This document shows positions 1 through 64,000 of a stretch of DNA of 64,000 bases, piece after piece. The notes below the pieces were generated by a model. The model worked only from the letters and a program-made list of their open reading frames with translations, was not told the DNA's origin and ran no database searches. The first letter of the stretch is position 1; each line of letters starts with the position of its first letter. Source of the DNA: Acetobacter fabarum (GTDB lineage: Bacteria > Pseudomonadota > Alphaproteobacteria > Acetobacterales > Acetobacteraceae); NCBI RefSeq assembly GCF_011516925.1, contig NZ_WOTG01000002.1, positions 496,001-560,000 on the forward strand. The letters are read 5' to 3'. The position numbers and the translations under genes were made by a program.

Positions 1-69
1 CAGGCGGGCCTTGCAAACGCCTTGTGTGCAGGGCCGGTTTGTTGTGGGTGTGGTGCGCTGCGCTGCCTT

Positions 70-1575
70 TTACGCATCGGGTGCGCGCTCAAGGTAACGG
101 CGGCGGATATGGGTCAGGTAGGCCGTGGCGTCCAGCGGTTTGCCGGTGGCATCCTGTATGATCCGGGGCATGCTGGCACTGCGCGCGCGGCCATGAACAT
201 TCTGGCGCAGCCATGCCAGCAGGGGGGCAAAATCCCCTTGACCAATGGCGGGCAGAATGGCCGGGTTGGCTTTGCAGGCCGCGTTGCGCAACTGGGCTGC
301 GGTCATGGCACCAAGGGCATAGCAGGGGAAGTAGCCGAACAGCCCCGCAGGCCAGTGAATATCCTGCAAACAGCCGCGCCGGTCATCTGGCACGCGCAGG
401 CCCAGCAGGGCGTGCAGGCGGTCATTAAAGGCTCCAGGCAGGTCGGCCAGTGCCAGATCGCCCGAGATCAGGGCTTTTTCCAGCTCGTAGCGGACCAGAA
501 TATGGGCGGGGTATGTGACCTCATCCGCATCCACCCGAATAAAGCCGGGTTCAACATGCGTCAGGTGCCGGTGCAGGCTGGCTGCGTCCCATCCGGGGGT
601 GTTGTCCGCCACGCCAAAACTGTTGCGCACCTGCGGAGCCAGCCAGTTTGCAAAGGTGAGGGAACGGCAGAACTGCATTTCCATCAGCAGGGACTGGCTT
701 TCATGCAGGGTCATGCCGCCGGACTGGCCCACAGGCTGGCTGGCCCATTCGGCCGGGAGCCCCATTTCATACAGGGCATGGCCTGTTTCGTGCAGCACAC
801 CCATCATGGCGGGAATAAAATCCGCCTCCACGTAGCGGGTGGTCAGGCGTACGTCGTGGGTCGCACCACCGCAGAACGGGTGCGCGCTTACGTCCAGCCT
901 GCCGCGTGTTATGTCAAACCCCATATGGTGCATCAGGCGGCGGCCCAGAGCTTCCTGCCGTGCAATGGAGAATGGACCTGCGGGGGGCTGAAGGGCTGGC
1001 AGGCTGGCCTGCTGTTCCAGCACGGAGCCGATCAGTTCAGGCAGTTCTGCGGCCAGAGACGTAAAAACAGGGTCAATGTCCGCCTGCCGTGTGCCGGGGT
1101 CAAAACTGTCGAGCAGGGCATCGTAGTCAGTCAGCCCCATGGCCTCGCCCGTGGCTACGGCGGTTGCACGGGTCAGGCGCAGCACTTCTGCCAGATGCGG
1201 CTCAAGGCTTTTAAAGTCACTTTCCTCACGCGCGGTACGCCATGCCATTTCGCACCGTGCCGTAGCCTGTGCGCTGGCTTCCACCAGTTCGCCCGGCAGG
1301 GCGGTGGCCTGAGTGTGCTGCCTGCGCATCTGCTCCAGATTGGCAGCGCGCCACGGATCATCCCCCGCATCGGCCTCGGCCAGCAGGTCCGCCATAACCG
1401 GAGCGGTCAGGATTTCGTGGCGCAGCCCTTCCAGCATGGCCAGATTATCCGCCCGGCGCTCGGCAGCGCCCGATGGCATCATAACTTCCTTGTCCCACCC
1501 CAAAATACCAAGGGCATCATTGAGGGAGGAAAGGCGCGCAAAGTGGCGTTCGAGGGAAAGATAGGCTTTGTTCAT
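70..1575 (-). CDS. M32 family metallocarboxypeptidase (Taq-type)
   Basis: Zinc-dependent carboxypeptidase that removes C-terminal amino acids from peptides, presumably in the cytoplasm since no signal peptide is visible. The 501 residues match the usual M32 length. The HETGH zinc motif lies at residues 262-266, HESQS supplies the third ligand near 292, and the family's HPF motif is near 232. The start at 1575 gives the normal family N-terminus (MNKAYLSLERHF). The gene stands alone and diverges from the TPR gene across 102 bases. That gap holds two small inverted repeats, GATGC/GCATC at 1582-1595 and ATGCCCG/CGGGCAT at 1596-1628, of unknown role. Family assignment is firm; the natural substrate is unknown. 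Confidence 0.93.
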   Translation of the reverse strand: MNKAYLSLERHFARLSSLNDALGILGWDKEVMMPSGAAERRADNLAMLEGLRHEILTAPVMADLLAEADAGDDPWRAANLEQMRRQHTQATALPGELVEASAQATARCEMAWRTAREESDFKSLEPHLAEVLRLTRATAVATGEAMGLTDYDALLDSFDPGTRQADIDPVFTSLAAELPELIGSVLEQQASLPALQPPAGPFSIARQEALGRRLMHHMGFDITRGRLDVSAHPFCGGATHDVRLTTRYVEADFIPAMMGVLHETGHALYEMGLPAEWASQPVGQSGGMTLHESQSLLMEMQFCRSLTFANWLAPQVRNSFGVADNTPGWDAASLHRHLTHVEPGFIRVDADEVTYPAHILVRYELEKALISGDLALADLPGAFNDRLHALLGLRVPDDRRGCLQDIHWPAGLFGYFPCYALGAMTAAQLRNAACKANPAILPAIGQGDFAPLLAWLRQNVHGRARSASMPRIIQDATGKPLDATAYLTHIRRRYLERAPDA

Positions 1576-1677
1576 GCAGGGGATGCTACAGCATCATGCC
1601 CGCAAACAAAATGTGTCTGATCGGGCATATCCACCTTTCAGGCCGGGTTTGGCTGCAAAATTAAAGGGGCAGACCGC

Positions 1678-3606
1678 GTGAACGGGAAAAAAACGGATCA
1701 GGACCCTCCGCTGGCGCCGGCGGATATGGCGCTGGCCTGTCTGGCGCGGGGGGATGCCGAGCAGGCCGAATCCCTTTTGCGCGCGCATTTGCGCCTTAAC
1801 CCAGCGGATGCACAGGGCTGGCACGCCATGGCCTGTATTGCCCGTGCCGGGGGGAATGCAGCGGCCGCAGTAGCCCTTGCGGGCAAGGCGGTGGAGCAGG
1901 CGGGGGAGCCGTTTTTTTATATCACACTGGGCTTGGCCCTGCTGGAACTGGGGCATGTGGAGCAGGCGCGGGCGGCGGCCAATGTGGCCGTGCTTGCAAC
2001 CCCCGCAGACCCCCGCGCGCATGACGCCATGGGCCAGATACTGGAAAAGGCAGGCCGCCTGCCCGAGGCCGAGCAGGCCTTGAAAAAAGCACGCACCCTG
2101 CGCCCGCTGGAACCGGCGCGGCACATGGCGCTGGCGGCCTTTCTGGCCCGGCATGGGCGGGTGGAGGAGGCAATCAGCCTGTCCGCCCGGGCACTAAGGC
2201 TGGCGGGGGAGGATGTTGCCGCCCATAACCTGCATGCCATGCTGCTTGAGCGTGCCGGGCGCATGGGGGAGGCGGAACCGTATTTCCGGCATGTGGCGCA
2301 GGCCATGCCGGATAACCCGCAGGCTCTGGCAAACCACGGGGCAGCCCTGTTTGCCATACGGGATTATGGGGGGGCGGAGCAGGCCCTGCGCCTGTCAGCC
2401 GCACTGGTCCCGGATGTAGCGGAAACCCTGACAAATCTGGGGCTTGTGCTTATGGCGCAGTGCCGGTTGCGCAGTGCCGGGCAAGCGCTGGAAGCCGCCT
2501 ACAGGCAGCGCCCGGATGATGCCCGGCTAGCACTTAATTATGGCACGGTGCTGATGGACCTTGGCCATACACAAACCGCGCGGGACCTGTTTACACAGGC
2601 CATGCAACGGGCCACCACGCTACAGGACCGGGCGCGTGCAACGCTGGACCTTGCCGGCCTTTGTCTGTCTGTCGGGGAGTTTGCGCAGGGGTGGGCTCTG
2701 TTTGAAGCACGCCGGGACCTGCTGGCACCCCCACATTGTGTAGCCAGCATGGCGCAGTGGGATGGGCGCGCCACAACAGGTGCCGTGCTGCTCTATGCCG
2801 AGCAGGGGCTGGGCGATGCCTTGCAGTTCCTGCGGTATGTGGGGCTGGCGGCCCAAAGGGCACGGGTTAGCCTGCTGGTGCCCCAGAGTATGCACGCGCT
2901 TGTGCGTTGCCTGCTCCCCCAATGGGGTGGGCGTGTGCAGCTTTGCCTGCCGGAACAGGCAAGCCAGGCGGAGGCATGTTGCAGCCTGTTAAGCCTGCCC
3001 CAAAGGCTTGGGGTGGCAAGCCCTTTTGCCTGGCAGCCTGACCTTGCATGTTTTGCAGGGCCAGTTACGCCATGTGTGGGGGAGGGGTTGCGGGTGGGGC
3101 TGTGCTGGTCGGGTAACCCCAGCTACCAGTTTGACCGCAGGCGCTCGCTTGCTCCGGCCCTGCTGGGCGGGCTGTCTGCTGTAAAAGGCGTGGGTTTTCA
3201 GGCTTTGCAGCCCTGTTCGCGGCTGGAGGATGTGCCGCTACCACTCAGCCCCCTGCCAGCGGGGGATCTGCTGGCCACGGCCCGGCTTATAACCGGGCTG
3301 GATGTGGTGGTGAGTGTGGACACCATGATTGTTCATCTGGCGGGGTTGCTGGGCAAACCCACCCTGTTGCTGAACCGGTATGCAGGGGACTGGCGCTGGG
3401 CTGCGGCCTCTACCCTTCCTGCAGGGGGCATGGTCTCCCCCGGTGCGCTGGAGCGCAGCGTGTGGTACCCTTCGGTCCGGATTGTCCGGCAGCCTGCCCC
3501 GGAGGGGGATGTTCCCAGTTGGCACCACCCGCTTGCAACGGCCGCACACTGGCTGGAGCAGGCAGTGCTATGCAAAGAGCAGGGCGGTTGCTCCCACGAA
3601 TTGTAG
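1678..3606 (+). CDS. TPR protein with C-terminal glycosyltransferase-like domain
   Basis: A 642-residue protein. Residues about 10-350 are tandem tetratricopeptide repeats with the A/G/Y spacing typical of TPR helices (for example LARGDAEQAESLLRAHL and LGHVEQARAAANVA). The C-terminal third carries GLCWSGNPSYQFDRRRS and, further on, a DVVVSVDTMIVHLAGLLGKP stretch. Both resemble the nucleotide-sugar binding half of GT9/GT41-type transferases that occur fused to TPRs in proteobacteria. A GTG start at 1678 is preceded by AAAGGGG with good spacing. It sits 15 bases before mutS and may be cotranscribed, though no functional link is evident. It could glycosylate a protein or a surface polymer; acceptor and donor are unknown. 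Confidence 0.75.
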   Translation: MNGKKTDQDPPLAPADMALACLARGDAEQAESLLRAHLRLNPADAQGWHAMACIARAGGNAAAAVALAGKAVEQAGEPFFYITLGLALLELGHVEQARAAANVAVLATPADPRAHDAMGQILEKAGRLPEAEQALKKARTLRPLEPARHMALAAFLARHGRVEEAISLSARALRLAGEDVAAHNLHAMLLERAGRMGEAEPYFRHVAQAMPDNPQALANHGAALFAIRDYGGAEQALRLSAALVPDVAETLTNLGLVLMAQCRLRSAGQALEAAYRQRPDDARLALNYGTVLMDLGHTQTARDLFTQAMQRATTLQDRARATLDLAGLCLSVGEFAQGWALFEARRDLLAPPHCVASMAQWDGRATTGAVLLYAEQGLGDALQFLRYVGLAAQRARVSLLVPQSMHALVRCLLPQWGGRVQLCLPEQASQAEACCSLLSLPQRLGVASPFAWQPDLACFAGPVTPCVGEGLRVGLCWSGNPSYQFDRRRSLAPALLGGLSAVKGVGFQALQPCSRLEDVPLPLSPLPAGDLLATARLITGLDVVVSVDTMIVHLAGLLGKPTLLLNRYAGDWRWAAASTLPAGGMVSPGALERSVWYPSVRIVRQPAPEGDVPSWHHPLATAAHWLEQAVLCKEQGGCSHEL

Positions 3607-3621
3607 CTTTATGATGCAGGC

Positions 3622-6288
3622 ATGACACGTATCTCTCCTGATGGCGCTACGCCAGCCATGGCGCAGTGGTTTACGCTCAAGGCGGAAAATCCCGAAGCCC
3701 TTCTGTTCTTCCGCATGGGCGATTTTTACGAACTGTTTTTTGATGACGCCACGGCCGCCGCCGCCGCGCTGGATATTGCCCTGACCGCCCGTGGCAACCA
3801 TGGGGGCGAGCCCATAGCCATGTGTGGCGTGCCCGTGGCTGCGGCCCCGGCCTATCTGTCTCGTTTAATCCGCCGGGGGTTCCGGGTTGCGGTGGCTGAA
3901 CAGACGGAGGTGCCGCGCAAGGGGCGCCCCGCCAGCAAGGGGCCGCTGGCACGTGGCATTGTGCGGGTGGTAACGCCCGGAACGCTCACGGAGGATGAAC
4001 TGCTGGAGCCCGGCCGCTCCAACCTGCTGCTCGCACTGGTCTGCCCCGCTGGGGCAGATAAAGGCAAACGCCGCAAGGATGCCCCGGCCGAAGGTGCAGG
4101 CCCGCTTGGCGCTGCGTGGATTGACGTATCCACCGGCCTGTTTGAGACAGCAAGCCTGCCCGCCACGGCCTTGCCCGCCCTGCTGGGGCGTTTGGACCCG
4201 GCGGAAATTCTGGCCAGTGCCGCCGTGGAACTGGGCGATTATGAAGCCCGGCGTGCGCCCGAGGCCACATTGCCCGCCCCCGGCAGTGCCCGCCAGCGCC
4301 TTGCTGCGGCCTTTGATGTGGCGAGCATTGAAGCCTTTGGCACTTTTTCGGACGAGGAGAGCGTGGCGGCTGCCATGGCGGTGGACTATGTGCGCCGCTC
4401 GCAGGCCGGCAAACTGCCACGGCTGGCTCACCCCATTGCACAAAGCCAGAATGGCGTGCTGGGTATAGACCCGGCCACCCGCGCCAGCTTGGATATTTTG
4501 CGCGCGCGCGATGGCGGGGTAGAACATACCCTGTTTACAGCCATTAACCGCACGGTCAGCGCTGCCGGGGCGCGCATGCTGGCGGAATGGCTGGCCTCCC
4601 CGCTGACGGAGGTAACAGCTATTGCCGCCCGGCAGGAGGGCTGGTGGTGGCTCAAGGACCACGCCGCCCGTTGTGCAGCACTGCGCGATGCGCTGAAAAA
4701 AGCGCCCGATATTGCCCGTGCGCTGGGCAGGCTCTCGCTCGGGCGGGGGCTCCCGCGTGATATGGCCGGCATACGCGATGGGCTGCATGCCGCGCGTGAG
4801 GCTGCCCGTATTCTGGCAGGGCCAGACGGAGGGGATGCCGCCCAGCTCCCCACGGTTCTGGCCCATGCCATGGGCTGGCTGGGTGCGGCCCGTGCGCTGG
4901 AGGCCGAGTTGCACACGGCACTGGCGGAGGAACTGCCCGCCCGGCTTGATGATGGTGGCGTGATTGCCGCAGGCTATGATGGGGAACTGGATGAACACCG
5001 CGCCCTGCGCGATAACTCGCGCCGCCTGATTGCCGCCTTGCAGGCGGAGTACGCAACCCGGTTTGGGGTTTCCAACCTTAAGATCCGCCATCACGCCCAG
5101 CTTGGCTACGTTATGGAAGTGCCTGTGGGGGCCAGTGCGCGGCTCAAGGATAATCCCGACCTTATTCTGCGGCAGGGCACGGCCAGTACGGCCCGCTTTG
5201 CCACGGAGGAGCTGGCCAGCCTGAACGTGCGCATTACCGAAGCGGCAGAAAAAGCCGCCCAGCGCGAAAAGCAGGTGTTTGCGGAGCTAACGGCCAAGGT
5301 GCTGGCCGAGCGGGAGCTGCCCGAACTGGCTCAGGCACTGGCGGTGCTGGATGTGTTGCAGTCCTGTGCGGCACTGGCCACGGGTGGAACATGGTGCAGG
5401 CCCGACGTGCGTGAGGATACGGCGTTTGACCTGCAAGGCTGCCGCCACCCTGTGGTGGAGGCGGCCCTGCCACGGGGGGCGCGTTTTACCCCCAATGGCT
5501 GCGTACTGGCCCCAGAGCGGCGCGTCATGCTGCTGACCGGGCCGAACATGGCCGGTAAGTCCACCTTTTTGCGGCAGACGGCGCTGGCGGTCATTCTGGC
5601 ACAAGGGGGCTTTCCCGTGGCGGCGGATTCCGCACGCATCGGGGTGGTGGACCAGCTGTTCTCGCGCGTTGGCGCATCGGATGATCTGGCGCGCGGGCGC
5701 TCCACTTTTATGGTGGAAATGACCGAAACAGCCGCCATTCTCAATCAGGCGGGGCCGCGCTCGCTTGTGGTGGTGGATGAGATCGGGCGGGGGACCGCAA
5801 CGCTGGACGGGCTGGCCATTGCATGGTCGGTGCTGGAGGCCCTGCATTCAACGGTGCGCTGTCGTGCAATTTTTGCAACCCACTTCCACGAACTCTCGCG
5901 GCTGGTCGATACGTTGCCTCGTTTGTGCCTGCATACAATGGCAGTGCGGGAGTGGCGCGGGCAGATCGTTTTTTTGCACGAAGTGCTTGCAGGATCAGCA
6001 AAAAAAAGCTGGGGTGTGCATGTGGCGCGGCTGGCTGGCGTGCCCGTGAGCGTGGTGGAGCGAGCCGGCCGCCTGCTGCGTGAACTTGAGCGTGCTGAAA
6101 ATACCATACCCGAACCATTACCGCTTTTTGACACACAGAAGACATTACCCCCACCATGCGAAAATACGTTAAAGAAACGATTGATGGAGATTGACCCGGA
6201 CAGTCTGACCCCAAGGGCCGCGCTGGATATGCTGTACGACCTGCGCAGGCTGGCCGGGCAGGATACAGACACATCTGCTGCCGGCTGA
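3622..6288 (+). CDS. mutS: DNA mismatch repair protein MutS
   Basis: Recognises mismatches and small loops and, with ATP, recruits MutL to start strand-directed repair. The full-length 888-residue protein has the mismatch-wedge motif FFRMGDFYELFFDDA near residue 28, the connector, lever and clamp domains, and the ABC-type ATPase with Walker A GPNMAGKST at about 640-648. Walker B VVVDEIGRGT and the signature region DDLARGRSTF follow. The C-terminal tail after residue about 820 is short and ends with a helix-forming ALDMLYDLRRLA segment like the family's dimerisation tail. It follows the TPR gene closely and precedes glnD by 46 bases. Confidence 0.98.
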   Translation: MTRISPDGATPAMAQWFTLKAENPEALLFFRMGDFYELFFDDATAAAAALDIALTARGNHGGEPIAMCGVPVAAAPAYLSRLIRRGFRVAVAEQTEVPRKGRPASKGPLARGIVRVVTPGTLTEDELLEPGRSNLLLALVCPAGADKGKRRKDAPAEGAGPLGAAWIDVSTGLFETASLPATALPALLGRLDPAEILASAAVELGDYEARRAPEATLPAPGSARQRLAAAFDVASIEAFGTFSDEESVAAAMAVDYVRRSQAGKLPRLAHPIAQSQNGVLGIDPATRASLDILRARDGGVEHTLFTAINRTVSAAGARMLAEWLASPLTEVTAIAARQEGWWWLKDHAARCAALRDALKKAPDIARALGRLSLGRGLPRDMAGIRDGLHAAREAARILAGPDGGDAAQLPTVLAHAMGWLGAARALEAELHTALAEELPARLDDGGVIAAGYDGELDEHRALRDNSRRLIAALQAEYATRFGVSNLKIRHHAQLGYVMEVPVGASARLKDNPDLILRQGTASTARFATEELASLNVRITEAAEKAAQREKQVFAELTAKVLAERELPELAQALAVLDVLQSCAALATGGTWCRPDVREDTAFDLQGCRHPVVEAALPRGARFTPNGCVLAPERRVMLLTGPNMAGKSTFLRQTALAVILAQGGFPVAADSARIGVVDQLFSRVGASDDLARGRSTFMVEMTETAAILNQAGPRSLVVVDEIGRGTATLDGLAIAWSVLEALHSTVRCRAIFATHFHELSRLVDTLPRLCLHTMAVREWRGQIVFLHEVLAGSAKKSWGVHVARLAGVPVSVVERAGRLLRELERAENTIPEPLPLFDTQKTLPPPCENTLKKRLMEIDPDSLTPRAALDMLYDLRRLAGQDTDTSAAG

Positions 6289-6334
6289 TCCCCTCCAACC
6301 CCCGACCGTTCCCAGGAGCTGAACCCGTAACCCT

Positions 6335-9286
6335 ATGCCCACCTCTTCCGCACAGGCTGCCGCCGGGCAGCAAACCGACATGTCCGTTCTGGCGACCCTG
6401 ACGCCAGAAGCCCTTGCCGCATGCCTGACGCGGGAGTTGAGGGACGCCACACCAGATGATGCCGCCATCCCCCCAAGGGATGAGGCCGTGGCTATTTTCC
6501 GGCGGCATCTGGGGCGTTATCAGGCGGATGTTCGCAAACGGTTTGAGCAGTATGAACTCAAGGGGGCGGCAGCCGCCAAAACCCTTGCGACCTTTGCCGA
6601 CGTTATGCTGCGCGCCATTGTGGACTTGGCCGTGCGGGCGACCACAGTGGACGAACCACCTGCCATGGGGGGGCGGTCGGGGTTTGCCGTGGCAGCAACA
6701 GGCGGGTACGGGCGCGGGCTGCTGGCACCGTTCAGTGATATTGACCTGCTGTTCCTGATCGCGCAGGGCGCGGGTGAGCGTGCTCACCCCGTAGTGGAAT
6801 ATGTGCTGTATTTTCTGTGGGATCTGGGGGTCAAGGTTGGCCACGCCACCCGCACGATAGATGAATGTATTGCCGAGGCATCCAAGGATACCACGGTCCG
6901 TACCGCCCTGCTGGACGCACGCCTGCTGGATGGGGATACAGCCCTGTTTGCCATGTTCGAGGCCCGCTACATCCTCTCCTGCGTGGAGGCGGGGGCTGCG
7001 GGCTTTATTCATGACAAACGGCGCGAGCGGCTGGAACGGCACCGCAAGTTTGGGGATAGCCCCTATCTGGTCGAACCCAACATAAAGGAAGGCCGGGGCG
7101 GGCTGCGGGACCTGCAGACCCTGTACTGGATGTGCCGCAACACCTTTGGCACCCGCCATGTGCGTGACCTGCTGGCCCCGGAATTTATATGGATGGGCCT
7201 GCTGACCGAGCAGGAAGCCGCCCGTGCCCGCCGGTCGTGGGATTTCCTGTGGACCGTGCGCCTGCACCTGCATTACGTGGCCGGGCGGGCGGAAGAACGC
7301 CTGACCTTTGACATGCAGCCCGTTATTGGCGCGCGTATGGGCTACACCCGCCACGGCCGCCAGAACGGGGTGGAGCGGTTTATGCGCCACTACTTCCTGA
7401 CCGCACGGGAAGTCATGCGTCTGACCCATGTACTCGAACCCGCCGTACTGCGGCAGGCGCAGGGCCCGGTGGCCAATGCCGCCAAACCGGACGAAGCCAT
7501 GCGTGAGGCAGGCTTTACCCTGCTGGATGGGCAGATCCTGCCCGATCGGGGCGTGTCCTTTGATCAGGACCCCATTAAAATGATGCAGATTCTGGACTGG
7601 GCGCGCCTGCGCCGCCGTCCACTGCACCCGCTGGCGCGGCACCAGCTTATCCGGTGGGAGCGCCGGGCCATTACCCTGCGGGACAACCCCGAGGCCGCGC
7701 GCATCTTCCTCGACCTGTTGTGTGGAGACACGGCAGAGGAGGAGCAGCGCCCGCGCAGGCGTGGGGCGGCCCTGCCGCCACCAGCTCCTACGGAGGAGAA
7801 CTCACCGGTTTATTCCGCCGCGTATGGCAGCCATCCGCCATCGGGCCATTCCTACTGGCTCCATATCCTGAACGAGACCGGGATTTTTGGCCGCCTTATT
7901 CCCGACTGGGCCCGTATTGTCGGGCAGATGCAGTTTGACACCTACCATGTGTTCACGGTGGATGAGCATACGGTAGAAGCTATTCGTATTCTGGACGAAG
8001 TGGCCGCCGGGCGCATGGCGGACGAAATTCCCATTGCATATGAGCTGATCAAGGGCCTGCATTCGCGCCGCGCGCTGTATATGGCCGTGCTCCTGCATGA
8101 CGTGGCCAAGGGGCGTGGCGGGGATCATTCGGAAATCGGGGCTGAAATTGCCGCCGAACTCTGCCCCCGTCTTGGCATGTCGGGGGAGGAGACGGAAACA
8201 GTCTCATGGCTGGTTCTGCACCACCTCCTGCTCAGCCATACCGCCTTCCAGCGTGATATTGACGACCCCAAAACCATTCTGGACGTTGCAGATATTGTGC
8301 AGTCCCCCGAGCGGTTGCGTCTGCTGCTGTTGCTGACCATTGTGGACATGCGTGCGGTAAGCTCGCGCGTGTGGAACGCGTGGAAGGCAACCTTGCTGCG
8401 GGAGCTGTACCTGCGTGTGGCGGAAGTTCTGGCTGGTGGCCTTTCCACCACCGAGCGCGACGTGCGCGTGCGCCACGCCAAGGATGTAACAGCCGAAATT
8501 CTGGGTGAAGAAGGTGTGCCCCAGCGTGACATCGAGCACTTTCTGGGGCTGGGTTATGCAGGGTACTGGCTGTCGTTTGATTACGAGACCCACAGCCGCC
8601 ATGCCCGCCTGATCCGTGATGCCGATGCGCGTAGTGCCCCCCTTACGGTGGAGGTTCTGCCCCTGCCAGCGCGGGGTGTGACCGAGGTTACCGTCTATAC
8701 GGTGGACGTACCGGGCCTGTTTTCCAAGATTGCAGGGGCGCTGGCGTTGGCCGGGGCCTCCATTGTGGATGCGCGCATCCATACCATGACCCACGGCATG
8801 GCGCTCGATACGTTCTGGATTCAGGACACATCAGGCCAGGCGTATGAAGAAACACACCGTCTGGCGCGCCTGACATCCCTGATCGAGCAGGGGTTGAGCG
8901 GGCAGCTTGATATTGGGGCCGAAATTGCACGGGCAGGCTTTGGCCATATGCCGCTGCGCATGCGGGCCATCCATGTGCCCCCACGGGTGGTGGTGGATAA
9001 TGGCGTGTCCAACACTTACACGGTTATCGAGGTTAACGGTCGCGACCGCCCCGGCCTGCTGCATGACGTTACCGCAGCCATGAGCCGGGAGAACCTCCAG
9101 ATCGCCTCTGCCCATATTACCACCTACGGCGTGCGGGCGGTGGACGTGTTTTACGTCAAGGACCTGTTCGGCCTGAAGATTACGGACAAGAAGCGGCTGG
9201 AGGAAATCCGTGAACGTCTGCTGGCAGGGTTGAAGGAGGCGGAGGCCGAGGCATCCGCCTGTGCTAACGCCCGCTACTCAGCCTGA
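6335..9286 (+). CDS. glnD: Bifunctional [protein-PII] uridylyltransferase/uridylyl-removing enzyme
   Basis: Nitrogen sensor that uridylylates PII (GlnB/GlnK) under glutamine limitation and removes UMP when glutamine is plentiful. The 983 residues show the family order: a nucleotidyltransferase domain with GGYGRG...FSDIDLLFL near residues 123-142, a helical linker, an HD hydrolase domain with LLHDVAKGRGGDHSEIG near 585-600, and two ACT domains near 785-860 and 895-970 for glutamine sensing. AGGAG lies somewhat far upstream of the ATG at 6335, so a start at the internal ATG 6380 is possible. It overlaps the convergent Nudix gene by 9 bases, the two stop codons lying in each other's terminal codons. 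Confidence 0.97.
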   Translation: MPTSSAQAAAGQQTDMSVLATLTPEALAACLTRELRDATPDDAAIPPRDEAVAIFRRHLGRYQADVRKRFEQYELKGAAAAKTLATFADVMLRAIVDLAVRATTVDEPPAMGGRSGFAVAATGGYGRGLLAPFSDIDLLFLIAQGAGERAHPVVEYVLYFLWDLGVKVGHATRTIDECIAEASKDTTVRTALLDARLLDGDTALFAMFEARYILSCVEAGAAGFIHDKRRERLERHRKFGDSPYLVEPNIKEGRGGLRDLQTLYWMCRNTFGTRHVRDLLAPEFIWMGLLTEQEAARARRSWDFLWTVRLHLHYVAGRAEERLTFDMQPVIGARMGYTRHGRQNGVERFMRHYFLTAREVMRLTHVLEPAVLRQAQGPVANAAKPDEAMREAGFTLLDGQILPDRGVSFDQDPIKMMQILDWARLRRRPLHPLARHQLIRWERRAITLRDNPEAARIFLDLLCGDTAEEEQRPRRRGAALPPPAPTEENSPVYSAAYGSHPPSGHSYWLHILNETGIFGRLIPDWARIVGQMQFDTYHVFTVDEHTVEAIRILDEVAAGRMADEIPIAYELIKGLHSRRALYMAVLLHDVAKGRGGDHSEIGAEIAAELCPRLGMSGEETETVSWLVLHHLLLSHTAFQRDIDDPKTILDVADIVQSPERLRLLLLLTIVDMRAVSSRVWNAWKATLLRELYLRVAEVLAGGLSTTERDVRVRHAKDVTAEILGEEGVPQRDIEHFLGLGYAGYWLSFDYETHSRHARLIRDADARSAPLTVEVLPLPARGVTEVTVYTVDVPGLFSKIAGALALAGASIVDARIHTMTHGMALDTFWIQDTSGQAYEETHRLARLTSLIEQGLSGQLDIGAEIARAGFGHMPLRMRAIHVPPRVVVDNGVSNTYTVIEVNGRDRPGLLHDVTAAMSRENLQIASAHITTYGVRAVDVFYVKDLFGLKITDKKRLEEIRERLLAGLKEAEAEASACANARYSA

Positions 9287-10150
9287 AGTTACGCTCTGGC
9301 CCGGGCTGACAGGTGATAGCCCTTTGTCCAGCCCGGCACGCAGTTCCATGCCCTGCGGGCTGGTAGGGTTAATCAGCCCGGTGCGCAGGAACAGGTCGAT
9401 CAGCACCAGATTGACGTTGAACTTGAACTCATCCGTATCCCGCACAATGCGGTAAGCCTCGCTCAGCGGGATCAGGGCAAAGCTTTCTACCTCGCCATCG
9501 GCGGCGGTTGGCTCAAAGCTTTCGGGTAGGTACAGGTCATAGCAGTATAAAATATCACGCCGCAGCCCTTCGGGGCGGTTCAGGGCATAGACCAGCCGCC
9601 CGGCCTGCACGGCCTGCTCCGCCAGTGGGCCGGGTATGCTGGCTTCTTCTGCGGCTTCCTTGATCAGTGCCTCACGCGGGGTGTGGCCTGCGGGCATGCC
9701 GCCTGCCACCAGATGGTCCAGTTTGGAAGGGTCCAGCCGTTTGTCGGCTGCCCGCCGCCCGGTCCACAGGTGCAACCCATCTGCCTTGCGGACAAGGCCG
9801 TTCATATGCACACCCGTTGCCACAAACCCGAACAGGGGCAGTGCTCCGCGGTCTATGCGGCCTACAACGGGCTGGTCAATGTCGGGATAAACATCAAACA
9901 GTTCGTGGTGGGATTTGTAAAATCCTTCTCTGGCAAGCTCTTCCCCCAGTGCTTCAAGCCCCTTGGGGTGGGGAATGTTAAAGCCTTTGTCTGGCGTGCC
10001 AAAGCCAGCCTGCTCCATACGGGTGAACAATTCGGGCGCCAGCCAGCCAGAAGGCGTGCCGCCAAGGGCAAGGGGGGCGCGCCCACCCGGAAGAGTAGCC
10101 GTGTTGCAGTCCGTCAGATGGCGGAGGAACGGGTTGGCATGGGAAGGCAT
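9278..10150 (-). CDS. Nudix hydrolase, DUF4743 / Tnr3-like
   Basis: A 290-residue protein with an N-terminal DUF4743 region followed by a Nudix domain. The Nudix box reads GGMPAGHTPREALIKEAAEEAS; the catalytic glutamates are present, but the usual RE and final G are changed to KE and S, as is common in this subfamily. Eukaryotic relatives (the Nudix half of yeast Tnr3 and YJR142W) act on thiamine diphosphate analogues, so a role in cleaning up damaged thiamine diphosphate is a reasonable inference, not something the sequence shows. The frame is open to 10303, but a start at 10150 (MPSHANPFLRHL) matches the family N-terminus and avoids overlapping the divergent ABC transporter gene. Confidence 0.82.
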   Translation of the reverse strand: MPSHANPFLRHLTDCNTATLPGGRAPLALGGTPSGWLAPELFTRMEQAGFGTPDKGFNIPHPKGLEALGEELAREGFYKSHHELFDVYPDIDQPVVGRIDRGALPLFGFVATGVHMNGLVRKADGLHLWTGRRAADKRLDPSKLDHLVAGGMPAGHTPREALIKEAAEEASIPGPLAEQAVQAGRLVYALNRPEGLRRDILYCYDLYLPESFEPTAADGEVESFALIPLSEAYRIVRDTDEFKFNVNLVLIDLFLRTGLINPTSPQGMELRAGLDKGLSPVSPGQSVTSG

Positions 10151-10268
10151 AAGGGCAAAGGTCCTGTTCTTGCTGTGCCAGACACGAATGCTGTTATCGG
10201 GGCATAAAACGGGCATGGCAAGGTGGCAGGGGGTTGCAAAAACTGCCTGACGTGCCACATCCGGGGGC

Positions 10269-12074
10269 ATGTCCCCCCGTAGAGCAGTGTCTGGCCCACT
10301 CAATAGGCCGGTTTCCTATACTTTTGCCCGTTTGTTGCCTTATCTGTGGCCGCAGGAGAACAAGGCCCTACGCTGGCGTATGGCGCTGGTGCTGGTTGTT
10401 CTTGTGGCCGGAGAGCTGGCTACGCTGTCTGTGCCCATTGTGTATAGCAAGGTGGTGGACAGGTTTGTGCACCCCAACAGTCTGGCCATGGCACCGGCAC
10501 TGCTTATCCTGTGCTACGGGCTGGTGCGCCTTGTGTCCGGCGCGTTGACCAACCTGCGGGATTCCCTGTTCGCCCCCGTGCGCTTCCGTGTGGCACGGCA
10601 GGCGGCCTATCGCAGCTTTGCGCATATGCATAAGCTTTCCCTGCGCTTCCATCTGGACAGGCGCACAGGGGGTGTTACGCGCGCCATAGAGCGTGGCACG
10701 GAGGCGGTGGAAACGCTTTTGCGCATGCTCATGTCCCTCTCGCCCACCATTTTGCAGGCCTTGCTGGTGATGGGGGTGATCTGGCGGCTGTTCAACTGGA
10801 CCTATGTGCTCATGATCGCGCTCATGATCACGGCCTATATTGTGTTTACGGTCCGCTTCACCTCGTGGCGGCTGGGTATCCGCCGCCGTATGAACGACAC
10901 CAACACCGAGGCATCTGGTCGGGCGCTGGACAGCCTGCTCAATTACGAAACCGTAAAATATTTTGGCAACGAGGAGCATGAGGCCCGGCGGTACGACAAC
11001 GCACAGGCCCGCTACGAAAAAGCGGCCATGAAAACCCAGTACTCGCTAGGGGTGCTCAACTTCGGTCAGGCTGCCATTATTGCCATATCCCTTGCCGCAA
11101 TCATGCTGCTGGGCGGGCATGATGTGGAGGTGGGGCGTATTACGGTGGGTGAGTTTGTTATGGTCAACACCTACCTGCTCCAGCTTTACGGCCCGCTTAA
11201 TTTTCTGGGTTCCGTGTATTCGGGTATCCGCACCGCTCTGGTTGATCTGGAACATATGCTCAGCCTGACGGAAGAGGTGGTGGAAGTGGCAGACCCGGCC
11301 AGTCCGCTCCCCATTGCCACGCGTCTGGCGGACTCTGCCCCAGCGCAGGTGGCGTTCCGTGATGTGCACTTTGGCTACCGCCCCGAGCGGGAGATCCTGC
11401 ACGGCGTCAGTTTTGATGTGCAGCCGGGGCACAAGGTGGCCATTGTGGGGAGCACGGGGGCAGGTAAATCCACCATAAGCCGCCTGCTGTTCCGTTTTTA
11501 CGATACATGGTCCGGCGCGGTCCTGGTGGATGGGTATGACGTGCGCTCATACCGTCAGGCGGACCTGCGTGCGGCCATAGGCGTTGTCCCGCAGGATACC
11601 GTGCTGTTCAATGACAGCATAGGTTACAACATCGCCTACGGGCGTCTGGGGGCTACGCCTGAACAGGTGGAGGAAGCCGCCCGACTGGCCCAGATACATG
11701 ATTTTATCATGACCCTGCCCGAAGGGTACGAAACACAGGTGGGCGAGCGTGGCCTCAAGCTCTCCGGTGGGGAAAAACAGCGCGTGGCCATAGCCCGCAC
11801 GATTTTGAAAGACCCACGCGTTCTTGTGCTTGACGAGGCCACCAGCGCGTTGGACACACATACGGAAAAAGAAATTCAGGCAGCGCTTAAAACCGTTTCC
11901 GCCCACCGGACAACCCTTGTGATCGCTCACCGGCTCTCCACTATTGTGGATGCGGACGAAATTCTGGTCATGGGGCAGGGGCTGGTTGTGGAGCGTGGCA
12001 CGCATGCGCAGTTGCTGGCGGCACAGGGCCAGTACGCAGCCATGTGGGCTGCACAGGCCACGGGGGAGGGCTGA
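10269..12074 (+). CDS. ATM1-type ABC exporter, fused permease and ATPase
   Basis: A 601-residue half-transporter with six predicted membrane helices in residues about 25-310 and a C-terminal ATPase. Visible motifs are Walker A GSTGAGKST near 394, the Q-loop region VPQDTVLFNDSIGYNIAYGR, signature LSGGEKQRVAIAR near 498 and Walker B VLVLDEATSALD. The NYETVKYFGNE segment in the membrane domain is characteristic of the ATM1/ABCB7 heavy-metal subfamily, which exports glutathione-linked metal or persulfide species and works as a homodimer in the inner membrane. The start codon is uncertain because GGGGG sits very close to the ATG. The linked suf operon is 8 kb away, so a tie to Fe-S metabolism rests on family knowledge only. 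Confidence 0.9.
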   Translation: MSPRRAVSGPLNRPVSYTFARLLPYLWPQENKALRWRMALVLVVLVAGELATLSVPIVYSKVVDRFVHPNSLAMAPALLILCYGLVRLVSGALTNLRDSLFAPVRFRVARQAAYRSFAHMHKLSLRFHLDRRTGGVTRAIERGTEAVETLLRMLMSLSPTILQALLVMGVIWRLFNWTYVLMIALMITAYIVFTVRFTSWRLGIRRRMNDTNTEASGRALDSLLNYETVKYFGNEEHEARRYDNAQARYEKAAMKTQYSLGVLNFGQAAIIAISLAAIMLLGGHDVEVGRITVGEFVMVNTYLLQLYGPLNFLGSVYSGIRTALVDLEHMLSLTEEVVEVADPASPLPIATRLADSAPAQVAFRDVHFGYRPEREILHGVSFDVQPGHKVAIVGSTGAGKSTISRLLFRFYDTWSGAVLVDGYDVRSYRQADLRAAIGVVPQDTVLFNDSIGYNIAYGRLGATPEQVEEAARLAQIHDFIMTLPEGYETQVGERGLKLSGGEKQRVAIARTILKDPRVLVLDEATSALDTHTEKEIQAALKTVSAHRTTLVIAHRLSTIVDADEILVMGQGLVVERGTHAQLLAAQGQYAAMWAAQATGEG

Positions 12075-12138
12075 CCTGCTGATTGTTGCCATCCCGCCGA
12101 ATCCGGCAGATGCTGCACAGAACGTAAGGAGTAAAAAC

Positions 12139-12453
12139 ATGGCGGATAACCACGCACACGCCACGACTGGGGCGGAAAATGCAGCACATGCCGGGCAGCG
12201 CCCCGAAGTGCCCGAAGACCTTGCTCGCTGCGCAATGGTGATCGAACACGCCATTGACCATTTGCGGAATGAGAAGTTCCCGCCACTGGCTGTGGCCTCG
12301 GCATTGCTTGGCGGATCGCTGGGTGTGATGGCCCGCAGCATGGACAAGGAAACCATCCTGCGTATTCTCGACTCTGCCGCGCAAAGCGTGCGTTTGGGTG
12401 ATGTTCACGCCTCCGTTCTGGCCGATGGTGGTGAGGAAAGCGAGAAAGCCTGA
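12139..12453 (+). CDS. Small conserved-looking protein of unknown function
   Basis: A 104-residue soluble protein that I do not recognise. A His/Ala-rich N-terminus (residues 1-20) leads into one compact predicted helical region (DLARCAMVIEHAIDHLRNEK, then a small-residue ALLGGSLGVMARSM turn and ILRILDSAAQSVRLG). The frame is open for 65 codons upstream, but that stretch lies inside the ABC transporter gene. The ATG at 12139 has AAGGAG (12125-12130) at a usable distance. It follows the exporter by 64 bases and may share its transcript. Codon use looks like that of its neighbours, so I think it is a real gene. Confidence 0.7.
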   Translation: MADNHAHATTGAENAAHAGQRPEVPEDLARCAMVIEHAIDHLRNEKFPPLAVASALLGGSLGVMARSMDKETILRILDSAAQSVRLGDVHASVLADGGEESEKA

Positions 12454-12463
12454 GCTTCAACCC

Positions 12464-12493
12464 TTGACTGAGGGCGACGGCTAATGTCATAAG
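12464..12493 (+). promoter_or_regulatory. Putative sigma-70 promoter for rpmB
   Basis: TTGACT at 12464-12469 and CATAAG at 12488-12493 are separated by 18 bases. They lie in the gap between the preceding gene and rpmB, about 80 bases before the rpmB start. The -35 is strong and the -10 matches 4 of 6. Position and a highly expressed downstream gene support it; no start site can be seen directly. Confidence 0.4.
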
Positions 12494-12573
12494 CCGCGCC
12501 AATCCTGAATGTGGTCGCCGGGCGTTTGTCTCGGCCCTCTAGTTCCTTTTTTGTTTAAGACAAGGATGAGACA

Positions 12574-12879
12574 ATGTCCCGTCGTTGCCAGATCACCGGC
12601 AAAGGCGTGCTGACCGGAAACAACGTCAGTCATGCCAACAACAAATCCCGTCGTCGCTTTCTGCCCAACCTGCAGGAAGCTTCCCTGACGTCCGAAATTC
12701 TGGGCTCCGCCGTTCGCATGCGCGTTAGCGCACGTGGCCTGCGCACCATTGAACACAATGGTGGTCTGGATTCCTTCCTGCTGAGCACGCCTAACCGCAA
12801 GCTCCCCACGGAAGCACAGGTCATCAAGCGTCGCGTTCTGCGCGTGCAGGCCAAGAAGCAGGCTGCCGCAGGCGTCTGA
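12574..12879 (+). CDS. rpmB: 50S ribosomal protein L28
   Basis: Large-subunit ribosomal protein of 101 residues, the usual alphaproteobacterial size. The N-terminus [20 protein letters not shown] is the diagnostic L28 start and is followed by the conserved [11 protein letters not shown] and [13 protein letters not shown] segments. AAGGATG just upstream of the ATG is a good ribosome binding site. It is a single-gene unit with its own candidate promoter and is followed by two hairpins, the second ending in T residues. Codon use is strongly biased, as expected for a ribosomal protein. Confidence 0.97.
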
Positions 12880-12904
12880 TTCAGGGCTTTGTCTATTCCG
12901 TAGG

Positions 12905-12982
12905 AACCGGGGTCTGCCACATTAGGTGACAGAACCCGGTTTCTGCGGTTCAGGCGCCTGCCACTCCTTGTCAGGCGCTTTT
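12905..12982 (+). terminator. Tandem hairpins ending in T-run after rpmB
   Basis: Two consecutive stem-loops. The first pairs AACCGGGGTCTG (12905-12916) with CAGAACCCGGTT (12930-12941). The second pairs GCGCCTG (12954-12960) with CAGGCGC (12972-12978) and is followed by TTTT. The second looks like a Rho-independent terminator of rpmB, 75 bases after its stop. Confidence 0.65.
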
Positions 12983-13111
12983 GTCTATCGGCCGGTGTCC
13001 GGCAGCCAGCTTTCTGAAAGCAATAATTTTCAGGGGGCGTTCAAGGCGTTCGGCGGCCACAGGCGCGAAGGTTTGTTCCTGTCGCGCCTTACCTGTTTTC
13101 TGGAGGTTTTC

Positions 13112-15199
<2,088 letters not shown>

Positions 15200-15232
15200 G
15201 TTTTTCATCCTTCGGGTTGGAAAAACAACAAG

Positions 15233-15262
15233 GCCGCCTCCCTTCGGGGAGGCGGCTTTTTT
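15233..15262 (+). terminator. Rho-independent terminator of fusA
   Basis: Ten-base-pair perfect GC-rich stem GCCGCCTCCC (15233-15242) / GGGAGGCGGC (15247-15256) with a stable TTCG tetraloop, followed by six T. It lies 33 bases after the fusA stop. Confidence 0.93.
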
Positions 15263-15471
15263 GTTGCGTGCGCATCGGGACAGCACAAAGCCATACGCCG
15301 GGTTGAGTTCTGTATTTTGGAAGATGAAAAAGGGAAGGGAGCGCTGGCTCCAGTTCCCATTGTAGCAGCATCGGAGTGCCGCATGCTCCTCCCGGAGGAG
15401 GAGGTAGTCTGTGTGTTGGTCAGGCTCTGTGGCGGCAAACGGTGGTGCGCTTGCCGCCCGGATAGGAGCTG
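15263..15471. other. Hairpin-rich gap between fusA terminator and ppc; candidate structured RNA
   Basis: A 209-base gap with no convincing ORF but dense self-complementarity. GGGAA-G-GGAGC pairs with GCTCC-AG-TTCCC (15332-15358). CTCCT pairs with AGGAG around 15386-15400. GGCGGCAA (15431-15438) pairs with TTGCCGCC (15451-15458). The last hairpin lies just beyond the ppc stop and could end ppc transcripts on the minus strand, although no T-run follows it on that strand. The remaining structure is not explained by terminators. I cannot assign an RNA family or a strand. Confidence 0.35.
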
Positions 15472-18270
15472 TTAGCCAAACTCACCAATATCATGCATGA
15501 GCGCTACGCTGATCTCGCGCAGGAGATCGAACATCTGGCCCATGGGGGTAAAGATGTCGCGGTGTTCGCGCACGTAAATGCCTTCTTCACGCGGGCCACG
15601 TGGCTCGTGGAAATCCAGATCGGACGGTCCGGTGCCTGTGGGGAAGATGAACTTCATTTCCTTCAGAACCGTAGGAATATCCAGACACAGGATATGCTGC
15701 ATCATCATCTCGTGGTTGAAGCCACCACGCGGCATGAAGAAGGGGATGCGGCACGCCAGCAGCCAGATGCGCTCGATCAGCATGATCCGTATGGCATGGA
15801 GCAGACGAATGCGTGGCTCCGTGCGCGGGGCATGCTGCCATGCTTCACGCAGGGCCAGATGATCGGCCTGAATGCGGCGGAACATGGTATGCAGTTCCGC
15901 AGAGAGGTTCAGGCCTTCCAGCCCCCCCATAAGGGCCAGAAAAGCTTTCTGCCGTTTGGGAGATGTTTCCTCTGTTGCGCGGTCCAGCCAGAAGCCGGGG
16001 TCCAGCATACACACAACGCTCTTGAGCACCTTGTCATCCGAGCAGGCAAGGGCATGGCGGGCAAAGTCCAGCGCGCGGTGGAAGCGGGGGCTGGAGGTGT
16101 TGAGTGTTTCAAATGTTTCGGGGTGGCGCTGGGCGGCTGCCCCCAACCCCTGCAAGGTATTGGCGCACCAGCCAAGCTGCTGGAGAATGGCGTTGTTGGG
16201 GATGGCCCGCAACTGGCTGGGGTGCGTGATCCGGCTGCGGGTTGCTGCCTCCGCACTTTGCCGTGCGGGTGGGCGGGAGCCGGTGCGGTCAATCAGGGAT
16301 GGGCCAAAAGCCCCCAGCAGGGCCGCGTAGCCGGGGTCAGCGACCAGCCCTTTCATGTTGTCGATCACGCTGGAGAAGAAGTCGGCCGAAAAGTCCGGAT
16401 GGTCGTAAATGGGGTCACTTTTCTGCTGATCGCTCAGGAACAGGTTTTCCGCAATGGTTGCCATGGTGGCGGTGGCCAGTTCCGGGCTGCCGAACAGCAG
16501 GTAGCCATCCCCGCCCTGAAAAGCGGTTTCCTCGCGACAGTGGATGTTCGAGCTTTCAAAGCGCTTCCGCACATGGGCGGGGGAGAGGTAGTCCAGCCGG
16601 TCTGCCATGCGGAAGGGGTGCGCGCCACGGCCTATGCTTTCGCCGTGCGTGTCAAAGAATACGACTTCAACATCGCTCAGGTCCCAGCGTACCAGCAGGT
16701 CATGGATGTGTAGCCGCAGCCGTTCGATCTGGTAGGAAGCCGCAAGCTGGCCAATATAACGCCCGGAATCCGAATAGCCGAACTGGAAGCATATCCGCCC
16801 GACGCGGCGCACGTAATCGCGCCATGTGGGGGAGCGGAGCGCTTCCTCCACAATGTGTTCGCCTTTGACCAGAGCATCTTCTGTTTCAAACAGCGGCGAA
16901 ATTTCAATACGGTCGGCAACTCCAAAATAGGTTGCAATCCAAAGGGCCGTCAGCAGGGTGTAACCGGTTTCGGTCTCGGCAATCAGGAAGCGGACGGGAG
17001 TATCGGAATCCACGTATTTGACAATCTGGGCGATTGTCATCATCAGCCGCCCGGCCGATGAGGGGTCGCTGAGCAGAGCGCCAAAGTCCACCGGTACGGG
17101 GGTTACGCTGTCCAGCGCATCGTTCACACGGTTGAGCAGGGCGCGGCGCTGGGCCGGGTTGGTCGGGTCGTCCAGCAGGTTCAGCTTCTGGCGGACAAAG
17201 TTATGGATCTGGCTGGCGTTCAGCCGGACATGGGTGTGTGCCAGCCCAAGGCCGTGGGCCATAAACCCGGCCCGTGCCACCGCAAGGGGGAGCTGGGCGG
17301 AAGGGGGAGCATTTTCAATAGCGGTCTGCAACAGCGCGTTCAGGTCGGATGCGCAGGTCAGTGCCGTTGTGCGGCCATTTACCAGCAGTTCGGCAAAACG
17401 GGCTACTGCCTGCCCATCCGTTGCACCGTTAGGGACTGCGCTAATCTGGGCTTTAACGCAGTCTATGGCTTTTTGGAGTGTCTCTGTCAGTTCGGGGGCC
17501 AGAACGCCCTCGTGGGTAATCTGGCGTTCGAGCCGCATGAGCTGGAACAGCTTCATGCGCAGGCGCAGGCGCAGGGTGTCCCACCAGCCTATGTCCGTGC
17601 GGCCATCCGTATCGTAGCCTACCCAGCTTGTGGCAATGACCGGGCGGGGGGAAAGGGTGGTCCACTCCTGCGGCCAGGTGTTTTTGGCGGTTGTGAGCAG
17701 GGCGGCGTTAAGCTGGTCTATGGCATCCCGCGCACGGGTAATGGCCTGCACGGCCAGCGTAAACTCTTCCTCCAGCGTTGGGTGAACGCTGCGGCGGTGG
17801 GTTGCAAAAAACGGTGCGGTTTCGGGCGGAATATCGTGCGAGGCACTCTGGGCCAGTGCTTCGTACACCGGGTTGCTCAGGGCAAAGGTCGGGTGAGCCG
17901 TAAACACAGCGGCAAAACGGATGGAGGAAACAAGCTGGCTATACGCCGCAAAGGAGGGCGTGGGCAGGCTGGTACAAAGCTGCTCGGCAACATGGCGCAG
18001 CTTGTCCTGTGCGGTATCAAGCGTGGCACCGCCCACATAGCGGTGCAGGTGGCGTGAGCGGTTTAGAAAAGCCTGATCGCGCAGGGTGCGCACCAGCTGG
18101 GTGACATCCTCAAACGTGATTGTCCCACTTTCCAGTGCATCACTGAGCCGCAGGGCCGTGCCCATAACGGGGTTGGTGCCTTCCGCCGGAGTGCCGGTAG
18201 AGGACATGTTGGCAATGGAGGCGAGCACGCTCCCGATGCGAGGGGGAAGGGTAGAAAAATCCGTGGTCAT
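15472..18270 (-). CDS. ppc: Phosphoenolpyruvate carboxylase homologue, divergent
   Basis: A 932-residue protein with the overall length and several landmarks of PEP carboxylase, which makes oxaloacetate from PEP and bicarbonate to refill the TCA cycle. TAHPT is at residues 124-128, the metal-binding PLFET at 459-463 and GYSDS at 498-502. Other normally invariant parts differ. After GYSDS the usual Lys-Asp is Arg504-Tyr505. The FHGRGG(S/T)(I/V)GRGG loop reads FDTHGESIGRGAHP (539-552). The protein ends in DIGEFG where the family normally ends in RNTG with the essential Asn. It is therefore a divergent PEPC whose activity or regulation may differ. Monocistronic, divergent from the DUF445 gene. 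Homology is sure; function is less so. Confidence 0.75.
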   Translation of the reverse strand: MTTDFSTLPPRIGSVLASIANMSSTGTPAEGTNPVMGTALRLSDALESGTITFEDVTQLVRTLRDQAFLNRSRHLHRYVGGATLDTAQDKLRHVAEQLCTSLPTPSFAAYSQLVSSIRFAAVFTAHPTFALSNPVYEALAQSASHDIPPETAPFFATHRRSVHPTLEEEFTLAVQAITRARDAIDQLNAALLTTAKNTWPQEWTTLSPRPVIATSWVGYDTDGRTDIGWWDTLRLRLRMKLFQLMRLERQITHEGVLAPELTETLQKAIDCVKAQISAVPNGATDGQAVARFAELLVNGRTTALTCASDLNALLQTAIENAPPSAQLPLAVARAGFMAHGLGLAHTHVRLNASQIHNFVRQKLNLLDDPTNPAQRRALLNRVNDALDSVTPVPVDFGALLSDPSSAGRLMMTIAQIVKYVDSDTPVRFLIAETETGYTLLTALWIATYFGVADRIEISPLFETEDALVKGEHIVEEALRSPTWRDYVRRVGRICFQFGYSDSGRYIGQLAASYQIERLRLHIHDLLVRWDLSDVEVVFFDTHGESIGRGAHPFRMADRLDYLSPAHVRKRFESSNIHCREETAFQGGDGYLLFGSPELATATMATIAENLFLSDQQKSDPIYDHPDFSADFFSSVIDNMKGLVADPGYAALLGAFGPSLIDRTGSRPPARQSAEAATRSRITHPSQLRAIPNNAILQQLGWCANTLQGLGAAAQRHPETFETLNTSSPRFHRALDFARHALACSDDKVLKSVVCMLDPGFWLDRATEETSPKRQKAFLALMGGLEGLNLSAELHTMFRRIQADHLALREAWQHAPRTEPRIRLLHAIRIMLIERIWLLACRIPFFMPRGGFNHEMMMQHILCLDIPTVLKEMKFIFPTGTGPSDLDFHEPRGPREEGIYVREHRDIFTPMGQMFDLLREISVALMHDIGEFG

Positions 18271-18419
18271 GGCGCGCTCTATATCCTTGCGGATTGAATC
18301 GGAAAAGAAACAAAACGTTCGGGCAACAATTTATTCGCCAGCTTTTCATGTCTGCTTTCTGTGCGCAACCGCCTCACGCACACTTGGGGTGGCGGTGGGG
18401 GAGTGCTATTCATGGTTCC

Positions 18420-19718
18420 ATGACAGTGCATACCGACACGGAAGCAGACATTGCCGCCCGGCAGACACTCCGGCGATACCAGAATGCAGCCACAGGGCTG
18501 CTGGTTGCCATGGGGGGGATGACTGCTCTGGGCTATGCCGCCCCGGCTGCGGGCTGGGTAAAGGATGGTTTTTTTCTGGAAATGTTCCGCGCCGGTGCGC
18601 GGGCCGGTGTGGTCGGGGGGGTGGCCGACTGGTTTGCTGTTGTGGCCCTGTTCCGCCACCCGTTGGGGCTGCCTATTCCGCACACCGCCATTCTGCCCGC
18701 GCAAAAAGACCGTCTTGCCCGCGCCCTTGGGCGGTTTGTGGCCAGTCAGGTGTTTACCGCCAAGGAGGTCGAGCGTGTGCTGGCCAAGGTGGATGTGCCC
18801 GGCTTTATTGCCAATCTGCTGGAAGACCCCGCAACACAGGATGCGGTGGTAGGGGCCATGGCGCGCTCCATGCCGCAACTGCTGGACCGGCTGGAAGATG
18901 GCAGGGCCAGCAACGCCATAGGCCGGATTATGCCGGGCCTGCTGGGTGGGAGCGACCTGTCCCCCGTTATTGCCAAGGCGTTGCGCAGCCTGGTTGATGA
19001 TGACCGGCATCAGGAGGTGCTCTCCTACTTCCTCAGTCAGCTCAAGGACGGGCTGAAGGCCAAGGAAGGCGCTCTGCGCGACATGATTGAAGACCGCGTG
19101 CGGGAGCAGGGGGGGCGTATTCTGGGCTGGGCCATTGGGGGTTCGATTGCCACCAAGGTGCTGAGTGCCGCCGCACAGGAACTGGACCGAATCGATCCGG
19201 AAAATTCCAGCCTGCGCGAAGGCTTTACAAGCTGGGTGAGACTCCAGATCGACCGGATAGAAACAGACCCAGAGCGTGGGCGGGAGTTTACGCAGGCCGT
19301 GACCTCCGTGCTGTCGCACGAAAGTGTTGTGGGCTGGTGGGGGGACATCTGGCTACGCTTCCGCCGCATGGTGGAGGCCGATGTGGAGGACCCGCAGGGG
19401 CGCATTGCCTGCCTGCTGCGCGATGCACTGGCGCGTATGGCCGGCCAGTTGCGGAATGACGAGGTATTGCGCCAGCGCATTGTGGAGCGTGTGGACAGCA
19501 CAATTGGCAAGGCCCTGCCGTTTGTGCGCGACCAGATGGCCGAGTTTATTGCCCGCGTTGTATCGGGCTGGAACGCGGTGGAAATTGCAGAAAAGCTGGA
19601 GCTGCGTGTGGGCAAGGACCTCCAGTTCATTCGTTTTAACGGCACACTGGTCGGGTTTGCGGTGGGGGCGATGCTGTTTGCCATTCTCCGGCTGACATTC
19701 GGGATTAACGCGCAGTAA
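18420..19718 (+). CDS. DUF445 family membrane protein
   Basis: A 432-residue protein of the DUF445 (YjiN-like) family, whose function is unknown. The diagnostic stretch GGVADWFAVVALFRHPLG(L)PIPHTAI is at about residues 64-88. Hydrophobic segments near 24-44 and at the extreme C-terminus (LVGFAVGAMLFAILRLTF) suggest an inner-membrane protein with a large helical soluble body in between. The start at 18420 (MTVHTDTEADIAARQ) is chosen for homology; the frame is open to 18294 and GGGGGAG lies rather far upstream. It is divergent from ppc across about 150 bases and is followed by a 260-base gap before the suf operon. Confidence 0.85.
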   Translation: MTVHTDTEADIAARQTLRRYQNAATGLLVAMGGMTALGYAAPAAGWVKDGFFLEMFRAGARAGVVGGVADWFAVVALFRHPLGLPIPHTAILPAQKDRLARALGRFVASQVFTAKEVERVLAKVDVPGFIANLLEDPATQDAVVGAMARSMPQLLDRLEDGRASNAIGRIMPGLLGGSDLSPVIAKALRSLVDDDRHQEVLSYFLSQLKDGLKAKEGALRDMIEDRVREQGGRILGWAIGGSIATKVLSAAAQELDRIDPENSSLREGFTSWVRLQIDRIETDPERGREFTQAVTSVLSHESVVGWWGDIWLRFRRMVEADVEDPQGRIACLLRDALARMAGQLRNDEVLRQRIVERVDSTIGKALPFVRDQMAEFIARVVSGWNAVEIAEKLELRVGKDLQFIRFNGTLVGFAVGAMLFAILRLTFGINAQ

Positions 19719-19903
19719 GTCCTGTTTTGTGTCTGACGGTTCAGGGCGAGGCAAAAGTTAGCCGCATGGCACTTGAGCGGATATGGAAAGGCTTGTGTCG
19801 CAGGGATAGGCGTAAGCTTGGATAAAGGCAGTTCTGCGGGGAACCGCAGATCACATATGCGTTGAAAGGCTGGAGTGGGCTGCCTGTAACAGGACGTTTT
19901 GGG

Positions 19904-19978
19904 TTGACGTTGGCAACGCTTGTCGCCATGTATCCGAAACAGGACCATTCAGGTCTTTAATTAGGTGAAAGCCGGATT
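19904..19978 (+). promoter_or_regulatory. Probable suf operon control region
   Basis: TTGACG at 19904-19909 is a good -35, but no convincing -10 follows at 16-18 bases. A short inverted repeat GACC-ATTCA-GGTC and an AT-rich stretch (CTTTAATTAGG) lie between it and the rrf2 start. A further hairpin CTGCGG/CCGCAG is at 19834-19849. The region is the logical place for autoregulation by the Rrf2 protein, but the site itself is not proven by sequence. Confidence 0.25.
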
Positions 19979-20443
19979 ATGCTGAAACTTTCCCGTCTGG
20001 CGGACTATGCGATCGTCATACTTGTTAAACTGGGGGAACAGGACGGTGTGGTGACATCCCCAGCCCTTGCCGCCATTACGGGTGTGCCTGAACCCACGGT
20101 TGCCAAGGTGCTCAAGGTTTTGTCAGCCCATGGTTTTGTGCTCTCCCAGCGTGGCGCAAAAGGTGGTTATCGTCTGGCCCGGTCCCTGGCGGATATGTCT
20201 GTTGCCAGTGTGATTGCCGCAGTTGATGGCCAGATCGCCCTGACCGCCTGTGTTGGCGGGCGTGAGTGCGATACCGGTCTGTCCTGCGGTTTGTGTGGTA
20301 GCTGGGACGTTATCAACACGGCAATACGCTCAACACTGGAGGGAATCTCGCTGGAAAGCATGCGCCCCAAGGAGGCATGCTCCACGGTTCTCTCCCAGAT
20401 CAACAAGCTCAACGCGACCCACACAGTACGGGAAGGGGCCTGA
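19979..20443 (+). CDS. Rrf2 family Fe-S sensing repressor of the suf operon
   Basis: A 154-residue winged-helix regulator. The N-terminal half (MLKLSRLADYAIVILVKL, then TVAKVLKVLSAHGFVLSQRGAKGGYRLAR) is the Rrf2 DNA-binding domain. The C-terminal half has a Cys cluster, ACVGGRECDTGLSCGLCGSW at about residues 90-109, of the type that binds a [2Fe-2S] cluster in IscR-like proteins. Its place as the first gene of the suf operon, three bases before sufB, indicates that it senses Fe-S status and adjusts suf expression, probably by repression when clusters are plentiful. This is inference from family and context. Confidence 0.9.
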   Translation: MLKLSRLADYAIVILVKLGEQDGVVTSPALAAITGVPEPTVAKVLKVLSAHGFVLSQRGAKGGYRLARSLADMSVASVIAAVDGQIALTACVGGRECDTGLSCGLCGSWDVINTAIRSTLEGISLESMRPKEACSTVLSQINKLNATHTVREGA

Positions 20444-20446
20444 ACA

Positions 20447-21931
<1,485 letters not shown>

Positions 21932-21944
21932 GGGAGAGCAGAGT

Positions 21945-22715
21945 ATGAGCCAGTTTTTGGAAATTTCCGGCCTGTGCGCGCAGATTGATGCGGATGGGCA
22001 GAAAAAGCAGATTTTGCGTGGTGTGGACCTGAGCATCCCGCCGGGTGAAGTGCATGTGATCATGGGGCCAAACGGTTCGGGCAAATCCACGCTCTCCTAC
22101 GTTCTGGCCGGGCGGGAGGAGTACGAGGTAACAGCCGGTACCGCCACCTTCCACGGGCAGGATCTGCTGGCCATGGAGCCGGAAGAGCGCGCTGCGGCGG
22201 GCCTGTTTCTGGCGTTCCAGTCCCCTATCGAGCTGCCCGGCGTTAACAATGCCAACTTCCTGCGCACCGCGGTTAATGCCGTGCGGCGCGCCCGCGGGCA
22301 GGACGAACTGGATGCCGTGGCGTTCCTGAAGATGGCGCGCGAGGCCGCCAAAGCCCTTTCCATGGCGCCGGACATGCTCAAGCGTAATGTGAATGTCGGC
22401 TTTTCGGGTGGTGAGAAAAAACGCAACGAAGTGTTGCAGATGACCCTGCTCCAGCCAACCTTTGCCATTCTGGATGAAACAGATAGCGGGCTGGACGTGG
22501 ATGCCCTGCGCATTGTGGCAGAAGGTGTGAACCGCCTGCGCGCGCCTACCTTCTCGGCGCTGGTTATTACCCATCATCAGAAGCTGCTGGATTATCTGGT
22601 GCCAGACCGTATTCACGTTATGGCCCGTGGGCGGATCATCCTGTCCGGTGGGCCGGAACTGGCCCGTCAGATTGACCAGGAAGGCTACACCAAGTTTCTG
22701 GCGGAGGTGGCGTGA
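21945..22715 (+). CDS. sufC: Fe-S cluster assembly ATPase SufC
   Basis: ABC-type ATPase that binds SufB and SufD and powers conformational change during cluster assembly. 256 residues; Walker A GPNGSGKST near 44-52, FQSPIELPGV after the Q-loop, signature FSGGEKKRNEVLQM, and Walker B with DETDSGLDVDAL, all characteristic of SufC. GGGAGAG upstream supports the ATG at 21945, although the frame is open slightly further. The stop overlaps the GTG start of sufD by four bases, so translation is probably coupled. Confidence 0.98.
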   Translation: MSQFLEISGLCAQIDADGQKKQILRGVDLSIPPGEVHVIMGPNGSGKSTLSYVLAGREEYEVTAGTATFHGQDLLAMEPEERAAAGLFLAFQSPIELPGVNNANFLRTAVNAVRRARGQDELDAVAFLKMAREAAKALSMAPDMLKRNVNVGFSGGEKKRNEVLQMTLLQPTFAILDETDSGLDVDALRIVAEGVNRLRAPTFSALVITHHQKLLDYLVPDRIHVMARGRIILSGGPELARQIDQEGYTKFLAEVA

Positions 22716-23992
22716 ACGCACTCAGCAAAGATATGTCTGGCCCGTTAGCGCTCTTTGCAAACAGGCTGAACACCCTTGCCGGGGCAGAGCGGCAGTCTGC
22801 CGCCGGGGCTCTGGCCAGAACAGGCCTGCCCGACCGTAAGGTAGAGGCATGGCACTACACAACCCTGCGCGCTTTGGGCAAGCAGGACTATGCCGCTCCC
22901 CCCATGCAGGTGGAGGCCAGCACGGTCCGCTCCCTGCTGGACGGGGTCTTGCAGGCCCACTCCGCCATGGCAGCCCTGCCACGGGTGGTGTTTGTCAATG
23001 GTCGGCATGCGCCCGCCTTCAGTGCGCTGCCTGATGATGTTGATCTGTCCTTTTTTGCGGACGATCCCCAGTTTGGTCAGCAGGCCGCTCCCGACCGGGA
23101 CCCGCTGGTAGCCCTGAACACCGCATTGGCGGAGGATGGTCTGGTACTGCGTGTACCCGCGGGGGTGGATGCGGGGCATGTCATGCTTATCTCCCTTGGC
23201 GTTGCAGGGGCGGACCCGCTTTCTTTCCACCCACGGCACACGGTTGTGGTGGAAAAGGAAGCCCATCTGCGGCTGATCTGCGTGCAGGCGGGGCAGGGTG
23301 CGTATTTCCATAACCCGGTTACGGATATTCAGGTCGAAGATGGCGCAACGCTGGAACACCTGACCTTGCAGACCGAAGGCGCGCAGGCTGTCAGCCTTGG
23401 CACCCTGTATGCCCATGTTGGCCAGCAGAGCGTGTATGACAGCTTTGTGCTGGGGCTTGGTGGCCAGCTTGTGCGGCACGAGGTACATGCCCGTCTGGCG
23501 GCAACCCGTGGTGTTGTGCATGTGAATGGCGCACAGCGTCTGGCCGGGCAGCAGGTGGGGGATATTACCAGCGTTATTACCCACGCGGCATCGGACTGCA
23601 CATCGCGCCAGACGGTACGCAATGTGCTGGATGGCCATGCGCGCGGTGTTTTTCAGGGCAAGGTGCTGGTCGAGCGCATCGCCCAGAAGACCGATGGCTA
23701 CCAGATGAATCAGGCTCTGCTGCTCTCCCCCGAAGCGGAAATAGACGCCAAGCCTGAACTCGAAATCTATGCTGATGATGTGCGGTGCAGCCACGGTGCG
23801 ACTGTTGGTGCACTGGATGATGACCAGCTTTTTTATCTGCGCAGCCGTGGCATTCCCGAGCAGGAAGCCCGCCAGATGCTGATTGATGCTTTTCTGGACG
23901 AGGCCATTGCTCTTGTGGAAGACGCAACGGCACAGACCTTCTGCCGTGCGGTTATGGCAGCGCGGTTTGCAGGTAAGGGAGAAAGCGCATGA
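22712..23992 (+). CDS. sufD: Fe-S cluster assembly protein SufD
   Basis: Partner of SufB in the SufBC2D scaffold, involved in iron acquisition. 426 residues starting with GTG inside the sufC stop (GTGA). The N-terminal helical region contains the family motif GLPDRKVEAWHYTTLRAL, and the C-terminal beta-helix core ends with VRCSHGATVGALDDDQLFYL and RGIPEQEARQMLI. The stop overlaps the ATG of sufS by four bases. Confidence 0.96.
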   Translation: MNALSKDMSGPLALFANRLNTLAGAERQSAAGALARTGLPDRKVEAWHYTTLRALGKQDYAAPPMQVEASTVRSLLDGVLQAHSAMAALPRVVFVNGRHAPAFSALPDDVDLSFFADDPQFGQQAAPDRDPLVALNTALAEDGLVLRVPAGVDAGHVMLISLGVAGADPLSFHPRHTVVVEKEAHLRLICVQAGQGAYFHNPVTDIQVEDGATLEHLTLQTEGAQAVSLGTLYAHVGQQSVYDSFVLGLGGQLVRHEVHARLAATRGVVHVNGAQRLAGQQVGDITSVITHAASDCTSRQTVRNVLDGHARGVFQGKVLVERIAQKTDGYQMNQALLLSPEAEIDAKPELEIYADDVRCSHGATVGALDDDQLFYLRSRGIPEQEARQMLIDAFLDEAIALVEDATAQTFCRAVMAARFAGKGESA

Positions 23993-25242
23993 GCACGCAT
24001 ACCCCCACAACCCACGCGCACGCACAGCTGGACGTGCAGGCCATTCGCCAGCAGTTCCCCATTCTGGGGGAAAAGGTGCATGACCGCCCGCTGGTTTTTC
24101 TCGATAGTGCGGCTTCGGCCCAAAAGCCCAATGCGGTGATCGATAGCATGGCCAGCACCATGCGGCACCAATATGCGAACATCCACCGTGGCCTGCACTG
24201 GATGAGCGAACGCACGACCGAGGCGTATGAAGGTGTGCGTGATCTGGTGGCCGACTTCCTCAATGCGCCCTCGCGCGAGGAAATCGTGTTTACCCGCAAC
24301 AGCACCGAAGCCATCAATCTGGTGGCTCATTCCTTTGGTGCGCTGCTTAAACCCGGTCAGGCGGTTCTGATCTCCCAGATGGAGCATCACGCCAACCTTG
24401 TGCCCTGGCAGATGCTCCGTGACCGGGCCGGTATTGACCTGCGCGTTGCTCCGATCACCGATGACGGTGATCTGGATATGGACGCGTACAAGGCCCTGCT
24501 GGCAGATGGCAAGGTTGCCCTTGTGTCCATTACCCACATGTCCAATGTGCTGGGCACCATAACGCCAGCAAAGCAGATAGCGGACATAGCCCATGCCGCT
24601 GGTGCGCTGGTGCTGTTTGATGGCAGCCAGTCCGTTGTGCACCACAAAACGGATGTGCAGGAACTGGGGGCGGATTTTTACACCTTTACCGGCCACAAGC
24701 TGTACGGGCCTACCGGCATTGGTGTTCTGTGGGCGCGGCGTGACCTGCTGGAGCAGATGCCGCCGTTCCTTGGTGGGGGGGATATGATCTCCACCGTCAC
24801 GTTTGAACGTTCCACATGGGCCAATATTCCCCACAAATTTGAGGCGGGAACCCCGGCAATTGTGGAAACCATTGGTCTGGGCGCTGCCATAGACTGGGTG
24901 AGCAAGATCGGGTTTGACGCCATTGCCGCGCACGAGGCGGAACTGACCGCCCATGCCCTCACGCGGCTTGCGACTGTACCGGGCCTGAGCATTGTGGGGC
25001 GTCCGCGTGTGCGGGGTGGGGTGGTATCCTTCACCATGGCTGATGTGCACCCGCACGATATTGCCACCCTGCTGGACCGCAACGGCATTGCCATACGGGC
25101 CGGGCACCATTGCGCCGAACCGCTGATGCGCCGTCTGGACCTGAGTGCCACGGCCCGCGCCAGCTTTGGGATTTACACCCAGAAGGAAGAAATAGACGTG
25201 CTGGCGGATACACTGGTGCGGATACGGGACTTTTTTGTGTGA
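23989..25242 (+). CDS. sufS: Cysteine desulfurase SufS
   Basis: PLP enzyme that takes sulfur from cysteine to form an enzyme persulfide for cluster assembly. 417 residues, class-V aminotransferase fold. The PLP lysine is in TFTGHKLYGPTGIGVLW and the catalytic cysteine is in RAGHHCAEPLMRR. The N-terminal motif PLVFLDSAASAQKP and the group II signatures match SufS rather than IscS. It starts inside the sufD stop (ATGA) and its stop overlaps the sufU GTG. The next gene, SufU, is the likely sulfur acceptor because no sufE is present here. Confidence 0.98.
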   Translation: MSTHTPTTHAHAQLDVQAIRQQFPILGEKVHDRPLVFLDSAASAQKPNAVIDSMASTMRHQYANIHRGLHWMSERTTEAYEGVRDLVADFLNAPSREEIVFTRNSTEAINLVAHSFGALLKPGQAVLISQMEHHANLVPWQMLRDRAGIDLRVAPITDDGDLDMDAYKALLADGKVALVSITHMSNVLGTITPAKQIADIAHAAGALVLFDGSQSVVHHKTDVQELGADFYTFTGHKLYGPTGIGVLWARRDLLEQMPPFLGGGDMISTVTFERSTWANIPHKFEAGTPAIVETIGLGAAIDWVSKIGFDAIAAHEAELTAHALTRLATVPGLSIVGRPRVRGGVVSFTMADVHPHDIATLLDRNGIAIRAGHHCAEPLMRRLDLSATARASFGIYTQKEEIDVLADTLVRIRDFFV

Positions 25243-25697
25243 ACACCACCACCGCAGAGCGTGACGCCCTGTATGACAGGCTGATTGTGGAGCGTGCCCG
25301 CGCTCCCCTTTACGCCGGTCGGCTGAGCGCGCCAGACGTGCAGGGTGATGGCCGTAACCCGCTATGCGGGGACAAAACACATCTGGATATTGCGCTTGAC
25401 GGGCACCATATTCAGGACATCAGGCACAACACGCGGGGGTGCGCCATTTGTGCTGCCGCTGCGGACCTTATGGCCGAGCATGTGCGTGGGAACACCGTTG
25501 CTCAGGCACTTGCGGTGTCAGACCGTTTCAGGGCCATGCTGGTAGGCTCGCCATCGCTTCCGGTGGTGGAGGCCCAGCCAGCCCCTTTGGGCGCGCTGGA
25601 GGTTTTTGCTCCATTGCAGTCCCATAAAGCAAGAATACGCTGCGCAGAACTGCCTTGGATTGCGCTGAAGGAGGCTTTTTCTCATGTCGATGGTTGA
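25239..25697 (+). CDS. sufU: SufU-type sulfur acceptor / scaffold
   Basis: A 152-residue protein of the SufU/IscU superfamily. The three metal/sulfur cysteine sites are visible: NPLCGD near residue 41, GCAICAAA near 69-76 and RCAELPWIALKEAF at the C-terminus. In systems without SufE, SufU accepts persulfide sulfur from SufS by zinc ligand exchange. GTG at 25239 overlaps the sufS stop (GTGA); the frame is open further into sufS, but the homology begins after this codon. The 3' end overlaps sufT by 14 bases. Confidence 0.92.
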   Translation: MNTTTAERDALYDRLIVERARAPLYAGRLSAPDVQGDGRNPLCGDKTHLDIALDGHHIQDIRHNTRGCAICAAAADLMAEHVRGNTVAQALAVSDRFRAMLVGSPSLPVVEAQPAPLGALEVFAPLQSHKARIRCAELPWIALKEAFSHVDG

Positions 25698-26169
25698 AGA
25701 AGGCGTTCAGGCGCAAACACAAGCATCTGCTCCGCCGCAGGATATGCCGGTGGAAACTGTTCTGCACGCGGAGCATGATCAGGCCGCAGGCGCTACCGCA
25801 AAGGTGGAAGGCTGGACCCCTGATGGTGATGCCGCTCCCCAGGAGGGGGAGAGTAAAGTCACAGGCCCGGCATCCGAAGATGCCGTGATCGAAGCCATAG
25901 CCACGGTGCATGACCCGGAAATCCCGGTGAATATTTACGAGCTGGGGCTGATCTACGCCATTGACCTGTATGACGACGGGCGCGTGCGTATTGAAATGAC
26001 ACTGACTGCCCCCAACTGCCCCAGCGCACAGGAACTGCCCATTCAGGTCAAGGATGCGGTGGAAAAAGTGCCCGGCGTTAAATCAGCCGAAGTGGAAGTT
26101 GTATGGGATCCGCCATGGGATATGTCGCGTATGAGCGATGAGGCCCGGCTGGCCCTGAATATGTTCTAA
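25684..26169 (+). CDS. sufT: SufT family (MIP18/DUF59) Fe-S maturation factor
   Basis: A 161-residue protein. Residues about 65-161 form the MIP18 domain with DAVIEAIATVHDPEIPVNIYELG and MTLTAPNCPSAQELP. The first 60 residues are a low-complexity acidic extension, as in many alphaproteobacterial SufT. These proteins help mature or deliver Fe-S clusters when demand is high. AGGAGG at 25669-25674 lies 9 bases before the ATG at 25684. It overlaps the end of sufU and is followed 18 bases later by sufA. Confidence 0.93.
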   Translation: MSMVEEGVQAQTQASAPPQDMPVETVLHAEHDQAAGATAKVEGWTPDGDAAPQEGESKVTGPASEDAVIEAIATVHDPEIPVNIYELGLIYAIDLYDDGRVRIEMTLTAPNCPSAQELPIQVKDAVEKVPGVKSAEVEVVWDPPWDMSRMSDEARLALNMF

Positions 26170-26187
26170 CGGAAAGGATGGAGTGTT

Positions 26188-26556
26188 ATGTCCCAAACAG
26201 CGACCATTTCATCAACCAAAAGGGAACTTCCCCCTCTTATGCGGCTGACGGATACAGCCGCCACACGCCTGCGGCACCTGTACGCCACGGCGCATGCGGG
26301 TGAGCTGCTGCGTATTTCCGTTTCTACCAAAGGCTGCTCAGGCAAAGCCTATGACATGGAGTTTGTGACGCAGAGCGGGGAAGGGGACGAAGTTGTTAAA
26401 GACCACGGCCTGACCCTGCTGGTGGACCGCAAGGCCACCCTCTTCCTGATCGGTACACAGATGGATTACCGTGAAACCGATCTGGAGGAAGGGTTTGTGT
26501 TCATCAACCCTAATGAGAAAGGGCGTTGCGGCTGCGGCGAGAGCTTTCACGTTTAA
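26188..26556 (+). CDS. sufA: A-type Fe-S carrier (SufA/IscA family)
   Basis: A 122-residue HesB/IscA family protein that carries Fe-S clusters to apo-targets. The three conserved cysteines are STKGCSGKAYDMEF near residue 51 and the C-terminal GRCGCGESFHV. GGAAAGGATGGAG before the ATG gives a good ribosome binding site. It is the last gene of the suf operon. Its final 47 bases, including the Cys-Gly-Cys codons, overlap the convergent methyltransferase gene on the other strand. Confidence 0.95.
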   Translation: MSQTATISSTKRELPPLMRLTDTAATRLRHLYATAHAGELLRISVSTKGCSGKAYDMEFVTQSGEGDEVVKDHGLTLLVDRKATLFLIGTQMDYRETDLEEGFVFINPNEKGRCGCGESFHV

Positions 26557-27805
26557 AGCGGCACACGGCTTCGGTTTCGGGCGACCACAGGAACTGGTCA
26601 ATGACCGAGACCGTCTCCAGCCTGTAACCGGCCTGTGCCAGCAGGCTTGCATCGTTGCTTAACGCGGCGGGGTTGCAGCTCACGTAAATCACGTAGTCTG
26701 GCTTGCCCAGAGCAATCTGGCGCATTTGCAGCTTTGCCCCCGCATGGGGTGGGTCCAGCACAACCACATCTGCCTTGCCTAAATCCTTGCCCATAATGGG
26801 TTGGCGGTTCAGGTCACGGCAGACAGGGGTAACGCGGGATTTGCCAACACTTTTAAGGGCCGCCAGAGCGGGTTCATACCCTTCGTAAGCCTGGACCTGG
26901 CACCGGTCCCCCAAAGGCAGGCTCAGCGTGCCGCACCCGGCATAGAGCTCAATCAGGCTGGCGCGCTTGCCAAGGCGTGCGGGTAAGGCGTCCAGCACAG
27001 CCTGCTGGATGGCGGTTTCGCTCTGGGCCGTTGCCTGCAAAAAAGCGCCGGGAGGGGGTGTAAGCTGGTGCCCGGCAATGGTCTGGTAAACAGGCGCACG
27101 CTGCACCGCAGTTTCATACGGGGTTGCAGCCTTCAGGCGCTGCCAGCTTATGCGTGGAATACCCAGTTCTTCCGCTAGCGCCGTCAGGCGTTGCCGGTCC
27201 GTGGCAATGAGCGGAGAATCGGTGCTGAGCAGAATATCCAGCCCCGAATCCAGCAGATTGATGTGCAGGTCAGCCGTTTTGTGCACAGCATTCAGGGTGC
27301 GCAGGGTGGTGCGTAATGCTGGCAGGCTGGACACAATTGCCGGGTGCAGCACTGCGCAACTGGTCATGTCTGTTACGTCCTGGCTGCCTTTGGCGTGCAG
27401 GCCAATGACAATACCCTGTTCCGTCCGGCGCACGGCCAGATCAGCCCTGCGGCGGCTGTTAGGCGGCACCTGAAAGCTGGTTATGTCCTGCGGGATGTCA
27501 AACCCGGCTTTTTCCAGTGCATGGCTTACCAGCCCGGTCTTCCACGCCAGAAGGGAGGGCTGGTCCATATACTGCAAGGTGCAGCCGCCACAACGCTCAA
27601 ATAGCGGGCAGGGCGGGGTCGTTCTATGGGGGGAGGGTGTGACAATCTCAACCAGCTGGCCGCGCCCATTAGGCTGGATGCGGATGCGGACCTGCTCACC
27701 GGGGAGCGTCCCTGCAACAAAGACGGTATGTCCGTCAGGGAGCCGTGCGGCACCATCTCCCTGAGTTGCAAGATGGGAGATGGTGACTTCCTGTATGTCG
27801 GACAC
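26510..27805 (-). CDS. 23S rRNA (uracil-5-)-methyltransferase, RumA/RlmD type
   Basis: SAM-dependent m5U methyltransferase of the TrmA/RlmC/RlmD family, 431 residues. A TRAM domain fills the first 60 residues. The Fe-S cysteines CPLFERCGGCTLQ follow near 82-95. The Rossmann motif is LIELYAGCGTLSLPLG, the VLDPPHAGA motif is present, and the catalytic Cys lies in YVSCNPAALSND. It is more likely rRNA- than tRNA-specific by its Fe-S cluster and TRAM domain, but the target uridine cannot be told. The C-terminus runs about 13 residues beyond the usual end and overlaps sufA in antisense orientation. As an Fe-S protein it depends on the neighbouring suf system. Confidence 0.88.
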   Translation of the reverse strand: MSDIQEVTISHLATQGDGAARLPDGHTVFVAGTLPGEQVRIRIQPNGRGQLVEIVTPSPHRTTPPCPLFERCGGCTLQYMDQPSLLAWKTGLVSHALEKAGFDIPQDITSFQVPPNSRRRADLAVRRTEQGIVIGLHAKGSQDVTDMTSCAVLHPAIVSSLPALRTTLRTLNAVHKTADLHINLLDSGLDILLSTDSPLIATDRQRLTALAEELGIPRISWQRLKAATPYETAVQRAPVYQTIAGHQLTPPPGAFLQATAQSETAIQQAVLDALPARLGKRASLIELYAGCGTLSLPLGDRCQVQAYEGYEPALAALKSVGKSRVTPVCRDLNRQPIMGKDLGKADVVVLDPPHAGAKLQMRQIALGKPDYVIYVSCNPAALSNDASLLAQAGYRLETVSVIDQFLWSPETEAVCRFKRESSRRSRNALSH

Positions 27806-27819
27806 TAATTTTCCTTGGG

Positions 27820-29817
27820 TCAGGATGCCACGTCAGAGACGTGGGCGGTATCCTGCACTGTTTCTGCTTCAAGCACACCCGGTGTGGCCGGGCGTGAAGA
27901 ATTGCGGCGTGGGAGCAGCATGAAGGCGGGCGTCTGGTCACCAAAGCCTGCAAATTCGCCTGCGGGTGCGGGCGGAATTTCATCACGCTGGTTGCGCCCA
28001 CCTTTATGGGGCTGGGGCTTATTGGCAACAGGCTGAGCGGCCTGCTGCTGGGCAGGGCGCTGCTGTTCACGCTCACGGTTGGGCTCCCGGTCGCGCTCGC
28101 GGGTTGCTTCACGCGTGCGGTTGGGTTCACGCTCCCGCTGTGGGGCCGGTTTGTCCTTGCGGTTTTGCCCGCCACGGGACTGGCTGCCGCCGCGTGGGCG
28201 TTTTTCTTCCGACCATTCCAGTTGCTGCACGCCTTCTATGGAAAGGCGGGGAATGGGTTTGCCGGTCAGTTGTTCAATGGCTTCGGCCAGCGTCTTGTCA
28301 TACGGCGTGGCAATGCTGAAGGCATGCCCTTCGCGCCCGGCGCGGCCAGTGCGGCCAATGCGGTGGACGTAGTCTTCCGCATGGAACGGCAGATCAAAGT
28401 TGAACACATGGGACAGGCCGCCAATATCAATGCCACGGGCGGCTACGTCCGAGCAGACCAGTACCTTGAGTTCGTTGTTCTTGAATTTTTCCAGAGTGGA
28501 AAAACGCACGGACTGGGGCAGGTCCCCGTGCAGGGCACCCACTGAAAAGCCGTGCTTCGTCAAGGATTTGGTGAGAACATCCACATCGCGCTTGCGGTTG
28601 CAGAACACAATGGCATTCTGGAGTTCCGGGTCCTTGAGCAGCAGACGCAGTGTTTCGCGCTTGCTGAATTCATCAACAATGACCAGCCCGGTTGTAATGG
28701 TTGTTGCCACGGAAGACTGGCGTGCAACCGTGATTTCCTTGGGGGAATGCAGGAACGCATCCGCCAGTTTGCGAATGGGCGGCGCCATTGTTGCCGAGAA
28801 GAACAGCGTCTGGCGGGAAGGGGGCAGCAGGCTGACAATTTTTTCAATGTCAGGAATGAACCCCATATCCAGCATCCGGTCTGCTTCATCAATGACCAGA
28901 ATTTTGGTGTGGTTCAGCAGCAGGCCGCCGCGTTCAAACAGGTCGAGCAGACGGCCGGGGGTTGCTATCAGCACGTCCACGCCGCGGTTGAGCACTTCCT
29001 TCTGGTCAGCCATGCTCTCACCACCAATCAGCAGGGCATGGTTGAGCTTGAGGTGCTTGCCGTATTCCACAAAGTTTTCCGCGACCTGCAAGGCCAGCTC
29101 ACGCGTGGGCTCCAGAATGAGCGAACGCGGCATGCGGGCACGAGCGCGGGAGTCGCTCAGGATTTCCAGCATGGGCAGCGTAAAGGATGCCGTTTTGCCG
29201 GTGCCGGTCTGGGCAACGCCCAGCACGTCGCGCGCCATGAGCACGGCGGGAATGGCCTGTGCCTGAATGGGGGTGGGGTGCTTGTACCCCATCTCGTCAA
29301 TGGCCTCCAGAATGGGCTTGGAAAGCTCAAGGTCGGCAAAGGTTAGCGTTGGTTCTTCCGCAACGGGTTCCGCAGTTGCCGGTGTGGCAGGCTCAACCGG
29401 GGCGGGAGCAGCTTCTGGCGTAGGGGCAGCCGGCACCTGCAGTTCCACGGCAACGGGGGCTTCCACCTTTGTTGCAGGGGCAGATTTGGTGGCGGTGGCT
29501 GCCTTTGTGCGCCGTCTGGCCGGAGCGCGTGGTTTTTTGGGAGCCTCTTCGGCTACGGCGTCTGTGGTTGCGCCTTCATCTGCGGCTGCGTCCGCTACAG
29601 GCTTGGCAGCCGATTCGGCTTTGGCTGTACGGCGGCGGGGTGCACGCTTTTTGGGAGCGGGTTTTTCCTCAGCGGGAGCATCTGCATCGGCTGCGGGAGA
29701 TGTGTTTTCCACCTCGGTATCCTGCACATCCAATGCGGTTGAACTGGCGGAAACCGCCGCCTTTTTCCGGCTGCGAGTTGTCGTCTTGCGGGGGCGGGCG
29801 GTTGTTTTGGCTGTCAA
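27820..29817 (-). CDS. DEAD-box RNA helicase with long low-complexity tails
   Basis: ATP-dependent RNA helicase of the RhlE-like group, 665 residues. The core (about 155-525) has the Q motif region, AQTGTGKT (I), PTRELALQ (Ia), VIDEADRMLDMGF (II), SAT (III) and HRIGRTGRAG (VI). The first 155 residues are an Ala/Pro/Glu-rich extension with three basic blocks of the form PKKxRAPxRRR. The last 130 are rich in Arg, Glu and Gln with RGG-like units. These tails probably bind RNA or form condensates. A 171-base leader (29818-29988) precedes it on the same strand as the next gene, consistent with a regulated 5' UTR. Confidence 0.93.
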   Translation of the reverse strand: MTAKTTARPRKTTTRSRKKAAVSASSTALDVQDTEVENTSPAADADAPAEEKPAPKKRAPRRRTAKAESAAKPVADAAADEGATTDAVAEEAPKKPRAPARRRTKAATATKSAPATKVEAPVAVELQVPAAPTPEAAPAPVEPATPATAEPVAEEPTLTFADLELSKPILEAIDEMGYKHPTPIQAQAIPAVLMARDVLGVAQTGTGKTASFTLPMLEILSDSRARARMPRSLILEPTRELALQVAENFVEYGKHLKLNHALLIGGESMADQKEVLNRGVDVLIATPGRLLDLFERGGLLLNHTKILVIDEADRMLDMGFIPDIEKIVSLLPPSRQTLFFSATMAPPIRKLADAFLHSPKEITVARQSSVATTITTGLVIVDEFSKRETLRLLLKDPELQNAIVFCNRKRDVDVLTKSLTKHGFSVGALHGDLPQSVRFSTLEKFKNNELKVLVCSDVAARGIDIGGLSHVFNFDLPFHAEDYVHRIGRTGRAGREGHAFSIATPYDKTLAEAIEQLTGKPIPRLSIEGVQQLEWSEEKRPRGGSQSRGGQNRKDKPAPQREREPNRTREATRERDREPNREREQQRPAQQQAAQPVANKPQPHKGGRNQRDEIPPAPAGEFAGFGDQTPAFMLLPRRNSSRPATPGVLEAETVQDTAHVSDVAS

Positions 29818-29988
29818 TATGCTCTCGGAACTTAGGTCTGTCGTTGCTCAGCTTGCTGGTGGCTTTGTGCATGTCCGGCAAAGACTGTTTGCCAGTTATT
29901 CCATGGTATTACAAAGCCACTCAGGCGCTAGTTCCGATAAAGGTCTTTGGGCTTAAAATCAAGTTTTTGGCTGGGATACTTGCTATCT

Positions 29989-30444
29989 TCACACAAAAGG
30001 ATGGCCAAGGCTGGCTGCCAGCACGGTAATGATTCCCAGAGCCACAATAACCAGCACCTGCTTGCGTACCGAGTCGAAACCCGATGCCTGCGGGCGGATG
30101 GCCCGGCGCAGCTTCTGGTAGGTGCCCATGTACATCCGTACAAACAGTGCCGCCATGATCAGGCCCAGCAGTTGCATGACGTTGGTTGTCCACGGTGCGT
30201 TGGCAAACCCGCCTTCGTGCAGCACCAGCAGCCAGCCGGTAATCAGCGTTGTGGGAATAGCGTGTGTCAGCCCCTTAAAAAAACGGGCCATGGTCTGCAG
30301 GTGCACGGAGTTGCGCTGTGTCTGGTCCAGAAGGCTCAGGCTGGGGCGCAGCACAACAGCCGCATAAGCGCCACCACCAATCCACATGATGATGCTGATG
30401 AGGTGGAGAGCGAGAACAAGGCTCCAGAGGATGGAATGTGGCAT
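29989..30444 (-). CDS. Small integral membrane protein, CopD-like
   Basis: A 151-residue protein with four predicted membrane helices: residues about 5-27, 52-75, 88-108 and 128-148. The first helix region HLISIIMWIGGGAYAAVV resembles the CopD-superfamily pattern (HxxxxxxWxGG). GGAGACACC gives a suitable ribosome binding site for the ATG at 30444. It lies upstream of the helicase gene on the same strand. I can support a membrane protein; copper or haem involvement is only a family-level guess. Confidence 0.68.
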   Translation of the reverse strand: MPHSILWSLVLALHLISIIMWIGGGAYAAVVLRPSLSLLDQTQRNSVHLQTMARFFKGLTHAIPTTLITGWLLVLHEGGFANAPWTTNVMQLLGLIMAALFVRMYMGTYQKLRRAIRPQASGFDSVRKQVLVIVALGIITVLAASLGHPFV

Positions 30445-30569
30445 GGTGTCTCCGTGTTGGCACGGTTGGGGGTAGGGATGGGCGCGAAGGCTGTTATGCG
30501 CAGCATCATGCCCGGTGCGTATCTGCCTGCCTGATTGCCAAGGGGACGGGGCGGGTGCAAGGGGCTATT

Positions 30570-32042
30570 ATGCCTGACAGTAGTCACACACACTGTGCGG
30601 AGCCAAGCATGCAACCTGCTTATCCTTCTTCCCTCAGCCTTTATACCCCTTTGCAAATGGGGGCGGTGGACCGGCAGAGTGCAGCCCATGTGCCTGTTGC
30701 CACGCTTATGGATAACGCAGGCCGGGCCGTTGCGCGCGCCATCCGCCGGTACGAGCGGCCTGCGCGCGTGCTCGTGTTGTGCGGGCCGGGGAATAATGGG
30801 GGTGATGGGTACGTAGCCGCCCGGTATCTGGCAGGTATGGGCTGGCCGGTTGCCGTGGCGGAACTGGCTCCCCCTCGGGCGGATACGGATGCAGGGCGCG
30901 CCAGTGCTGCCTATGAAGGGCCGCGTGTTCCTTTTGCTCCGGCGGAAGCTGCGCGGGCTGAACTGGTGGTGGATGCCGTATTTGGTGCAGGGCTAAGCCG
31001 TGATGTGGGTGGCCTAGTGGCCGAAACACTGGCCGCAGCCCGCCGGATTGTGGCGGTGGACACGCCTTCGGGGGTGGATGGAGCCACAGGGCAGGTGCGC
31101 GGTTATGCGCCGCAGGCTGCCATGACTGTTACGTTCTGCCGGTTCAAACCCGGCCATCTGCTTTACCCGGCGCGGGGGCTGCTTGGGCGTCTGGTTCTGG
31201 CGGATATTGGTGTGCCCGACACTGTGCTGGCGGCTGTGCCTGCTAACACGTGGCACAACAGCCCCGGATTGTGGGTGCTGCCCGTGCTGGGTGGGGAGAG
31301 CAATAAATACACCCGAGGTGTGGTGAGTATTTGTGCCGGGCAATCCATGCCCGGTGCCGCGCGGCTGTGTGCCTCTGGTGCGCGCTCCGTGGGGGCGGGG
31401 CTTGTGCGCGTGGCGGCTGGGGCTGGGGCTCCGGCATACCGTCTGGGGCAGCCGGGCCTGATTGTGGATGATGTCCCGCTGGCACAATTGCTGGAGGACA
31501 AGCGCAGGCATGTATGGGTCTGCGGTCCGGGGTTGGCAGAGGCGGAGGTGGAGGCAGCCCTGCCCATGCTGCTGGACTCGGGGCGGAGTGTGCTGGCTGA
31601 TGCTGGCGCACTAAGTGCCTGCGCCGGGCAGCCGGAAAAACTGCGCGGTGTTTCCGTGATTACTCCCCATACGGGCGAATTTGCGCGGGTGTTCGGCCCT
31701 GTGGGGGATAACCCGCCCGAGCAGGTGCGGGAGGCCGCCCGACAGATTAATGCTGTGGTCGTGCTCAAGGGGGCTTCCACCATGATCGCGGCCCCCGATG
31801 GGCGGCTGGCAATTAACACGCATGCTACGGCAGCATTGGGTACGGCAGGGTCCGGGGATACGCTCTCGGGCGTGATTGCGGCCTTGCTGGCGGCAGGTAT
31901 GCCTGCGTGGCAGGCGGCGTGTGCGGGTGTCTGGCTCCATGGGGAGGCCGGTTTGCAGGCCGGTCCGTGGCCTGTGGCGGAGGATCTGGACCGCTATCTG
32001 GGGCTTGCCCGGCAGAAGGCGGAGCAGGCGCAGGGGCACTAG
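30570..32042 (+). CDS. nnr: Bifunctional NAD(P)HX epimerase/dehydratase
   Basis: Metabolite repair enzyme that turns damaged, hydrated NAD(P)H back into NAD(P)H. The 490 residues hold an N-terminal YjeF_N epimerase domain (ALLMDNAG-like VATLMDNAGRAVARAI, then CGPGNNGGDGYVAARYL, DAVFGAGL and DTPSGVDG). The C-terminal carbohydrate-kinase-like dehydratase domain has WVCGPGLAE, ITPHTGEFARVF, LKGASTMIAAPDG and GTAGSGDTLSGVI. The start at 30570 has AAGGGG upstream; ATG at 30609 is equally possible and the frame is open to 30438. It stands alone before tRNA-Leu. Confidence 0.93.
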   Translation: MPDSSHTHCAEPSMQPAYPSSLSLYTPLQMGAVDRQSAAHVPVATLMDNAGRAVARAIRRYERPARVLVLCGPGNNGGDGYVAARYLAGMGWPVAVAELAPPRADTDAGRASAAYEGPRVPFAPAEAARAELVVDAVFGAGLSRDVGGLVAETLAAARRIVAVDTPSGVDGATGQVRGYAPQAAMTVTFCRFKPGHLLYPARGLLGRLVLADIGVPDTVLAAVPANTWHNSPGLWVLPVLGGESNKYTRGVVSICAGQSMPGAARLCASGARSVGAGLVRVAAGAGAPAYRLGQPGLIVDDVPLAQLLEDKRRHVWVCGPGLAEAEVEAALPMLLDSGRSVLADAGALSACAGQPEKLRGVSVITPHTGEFARVFGPVGDNPPEQVREAARQINAVVVLKGASTMIAAPDGRLAINTHATAALGTAGSGDTLSGVIAALLAAGMPAWQAACAGVWLHGEAGLQAGPWPVAEDLDRYLGLARQKAEQAQGH

Positions 32043-32132
32043 CATGTGCAAAATCCGTTTCGGTGTCTTGCCGTGCCCGGCACTTTGAGCTAAGTCCACG
32101 CATCTTGCCGACGGTGAGTATATTGAGTGTGC

Positions 32133-32217
<85 letters not shown>

Positions 32218-32312
32218 ATAAATTTTCATGCTCCCGTCCGCAGTCCGCCGCCGCCTTTTGGCGTTAGTGCAGCGGGTGACTGATTTTTTGTACCGAGAGG
32301 AAGGCCTGGCCG

Positions 32313-33647
32313 ATGCAGGTTACCGAGACCCTTTCTGAAGGGCTGAAGCGTGGTTTCACAGTTACAGTTCCGGCCGCGGAACTTGAGGCTAAGCGTGATG
32401 CGCGCCTTAAGGAAGTTGCTGGCAATCTGAACCTGCCGGGCTTCCGTCCGGGCAAGGTGCCTGTCTCTCTGGCACGCCAGCGTTATGGCGATGCCATCTG
32501 GGGCGAAGTGCTTGAACAGGCCGTGAGCGATGCCATTCGCACCGTGTTTGAAGAGCGTGGCCTGCGCCCCGCTGGCCAGCCCAAGGTTGATCTGGTTTCC
32601 GGCCAGGAAGACAAGGGCGCGGATCTGGAATTCAAGGTGGAAAGCGAAATCCTGCCAGAAATTGCTGTGCCGGATCTTTCCGACCTCGCGCTGACCCGCC
32701 TGAAAACCCCGGTTTCTGACGAAGCGATCAACAAGGTGCTCGAAGATATTGCCAAGCGTGGCCGTACCTTTGAAGTGATCGAGGAAGTGCGTCCCGCAGG
32801 CAAGGGCGATGTTGTCGCCATTGACTTTGTTGGTAAGCAGGACGGCGTTGCCTTTGATGGCGGTACCGCTCAGGACGTGAATGTTGAGATCGGTGGCGAA
32901 GGCTTTATTCCGGGCTTTGCCGAACAGATCGAAGGCATGAAGCCGGGTGAAGAAAAAGTCATTACCGTGACTTTCCCCGCTGATTACGGCGCAGAAGAGC
33001 TGGCAGGCAAGGAAGCAACCTTTGACATCAAGGTGAACCAGCTCAAAAAAGCTGTGGACGCCCCGGTGGACGAAGAGCTGGCCAAGAACATGGGCTTTGA
33101 AAGCCTTGAACAGCTCAAGGATCTGGTGCGCAAGCAGATCGAAGGCGAATACGACCAGATGTCCCGCCTGCGTATCAAGCGTGACCTGCTCGATATCCTT
33201 TCCAGCAAGGCAGATTTTGCTGCCCCTGAAGGTATGGTGGAAGCCGAGTTCCAGCAGATCTGGAATCGGGTGGAAGCCGACCGCAAGGCTGGTCAGCTTG
33301 ATGACGAAGACAAGGACAAGGACGAAGACACTCTTCGCGCTGACTACCGCAAAATTGCGGAACGTCGCGTGCGGCTGGGTCTGCTCCTTGCTGAAATCGG
33401 CCGCAAGAACGGTATTTCCGTCAGTGCGGAAGAACTTGGGCGGGCTGTGCGGGCAGAAGCCATGCGCTACTCCGGTCAGGAAAAAGAGGTCTTTGAATTC
33501 TTCCAGAAGAATCCGCAGGCCGCTGAATCCCTGCGCGGACCGATTTTTGAAAACAAGGTTGTCGATTACCTGATTGAGCTCGCCAAGGTCACGGACAAGG
33601 ACGTGAGTCTGGAAGAACTATCAGATATTCCCCCAGCTAATATCTGA
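32313..33647 (+). CDS. tig: Trigger factor (ribosome-associated chaperone)
   Basis: Binds nascent chains at the ribosomal exit tunnel and has peptidyl-prolyl isomerase activity. 444 residues: the ribosome-binding N-terminus with the signature GFRPGKVP (about residues 46-53), the FKBP-type domain near 150-245 (GDVVAIDFVGKQDG, FIPGFAEQIEGMKPGEE) and the helical C-terminal arm domain. GAGAGGAAGG precedes the ATG. Codon use is strongly biased, indicating high expression. It begins the tig-clpP-clpX-lon-hup block conserved in proteobacteria and ends at a strong terminator. Confidence 0.98.
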   Translation: MQVTETLSEGLKRGFTVTVPAAELEAKRDARLKEVAGNLNLPGFRPGKVPVSLARQRYGDAIWGEVLEQAVSDAIRTVFEERGLRPAGQPKVDLVSGQEDKGADLEFKVESEILPEIAVPDLSDLALTRLKTPVSDEAINKVLEDIAKRGRTFEVIEEVRPAGKGDVVAIDFVGKQDGVAFDGGTAQDVNVEIGGEGFIPGFAEQIEGMKPGEEKVITVTFPADYGAEELAGKEATFDIKVNQLKKAVDAPVDEELAKNMGFESLEQLKDLVRKQIEGEYDQMSRLRIKRDLLDILSSKADFAAPEGMVEAEFQQIWNRVEADRKAGQLDDEDKDKDEDTLRADYRKIAERRVRLGLLLAEIGRKNGISVSAEELGRAVRAEAMRYSGQEKEVFEFFQKNPQAAESLRGPIFENKVVDYLIELAKVTDKDVSLEELSDIPPANI

Positions 33648-33659
33648 TAAAACGGCTCT

Positions 33660-33694
33660 GTCCCGCCAGTGTGAACTGGCGGGACATTCTTTTT
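33660..33694 (+). terminator. Rho-independent terminator of tig
   Basis: Perfect 11-base-pair stem GTCCCGCCAGT (33660-33670) / ACTGGCGGGAC (33675-33685) with a GTGA loop, followed by ATTCTTTTT. It separates tig from clpP transcriptionally. Confidence 0.93.
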
Positions 33695-33817
33695 GGGGCT
33701 GTTTTTCGTTTCTGGGGTGGCATATTGCCACTTTATCTCTATCTTGAATCAGTGTGCCTGACCCTGGTTCTGTCCATGGCAGAGGCAGGGAGGGGCGTTT
33801 AAGTTTTTTGTACGGGA

Positions 33818-34480
33818 ATGAGTGGTATGAGGGATCGTGATCCCGTTGAGATCTTCAGCAATGCACTGGTGCCGATGGTGGTCGAACAGACCTCTCGCGG
33901 TGAACGGGCTTTTGATATCTATTCCCGCCTTTTGCAGGAACGGATCATCTTCCTGACCGGGCCTGTCTATGATCAGGTTGCTTCGCTTATTTCCGCGCAG
34001 CTTCTGTATCTGGAAAGTGTGAACCCGACCAAGGAAATCTCCTTTTACATCAACAGCCCCGGTGGTGTTGTGTCGGCCGGTCTGGCTATTTACGACACCA
34101 TGCAATACATCCGCAGCCCCGTAAGCACGGTGTGCATCGGTCAGGCGGCCTCCATGGGCTCCCTGCTGCTGGCTGGCGGTGAAAAAGGGCGCAGGTTTGC
34201 GCTGCCTAACGCGCGCGTCATGGTGCATCAGCCTTCTGGCGGTGCACAGGGGCAGGCGAGCGATATTGAAATTCAGGCCAAGGAAATTCTGATTATCCGG
34301 CAGCGCCTGAACGAAATCTACCGTGAACATACTGGCCGCACGCTGGAAGAAATCGAGCAGAAGCTTGAGCGTGATAGCTACATGTCCGCAGCCGAAGCCC
34401 AGTCTTTTGGTATTGTGGATGAAGTGATCAGCCACCACAAAGCGGCCGAAGCAGGTAAAAAGGATAAAGGTCATCCTTAA
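33818..34480 (+). CDS. clpP: ATP-dependent Clp protease proteolytic subunit
   Basis: Serine protease subunit that forms the ClpP tetradecamer, fed by ClpX encoded next. 220 residues. The catalytic Ser is in GQAASMGS, the His in [10 protein letters not shown], and the conserved [17 protein letters not shown] carries the Asp. ATG 33818 has GGGA too close to it. ATG 33827 ([10 protein letters not shown]) has better spacing and may be the true start. It lies 120 bases before clpX. That gap contains a CCTGGGC/GCCCAGG-type hairpin near 34530-34555. Confidence 0.97.
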
Positions 34481-34600
34481 TCTGGCATACTTTAAGCCTC
34501 CTGTTACAATAAGGGGGTCGTCTGTTCCTGGGCATGCAGAAAAGGCCCAGGGCTTGGCTCCGGGTTCCGTGGAGTCCGGAGTGATCGGGGGAGTGGGCTG

Positions 34601-35866
34601 ATGAGTACAAAGTCCGGAGAGTCCAAGAACACGCTGTATTGCTCGTTCTGTGGCAAATCACAGCATGAAGTGCGCAAGCTTATTGCTGGCCCCACCGTGT
34701 TTATCTGCGATGAATGCGTTGAACTCTGCATGGATATCATCCGTGAAGAGAACAAGACCTTGCAGGTCAAGTCGCGCGAGGGTGTTCCTACCCCCAAGGA
34801 AATCTGCAAGGTTCTGGATGACTACGTTATTGGTCAGATGCAGGCTAAAAAGGTGCTCTCCGTAGCGGTGCATAACCACTACAAGCGCCTGTCGCAGGTG
34901 ACCAAGGCAGGCGATGTGGAAATTGCCAAGTCCAATATCCTGCTCATCGGGCCTACGGGTTCGGGTAAAACACTGCTGGCCCAGACTCTGGCGCGTATTC
35001 TGGACGTGCCCTTTACAATGGCTGATGCCACAACCCTGACAGAAGCCGGGTATGTGGGGGAAGATGTCGAGAACATCATCCTCAAGCTGTTGCAGGCATC
35101 CGATTACAATGTGGAACGCGCCCAGCGCGGGATTGTCTATATTGACGAAATCGACAAGATTTCCAAAAAATCGGATAACCCCTCCATCACGCGTGACGTG
35201 AGTGGGGAAGGTGTGCAGCAGGCTCTGCTCAAGCTGATGGAAGGCACTGTTGCCTCTGTTCCCCCGCAGGGAGGTCGCAAGCATCCGCAGCAGGAATTCC
35301 TGCAGGTGGATACGACCAACATGCTCTTTATCTGCGGTGGGGCTTTTGCCGGGCTGGACAAGATTATCTCTGCACGTGGCAAGGGCACGGGCATTGGCTT
35401 TGGGGCTGATGTACGTTCGCTCGATGACCGCCGGATGGGGGAAATCCTGCACGACGTTGAGCCTGAAGATCTGATGAAGTTTGGCCTTATCCCCGAATTT
35501 ATCGGGCGTCTGCCTGTTCTGGCAACGCTGGGTGATCTGGACGAGGCCGCACTGATCAAGATTCTGACCGAGCCTAAAAACGCTTTGGTCAAACAGTACC
35601 AGCGCCTCTTCCAGATGGAAGATGTCCAGTTGTCCTTTACGGATGATGCGCTCAAGGCCATTGCGGACCGCGCCATTGTTCGCAAGACCGGGGCCCGTGG
35701 GTTGCGTTCCATTCTGGAGAGCATCCTCATGGCGACCATGTTTGACCTGCCGGGGCTTGATACGGTCGAGGAGGTGGTTGTCAACCGCGAGGTGGCGGAT
35801 GGCAAGGCCAGCCCGGTCTATGTTTACGGCAAGAAGAAAGACGTGCCAGCAGAGCAATCCGCCTGA
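34601..35866 (+). CDS. clpX: Clp protease ATPase subunit ClpX
   Basis: AAA+ unfoldase that selects, unfolds and feeds substrates into ClpP. 421 residues: an N-terminal C4 zinc finger ([10 protein letters not shown] and [10 protein letters not shown], residues about 10-43), Walker A GPTGSGKT near 117-124, Walker [11 protein letters not shown], the [13 protein letters not shown] pore-side segment and sensor 2 GARGLRS. GGGGGAG precedes the ATG. It is paired with clpP upstream and followed by a weak hairpin terminator and lon. Confidence 0.98.
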
Positions 35867-35889
35867 GGCAGGTTAGAGTTTTAGCGTAA

Positions 35890-35920
35890 GCAGCACGAGC
35901 GGGTCACCTGTTCGTGCTGT
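35890..35920 (+). terminator. Hairpin after clpX, weak terminator
   Basis: GCAGCACGA (35890-35898) pairs with TCGTGCTGT (35912-35920); the outermost pair is a G-T wobble. The following sequence TCTTGCCTCT has only a few T, so termination may be partial. Confidence 0.4.
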
Positions 35921-36070
35921 TCTTGCCTCTGCCCTATTGTTCCGGGTTGTGGGCATAACAACATAAGAGAAACACGGGGGTGTTCCCTTTCGGGGGTACC
36001 TTCTTCAGTGCAGGGGTATGCCGCTTGGCGGGTGCCCGGCACCGATCGTCCTTATCGGGAGGTCATGACG

Positions 36071-38572
36071 ATGGCTGATAACGAAAAACCGGCACCACGG
36101 CGTAGGCGCAAGAGCGATCAGGCAGTTTCGGCCGTGCCCGAACAGTCTGTTCCTGCGGTTGATGCAACTGTCGTGGAAGCCCATACCAAGAATACCCACG
36201 TGGCTGTTCTGCCGCTGCGCGATATTGTGGTTTTCCCCCACATGATTGTTCCGCTGTTTGTCGGGCGGGAAAAATCTGTACGGGCTCTGGACTCGGTTAC
36301 AAAAGACGACCGGCACATTCTGCTGGTAGCCCAGAAAGACGCAGCACAGGACGACCCCACGCCTGACGATATTTATCGGGTTGGCACGCTGTCCACCATT
36401 CTGCAGTTGCTCAAGCTGCCCGATGGTACGGTTAAGGTGCTGGTTGAAGGGGTTCGCCGTGTGCGCGTTAAGGCGCTGCATGAGGTGAATGGCCACTTCG
36501 AAGCCGATATTGAGGAAATGCCAGCCGAGGCGGCTATTGGGCCGGAAGCCGAGGCTCTGGGCCGCTCCATCGTGTCGCAGTTTGAGCAGTATATGAAGCT
36601 CAACAAGAAAATTGCGTCCGAGGTTCTGGTCTCGCTTAACCAGATCAATGATCTGTCCAAGCTTGCAGATACGGTGACGAGTCACCTCTCGCTCAAGATT
36701 TCCGAAAAGCAGGAAATTCTGGAGGCCCCCACCGTGCAGGGGCAGCTGGAAAAGGTTTTCGGCCACATTGAAGCAGAAATAGATGTGCTTCAGGTGGAAA
36801 AGAAAATCCGCAACCGTGTCAAACGCCAGATGGAAAAGACACAGCGCGAGTACTATCTGAACGAGCAGCTCAAAGCCATTCAGAAAGAACTTGGCGAAGG
36901 TGAGGACGGCAAGGACGAAACGGCCGAAATTGAAGAGCGGATCGCCAAGACCAAGCTCTCCAAGGAAGCGCGCGAAAAAGCTCTGAGCGAGCTGAAGAAG
37001 CTGCGCGGCATGAGCATGATGTCCGCCGAGTCCGGGGTTGTGCGGAACTACCTCGACTGGATTTTGAGCATTCCGTGGAAAAAGCGGACCAAAGTGCGTC
37101 ATGATCTGGTTGAAGCAGAGGAGGTTCTGGACGCCGATCATTACGGGCTGGAAAAAGTCAAGGAACGCATTCTGGAGTATCTGGCGGTTCAGAGCCGCTC
37201 GCAAAAGCTCAAAGGGCCGATTCTGTGCCTTGTCGGGCCTCCGGGTGTGGGCAAGACCTCCCTCGCACGTTCCATCGCCAAGGCAACGGGGCGGCATTAT
37301 GTACGCATGTCCCTGGGTGGCGTGCGGGATGAAGCCGAAATTCGTGGGCACCGCCGCACCTATATCGGTTCCATGCCCGGCAAGATCATTCAGGGCATGA
37401 AAAAGGCGAAGGTATCCAACCCGCTCTTCCTGCTTGATGAAATTGACAAGCTGGGATCCGACTGGCGGGGTGATCCGGCATCGGCTCTGCTGGAAGTGCT
37501 GGACCCTGAGCAGAACGGCACGTTCGCTGACCATTATCTGGAGGTCGATTACGACCTGTCCGATGTCATGTTCGTGACAACGGCCAACAGTCTGGATATG
37601 CCCCAGCCGCTGCTGGACCGCATGGAGGTCATTCGCCTCTCCGGTTACACGGAGGATGAAAAGGTCGAGATCGCCAAGCGCCACCTTATTAACAAGCAGA
37701 TCGAGGCGCATAACCTTAAGCCGGGTGAATGGTCGATCAATGAGGACGCTCTGCGTGACGTTATCCGGTATTACACGCGTGAGGCCGGTGTGCGTAATCT
37801 TGAGCGTGAACTGGCCAAGCTTGCCCGTAAGGCGGTGAAGGAGATTGTGACCGGTAAGGCCAAAAAGGTCGCGGTTACGGCGCGTAATCTGGAAAAATAC
37901 GCAGGCGTTCAGCGCTTCCGCTACGGTGAGACCGAAGCGGAGGACATGGTCGGTGTTGTGACCGGGCTGGCCTGGACCGAAGTGGGCGGGGAAATCCTGA
38001 CCATTGAGAGCGTTATGGTGCCGGGCAAAGGTGGCATTGTTGAAACCGGCAAGCTGGGCGACGTCATGAAGGAGAGCATCTCTGCTGCGTTCTCTTTTGT
38101 GCGGAGTCGGGCGGCCAGTTTTGGAATCGTGCCAACAATCTTCGACAAGCGCAGCTTCCATGTGCATGTGCCTGAAGGTGCGACTCCTAAGGACGGTCCT
38201 TCTGCAGGGGTTGCCATGGTGACATCTCTGGTAAGTGTTCTGACCGGTATTCCCGTCTGTCGTGACGTTGCCATGACGGGTGAAATAACGCTCAGGGGGC
38301 GTGTTCTGGCGATTGGGGGGCTGAAGGAAAAGCTTCTGGCGGCTGTTCGTTCAGGTATTCGCACGGTGTTTATTCCGCAGGAAAACGAGAAGGATCTGGC
38401 GGAAATTCCTGACAGCGTGAAGAAGAATCTGGAAATTGTACCCGTTTCGCATGTGGACGAAGTTTTGGCCCGTGCACTGGTCAGCCAGCCTCAGCCGATT
38501 CACTGGGAAGAGGTGCCCGAAACAGTGCCCGCCAACGGTGCACAGGCAGTTGCTTCGGTGCTGCCGCATTAA
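36071..38572 (+). CDS. lon: ATP-dependent protease Lon
   Basis: Homo-hexameric AAA+ serine protease that removes misfolded and some regulatory proteins. 833 residues from the chosen start. The N-terminal substrate domain begins with VAVLPLRDIVVFPHM. Walker A GPPGVGKTS is near 386-394. The protease domain has the catalytic Ser in KDGPSAGVAM (about residue 711) and the Lys in GGLKEKLLAA. ATG 36071 is chosen because GGGAGG at 36057-36062 lies 8 bases before it, while the in-frame ATG at 36065 is only 2 bases away. A Lys/Arg-rich N-terminal tag PRRRRKSDQ precedes the domain. Follows clpX; precedes hup. Confidence 0.98.
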   Translation: MADNEKPAPRRRRKSDQAVSAVPEQSVPAVDATVVEAHTKNTHVAVLPLRDIVVFPHMIVPLFVGREKSVRALDSVTKDDRHILLVAQKDAAQDDPTPDDIYRVGTLSTILQLLKLPDGTVKVLVEGVRRVRVKALHEVNGHFEADIEEMPAEAAIGPEAEALGRSIVSQFEQYMKLNKKIASEVLVSLNQINDLSKLADTVTSHLSLKISEKQEILEAPTVQGQLEKVFGHIEAEIDVLQVEKKIRNRVKRQMEKTQREYYLNEQLKAIQKELGEGEDGKDETAEIEERIAKTKLSKEAREKALSELKKLRGMSMMSAESGVVRNYLDWILSIPWKKRTKVRHDLVEAEEVLDADHYGLEKVKERILEYLAVQSRSQKLKGPILCLVGPPGVGKTSLARSIAKATGRHYVRMSLGGVRDEAEIRGHRRTYIGSMPGKIIQGMKKAKVSNPLFLLDEIDKLGSDWRGDPASALLEVLDPEQNGTFADHYLEVDYDLSDVMFVTTANSLDMPQPLLDRMEVIRLSGYTEDEKVEIAKRHLINKQIEAHNLKPGEWSINEDALRDVIRYYTREAGVRNLERELAKLARKAVKEIVTGKAKKVAVTARNLEKYAGVQRFRYGETEAEDMVGVVTGLAWTEVGGEILTIESVMVPGKGGIVETGKLGDVMKESISAAFSFVRSRAASFGIVPTIFDKRSFHVHVPEGATPKDGPSAGVAMVTSLVSVLTGIPVCRDVAMTGEITLRGRVLAIGGLKEKLLAAVRSGIRTVFIPQENEKDLAEIPDSVKKNLEIVPVSHVDEVLARALVSQPQPIHWEEVPETVPANGAQAVASVLPH

Positions 38573-38611
38573 CCAAAATGCATGAGAAGCCCGAAGTTTG
38601 CGTTTGCTTGG

Positions 38612-38639
38612 TTGACGTAGGAAAAAACGGCTTCATAGT
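38612..38639 (+). promoter_or_regulatory. Putative sigma-70 promoter of hup
   Basis: TTGACG (38612-38617) and CATAGT (38634-38639) spaced 16 bases, about 75 bases before the HU start, in the lon-hup gap. The -10 matches 4 of 6. Consistent with separate strong expression of HU. Confidence 0.42.
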
Positions 38640-38713
38640 GCGTTCAGGCAGCGGAGAGGCGGACGAAACCCGCCCGCCGCTCCTATGAATTGAAAGAAAG
38701 TGAAAGGCGTAAG

Positions 38714-39001
38714 ATGGAGAAGCCGCTTAACAAGCAGGAGCTCGTCTCAGCAGTAGCAGAGGCCGTTGACCTGCCGAAGGCTAAGGCCGGAGAAGTGGTC
38801 GACGCCGTATTCGGTGCGATTGAAAAAGCTCTGTCCACAAAGCAGGAAGTACGTCTGGTGGGCTTTGGCACGTTTGTGACCGCAACCCGCAAGGCTGCCA
38901 AAGGCCGTAACCCCCGTACCGGCGAGGAAATTGATATTCCGGCTTCTACCTCTGTCCGCTTCAAGCCGGGCAAGGCACTGAAGGACGCCGTTAGCAAATA
39001 A
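38714..39001 (+). CDS. hup: DNA-binding protein HU
   Basis: Nucleoid-associated histone-like protein that bends DNA. 95 residues, MEKPLNKQELVSAVAEAV start, with the HU signature GFGTFVTATRKAAKGRNPRTG near residues 50-70 and the C-terminal VRFKPGKALKDAV. GAAAGG lies 7 bases before ATG 38714; the frame is open to 38690, but the extra eight residues do not fit the family. The position directly after lon is conserved in proteobacteria. Confidence 0.97.
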   Translation: MEKPLNKQELVSAVAEAVDLPKAKAGEVVDAVFGAIEKALSTKQEVRLVGFGTFVTATRKAAKGRNPRTGEEIDIPASTSVRFKPGKALKDAVSK

Positions 39002-39026
39002 TCCTCCTTCGGATTTTATTTCAGAC

Positions 39027-39073
39027 CGGCCGGCAATTTCTTTGAAAAAAGGGGTTGCCGGCCGTTTTGTTTT
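39027..39073 (+). terminator. Rho-independent terminator of hup
   Basis: Stem CGGCCGGCAA (39027-39036) / TTGCCGGCCG (39055-39064) with an 18-base loop, followed by TTTTGTTTT. Perfect ten-base-pair GC-rich stem 26 bases after the HU stop. Confidence 0.88.
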
Positions 39074-39089
39074 ATGACACATAGGGCGC

Positions 39090-39164
39090 GGGCGATTAGC
39101 TTAGCGGTAGAGCATCTCGTTTACACCGAGAGGGTCGGCGGTTCGATCCCGTCATCGCCCACCA
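39090..39164 (+). tRNA. tRNA-Val (UAC)
   Basis: A 75-base tRNA. The acceptor stem is GGGCGAT/ATCGCCC. The anticodon stem TCTCG/CGAGA has loop TTTACAC and anticodon TAC. The T-arm has the GGTTCGATCCC loop, and CCA is encoded. It lies between hup and nuoA. Confidence 0.97.
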
Positions 39165-39186
39165 TTCCCAACATTGTGTGTTGTGG

Positions 39187-39243
39187 AGCAGAATAATTTA
39201 TTCTGCTAATGGCTTCCTCCTCCGGGCAGGGAGCCTTTTTTTT
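39187..39243 (+). terminator. Palindrome and terminator after tRNA-Val
   Basis: A 21-base near-perfect palindrome AGCAGAATAATTTATTCTGCT (39187-39207) is followed by the stem GGCTTCCT (39211-39218) / AGGGAGCC (39228-39235), which has one G-T pair, and then eight T. The second hairpin is a good Rho-independent terminator for the tRNA transcript. The palindrome may aid processing or bind a regulator; its role is unknown. Confidence 0.75.
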
Positions 39244-39376
39244 CGCCAATCCATTTTATTCACAACAAAGTGGCCGCGACCATACGCGTTCGTGCATGGC
39301 CGTCTGCATTTTGCGGGTCTAGGGTGACTGCATCAAACGGCTTATTACAAGCCTTTCATGCGTGCGGGAATTTTCC

Positions 39377-39742
39377 ATGCAGTCTGTTCTAGGCGATTAT
39401 GCCCCGGTTCTGATTTTTGGTTGCGTATCGGTTGTTATCGCGGCCGCAATGCTCGGTATGGCTCTGTTGAGCGGGCACCAAAAACCATATCCTGAGAAGC
39501 TCACGGCGTATGAGTGCGGGTTTGGCCCTTTTGATGATGCCCGGCGCCGCTTTGACGTGCGGTTTTACCTGGTGGCCATTCTGTTCATTATTTTCGATCT
39601 GGAGGTCGCGTTTCTGTTCCCCTGGGCTATCAGCCTGGGGCGGATCGGGCTGTTCGGCTTTTTGTCCATGCTTGGCTTTTTGGCCGTGCTGGGGATCGGC
39701 TTTTTGTATGAATGGCGCAAAGGCGCGCTGGACTGGGATTGA
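39377..39742 (+). CDS. nuoA: NADH-quinone oxidoreductase subunit A
   Basis: Small membrane subunit of complex I (ND3), three predicted helices, 121 residues. The conserved loop [29 protein letters not shown] contains the Cys typical of the quinone-access loop. ATG 39377 is used; the frame is open to a GTG at 39362. First gene of the nuo operon. The 130 bases upstream hold an inverted repeat GGCTT-ATTAC-AAGCC (39339-39353) just before the start, a possible operator, but no clear promoter. Confidence 0.96.
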
Positions 39743-39756
39743 GAGAGGACGCCAGC

Positions 39757-40320
39757 ATGACCACACATCACGACGAAAACGCCATTATGTGGAACAGGGA
39801 GGCTCTGCCGCCGGGGCCTGAGCAGGATGCGGTGGTGCGCGGCATTACCGGCGTTCTGGCTGAAAAGGGCTTTGTGGTTGCAAGCCTGGATAAGCTGGTC
39901 AACTGGGGGCGCACGGGTAGCCTGTGGCCCATGTCCTTCGGGCTGGCATGCTGCGCGGTGGAGATGATCCACGCGTATATGCCGCGTTATGACCTGGACC
40001 GTATGGGTATTATTCCACGCGGGTCGCCCCGTCAGTCTGATGTGATGATTGTGGCAGGGACACTCACCAACAAGATGGCCCCGGTATTGCGCCGCCTGTA
40101 CGAGCAGATGGCCGAGCCGCGCTGGGTTATTTCCATGGGGTCATGCGCCAATGGTGGGGGGTATTACCATTACTCCTACTCAGTTGTGCGTGGGTGTGAC
40201 CGCATTGTTCCCGTGGATGTGTATGTGCCGGGCTGCCCGCCAACGGCCGAAGCGCTCATTTACGGCATTATGCTGCTCCAGAAAAAAATTCGGCGGACAG
40301 GGACAATTCTCCGTGGCTGA
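39757..40320 (+). CDS. nuoB: NADH-quinone oxidoreductase subunit B
   Basis: Peripheral-arm subunit that carries cluster N2, the last electron donor to quinone. 187 residues with the cysteines in [19 protein letters not shown] and [19 protein letters not shown] precedes ATG 39757. The end overlaps the GTG start of nuoC by eight bases. Confidence 0.98.
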
Positions 40321-40972
40321 TATTTCAGTAAATCCAAGGCAGGCCCGGCTGGAAGGACAGTTGTCCTCTCTGGCATTTACGTTCCTTGCCTCCCAGCCCC
40401 ATGTGTCTTACGCGGCGGTAGAGAAGGGCGAACTGGTGGTGCACACAACGCGTGAGCATCTGGTGCCGTTCCTTACCCTTTTGCGTGATGACCCGCGTTA
40501 CAGGTTCGAACAGTTGATGGACCTGTGCGGTGTGGATTTTCCTGCGCGTGCCCAGCGGTTCGAGGTGGTCTATAACCTGCTGTCGGTTACCTATAACCGC
40601 CGGATCAGGGTTGTGGTCTGCACGGATGAATACGCGGCAGTGCCATCGGTGCATCATCTCTGGCCATGTGCGACATGGTGGGAGCGTGAGTGCTATGACC
40701 TGTTTGGCGTGCTGTTCTCCGGCCAGCCCGACCTGCGCCGTATTCTGACCGATAACGGGTTTGAGGGGCATCCGCTTCGCAAGGACTTCCCACTGACCGG
40801 GTATGAAGAGGTCCGTTATGACGCGGAGCGCAGGCAGGTTGTTAAAGAGCCTGTTTCGTTAACGCAGGATTTCCGTGATTTCGATTTTGTTTCTCCGTGG
40901 GAAGGTATGCTGACCTTACCGGGAGATGAAAAAGCGCACGAAGTCCGGCAGGGTATGAAGAGGTCCTCCTGA
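40313..40972 (+). CDS. nuoC: NADH-quinone oxidoreductase subunit C
   Basis: 30-kDa-type peripheral subunit lining the quinone arm. 219 residues from GTG 40313, which lies inside the nuoB stop region. The motif [26 protein letters not shown], followed by [18 protein letters not shown], is the Complex1_30K signature. The start is chosen by homology and context, since the open frame extends far into nuoB. The TGATG junction overlaps nuoD by one base. Confidence 0.96.
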
Positions 40973-42255
40973 TGACAAAACAGGATAACACCGAATCTCT
41001 CACGTTTGCGCAGACGATCCTGCGCGAAGATATTCCTCAAAGCCTTTTGCCAGATGAAAAAGCTTTGGAAATTGAGAAGAAGGTTGTCGAAATTGACTCC
41101 CATGCTCTCAATTTTGGCCCCCAGCATCCGTCTGCACATGGTGTGTTGCGTCTGGTGCTGGAAATGGAAGGGGAGCTTGTTGCCCGCGCCGTGCCGCATA
41201 TCGGCCTTTTGCACCGTGGCACGGAAAAGCTGATTGAATACAAGACGTATCAAAAAGCCCTGCCGTATTTTGACCGTCTGGATTACGTCTCCCCCATGTG
41301 CGAGGAGCAGGCGTTTGCTCTGGCCACGGAAAAACTGCTGGGTATTGATATTCCAGAACGCGCCAAGTGGCTGCGCGTCATGTTTGCGGAAATTACCCGT
41401 ATTTTAAACCATATTCTCAATCTGACTGCTATGGGTCTGGACTGCGGTGCGGTAACCCCGGCTTTGTGGGGATATGAAGAGCGCGAGAAACTTCTGGAGT
41501 TTTACGAAGCCGCGTCCGGCGCGCGCTTCCATGCCAATTACTTCCGTCCCGGTGGTGTTGCGCGGGATATTTCGGCAAGTCTGGAAGACCGGATTGGGGT
41601 GTGGGCCAAGGAATTTCCCGCCTGGATTGATGAGCTGGAAGGCCTGCTGACCGAAAACCGGATATGGAAACAGCGCACGGTTGGTATTGGCGTTTTTACA
41701 ACCGAGCAGGCTCTGGCCTGGGGGTTTAGTGGTCCGTGCCTGCGTGCATCTGGCGTGCCGTGGGACCTCAGGCGCAACCAGCCTTATGATAACTACCATA
41801 AGGTGGATTTTAATGTGCCCGTGACCCGGCAGGGTGATTCGTACGACCGCTATCTGGTGCGCGTTGCCGAGATGCGTGAAAGCGTCAAAATTATCGAGCA
41901 ATGCCTGAGCCAGATGCAGCCGGGTGACATTAAAATACAGGACCCCAAGTTCAGCCCGCCCCCCAGAGCGGACATGAAGCGCTCCATGGAGGCCCTGATC
42001 CATCACTTCAAGCTGTTCAGCGAAGGCTACCATGTGCCTGCAGGCTCCACCTACACGGCGGTGGAAAGCCCCAAAGGGGAGTTTGGGGTCTATCTGGTGG
42101 CTGATGGCAGCAACCGGCCGTATCGGTGCAAAATCCGGCCAACGGGTTTTGCGCATCTGCAGGCCATAGATGAACTCTCACGCCGCGGTATGCTGGCTGA
42201 CATGGTGGCCATTATCGGGTCGCTTGATCTTGTGTTTGGGGAAGTTGATCGATGA
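40972..42255 (+). CDS. nuoD: NADH-quinone oxidoreductase subunit D
   Basis: 49-kDa-type subunit forming the quinone pocket with NuoB. 427 residues. Conserved segments [33 protein letters not shown], and the C-terminal [20 protein letters not shown] are present, including the quinone-binding HPSAHG motif. The N-terminal 40 residues before [13 protein letters not shown] are slightly longer than usual. The start shares one base with the nuoC stop; the end overlaps nuoE by four bases. Confidence 0.98.
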
Positions 42256-42887
42256 GCACAGCCTGGACACCGGCAGAACAGCCGGACAGCTTTGTATTCG
42301 ATTCTGCATCGGAGGCGGAAATTGCTGGTGTTCTCAGCAAGTATCCGGAGGAGCGCAAGGCAAGCGCTGTTATGCCCCTGCTCTATATTGCGCAGCGGCA
42401 GATGGGGCGGGTAACCGGGAGCGCCTGGGTGCCCGTGGTGGCCATGGATGTTATTGCCCAGCGTCTGGGTATGGCGGCCATGCGGGTTTACGAAGTGGCG
42501 TCTTTTTACACCATGTTCAACACGCGTCCCATCGGGCGTTACCATTTACAGGTCTGCACCACCACACCGTGCTGGCTGCGTGGTTCTGATGATGTGGTGG
42601 AAGCCTGCCAGAAAGCGACAGGCATCCAGCATTTTGGAGAAACCAGTGCAGATGGCCTGTTTACCATGACAGAAGTGGAATGCCTTGGTGCCTGCGCCAA
42701 CGCGCCAATTCTGCAGGTTGATGATGATTTTTATGAAGATATGAACGCCGAACGCACGGCGCAGGTCATAGCCGAGTTGCGGGCAGGGCGCAGGCCCACG
42801 CCCGGCCCCATGATCGACCGTAATGTTTCGGCCCCCGAGGGTGGTCGCAAAACGTTGCTATCATCCTCCACGGCGGATCAGGAATAG
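42252..42887 (+). CDS. nuoE: NADH-quinone oxidoreductase subunit E
   Basis: 24-kDa-type subunit with [2Fe-2S] cluster N1a. 211 residues. The four cysteine ligands are visible as [10 protein letters not shown] near residues 101-110 and [11 protein letters not shown] near 141-151. A 35-residue C-terminal tail follows [11 protein letters not shown]. The ATG overlaps the nuoD stop (ATGA). Confidence 0.97.
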
Positions 42888-42898
42888 GAGAGACGGCC

Positions 42899-44227
42899 AT
42901 GCTGGCTGACAAGGACCGGATCTTCACCAATCTTTACGGGCAGAATGACTGGCGGCTGGAGGCAGCCCGCAAGCGGGGTGACTGGGCTAACACGGCAGAT
43001 ATTCTTGCCAAGGGCCGGGACGTCATTATTGCGGAAATGAAGGCCTCTGGCCTGCGTGGCCGCGGTGGGGCGGGTTTTCCTACCGGGTTAAAATGGTCTT
43101 TCATGCCCAAGCAGTCCGACGGGCGGCCGCATTATCTGGTTATCAATGGAGATGAATCCGAACCCGGCACCTGCAAGGACCGGGAGGTTATGCGCCATGA
43201 GCCGCATAAGCTGATAGAAAGTGCTCTGATCGCATCTTTTGCGATGGGGGCGCATGCGTCCTACATTTACATCCGTGGGGAGTTCTGCCGCGAGGCCGAG
43301 CGTCTGCAGGCTGCTATTGATGAAGCCTATGCCGCAGGGCTGCTTGGCAAAAATGCAGCAGGCAGCGGCTGGGATTTTGATTTCCGTATCCACAGAGGGG
43401 CAGGTGCCTATATCTGTGGTGAAGAAACCGCCTTGCTGGAAAGTCTGGAAGGTAAAAAAGGCCAGCCCCGCATGAAGCCGCCATTCCCCGCAGGGGTAGG
43501 ACTTTATGGTTGCCCGACCACAGTCAATAATGTGGAAAGTATTGCGGTTACGTCCACCATCATGCGGCGTGGGGCAGCCTGGTTTGCCGGGCTTGGACGC
43601 CCGAATAACGCGGGTTCCAAGCTCATGGCTATTTCCGGCCACGTCAATACACCTTGCGTGTTTGAGGAAGAGCTGGGTGTGCCGCTCAAGGACATCATAG
43701 AAAAGCACGGCGGTGGTGTGCGTGGAGGGTGGGATAACCTTCTGGCGGTTATTCCCGGTGGCTGTTCTGTGCCGCTGCTGCCCAAATCGGTCTGTGAAAC
43801 CGTTCTGATGGATTACGACAGCCTGCGTGCCGAGCGTTCCGGCCTTGGTACGGCCTGCATGATTGTTATGGACAAATCGACCGATATTATAAAAGCCATT
43901 GCAAGGTTCTCAAAGTTTTTCAAACACGAGAGTTGTGGTCAGTGCACCCCCTGCCGCGAAGGCACGGGCTGGATGATGCGCATGATGGACCGGATGGTGC
44001 AGGGGCGTGCGGATATTGAAGAAATTGATCTGCTTGAACAGGTCACGCGGCAGGTTGAAGGGCATACGATCTGTGCGCTCGGTGATGCCGCAGCATGGCC
44101 CATACAGGGGCTGATCCGGCATTTTCGTCCGGAAATGGAGGAACGGATCCGCCAGTACAAAGCCGCATATGGCAGTACCGGGCTGGTGCAGGTTCCCGCC
44201 GGTGGCGTTCCGGCAGCAGTGGAGTAA
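42899..44227 (+). CDS. nuoF: NADH-quinone oxidoreductase subunit F (NADH-binding)
   Basis: 51-kDa-type subunit that binds NADH, FMN and cluster N3. 442 residues: [16 protein letters not shown] (NADH/FMN glycine loop), [33 protein letters not shown] and the [4Fe-4S] motif [11 protein letters not shown] with a later Cys in [19 protein letters not shown] lies upstream of the ATG. Five bases separate it from nuoG. Confidence 0.98.
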
Positions 44228-44232
44228 CGGCA

Positions 44233-46314
44233 ATGGTCAGGGTAATTGTTGATGGTACGCCAGTAGATGTACCTCCCGGTTCCAGCGCGTTGCAGGCCTG
44301 TGAGGCCGCAGGCAAGGAAATCCCGCGGTTCTGCTACCACGAGCGCCTGTCTGTTGCGGGTAACTGCCGTATGTGTCTGGTGGAAGTGGCGCGAGCGCCC
44401 AAACCCGTTGCTTCTTGCGGGTTCCCCGTTGCGGATGGCATGCAGATTTTTACGGACACCGAAGTGGTGCGCCGTGCCCGCCGGGCCGTTATGGAATTTC
44501 TGCTGATCAACCACCCGCTTGACTGCCCGATCTGTGATCAGGGTGGGGAGTGTGATCTACAGGATCAGGCTTACGGTTATGGCTCTGGTGTTTCGCGCTA
44601 CAAGGAAGACAAGCGCGCCGTAACGGACAAGGATCTGGGGCCGCTGGTTAAAACGGTTATGACCCGTTGCATCCAGTGCACGCGGTGTGTGCGCTTTAGC
44701 ACCGAAGTGGCCGGTACCCCCGAACTAGGTCTGGTCTCACGCGGGGAAAATGCCGAAATCACCACATATGTGGAAAAAGCCCTGACCTCCGAACTCTCGG
44801 GTAACCTGATTGATGTCTGCCCGGTTGGGGCGCTCACAGCCAAGCCTTCGGCTTTTCATGCCCGCTCATGGGAATACAAGAAGACTGACAGTATTGATGT
44901 CATGGATGCGCTGGGCACCAATATTCAGGTGCAGGCCCGTGGCGGAGAAGTCATGCGGATTGTCCCGCGTGTGAATGATGATGTGAACGAAGAATGGCTG
45001 TCTGATAAAGGTCGTTTTTCCATCGATGGTCTCAAGCGTAAACGGCTGGACAGGCCTTGGGTGCGGGTTCATGGAAAAATTTCTTCTGTTTCATGGAAAG
45101 ATGCACTCATAGCCCTTGCGCGCCGGTTTGATGGCGTGCCGGGTGACAGGATTGGCGCCATAGCTGGTGATCTGTGTGATGCGGAAAGCCTGTGTGCCAT
45201 AAAGGACCTTTTGCAGAGCCTTGGCTCTTCCAATCTGGATTGCAGGCAGGATGGTGCCTGGTACGATACCAGCGCGCGTGCGGGCTACCTGTTTAACAGT
45301 GACATCAGTGGGATAGATCAGGCCGATGCATTGTTGCTTGTCGGCACCATGCCCCGGCATGAAGCCCCGGTGCTGAATGCGCGTATTCGCAAACGCTTTG
45401 TAGATGCTGGCCGGGGTGGTTTTCCCATTGGCATGATCGGCACGCCCTCGGCGGACATGACATATGACGTGACCGTTCTGGGGAATGGGCCGGATGTGCT
45501 GGCGGATATTCTAAGCGGGAAGAATGCGTTTGCCGAAGTTCTGCAAAACGCCAAAAACCCCATGATTATTGTCGGCCACTCTGCCCTGACCCGGCGTGAT
45601 GCCCCCGCAATCTATGCCGCCTGCCGCGAACTGGCTCATGCCTGTGGTGCTGTAACGCCTGAATGGCAGGGGCTGAACATTCTGCACACGGCGGCGTCCC
45701 GCGTTGGGGCGCTGGATCTTGGGTTCCTGCCCGGCCCGCATGGGTGCGATGCGGCCAGCATGCTCCGTGGTGGGGTAGAAATTTTGTGGCTGTTGGGTGC
45801 GGATGATGTGCAGCTTGATCGCATCCCGCCGGAAACATTTGTCGTGTATCTGGGCCACCATGGGGACGCCGCCGCACAACGGGCGGATATTATACTCCCC
45901 GGCGCAGCCTATACCGAAAAACCGGGCACATATGTGAACACGGCAGGGCGGGTGCAACGTGCTTTCCGCGCCGTGTTCGCTCCGGGGGAAGCGCGGGAAG
46001 ACTGGCGGATTATTCGGGCTTTTTCCGAAGTGCTGGGCCACACCCTGCCTTACGACACGCTGGAACAGTTGCGGGCGCATATGGCGCAGGTCAACCCGGT
46101 TTTTGCCATGAACGGTGGCAGTGTGCAGCGTCTGGCGGGCACAACGGGCGGACAGGCCGCGCCAGCCAGCGGGCAGGCGGGTGAACTTATGCCAGCTCCG
46201 TTCCGCCCTGTTATTCAGGATTATTACCAGACCAACGTCATAAGCCGCGCCAGCCAGACCATGGCTGAATGTTCAAAGGTTTATGGCGTGGCGCCTGCGG
46301 TTGCAGCGGAGTAA
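44233..46314 (+). CDS. nuoG: NADH-quinone oxidoreductase subunit G
   Basis: 75-kDa-type Fe-S subunit, 693 residues. The N-terminal [2Fe-2S] domain has [19 protein letters not shown], and the [15 protein letters not shown] and [10 protein letters not shown] segments bind further clusters. The molybdopterin-oxidoreductase-like body follows from about residue 220. ATG 44233 is selected for homology ([16 protein letters not shown]); the open frame begins inside nuoF. Five bases separate the stop from nuoH. Confidence 0.97.
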
Positions 46315-46319
46315 GGGCA

Positions 46320-47351
46320 ATGGCACATTTTTTCTACCAAACCCTTGTGGGCCAGATCCTGCTGATGCTGCTGGAAACACTGGCGGTACTGGTGCCGTTG
46401 CTGATTGGTGTTGCCTACCTTACGCTGATGGAGCGCAAGGTTATGGCCGCCATGCAGCGCCGCCGGGGGCCAAACGTGAACGGTGCCTTTGGTCTGTTGC
46501 AGGCCTTTGCCGATGCGATCAAGATGATTGTGAAGGAAACGGTTATTCCCGCAGGGGCCAACCGTGTGCTGTTCCTGTTTGCACCTTTCCTGACCTTTTC
46601 GCTCGCCATGGCTGCCTGGGCGGTTATTCCGACAGGGAACGGGCTGGCGGTTGCCAACATCAATGTGGGTATCCTTTACCTGCTCGCCATGTCCTCCCTT
46701 GGGGTTTACGGCATGCTTATTGCGGGGTGGGCCTCCAATTCGCGCTATGCGTTTCTGGGGGGCTTACGCTCTGCCGCGCAGATGGTTTCTTACGAGGTGT
46801 CCATCGGGCTGGTGATTGTGTCTGTCCTGCTGGCGGTGGGGAGCCTGAACCTGAACGATATTGTGCTGGCGCAACGGCATATCTGGTTCTGCGTGCCCAT
46901 GTTCCCCATGTTTATCGTGTTCTTTATTTCTGCTCTGGCGGAAACCAACCGAGCCCCGTTCGACCTGCCCGAAGGGGAGAGTGAACTGGTTGCGGGCTTT
47001 TTTGTGGAATATTCGTCGCTCGCCTTTGGCCTGTTCTTTCTGGGCGAATACGCGAACATGATCCTCATGTCTTCCATGGTCAGTATTCTGTTCCTTGGTG
47101 GCTGGCTGCCGCCTCTGGGCATTGCACCGCTGACATGGGTACCCGGTCCGCTCTGGCTGATTTTTAAAATCCTGTTCTGCCTGTTTGTCTTTATCTGGGT
47201 ACGCGCCACGTTCCCGCGCTATCGCTACGACCAGCTTATGCGGCTGGGGTGGAAGGTGTTCCTGCCTTTCTCGCTGCTGTGGATGATCGGCACGGCCGGG
47301 TTCCTTATGGCAACAGGCCTGCTGCCTCACATGGGAGGGGTAAATTCATGA
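46320..47351 (+). CDS. nuoH: NADH-quinone oxidoreductase subunit H
   Basis: Membrane subunit (ND1) that joins the quinone arm to the proton pumps. 343 residues with eight predicted helices. Signature stretches are [20 protein letters not shown] and [21 protein letters not shown], the latter with the acidic loop near the quinone site. The start follows the nuoG stop by five bases and the stop overlaps nuoI (ATGA). Confidence 0.98.
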
Positions 47352-47836
47352 GCGCTCTTGGCACCACATTGCGGTCTTTTCTGCTCAAGGAACTGGCCGC
47401 GGGCATGGTCTCCACCTTCCGTATGATGTTCCAGCCCAAAGTCACGCTGAACTACCCGTACGAAAAAGGGCCTCTGTCCCACCGTTTCCGGGGGGAGCAT
47501 GCCTTGCGGCGCTACCCCAATGGGGAGGAGCGCTGCATTGCCTGCAAACTGTGCGAAGCCACATGCCCGGCAGAGGCCATTACCATTGAAGCCGAACAGC
47601 GTGACGATGGCTCCCGCCGGACCACGCGCTACGACATTGACATGACAAAATGCATCTACTGCGGCCTGTGCGAAGAAGCCTGCCCGGTGGATGCGATTGT
47701 TGAAGGCCCGAACTATGAGTTCGCCACGGAAACCCGTGAAGAGCTGATGTACGACAAGGGCAAGCTGTTAGCGAATGGGGACCGCTGGGAATCCCTGCTC
47801 GCACGGAGGCTGGAACTCGATGCACCGTATCGTTGA
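47348..47836 (+). CDS. nuoI: NADH-quinone oxidoreductase subunit I
   Basis: 23-kDa-type ferredoxin subunit with clusters N6a and N6b. 162 residues; two [4Fe-4S] motifs [12 protein letters not shown] and [12 protein letters not shown]. The preceding [20 protein letters not shown] is typical. ATG 47348 overlaps the nuoH stop. Confidence 0.98.
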
Positions 47837-47872
47837 GCAGATGCAGACCACGCCAGGGCAGGAGGTTGGCCA

Positions 47873-48586
47873 ATGATGGCACAGCTCGTTTTTTACGTTT
47901 TTGCGGCGGTATTGCTGCTTTCGGCCTCCATGGTCATCAGCGCACGCAACCCGGTTCATGCGGTTTTGTTCCTGATCCTCGGCTTTTTTAACGCGGCGGG
48001 GCTGTTTCTGGTCGCTGGTGCCGAGTTTCTGGCCATGCTGCTGGTCATTGTTTACGTGGGGGCGGTGGCGGTTCTCTTCCTGTTTGTGGTGATGATGCTG
48101 GACATAGATTTCAGCCGCCTACGTGAAGGGTTCCAGCGTTATGCCCCTCTGGGGCTGTGCATTGGGGGTGTGCTGCTGGCCGAACTGGTCATGGCCTTCA
48201 GTAACTGGCGCATGGCCCCTGCGGGTGTGGTCGCACCTTTGGCCGTGCAGCCGGGGCTAACCAATACTGCGGCCTTGGGCACGGTTATTTACACGCATTA
48301 TGTGCTGCTGTTTCAGGCCTGCGGGCTGGTTCTGCTGGTCGCCATGATTGGCGCCATTGTGCTGACCCTGCGTGAGACGGCTACAGGCCGCCGCCAGAAT
48401 ATTGGCCGCCAGCATGCACGCACACGTGAAGAAACGCTGGAGCTTGTTAATCTGCCACTTGGCGAAAACGTGTTTGAGCAGGGAGGTTTCCTGCGGCCCA
48501 AAGGCTCCTATTACGAAATTGCGGTTCCCGGCTCCTATGGCGCGGGTGAGCCGGAAAAGACGGAAACTGAGGAGAAAGGCGCATGA
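47873..48586 (+). CDS. nuoJ: NADH-quinone oxidoreductase subunit J
   Basis: Membrane subunit ND6, five predicted helices in residues about 1-170, with the conserved [27 protein letters not shown] third-helix region. Residues about 172-237 form a soluble, charged C-terminal tail that ends in ETEEKGA. At 237 residues it is on the long side for NuoJ. Start at 47873 (MMAQ) or the next ATG at 47876. The stop overlaps nuoK (ATGA). Confidence 0.95.
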
Positions 48587-48906
48587 ATACGGCAATCGCG
48601 TCTGTAGGGCTGGGGCCTTACCTGTTTGTCAGTGCGGCCCTTCTGGTTCTGGGGGTGTTCGGGATTTTTCTGAACCGCAAGAACATTATTGTTCTGCTCA
48701 TGTCCATGGAACTGATCCTGCTTTCCGCAAACCTCAATCTGGTTGCGTTTTCCTCGGCTCATGGGGACCTGTCGGGGCAGGTCATGGTGCTGTTCGTGCT
48801 GACCATTGCTGCGGCCGAAGCCGCCATTGGTCTGGCTATTGTTACGGTTTACTTCCGTAACCGCGGCTCCATCCAGGTCGAAGACGTGACGATGATGAAG
48901 GGATGA
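48583..48906 (+). CDS. nuoK: NADH-quinone oxidoreductase subunit K
   Basis: Small membrane subunit ND4L, 107 residues, three helices. Conserved glutamates are in [19 protein letters not shown] (second helix) and [15 protein letters not shown] (third helix). Coupled to nuoJ and nuoL by four-base overlaps on each side. Confidence 0.97.
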
Positions 48907-50855
48907 GCAGCGTTATGCAAACAGAACTCACTCTGTTTTCCGTTGCCGTGCTAACGCCTCTGGCGGGGGCGGTTGTGGCGGGCCTTGGTGGCCGCTTTAT
49001 GGGGGATACTCTCGCCAAGGTTGTAACCATTGCCTGTATGGCGGTTGCTGCCCTGTGTAGTGTGGGTGCGCTGTGTGCGGCATGGCTTGGGGGTTTCCCC
49101 CACGCTGCTGTTCCGCTGGCGCAGTGGGTGCATGCCGGGGGCTTTGATGCAACATGGACCTTACGGTTTGACACACTCTCCGTGACCATGACCGCCATGG
49201 TGCTTGTGGTGTCGCTGCTCGTGCATTGCTACAGCATTGGCTACATGAGCCATGAGAGCATGCCGACCTACCGGTTTTTCTCCTACCTTTCGCTCTTCAC
49301 CTTTGCCATGCTCATGCTGGTCTCTTCCAATGACCTGATCCAGCTTTTCTTTGGCTGGGAAGGTGTAGGCTTGGCCAGTTACCTGCTGATTGGCTACTGG
49401 TATGACCGCCCGGCCGCTACGGCTGCGGCTATCAAAGCCTTTGTGGTCAACCGTGTGGCGGATCTGTTTTTTATTGTTGGCATTGGCCTGATTTACGTTC
49501 TGTTCCACTCGGTGCAGTACGATACCATTTTTGCTGCCGTGCCTGCGGTGCTCAACACCCCTTACACGCTCTGTGGTGTTTCCTTCCGTATGCTGGAAGT
49601 CATCTGCTTCCTGCTGTTTGTCGGGGCTATGGGCAAGTCGGCCCAGTTGTTCCTGCACACATGGTTGCCCGACGCCATGGAAGGCCCCACACCTGTTTCC
49701 GCCCTTATTCATGCGGCTACCATGGTTACGGCGGGTGTGTTCCTTATGGCGCGTATGTCGCCATTGCTTGAGTTTGCGCCGGGTACACGCACCTTTGTTA
49801 TTCTGATCGGGGCAACAACCTGCTTTTTTGCCGCAACCGTTGGCATGGTGCAGCCTGACATTAAGCGGACTATTGCCTATTCTACCTGCTCGCAGCTTGG
49901 CTACATGTTTGCAGCCGTTGGGGTGGGGGCGTATCAGGCGGCGGTATTCCACCTGACCACACATGCGTTTTTTAAAGCACTGCTGTTCCTTGCCGCTGGT
50001 TCGGTCATTCATGCCATGCATGATGAGCAGAACATGTTCCGTATGGGCGGCCTGTGGAAAAAACTGCCCGTGACCTACGTGGTCATGTGGCTGGGCAGTC
50101 TGGCGCTGGCCGGGGTTTATCCGTTTGCCGGGTATTGGTCCAAGGATGCCATTCTCAACGCGCTCTGGGCGTCCGATGCCTCTTACAGCCATTACGCATG
50201 GGCCATGGGTAGCATTACTGCGTTCCTGACCGCGTTTTATAGCTGGCGGCTCCTGTTTCTGGTCTTTCATGGCAAACCGCATGATGAGCATGCCCGTGAT
50301 CATGCGCATGAAAGTCCGGCGGTTATGAGCGTGCCGCTGCTGGTGCTGTCCATTGGTGCGGTTGTGGCCGGTGTGACGCTGGCACCGTTCTATATTGGCG
50401 CGCATCAGAGTGCGTTCTGGAACGGGGCGATTGTGAACGCGCCTGCCAACCACATTATGGAGGCGTTCGAGCACGTGCCTGCGCTTATTGCGCTGCTCCC
50501 CAGCCTTGCAGGGCTTGCGGGTATTGCGCTGGCGTTTGTGCTGTATGTGAGCGCACCGCATGTGCCGGCCACACTGGCCCGGAGCTTTGGGCCGATTTAC
50601 CGGTTCCTGCTCAACAAATGGTATTTTGACGAACTGTACGACAGGATTTTCGTGCGCCCATATGCCGCACTGGCCCGTGTGCTGTGGAAAGGTGCGGATG
50701 AAGGGGTCGTGGAAGGTCTGCCGCTTGATATCGTGCGTGCCACACGGGATGGCGCGTTGCAGGCGGCCCGGCTCCAGAGCGGTTCCATCGCCATTTATGC
50801 CTTTACCATGCTGGCAGGACTTGTGGTGCTGCTGACAGTTGCGCTGTGCGGGTGA
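48903..50855 (+). CDS. nuoL: NADH-quinone oxidoreductase subunit L
   Basis: Distal proton-pumping subunit ND5, 650 residues, antiporter-like fold. It contains [18 protein letters not shown], the pump-channel region [29 protein letters not shown] and the C-terminal lateral-helix region with [17 protein letters not shown]. Length and C-terminus are normal, so it is not a fusion that absorbed NuoM. Its ATG overlaps the nuoK stop. The next full gene is nuoN, not nuoM. Confidence 0.98.
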
Positions 50856-50861
50856 TTTAGC

Positions 50862-50921
50862 ATGACCAACGCCATTCCGACCCAATCCTCTTCCTATCCT
50901 CTGCGGAGTGCGCAGCGATGA
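50862..50921 (+). pseudogene. nuoM: 19-codon remnant at the nuoM position
   Basis: Starts with ATG six bases after the nuoL stop and reads MTNAIPTQSSSYPLRSAQR before a TGA that overlaps the nuoN ATG (ATGA at 50918-50921). This is the junction architecture expected of nuoM, which normally encodes a roughly 500-residue pump subunit between nuoL and nuoN. Nothing else of nuoM remains in the window. The simplest reading is an in-frame deletion that kept the first and last codons, preserving translational coupling to nuoN. A chance mini-ORF or an assembly collapse cannot be excluded. Confidence 0.6.
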
Positions 50922-52360
50922 GTGTGACAGTGTTCAACTGGACCGTAGCCCTGCCTGAAATTGTGCTTGCCCTGTCGGGTATTGTCATTCTGGTGGCCGG
51001 GGTGCTCCAGCGGAAAGGGGAAGGGTTTTTCCCCGCCGCCATACTCAGTCTGCCAGCCTTTCTGGTCTGTGGTTTTCTGGTTGTGCTGTCTCCTTCGGGG
51101 GCGGGGTATGCCGGAACCTTTGTGAATGATGGCTTTGCCCGGTTCATGAAGGTGCTCATTCTGGCCGGTGGTTTTGTGGCCGTGGCGCTGAGCGTAAGTT
51201 ACCGCACTGCCGACCGGCGGCCCCTGCCGTTTGAAACCCCGGTGCTCATGCTGTTTTCCACGCTGGGGGCCATGCTTATGGCATCCTCAGCCAATTTGAT
51301 GACACTGTTTGTCGGGCTGGAACTCTCCTCCCTGTCCATTTACATCCTGTGTGCTCTGGAACGGGATAATGTTCTCTCGTCCGAAGCAGGGATGAAGTAT
51401 TTTATCCTCGGTTCTCTGGCGTCGGGCCTGCTGCTGTATGGCATCTCGCTCGTGTATGGGTATGCGGGCACCATGGAATATGCCGGACTGGTGGATGCGG
51501 TCCGGGCCGCAGCCATGCCTCCCATGGGGCTGGTCGTGGGGATTGTCTTTATCGTTGTCGGCCTGTGCTTCAAGCTCTCTGCCGTGCCGTTCCATATGTG
51601 GACGCCCGATGTGTATCAGGGTGCGCCAACACCCGTTACGGCATATATGGCTGGGGCCCCTAAATTTGCAGCCTTTGCCCTGTTCCTGCGTGTTATGGCC
51701 GGGCCGTTTGGCTCTGTTGCTCCCCGCTGGCAGATACTAGTGGAAGCGGTCTCTGTCCTGTCCATGGTTTACGGGGCTTTTGCGGCTATTCCGCAGACCA
51801 ATATCAAGCGGCTCATGGCTTATTCCTCCATCGGGCACATGGGCTATGCCATGATGGGGCTGGCGGCGGCCTCCACAGCCGGTACGCAGGCCACGCTTAT
51901 TTATCTGGCCGCCTATTTTGTTATGAATGCTGGTGTTTTTGCAGGCATTACGGCCATGCGCCGCAACGGGCGGGAAGTAAACTCCATTGCGGATCTGGCG
52001 GGCCTTGGGCGCTCGGACCCGGCTATGGCGCTTGCTCTGGCCGTGTTCATGTTCAGCATGGTCGGCGCGCCACCTCTGGCTGGCTTTTTTGGCAAGTTCA
52101 TGGTTTTTGCAGCAGCGTGGCAATCCGGCCTTTACGTGCTGGTGTGCATTGGCGCATTGTCCAGCATTGTCGGAGCCTATTATTATCTGCGGGTTGTAAA
52201 AGTTATGTATTTTGATGCGCCAGCCCATGCGCTGGACCGCCCCGCACCCAGCCTTCTGTTTGTTTCGGGCGGGATGGGTGTTGCAACTGTTGTTTTTGCT
52301 GTTGTGCTTGGGCCAATCATGTCTGTGGCGCATCAGGCCGCACTTGCTCTGGCTGGATGA
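50918..52360 (+). CDS. nuoN: NADH-quinone oxidoreductase subunit N
   Basis: Proton-pumping subunit ND2, 480 residues with about 14 helices. Diagnostic segments are GLELSSLSIYILCAL, FKLSAVPFHMWTPDVYQGAPTPVTAYMA and KRLMAYSSIGHMGYAM. The Lys and Glu of the pump channel are in place. It is normal in length. Start overlaps the remnant ORF stop; its stop overlaps birA by four bases. Confidence 0.98.
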   Translation: MSVTVFNWTVALPEIVLALSGIVILVAGVLQRKGEGFFPAAILSLPAFLVCGFLVVLSPSGAGYAGTFVNDGFARFMKVLILAGGFVAVALSVSYRTADRRPLPFETPVLMLFSTLGAMLMASSANLMTLFVGLELSSLSIYILCALERDNVLSSEAGMKYFILGSLASGLLLYGISLVYGYAGTMEYAGLVDAVRAAAMPPMGLVVGIVFIVVGLCFKLSAVPFHMWTPDVYQGAPTPVTAYMAGAPKFAAFALFLRVMAGPFGSVAPRWQILVEAVSVLSMVYGAFAAIPQTNIKRLMAYSSIGHMGYAMMGLAAASTAGTQATLIYLAAYFVMNAGVFAGITAMRRNGREVNSIADLAGLGRSDPAMALALAVFMFSMVGAPPLAGFFGKFMVFAAAWQSGLYVLVCIGALSSIVGAYYYLRVVKVMYFDAPAHALDRPAPSLLFVSGGMGVATVVFAVVLGPIMSVAHQAALALAG

Positions 52361-53106
52361 GCGGGCAGGGTAATTTCTGGCGGCTCACCTGTTTTGATGA
52401 GCTGCCATCGACCTCCGATTATTGCCTGAACGCCTGCCGTTCGGGCGACCCTGTAGCCGGGCTTGCAGTTTTGGCCCGGCGGCAGACCAAAGGCCGGGGT
52501 AGCCGCGGCCGTACATGGCTGGATGGTGGGCAGGGGCTTGCACTCAGTGTTGTGCTGGACGGCACGCAGGCCGGGCCGGAAGCGCTGGGAGGCTGGCCTT
52601 TTGTGGCGTCCCTCGGGTTTTATGATGGGCTTTTGCGTGCGCAGCCCGCGGCCCGGCCCCACCTCATGATCAAATGGCCGAACGATATTCTGCTGGATGG
52701 GCGCAAGATGGGGGGTATCCTCATCGAGCGGGAGGGGCCTTACGTTCTTGTCGGCCTTGGAGCCAATCTGGTCTCGGCTCCTGACCCGGATGTGCTGGAG
52801 CGCACGGTGGCCTGTCTTGCACAATGTGGCTCTGTCCCGGATGTGGAAGCTGTGGCCCGGTATGTGCTGGACGGGCTTACATTCTGGTCTGAGCAATGGC
52901 GGCAAAAAGGCTTTGCCAGCATTCGCGCAGCCTGGCTGGAAAGGGCGCATCCTGTGGGGACCCCCCTTGTCGTTCAGGGCGGGACTACTTATGAGAAGGG
53001 GCTCTTTGCAGGCTTGGCACCAGATGGCCGCCTGCTGCTGGACACGGAAGGTGGCATGAAGACAATCGCAACAGGGGATATTCTGCTTATGGAAAAGGGC
53101 GCATAG
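52357..53106 (+). CDS. birA: Biotin--[acetyl-CoA-carboxylase] ligase
   Basis: Attaches biotin to the AccB subunit of acetyl-CoA carboxylase. 249 residues with the ATP/biotin motif [11 protein letters not shown] near 47-57 and [19 protein letters not shown]. The N-terminal DNA-binding domain of E. coli BirA is absent, so it is a class I ligase without repressor function. Coupled to nuoN by an ATGA overlap, as in many alphaproteobacteria, and two bases before coaX. Confidence 0.95.
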
Positions 53107-53108
53107 GA

Positions 53109-53921
53109 GTGCTACTTGTCATTGATGCAGGGAATACCAATGTTGTGTTTGCTGTACACGACGGCGAAAAATGGCGTGGTGTATGGCGGATTACCATGCA
53201 GCCCCAGCGGACTTCGGATGAATATGGGGTGTGGCTGCAAGCGCTGCTGAAAACGCAGGGTCTGACCTCTGATGATATTGAAGGGGCTGTTATAGGCACG
53301 GTGGTGCCTGCGGCCCTTTACCATTTGCGTACTTTATGCCGCCAGTGGTTTGCTGTAGAGCCACTGCTGGCCTCCGCCCGGCTGGACTGGGGGTTTGCCA
53401 TCAAGATGGATAACCCGGATGAAGTCGGGGTGGACCGTCTGCTCAATGGTCTGGCCGCTCATTACACCTATGGTGGCCCGTTGACGGTTATAGATTTTGG
53501 CACAGCCACCACGTTTGATGTGGTGGATCAGGAGGGAAGTTACTGCGGCGGTGTTATTGCGCCCGGCATCAATCTGTCGGTCGAGGCATTGCATCAGGCT
53601 GCGGCAAGGCTCCCCCGTATTGGTATTGGTCGCCCCGTAGGGGAGTCCGCTATTGGGCGGAATACAGTTGCAGCCATGCGCTCAGGCGTGTTCTGGGGGT
53701 ATGTAGGGTTGATCGAGGGGATCGTTGAGAGGATCCGCCGTGAAGTGGGGCCTTCCATGAAGGTGCTCGCAACAGGCGGTCTGGCTCCGCTCTTCTCGGA
53801 GGGGACAACGGTCTTTGACCATGTGGATTCAATGCTGACCCTTAACGGGTTGCGCTTGCTGGCGGGGCGAAACCCCCTGCCGAAACTGACAGTAGAACGA
53901 GATTTTTTGGCTGAAGGATAA
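53109..53921 (+). CDS. coaX: Type III pantothenate kinase
   Basis: First enzyme of coenzyme A synthesis, phosphorylating pantothenate. 270 residues with the ASKHA ATP-binding motif [16 protein letters not shown] at the N-terminus, the [10 protein letters not shown] segment and [14 protein letters not shown] followed by GGVIAPGI. Type III enzymes need a monovalent cation and resist CoA feedback. GTG start at 53109 with AGGAG close by. Lies between birA and rnj. Confidence 0.96.
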
Positions 53922-53930
53922 TCGGATAAT

Positions 53931-55574
53931 ATGACTGAACAGAACGGCGATCTGGCCTTTCTGCCCTTGGGCGGAACGGGTGAGATCGGCATGAACCTCA
54001 ACCTGTATCGTCAGGGCGATACATGGTTGGCGATTGATTGCGGCATTGGCTTTAGCGGGAACGATACCCCCGAAGCAGAAATTCTGGTGCCCGACCCCGC
54101 CTTTATTGTCGAGCGGCGGAACCAGTTGGCCGGGCTGGTTATTACCCATGCGCACGAAGACCATATTGGTGCCGTGGCGCATGTGTGGCCCATGCTGCAA
54201 TGCCCCATTTACGTTACGCCGTTTGCAAGTGCCGTACTGCGCCGCAAGCTGGCCGAAGCCCGCCTGATGGATGTGCCGATCCGCGTGATCATGCCCGGTG
54301 CGCGCTTTAATGTGGGCCCGTTTGATATTGAGTTCGTGCCGGTTACGCATTCCGTGCCCGAAGCCCAGTCCATGGTCCTGCGTACTCCGGCAGGGATTGT
54401 GGTTCACACAGGCGACTGGAAGTTTGACCCCGAACCGCTGGTTGGCCCCGCAACAGACCTGAACCGCCTTGCCGAAATTGGTGAGGAGGGCGTTCTTGCA
54501 CTGGTGTGCGACAGCACGAACGTGATGAAGCCCGGCCCTTCGCGCTCCGAGTCCGAAGTGCGCGTGAGCATGACCGAACTGGTGGCAAGCCTTAAGGGGC
54601 GCATTGCCGTGACCTGCTTTGCCTCCAACGTGGCGCGGGTGGAAACCATTGCCATGGCCGCACAGGCCGCTGGCCGCACGGTTGTGCTGGTCGGGCGTTC
54701 GCTGCGTAACCTGGATACGGCTGCGCGTGAGTGTGGTTATTTGTCTGGTGTTCTGCCGTTCCTGAGTGAGCAGGACGTGAACGATGTGCCTGATGACCAG
54801 CTGCTCATGATCATCACGGGCAGCCAGGGCGAGCCGCGCTCGGCTCTGTCGCGTATTTCCATGGACGTGCATCCCAATATTTCCCTCGGGGAAGGGGATA
54901 CGGTCATTTATTCCAGCCGCATGATTCCGGGTAATGAGCGGGCGATCATGGCGGTGCAGGATAATCTGGCAAAGCGTGGCGTTAAGGTTATTACCGACCG
55001 TGAACACTTTGTGCATGTTTCGGGCCATGCCACGGGTGGTGACGTGCAGAAGATGTACGAACTGCTCAAGCCCCAGCATGTGGTGCCGGTGCATGGCGAA
55101 TGGCGGCACCTGACCGCACAGGCCGCTCTGGCGCAGGAAATGGGTATTGCTCCCATTCTGCTGGAGGACGGGGATATTCTACGTCTTTCCCCGGGTAAGC
55201 TGGAAGTGGTGGATACCGCCCCCACAGGCCGCCTCGCGCTGGACGGCAACCGCCTGCTGCCCATGAATGGTGGCGTGCTGGCAGCCCGCCGCAAAATGCT
55301 GTTTAACGGCATTGTCATTGGCAGTTTTGCTGTGGATGACGAAGGCTTTGTTATTGGCGACCCCAAGGTGAGCGCGCCCGGCCTGCTGGACCCGGATGAT
55401 CTGGAAAGTGTGCGTGTGCGCGAGGAATTCGCCAACGCGCTGGACGTAATCCCCGATGAACTGCGCAACGAGGATGGAGCCTTCCGCGAGGCCGCCAAAA
55501 CCGCCCTGCGCCGCGCTCTTGGCCGCAAGCTGCAAAAGCGCCCGCTGGTGGATGTGCACGTGCTGCGCGTATAA
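53931..55574 (+). CDS. rnj: Ribonuclease J
   Basis: Metallo-beta-lactamase fold RNase with endonuclease and 5'-to-3' exonuclease activity on mRNA and rRNA. 547 residues. Zinc motifs THAHEDHIGAVAHV near residues 71-84, HTGDWKFDP, the beta-CASP region SGHATGGD and VPVHGEWRHL are present. It ends the nuoN-birA-coaX-rnj group and is followed by a terminator. The nine-base gap after coaX indicates cotranscription. Confidence 0.96.
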   Translation: MTEQNGDLAFLPLGGTGEIGMNLNLYRQGDTWLAIDCGIGFSGNDTPEAEILVPDPAFIVERRNQLAGLVITHAHEDHIGAVAHVWPMLQCPIYVTPFASAVLRRKLAEARLMDVPIRVIMPGARFNVGPFDIEFVPVTHSVPEAQSMVLRTPAGIVVHTGDWKFDPEPLVGPATDLNRLAEIGEEGVLALVCDSTNVMKPGPSRSESEVRVSMTELVASLKGRIAVTCFASNVARVETIAMAAQAAGRTVVLVGRSLRNLDTAARECGYLSGVLPFLSEQDVNDVPDDQLLMIITGSQGEPRSALSRISMDVHPNISLGEGDTVIYSSRMIPGNERAIMAVQDNLAKRGVKVITDREHFVHVSGHATGGDVQKMYELLKPQHVVPVHGEWRHLTAQAALAQEMGIAPILLEDGDILRLSPGKLEVVDTAPTGRLALDGNRLLPMNGGVLAARRKMLFNGIVIGSFAVDDEGFVIGDPKVSAPGLLDPDDLESVRVREEFANALDVIPDELRNEDGAFREAAKTALRRALGRKLQKRPLVDVHVLRV

Positions 55575-55599
55575 GGCGTTTTAGATACCGACGAACAAG

Positions 55600-55626
55600 A
55601 AAGCCCGGTCCTGCCGGGTTTTCTTT
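55600..55626 (+). terminator. Rho-independent terminator after rnj
   Basis: Stem AAGCCCGG (55601-55608) / CCGGGTTT (55614-55621) with one G-T pair and a TCCTG loop, followed by a T-rich tract TTTTCTTTC. It lies about 25 bases after the rnj stop and separates the upstream operon from proS. Confidence 0.8.
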
Positions 55627-55710
55627 CGTTCAGGGCTGTTTTACAGCTTGATAACAGATAACACAGGCATGCCTCTCCTTTTGCCGGAGGTACGCCCCAT
55701 ACAAGGCTGA

Positions 55711-57033
55711 ATGCACATGCGTCTTTCGCGCAGCTTTCTTCCCACCCTCAAGGAAAATCCGGCAGAGGCGCAGATCGTCTCTCACAGGCTCATGCTGCGC
55801 GCGGGGCTGATCCGCCAGACGGCTTCGGGCATTTATGCCTGGCTGCCAGCCGGGCTTAAGGTGCTGCGCAACATCAGCCAGATTGTGCGTGAAGAGCAGG
55901 ACCGGGTGGATGCGCAGGAAGTGCTTATGCCTACCTTGCAGTCCGCAGACCTGTGGCGCCGCTCCGGCCGTTACGATGCGTACGGGCCGGAAATGCTGCG
56001 TATTCAGGACCGCCACAAGCGCGAACTGCTGTACGGGCCAACCAATGAGGAAATGGTGACAGACCTGTTCGGTCAGTCAGTAAAATCCTATAAGGACCTG
56101 CCGCAGGTTCTGTACCACATTCAGTGGAAATTCCGCGATGAAATGCGTCCTCGCTTTGGCGTGATGCGTGGCCGCGAATTTCTGATGAAGGACGCCTACA
56201 GCTTTGATGTGGATTACGCATCTGCCGTAGCCACCTACCGGCGCATGATGCTGGCTTACCTGCGCACCTTCCAGCGTCTGGGTGTGCGGGCTGTTCCCAT
56301 GCGGGCCGATACAGGGCCAATCGGTGGGGAACTGAGCCACGAATTCCTTATTCTCGCCCCAACGGGGGAAAGTGGGGTGTTCTATGATGCCGCACTGGAA
56401 GATCAGGACTGGCTGGACGAACCCGTGGACACCAGCAGCCCCGAAGCGCTGGAAGCCTTCTTCAACCGTGTGACTACGCCTTATGCCGCCACGGATGAAA
56501 TGCATGATACTGCAGCATGGGACGCAGTGCCCGACGCCCAGAAGCGTGAAGGCCGCGGTGTTGAGGTCGGTCATATTTTCTACTTTGGTACCAAATACAC
56601 GGAATCCATGGGGGTGAGTGTTAGTGGTGCCGATGGTGCGCAGTTCTTCCCCGAAATGGGGTCCTACGGCATTGGGGTCTCCCGCCTTGCCGGGGCTATT
56701 ATTGAAGCCTGCCACGATGAAAACGGCATTATCTGGCCCGATTCCGTAGCTCCTTTCCGCGCTGCTATCCTGAACCTGAAGTCCGGTGATGCGCTGTGTG
56801 ATGAGGTGTGCGAGCAGATTTACGCAAAAGCGCCAGAAGCATTCCTGTATGATGACCGGTCCGAACGGGCTGGCGTAAAATTTGCCGATGCCGATCTGAT
56901 GGGTCATCCGTGGCAGATCGTGGTTGGTCCCCGTAGCGCCAAGGAAGGCCGGGTGGAACTCAAGCGCCGCGCCACAGGGGAACGGCAGGAGCTGAGCGTG
57001 GATGAAGCGCTGGCTCTGGTTCTGGCGGGCTGA
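55711..57033 (+). CDS. proS: Proline--tRNA ligase, short alphaproteobacterial type
   Basis: Charges tRNA-Pro. 440 residues. Class II motifs are visible: motif 2 as [31 protein letters not shown] (conserved core [10 protein letters not shown]) and motif 3 near SYGIGVSRL, then an anticodon-binding domain. It lacks most of the roughly 180-residue insertion that carries Ala-tRNA editing in E. coli ProS, as is usual in alphaproteobacteria, so mischarged Ala-tRNA-Pro would need a separate editing protein. Start at 55711 or 55717. Five bases separate it from lolC. Confidence 0.97.
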
Positions 57034-57038
57034 GCACC

Positions 57039-58289
57039 ATGTTCGGTCCCTTCGAGCGTGCGGTAGCTGGCCGTTATCTCCGCGCGCGGCGTGGGGAGCG
57101 GTTTGTTTCCATCATCGCCATATTTTCTCTGGTTGGTATTGCGCTGGGTGTTGCAACGCTGATCATTGTCATGGCGGTGATGAACGGTTTTCAGGCCGAT
57201 CTTATGGGCCGTATTCTGGGCCTGAACGGGGACCTGAGCATTTATGGCGCAGGGCGTACCATCTCCCAATATGAAGATGTGGCGCAGGAAGTCCGCTCTG
57301 TTCCTGATGTGCTGAGTGCCACACCCATTATAGAAGGGCAGGTGCTGCTCAGTGCCGGGTCTTACAGTGCCGGTGGTGTGGTGCACGGCATTACGGCACA
57401 GGGCCTGCACGACCTTACGGCGGTCAGTTCCTCCCTTGTCGCGGGGTCTCTGGACCAGTTTGGTCAGGGGGATGACTCCATTGTGGTTGGTGTAACCATG
57501 GCCGAGCGGGCAGGGCTGTCTATTGGTTCGCGCCTGACGCTGGTTTCGCCCGAAGGGGCGGCCACTGCTTTTGGCACGGTACCGCGTGTGCGCTCATACC
57601 GTGTGAGCGCGATTTTTGACGCCGGGGTGAATGACTATAATTCCAGCGTTGTGTTCCTGCCTATGCACGCCGCTCAGGTATATTTCCAGATGCCAGGCAA
57701 GGTGACGCAGATTCAGGTCGCCACAAAGGATGCGCAGCATGTGCGCCCGGTTACTATGGCCATTGTCAGGGCTGTGGATGACCCGGGTTTGCGGGTGCTG
57801 GACTGGACAACGGCCAATAACGCATTGTTCGGGGCCGTGCAGGTGGAACAGAACGTAATGTTCCTGATCCTGACCCTGATTATTGTTGTGGCGGCGTTCA
57901 ATGTCATTTCCTCCCTGATCATGATGGTCAAGGACAAAACGGCCGACATTGCCGTGCTGCGCACCATTGGGGCCAGTCGTGGCGCCATTATGCGTATTTT
58001 TTTGATGTGTGGGGCATCGGTGGGTGTTACCGGCACGGTGGCGGGGACGGCACTGGGCATTGTGTTCTGCATGAATATCGAGCGTATCAGGCAGTTGTTG
58101 CAAAGCCTGACGGGCACAAACCTGTTTAACCCGGAGGTGTATTACCTTGAACACCTGCCAGCCAAGCTGGATTGGGGGCAGGTTGGCGAGGTAATTGGCA
58201 TGGCGCTCCTGCTTTCGCTTCTGGCAACATTGTATCCAGCCTGGCGCGCAGCCAGAACAGACCCGGTCGAGGCGCTACGTCATGAATGA
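57039..58289 (+). CDS. lolC: Lipoprotein-releasing ABC permease LolC/LolE
   Basis: Inner-membrane component that releases outer-membrane lipoproteins to LolA. 416 residues: helix 1 at about 23-48, a periplasmic domain about 50-270, then three helices ending with [26 protein letters not shown], the coupling and terminal signature of the family. Only one LolC/E gene is seen, so the transporter probably uses two copies, as is typical of alphaproteobacteria. It overlaps lolD by eight bases. Confidence 0.95.
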
Positions 58290-58968
58290 TACTGCGGTGC
58301 TCCGCCTGAACGGCGTTCAAAAAACCTATCGCAGTGGGGAGCATGACGTGCTGCCCATTTTGCAGGGGGCGGATTTTACCCTCAATGCGGGGGAAATCGT
58401 GGCGCTGGTTGCGCCATCGGGCACGGGTAAGTCCACGCTTTTGCATCTGGCAGGTCTGCTGGATACGCCAGATGCGGGGGACATTATTATTCGTGGTCAA
58501 TCGACCAGCACCATGGCCGATGCCGGGCGCACAGCCCTGCGGCGGGATGAAATCGGGTTTGTGTACCAGTTCCACCACCTGCTGGGGGAATTTACCGCGC
58601 GGGAAAATGTGGTTCTGCCGCAAATGATCGCAGGTGTGCCCAAGCGGGTAGCCCGGAAGGAAGCTGAGCGCCTGCTGGAGATGTTTGGCCTTGCCCACAG
58701 GGTGGACCATCTGCCGGGCAAGCTTTCTGGTGGGGAGCAGCAGCGTGTGGCTATTGCGCGCGCGCTGGCTAATGCCCCCTCCCTGCTGCTGGCGGATGAA
58801 CCTACTGGCAACCTGGACGTGCATACGGCAGACGCGGTGTTTACCGAACTGCTGGAAGCCGTGCGCAAGCGCGGTCTGGCCGCACTGGTTGCAACCCATA
58901 ATGAGGAACTTCTGCCGCGCATGGACCGGGTTGTAACCCTGCGCGATGGCAAGCTTGTTACGCGTTAG
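58282..58968 (+). CDS. lolD: Lipoprotein-releasing ABC ATPase LolD
   Basis: ATPase of the Lol exporter, 228 residues. Walker [10 protein letters not shown] near 44-52, the signature [15 protein letters not shown] and Walker [13 protein letters not shown] are present. The family's [22 protein letters not shown]-loop region is clear. ATG 58282 lies inside the end of lolC. A strong terminator follows. Confidence 0.97.
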
Positions 58969-58985
58969 AAGGCACACGGCATAAG

Positions 58986-59025
58986 GCGGCATTCCTTAGC
59001 ACTAGGGGGAATGCCGCTTTTTTTT
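58986..59025 (+). terminator. Rho-independent terminator of the proS-lolCD unit
   Basis: Ten-base-pair perfect stem GCGGCATTCC (58986-58995) / GGAATGCCGC (59008-59017) with a 12-base loop, followed by eight T (59018-59025). It is oriented for the plus strand only, 17 bases after lolD. Confidence 0.94.
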
Positions 59026-59038
59026 ATGTTCGCTGGGG

Positions 59039-59530
59039 TTATACCGCGGGTAGCAAAGCCCGTTCGACCGCATTGCGCACGCGGGCGGAGGTGGGTGGCG
59101 TTATGGAAGAAAACCATGCAACCGGCTGGCCGTTACGCCCGATCAGGTATTTGAAGAAATTCCATCTGGGGCGTGCCAGAAAGCCCAGCTCTGCATCCAG
59201 CCATTTAAACAGCGGTATGGCGTTCTGGCCTTTGACAACGCTGCGGGCTGCCATGGGGAAAGCAACGCCGTAGTTCTTCTGGCAGAATGTTGCGATGTCT
59301 TCCGATGTGCCGGGCTCCTGCTGACCAAAGTCATTGCTGGGAACGCCAATAACCACCAGCCCGGCTTTGTGGAACTGTGTCCATAAAGCCTGCAATCCCT
59401 CATATTGTGGGGTAAACCCACATTTGGAGGCGGTGTTCACGATCAGGATGGGTTGGCCCCTGTAGGCACTCAGATCAATGCTGCTGCCATCGAGTGCGGG
59501 TAGGGTAAAATCGTATATGCTTGTTGCCAA
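59039..59530 (-). CDS. Glutathione peroxidase family protein (Cys type)
   Basis: Peroxide-reducing thiol enzyme of 163 residues. The catalytic Cys is in NTASKCGFTPQYEGLQ; GVPSNDFGQQEPG and WNFFKYLIGRNG supply the Gln and Trp of the catalytic tetrad. A Cys replaces selenocysteine, so thioredoxin is the likely reductant. A TTG start at 59530 is chosen because AAGGG lies about 7 bases upstream and it gives the usual family N-terminus (ATSIYDFTLPAL). An ATG at 59569 would add 13 residues but has a poor ribosome site. It is divergent from the IclR regulator. Confidence 0.9.
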   Translation of the reverse strand: MATSIYDFTLPALDGSSIDLSAYRGQPILIVNTASKCGFTPQYEGLQALWTQFHKAGLVVIGVPSNDFGQQEPGTSEDIATFCQKNYGVAFPMAARSVVKGQNAIPLFKWLDAELGFLARPRWNFFKYLIGRNGQPVAWFSSITPPTSARVRNAVERALLPAV

Positions 59531-59712
59531 GGTGCTGCCCTTTTGCTGCTTTTGTGGCAGGTAAGGCATCCTGTGTAGCGCACCACAAGAGAAGGAGCGA
59601 GATGTTATGCTGTCTGCAAGTAGTGGGTGGAAGCCTGCTGCCCTGTTCCGGGTTCTTGTGCCAGACTTCCACCACATCTTGTGCGCGGCAAGATCGTGTT
59701 CTGCTTTTTGTT

Positions 59713-59752
59713 GTTCATTATGTTGAACTCGATCCCGTATGTGGAATATGAA
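59713..59752 (+). promoter_or_regulatory. Candidate promoter and palindromic operator of the IclR gene
   Basis: The palindrome GTTCA-TTATGT-TGAAC at 59713-59728 overlaps a -35 TTGAAC (59723-59728). A -10-like TATGAA is at 59747-59752, 18 bases further, and the IclR start follows at 59775. IclR proteins usually bind such palindromes and repress themselves. Both elements are inferred from sequence only. The surrounding 240 bases are AT-richer than their neighbours. Confidence 0.4.
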
Positions 59753-59774
59753 GATATGAGCCTCTCCTGTCAAC

Positions 59775-60575
59775 ATGGAAAATAAGAATAACATGTCCAA
59801 ATCGCAGGATACGGTTCCCGCTCTACGCAGGGCCGTTCGTATACTTGATATGGTCAAGGATGCCGCCAAACCGCCTTTGGCGGCAGATGTAGCCCGTCAG
59901 CTCGATTTGCCGCGCAGCACGGCCCATGGTCTGCTGGCGGTTATGCAGGAGCTGGGCCTGCTGGAAAAAACAGTCACGCAGGGGTACCGGCTGGGAACAC
60001 GTCTGCTTGATTGGGCCGGCGACGTTACGGAAAAGCGGGATCTGGTGAGTGAGTTCTACCACGTGCTGGAGACTCGCACGGATCTGGAGGCCTTTACCGT
60101 TACCCTCACCATGCTGGAGGGGGCGGAGGTTGTGTATGTGGCCTGCCGTAACAGCGCGACCGTGCTGGGGGCGTCCTTCAGGGTAGGGATGCGCCTGCCT
60201 GCCATATTTACGGCCACAGGTAATGCCATGCTGGCGGGTATGGATGATGCCTCCTTCCGGGAATGGCTGGCCCTGCACCCTGTTACAACCTGGCCCCAGC
60301 CTCTGACGCCTAATGGCATATGCTCGGTTACAACGCTGGTGCGCGAAATTGCCGAAATCAAGGATCGTGGATATGCGGTGGATGACGAGCAGGTGCATGA
60401 CGGGCTGTGGTGCTTTGGCGCGGCTGTCAAAGACCATTCAGGGTGTGCACTGGCCGGAATCGGGATCAGCCTGCCGCAGGCGGAGCTGGGGCGGTACAGC
60501 GTTGCGCGTCTGGGGGGTGTTGCATCCCGTCTGGCAGAGGCGGTTTCCTTCCGGCTTGGTTATCGCGCAGGATAA
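59775..60575 (+). CDS. IclR family transcriptional regulator
   Basis: A 266-residue regulator with an N-terminal winged helix (ALRRAVRILDMVKDA, DLPRSTAHGLLAVMQELGLLEK at about residues 16-65) and a C-terminal ligand-binding domain (about 80-260) with the GTFVHxSA-like FTATGNAMLAGM region and DDEQVHDGLWCFGAAVKDHSG. The effector and targets are unknown. No strong ribosome binding site precedes the ATG at 59775, and an in-frame ATG lies at 59793. It is divergent from the peroxidase gene, which may be a target. Confidence 0.87.
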   Translation: MENKNNMSKSQDTVPALRRAVRILDMVKDAAKPPLAADVARQLDLPRSTAHGLLAVMQELGLLEKTVTQGYRLGTRLLDWAGDVTEKRDLVSEFYHVLETRTDLEAFTVTLTMLEGAEVVYVACRNSATVLGASFRVGMRLPAIFTATGNAMLAGMDDASFREWLALHPVTTWPQPLTPNGICSVTTLVREIAEIKDRGYAVDDEQVHDGLWCFGAAVKDHSGCALAGIGISLPQAELGRYSVARLGGVASRLAEAVSFRLGYRAG

Positions 60576-60636
60576 GGTTTTGCCTGCGGGCGGAATGGAA
60601 CAGAACATGCGTCTTGCTGCTATGCGGGCTGGAATA

Positions 60637-61476
60637 ATGAACCGGAAAAACACATGCCGCCGCCATATGCGCGGCATTGCCATGGGCCTGCTCCTTGGCA
60701 TGCTGCCGTTGGCCTTTTACCCCGCTGTGCAGCAGGCCCGTGCGGAAGGGGGGCTCATGCAGACCTCTGCGCGGTATCTGATCAATGTGCATGGCCTGCA
60801 TGTGTTAACAGCCAATGTCGGGTACAGGCTGGGGATCAATGCCTATAGCGGCATTGCGCAGGTTCAGACTGCAGGTTTTTTTGGTCTGTTCGTACAGACC
60901 GATATGCGTATGCAGGGCTCTGGTCAGTTTTTGGCCAGCGGGCAGCCTGAACCCGCGCAGTATGACAGCGCAGGCACCTATAATCATGAGCAGAGCCACC
61001 TGCACATGACGTATCAGGCTGGTGTGCCGCAGATTACGGTGCAGGAGCCTCCCATAGGCACCCGGGAAAAGGTAACCCCCGAAGAACGGGCTGGCGCGCA
61101 GGATATTGTTGCCCTGCTGGTTGGGCTGGTGCACCAGATGCAAACCCATAATCGTTGTGATGAAGCCCCCCAGAAGCTGTTTGATGGCTTGCGCCTGAGC
61201 GTGCTGAGCCTGCGCAATACGGGGGTGGAGCGCCCACCCTCCAGCGCATCCCATGCGTGGGGGAGCGAGTCCGTGACCTGCAATTTTGTTTTGCAGCAGG
61301 TTAAGGGATTTACGGCCAATGGGCAGTTCAGCAAACTCAGGCAGCCGCAGATCGGCCGGGTCTGGTTTGAGAATATTCCCAACATAGGTATGTCGGTTGT
61401 CAGGCTGGAAGTGGAGCACCCCAAAATGGGGCATGTTGTCATGCGGCTGGACGAAACACCCAAGCAAACGCCCTGA
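60637..61476 (+). CDS. DUF3108 family exported protein
   Basis: A 279-residue protein with an N-terminal signal peptide: positive MNRKNTCRRHMR, hydrophobic GIAMGLLLGMLPLAF, then an Ala-rich cleavage region near ARAEGG. The rest is a mainly beta-strand DUF3108 domain, probably periplasmic, of unknown function. ATG 60637 is picked because it places the signal peptide at the start; in-frame ATGs lie upstream at 60595, 60607 and 60622. It follows the IclR gene by 61 bases and shares a terminator region with glmS. Confidence 0.78.
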   Translation: MNRKNTCRRHMRGIAMGLLLGMLPLAFYPAVQQARAEGGLMQTSARYLINVHGLHVLTANVGYRLGINAYSGIAQVQTAGFFGLFVQTDMRMQGSGQFLASGQPEPAQYDSAGTYNHEQSHLHMTYQAGVPQITVQEPPIGTREKVTPEERAGAQDIVALLVGLVHQMQTHNRCDEAPQKLFDGLRLSVLSLRNTGVERPPSSASHAWGSESVTCNFVLQQVKGFTANGQFSKLRQPQIGRVWFENIPNIGMSVVRLEVEHPKMGHVVMRLDETPKQTP

Positions 61477-61491
61477 ACCGCAAAAGCAAGG

Positions 61492-61524
61492 GCTGGCTCC
61501 CTGATAATAAAGGAGCCAGCTTTT
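61492..61524. terminator. Bidirectional terminator between DUF3108 gene and glmS
   Basis: Stem GCTGGCTCC (61492-61500) / GGAGCCAGC (61512-61520), followed by TTTT on the plus strand. On the minus strand the same stem is followed by CTTGCTTTT, so it can serve both convergent genes. Confidence 0.8.
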
Positions 61525-61533
61525 GAGGTATGG

Positions 61534-63356
<1,823 letters not shown>

Positions 63357-63357
<1 letters not shown>

Positions 63358-64000
63358 CAGCCGTTTTCCTTTTTTGCCTTCAGGGCATCTTTGAACAGTT
63401 TGCCGCGTTCCGGTTTGGTGGTCTGGCGCGCACGCCCCAGAGCCAGCGCATCCTGCGGCACATTGTTTGTAATGGTACTGCCTGCTGCGATCAGGGCGTT
63501 ATCACCGATCTCGACAGGGGCAACCAGTACGGAGTTGGAGCCGACAAACGTATTTTTGCCGATGGATGTGGTGTGTTTGAACACCCCATCATAGTTGCAC
63601 ACAATGGTCCCGGCCCCAATGTTGGAGTGCGCGCCAACCTGTGCATTTCCTATATAGGACAGATGGTTGACTTTAACACCCGCACCCAGCTCGGCACTTT
63701 TGAGTTCAACAAAATTGCCAACCCGCGCGCTGGCACCAATTGTGGTTTCTGGCCGCAGGCGGGCATATGGGCCAATCACTGCGCCAGAATGTACCTCGCA
63801 CCCTTCAAGGTGGCTGAAGGCGCGAATAACAGCACCTTCATGCACAACAACGCCGGGGCCAAAGACAACATTGGGCTCAACCAGCACATCGGCGGCCAGT
63901 TGGGTGTCTGTTGCCAAAAAGACTGTCTCGGGGGCAACCAGCGTTACCCCGTTGTCCATGGCGTTCTGGCGGAGGCGCTTTTGCAGGGCGGCTTCGGCCT
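63357..64000 (-). CDS. glmU: Bifunctional GlmU, C-terminal part (cut by window end)
   Basis: Acetyltransferase half of GlmU, which acetylates glucosamine-1-phosphate before the N-terminal half makes UDP-GlcNAc. 214 residues are inside the window. Reading past the internal ATG at 63959 the frame stays open to the edge with [13 protein letters not shown], the normal linker before [15 protein letters not shown]. The left-handed beta-helix hexapeptide repeats follow, with the conserved [14 protein letters not shown] and GTIVCNYDG segments. The gene is not truncated biologically; the 5' part lies beyond position 64000. Its stop overlaps the glmS start. Confidence 0.96.

Follow-up and report, generated by a model that had tools for sequence, protein, structure and literature searches.

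The 64-kb stretch of DNA analysed here (the window) carries a nuo operon on its plus strand. The genes nuoA to nuoK (positions 39362 to 48906) lie upstream of a complete nuoL (48903 to 50855; 650 aa; TIGR01974, 788.7 bits, cut-off 407.5), and downstream of it is a complete nuoN (50918 to 52360; 480 aa; NF004440, 568.2 bits, cut-off 519). NCBIfam models above their cut-offs named nuoB to nuoJ, nuoL, and nuoN. The gene order A to L, then N, given in a preliminary description of the window holds at this level for these genes; nuoA matched three subunit A models, every one under its cut-off, and nuoK is an ORF (48583 to 48906) taken from the list of open reading frames. The same description stated that nuoM is missing between nuoL and nuoN, and this was borne out. 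The nuoL stop codon TGA occupies positions 50853 to 50855, the nuoN ATG begins at 50918, and the sole ORF in between is MTNAIPTQSSSYPLRSAQR (19 codons; 50862 to 50921, plus strand). As had been described, its ATG is located six bases past nuoL, and its stop codon shares ATGA (50918 to 50921, plus strand) with the nuoN start. On the same strand, a Shine-Dalgarno-like GCGGGTG for the small ORF is located within the nuoL end (50848 to 50854; duplex energy of -6.8 for the stretch preceding the start), and the nuoN Shine-Dalgarno sequence, CGGAGTG, is located within the small ORF (50904 to 50910; dG of -6.1 for the stretch preceding nuoN). An Rfam scan of positions 38000 to 54000 detected tRNA only.

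Besides nuoL and nuoN, a PF00361 search of the genome to which the window belongs (68 contigs; completeness, 100) revealed one further gene, on contig C1 (496369 to 497889, minus strand; GTG start; 506 aa). It encodes a full-length NuoM, since TIGR01972 scored 556 bits (cut-off, 263.8) and spanned residues 6 to 484 of the 506 aa; NF004499, the top equivalog model, scored 575.3, slightly below its cut-off of 585. The nearest protein among the named relatives listed, in a list that may omit the genome of the window itself, is NuoM of A. lovaniensis DSM 4491 (99% identity), and the best solved relative by sequence is chain M of 8qby. Upstream of the gene lies mutL, and its neighbors on the facing strand are an EamA transporter gene and a gyrase B/ParE-type gene; nuoM is thus not found at the usual, albeit not defining, position between nuoL and nuoN. 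We conclude that nuoM is displaced rather than lost and that it is intact elsewhere in the genome. This settles which of the four options offered in the preliminary description applies: nuoM sits elsewhere. The idea that NuoL or NuoN had absorbed NuoM is ruled out by their normal lengths, which had been pointed out correctly, and by the separate nuoM gene. The nuoM on the other contig is full length and has the pump residues. E144, K223, K254, and E396 are kept in all 45 aligned outside copies, and the four residues are also present in 2/2 outside copies of genus g100 (see below) and in 43/43 operon copies. We take their E. coli equivalents to be E144, K234, K265, and E407.

NuoM of the displaced type was present in all 49 genomes of the genus Acetobacter. 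The nuoL-nuoN junction was readable in 47 of them, and not one had room for nuoM (gaps of 37 to 148 nt). Of the two unread junctions, that of G227 gave a partial NuoN match only, and that of G214 lies in a region missing from the assembly. The latter genome, with NuoM but neither NuoL nor NuoN, was considered as a case of a stranded nuoM; this was rejected in favor of an assembly gap, because only 76 bases of the 17.5-kb query (operon plus flanks) matched the assembly. Likewise, nuoM was absent from all 23 junctions read from 10 other genera with a detached nuoM (gaps of -4 to 34 nt). In one Acetobacter locus, L221 (genome G224), nuoL is apparently frameshifted near its end in the assembly. 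The layout of the window's junction resembles a clean deletion scar, as would result from a recent in-frame deletion in one strain, a deliberate knockout, or an assembly collapse, with a defective complex I as the consequence. Given the 47 readable Acetobacter junctions and the 23 junctions of 10 genera without nuoM, and the full nuoM elsewhere, such an event is extremely improbable. A reduced complex I, deliberate removal, and a collapsed assembly, the other three options of the preliminary description, are not supported: nuoM is absent from every readable Acetobacter junction, including that of the single-contig genome G201.

A family survey of 397 genomes showed a gap in the NuoM identities among the matches listed. 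Identities of at least 58% were found in Acetobacter and in the genera g73, g42, g60, g10, g40, g71, g14, g56, g86, and g2, as against 53 to 54% in g100 and at most 55% in the other genera opened. In the checked genomes of the genera with at least 58%, nuoM was far from nuoN, whereas in the other opened genera (e.g., g80, g81, g43, and g45; at most 55%) it lay within nuoL-nuoM-nuoN. In 26 of the 37 loci titled Acetobacter, nuoM lies right behind mutL, and at this site it is preceded by a DUF3035 gene and by genes read as ileS and lspA. The other 11 loci (A. oeni, A. estunensis, and others) had no mutL in the stretch examined, which in L060 starts merely 213 bases ahead of nuoM. At three loci of this second site (L059, L063, and L064), opening of the ORFs upstream of nuoM revealed MlaA- and MlaC-type genes, an assignment based on Pfam naming in L059 only. 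In nine further Acetobacter stretches (L198 to L206), mutL was beside nuoM in four and not in five. Among the 23 loci of the 10 other genera, mutL was followed by nuoM at a distance of 95 to 180 nt in 18 (the spacings use script-called starts, a few of which are uncertain) and of 0.8 to 3.4 kb in three (L182, L184, and L187; g71 and g56), and it was outside the stretch examined in two. Thus, in Acetobacter and 10 other genera, subunit M is encoded outside the nuo operon, mostly right behind mutL. Native-type NuoL is missing from three genomes, G022, G025, and G048 (L254 to L259), which harbor two NuoL of a 40 to 42% type, each with a NuoM after it. That their second NuoM copies are survivors of a lost operon was rejected; they were read as belonging to other complex I clusters because they adjoin their own NuoL of the 40 to 42% type.

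The genus g100, which is probably Granulibacter (three genomes; 2.7 Mb), has two NuoM, one encoded between nuoL and nuoN and one with neither gene adjoining. Its copies were placed in NuoM trees built from 90 sequences, a 70-row tree that left out 20 of them (mostly near-copies) and a more careful 47-row tree that left out 43, and in a NuoN tree from which 1 of 58 rows was left out as too short. In the 47-row tree, the outside copies, including that of g100, formed one clade with 100/100 support. Within it, the g100 outside copy branched first, the remainder being supported at 97/85, and the g100 operon NuoM grouped with ordinary operon NuoM (98/94). An independent duplication within g100, which would place both copies together, was rejected (p-AU of 8.9e-77). 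Furthermore, the g100 outside copy carries six of the eight diagnostic columns of the acetic-acid-bacterial type, and it adjoins a class I tRNA-synthetase-like gene, a different place. In the NuoN tree, the acetic acid bacteria formed one clade (SH-aLRT of 99), and g100 NuoN fell among the ordinary operons with weak support.

Because g100 has an operon copy together with an outside copy of the acetic-acid-bacterial type, the likely history is a takeover followed by loss of the operon copy. A divergent second nuoM would have arisen or been acquired in an ancestor and would have coexisted with the operon copy, as is still the case in g100; the operon nuoM was then probably deleted, with the second copy taking over. 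Alternatively, the operon nuoM could simply have been transposed, reinserting behind mutL and then evolving fast, with the g100 outside copy explained by a later transfer. The ambiguous source of the outside clade leaves some room for this: a long stem (0.57) places it next to the fast-evolving Acidiphilium-type NuoM, without these long branches it attaches among Acetobacteraceae on a branch of 0.85, and its grouping with the g100 operon copy was not rejected (p-AU of 0.29). We nevertheless regard transposition as unlikely, since the g100 outside copy falls outside the branch of the acetic-acid-bacterial copies, stands at another place, and shares most of the diagnostic columns. Gene transfer between g100 and the acetic-acid-bacterial lineages is possible.

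Other Acetobacteraceae genera have, besides an operon copy, a solo NuoM for which neither nuoL nor nuoN was present in the adjacent 1.5 kb: L307, L308, and L310 (g4), L309 (g12), and L290 (g17). Those included in the tree (L290, L307, L308, and L309) formed a clade of their own, and in the three that were checked (L290, L307, and L309) the TM8 lysine, presumably K265 of E. coli, is an asparagine. Uniting the Roseomonas-like solo copies with the outside clade in a single clade was mildly rejected (p-AU of 0.027; quick tree).

A conserved box resembling CTCGGCRGAACGTGANC was detected 86 to 97 nt ahead of the detached nuoM start (for example, at L046:9908-9924, L058:9911-9927, and L167:5913-5929). 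In Acetobacter it is present at both kinds of site, including 6 of the 11 second-site loci, and it was also found in g73, g42, and g10 and, more degenerate, in g60. With at most three mismatches, it was found in 37 of 64 upstream regions and in none of those from g40, g71, g14, g56, g86, g2, and g100. Since second-site and mutL-side loci share the box, nuoM seems to have taken its own control region along when it moved, at least where the box is present. A sigma-70 scan around nuoM yielded no consensus promoter. The box had no match in the 64-kb window at up to three mismatches, nor in L262 or L263 at up to four, and thus gave no sign of a shared regulon.

Published data on A. pasteurianus bear on whether the displaced gene is used. 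In the proteomics data of PMC10742644, nuoI is numbered 3350 and nuoN 3354, which leaves room for J, K, and L only and not for nuoM, and nuoM is numbered 1610. Of four comparisons reported there, two show a decrease of the NuoM protein (to 0.62 and 0.33) and the other two an increase (to 2.16 and 1.78), and the corresponding values for nuoN are 0.93, 0.31, 2.22, and 2.12; according to the article text, the comparisons are taken as lag and exponential phase. In these data, the A. pasteurianus NuoM protein is made and varies in parallel with the operon subunits, a parallel change that could reflect complex stability. In addition, NuoM of the displaced type was absent (E of 1e-120) from 13/13 examined genomes having only NuoL of a 39 to 45% type (nine listed as nonmatches and four absent among the matches listed), the pattern predicted for a gene that accompanies its complex. 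We suggest that the region upstream of the displaced nuoM drives its expression and that the subunit joins complex I in trans.

What then remains in the operon is the small ORF. A bridging ORF, defined by an ATG or GTG start and at least 10 codons, was found in 46 of the 47 Acetobacter junctions, the exception being L269. In most cases it comprises 13 to 22 codons; its beginning, which varies with the choice of start codon, lies between 8 nt before and 16 nt after the nuoL end, and in 44 of the 46 it ends at nuoN in ATGA or TGATG (the other two being L216 and L143). At L140, L275, and L277, a 148-nt gap contains a 51-codon bridging ORF with a GTG start, which replaces the usual short one. The ends of the small ORF are similar in geometry to those of nuoM in intact operons, where the median distance from the nuoL end to the nuoM start is 4 nt and 26 of 33 loci show a nuoM-nuoN overlap of 4 or 1 nt. 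Because of this spacing, the layout is indeed apt for an in-frame deletion of nuoM that kept its end codons, as the preliminary description had proposed; the other part of that proposal, kept NuoM codons, found no support at the N terminus, where the window's ORF did not match the first NuoM residues (P = 0.41).

By itself, the window's junction is unremarkable, since a loosely defined bridging ORF arose in 18.5% of shuffled gaps (mean of eight junctions of the window's cluster). Across the genus, 18 of 19 junction clusters had a bridging ORF versus 8.2 expected from dinucleotide shuffles (P of about 1e-7), a value that is optimistic because the test was framed after the ORFs had been seen and the clusters are related. 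None of the 23 junctions of the other genera had a bridging ORF, which is no independent control because their gaps are all at most 34 nt. This absence counts nonetheless, along with other points, against the small ORF being a literal nuoM fossil whose first codons are those of nuoM. When 19 cluster representatives (one peptide per cluster; C-terminal end excluded from the shuffle) were compared with a NuoM N-terminal profile, their summed similarity gave a P value of 0.005, the best representative being L228 (MTHAVFPVFS; P = 0.003), and a looser test (26 peptides; looser shuffle) gave 0.001. However, 16 of the 19 representatives had P values above 0.05, the rows are related, and the window's ORF, as stated above, was not among the similar ones. 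We therefore consider a fossil origin doubtful.

Several features point to a role in translation. In 42 distinct junctions (with the best-scoring start taken where there were several), pairing with the 16S tail gave median duplex energies of -6.8 before the small-ORF start and of -6.1 for the nuoN Shine-Dalgarno sequence within the small ORF, compared to -2.4 for 65 other ATGs. Weak Shine-Dalgarno sequences were found at L143 (-1.6) and at L220, L221, L225, and L216 (about -3). Many Acetobacter small ORFs end in a recurrent C-terminal RSA, since the nuoN Shine-Dalgarno sequence is encoded there. The peptides differ widely between groups, and several are rich in Phe and Ser. In six equal-length groups, pN/pS was 0.89 overall and 0.85 without the last six codons, and therefore the peptide is hardly constrained; single groups ranged from 0.67 to 3.4, the latter value resting on few changes. 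A functional microprotein, perhaps an accessory peptide of complex I, would fit the recurrence of the ORF across Acetobacter at mostly similar length and the Phe/Ser-rich composition of several peptides. The near-neutral pN/pS, the divergence between groups, and the explanation of the recurrent end by the nuoN Shine-Dalgarno sequence make it quite improbable.

The sequence features of a coupling ORF are present: a stop at the next start, an own and an internal Shine-Dalgarno sequence, and a peptide that is not conserved. Because of the Shine-Dalgarno sites, the near-neutral peptide, and the RSA end explained by the nuoN site, we infer from the sequences that the small ORF is a translational-coupling ORF, kept for its translation and not for its peptide. 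Ribosomes ending nuoL translation would go on to translate the small ORF, whose ATGA or TGATG overlap would let them start again at nuoN, and the ORF would thus stand in for nuoM as a ribosome bridge. In summary, we consider it probable that nuoM was displaced by takeover, with NuoM acting in trans, and that the ORF in the Acetobacter gap is translated as a ribosome bridge. For the broader proposition that the acetic acid bacteria swapped the middle pump subunit of complex I for a divergent copy under its own control and that in Acetobacter a content-free ORF evolved or was kept as a replacement of the nuoM bridge, selected for being translated but not for its peptide, we see about even chances.

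If so, the case shows how a subunit of an obligate complex can be replaced and leave its operon, with the two-copy genus as a likely living intermediate. In addition, whether short ORFs can be kept solely for carrying ribosomes to the next gene could be tested on it by natural comparison. For annotation, it means that complex I of vinegar bacteria should not be called incomplete on the grounds of an operon without nuoM. In the literature, NuoA-N was called complete in A. cerevisiae (PMC13209655). PMC4596401, whose nuo tree was built on nuoHIJKLN, without nuoM, reports a single nuo operon for A. pasteurianus, Komagataeibacter, and Granulibacter; according to the same paper, Gluconacetobacter diazotrophicus has two and Gluconobacter oxydans has none. 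For G. diazotrophicus, PMC9368920 lists nuoM within one nuoA-nuoN set, which may be either of the two operons; this counts against the reading of a detached nuoM. The open-licence literature searched yielded no paper on the bridge ORF, on the genus with two copies, or on the takeover of the subunit.

As a protein, the displaced NuoM resembles the NuoM/ND4 family (TIGR01972, PF00361) in being full length, scoring above the TIGR01972 cut-off, and having the four pump residues; it differs in that the Acetobacter gene is located outside the nuo operon and belongs to a divergent clade with diagnostic substitutions. The detached gene itself is already published as a locus tag: A. pasteurianus SKU1108 has nuoA-nuoN plus a separate nuoM, APT_00690 (PMC5158111). 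This is the same arrangement, mentioned in passing, and the passage on SKU1108 comments neither on the gap and the small ORF nor on relatives or the origin of the gene. Split complex I gene sets, reported in most clades surveyed by PMC12361115, are alike in that Nuo subunits are spread beyond one cluster, whereas here one subunit is consistently detached across genera, and there is a two-copy genus in addition. Finally, short ORFs that merely deliver ribosomes have been proposed (PMC12548453) and engineered (PMC13255528). They share with the Acetobacter ORF the stop at the next start, the internal Shine-Dalgarno sequence close to that stop, and the unconstrained peptide; in contrast to them, the Acetobacter ORF, as read from sequence only, replaces a removed 1.5-kb gene in a complex I operon.
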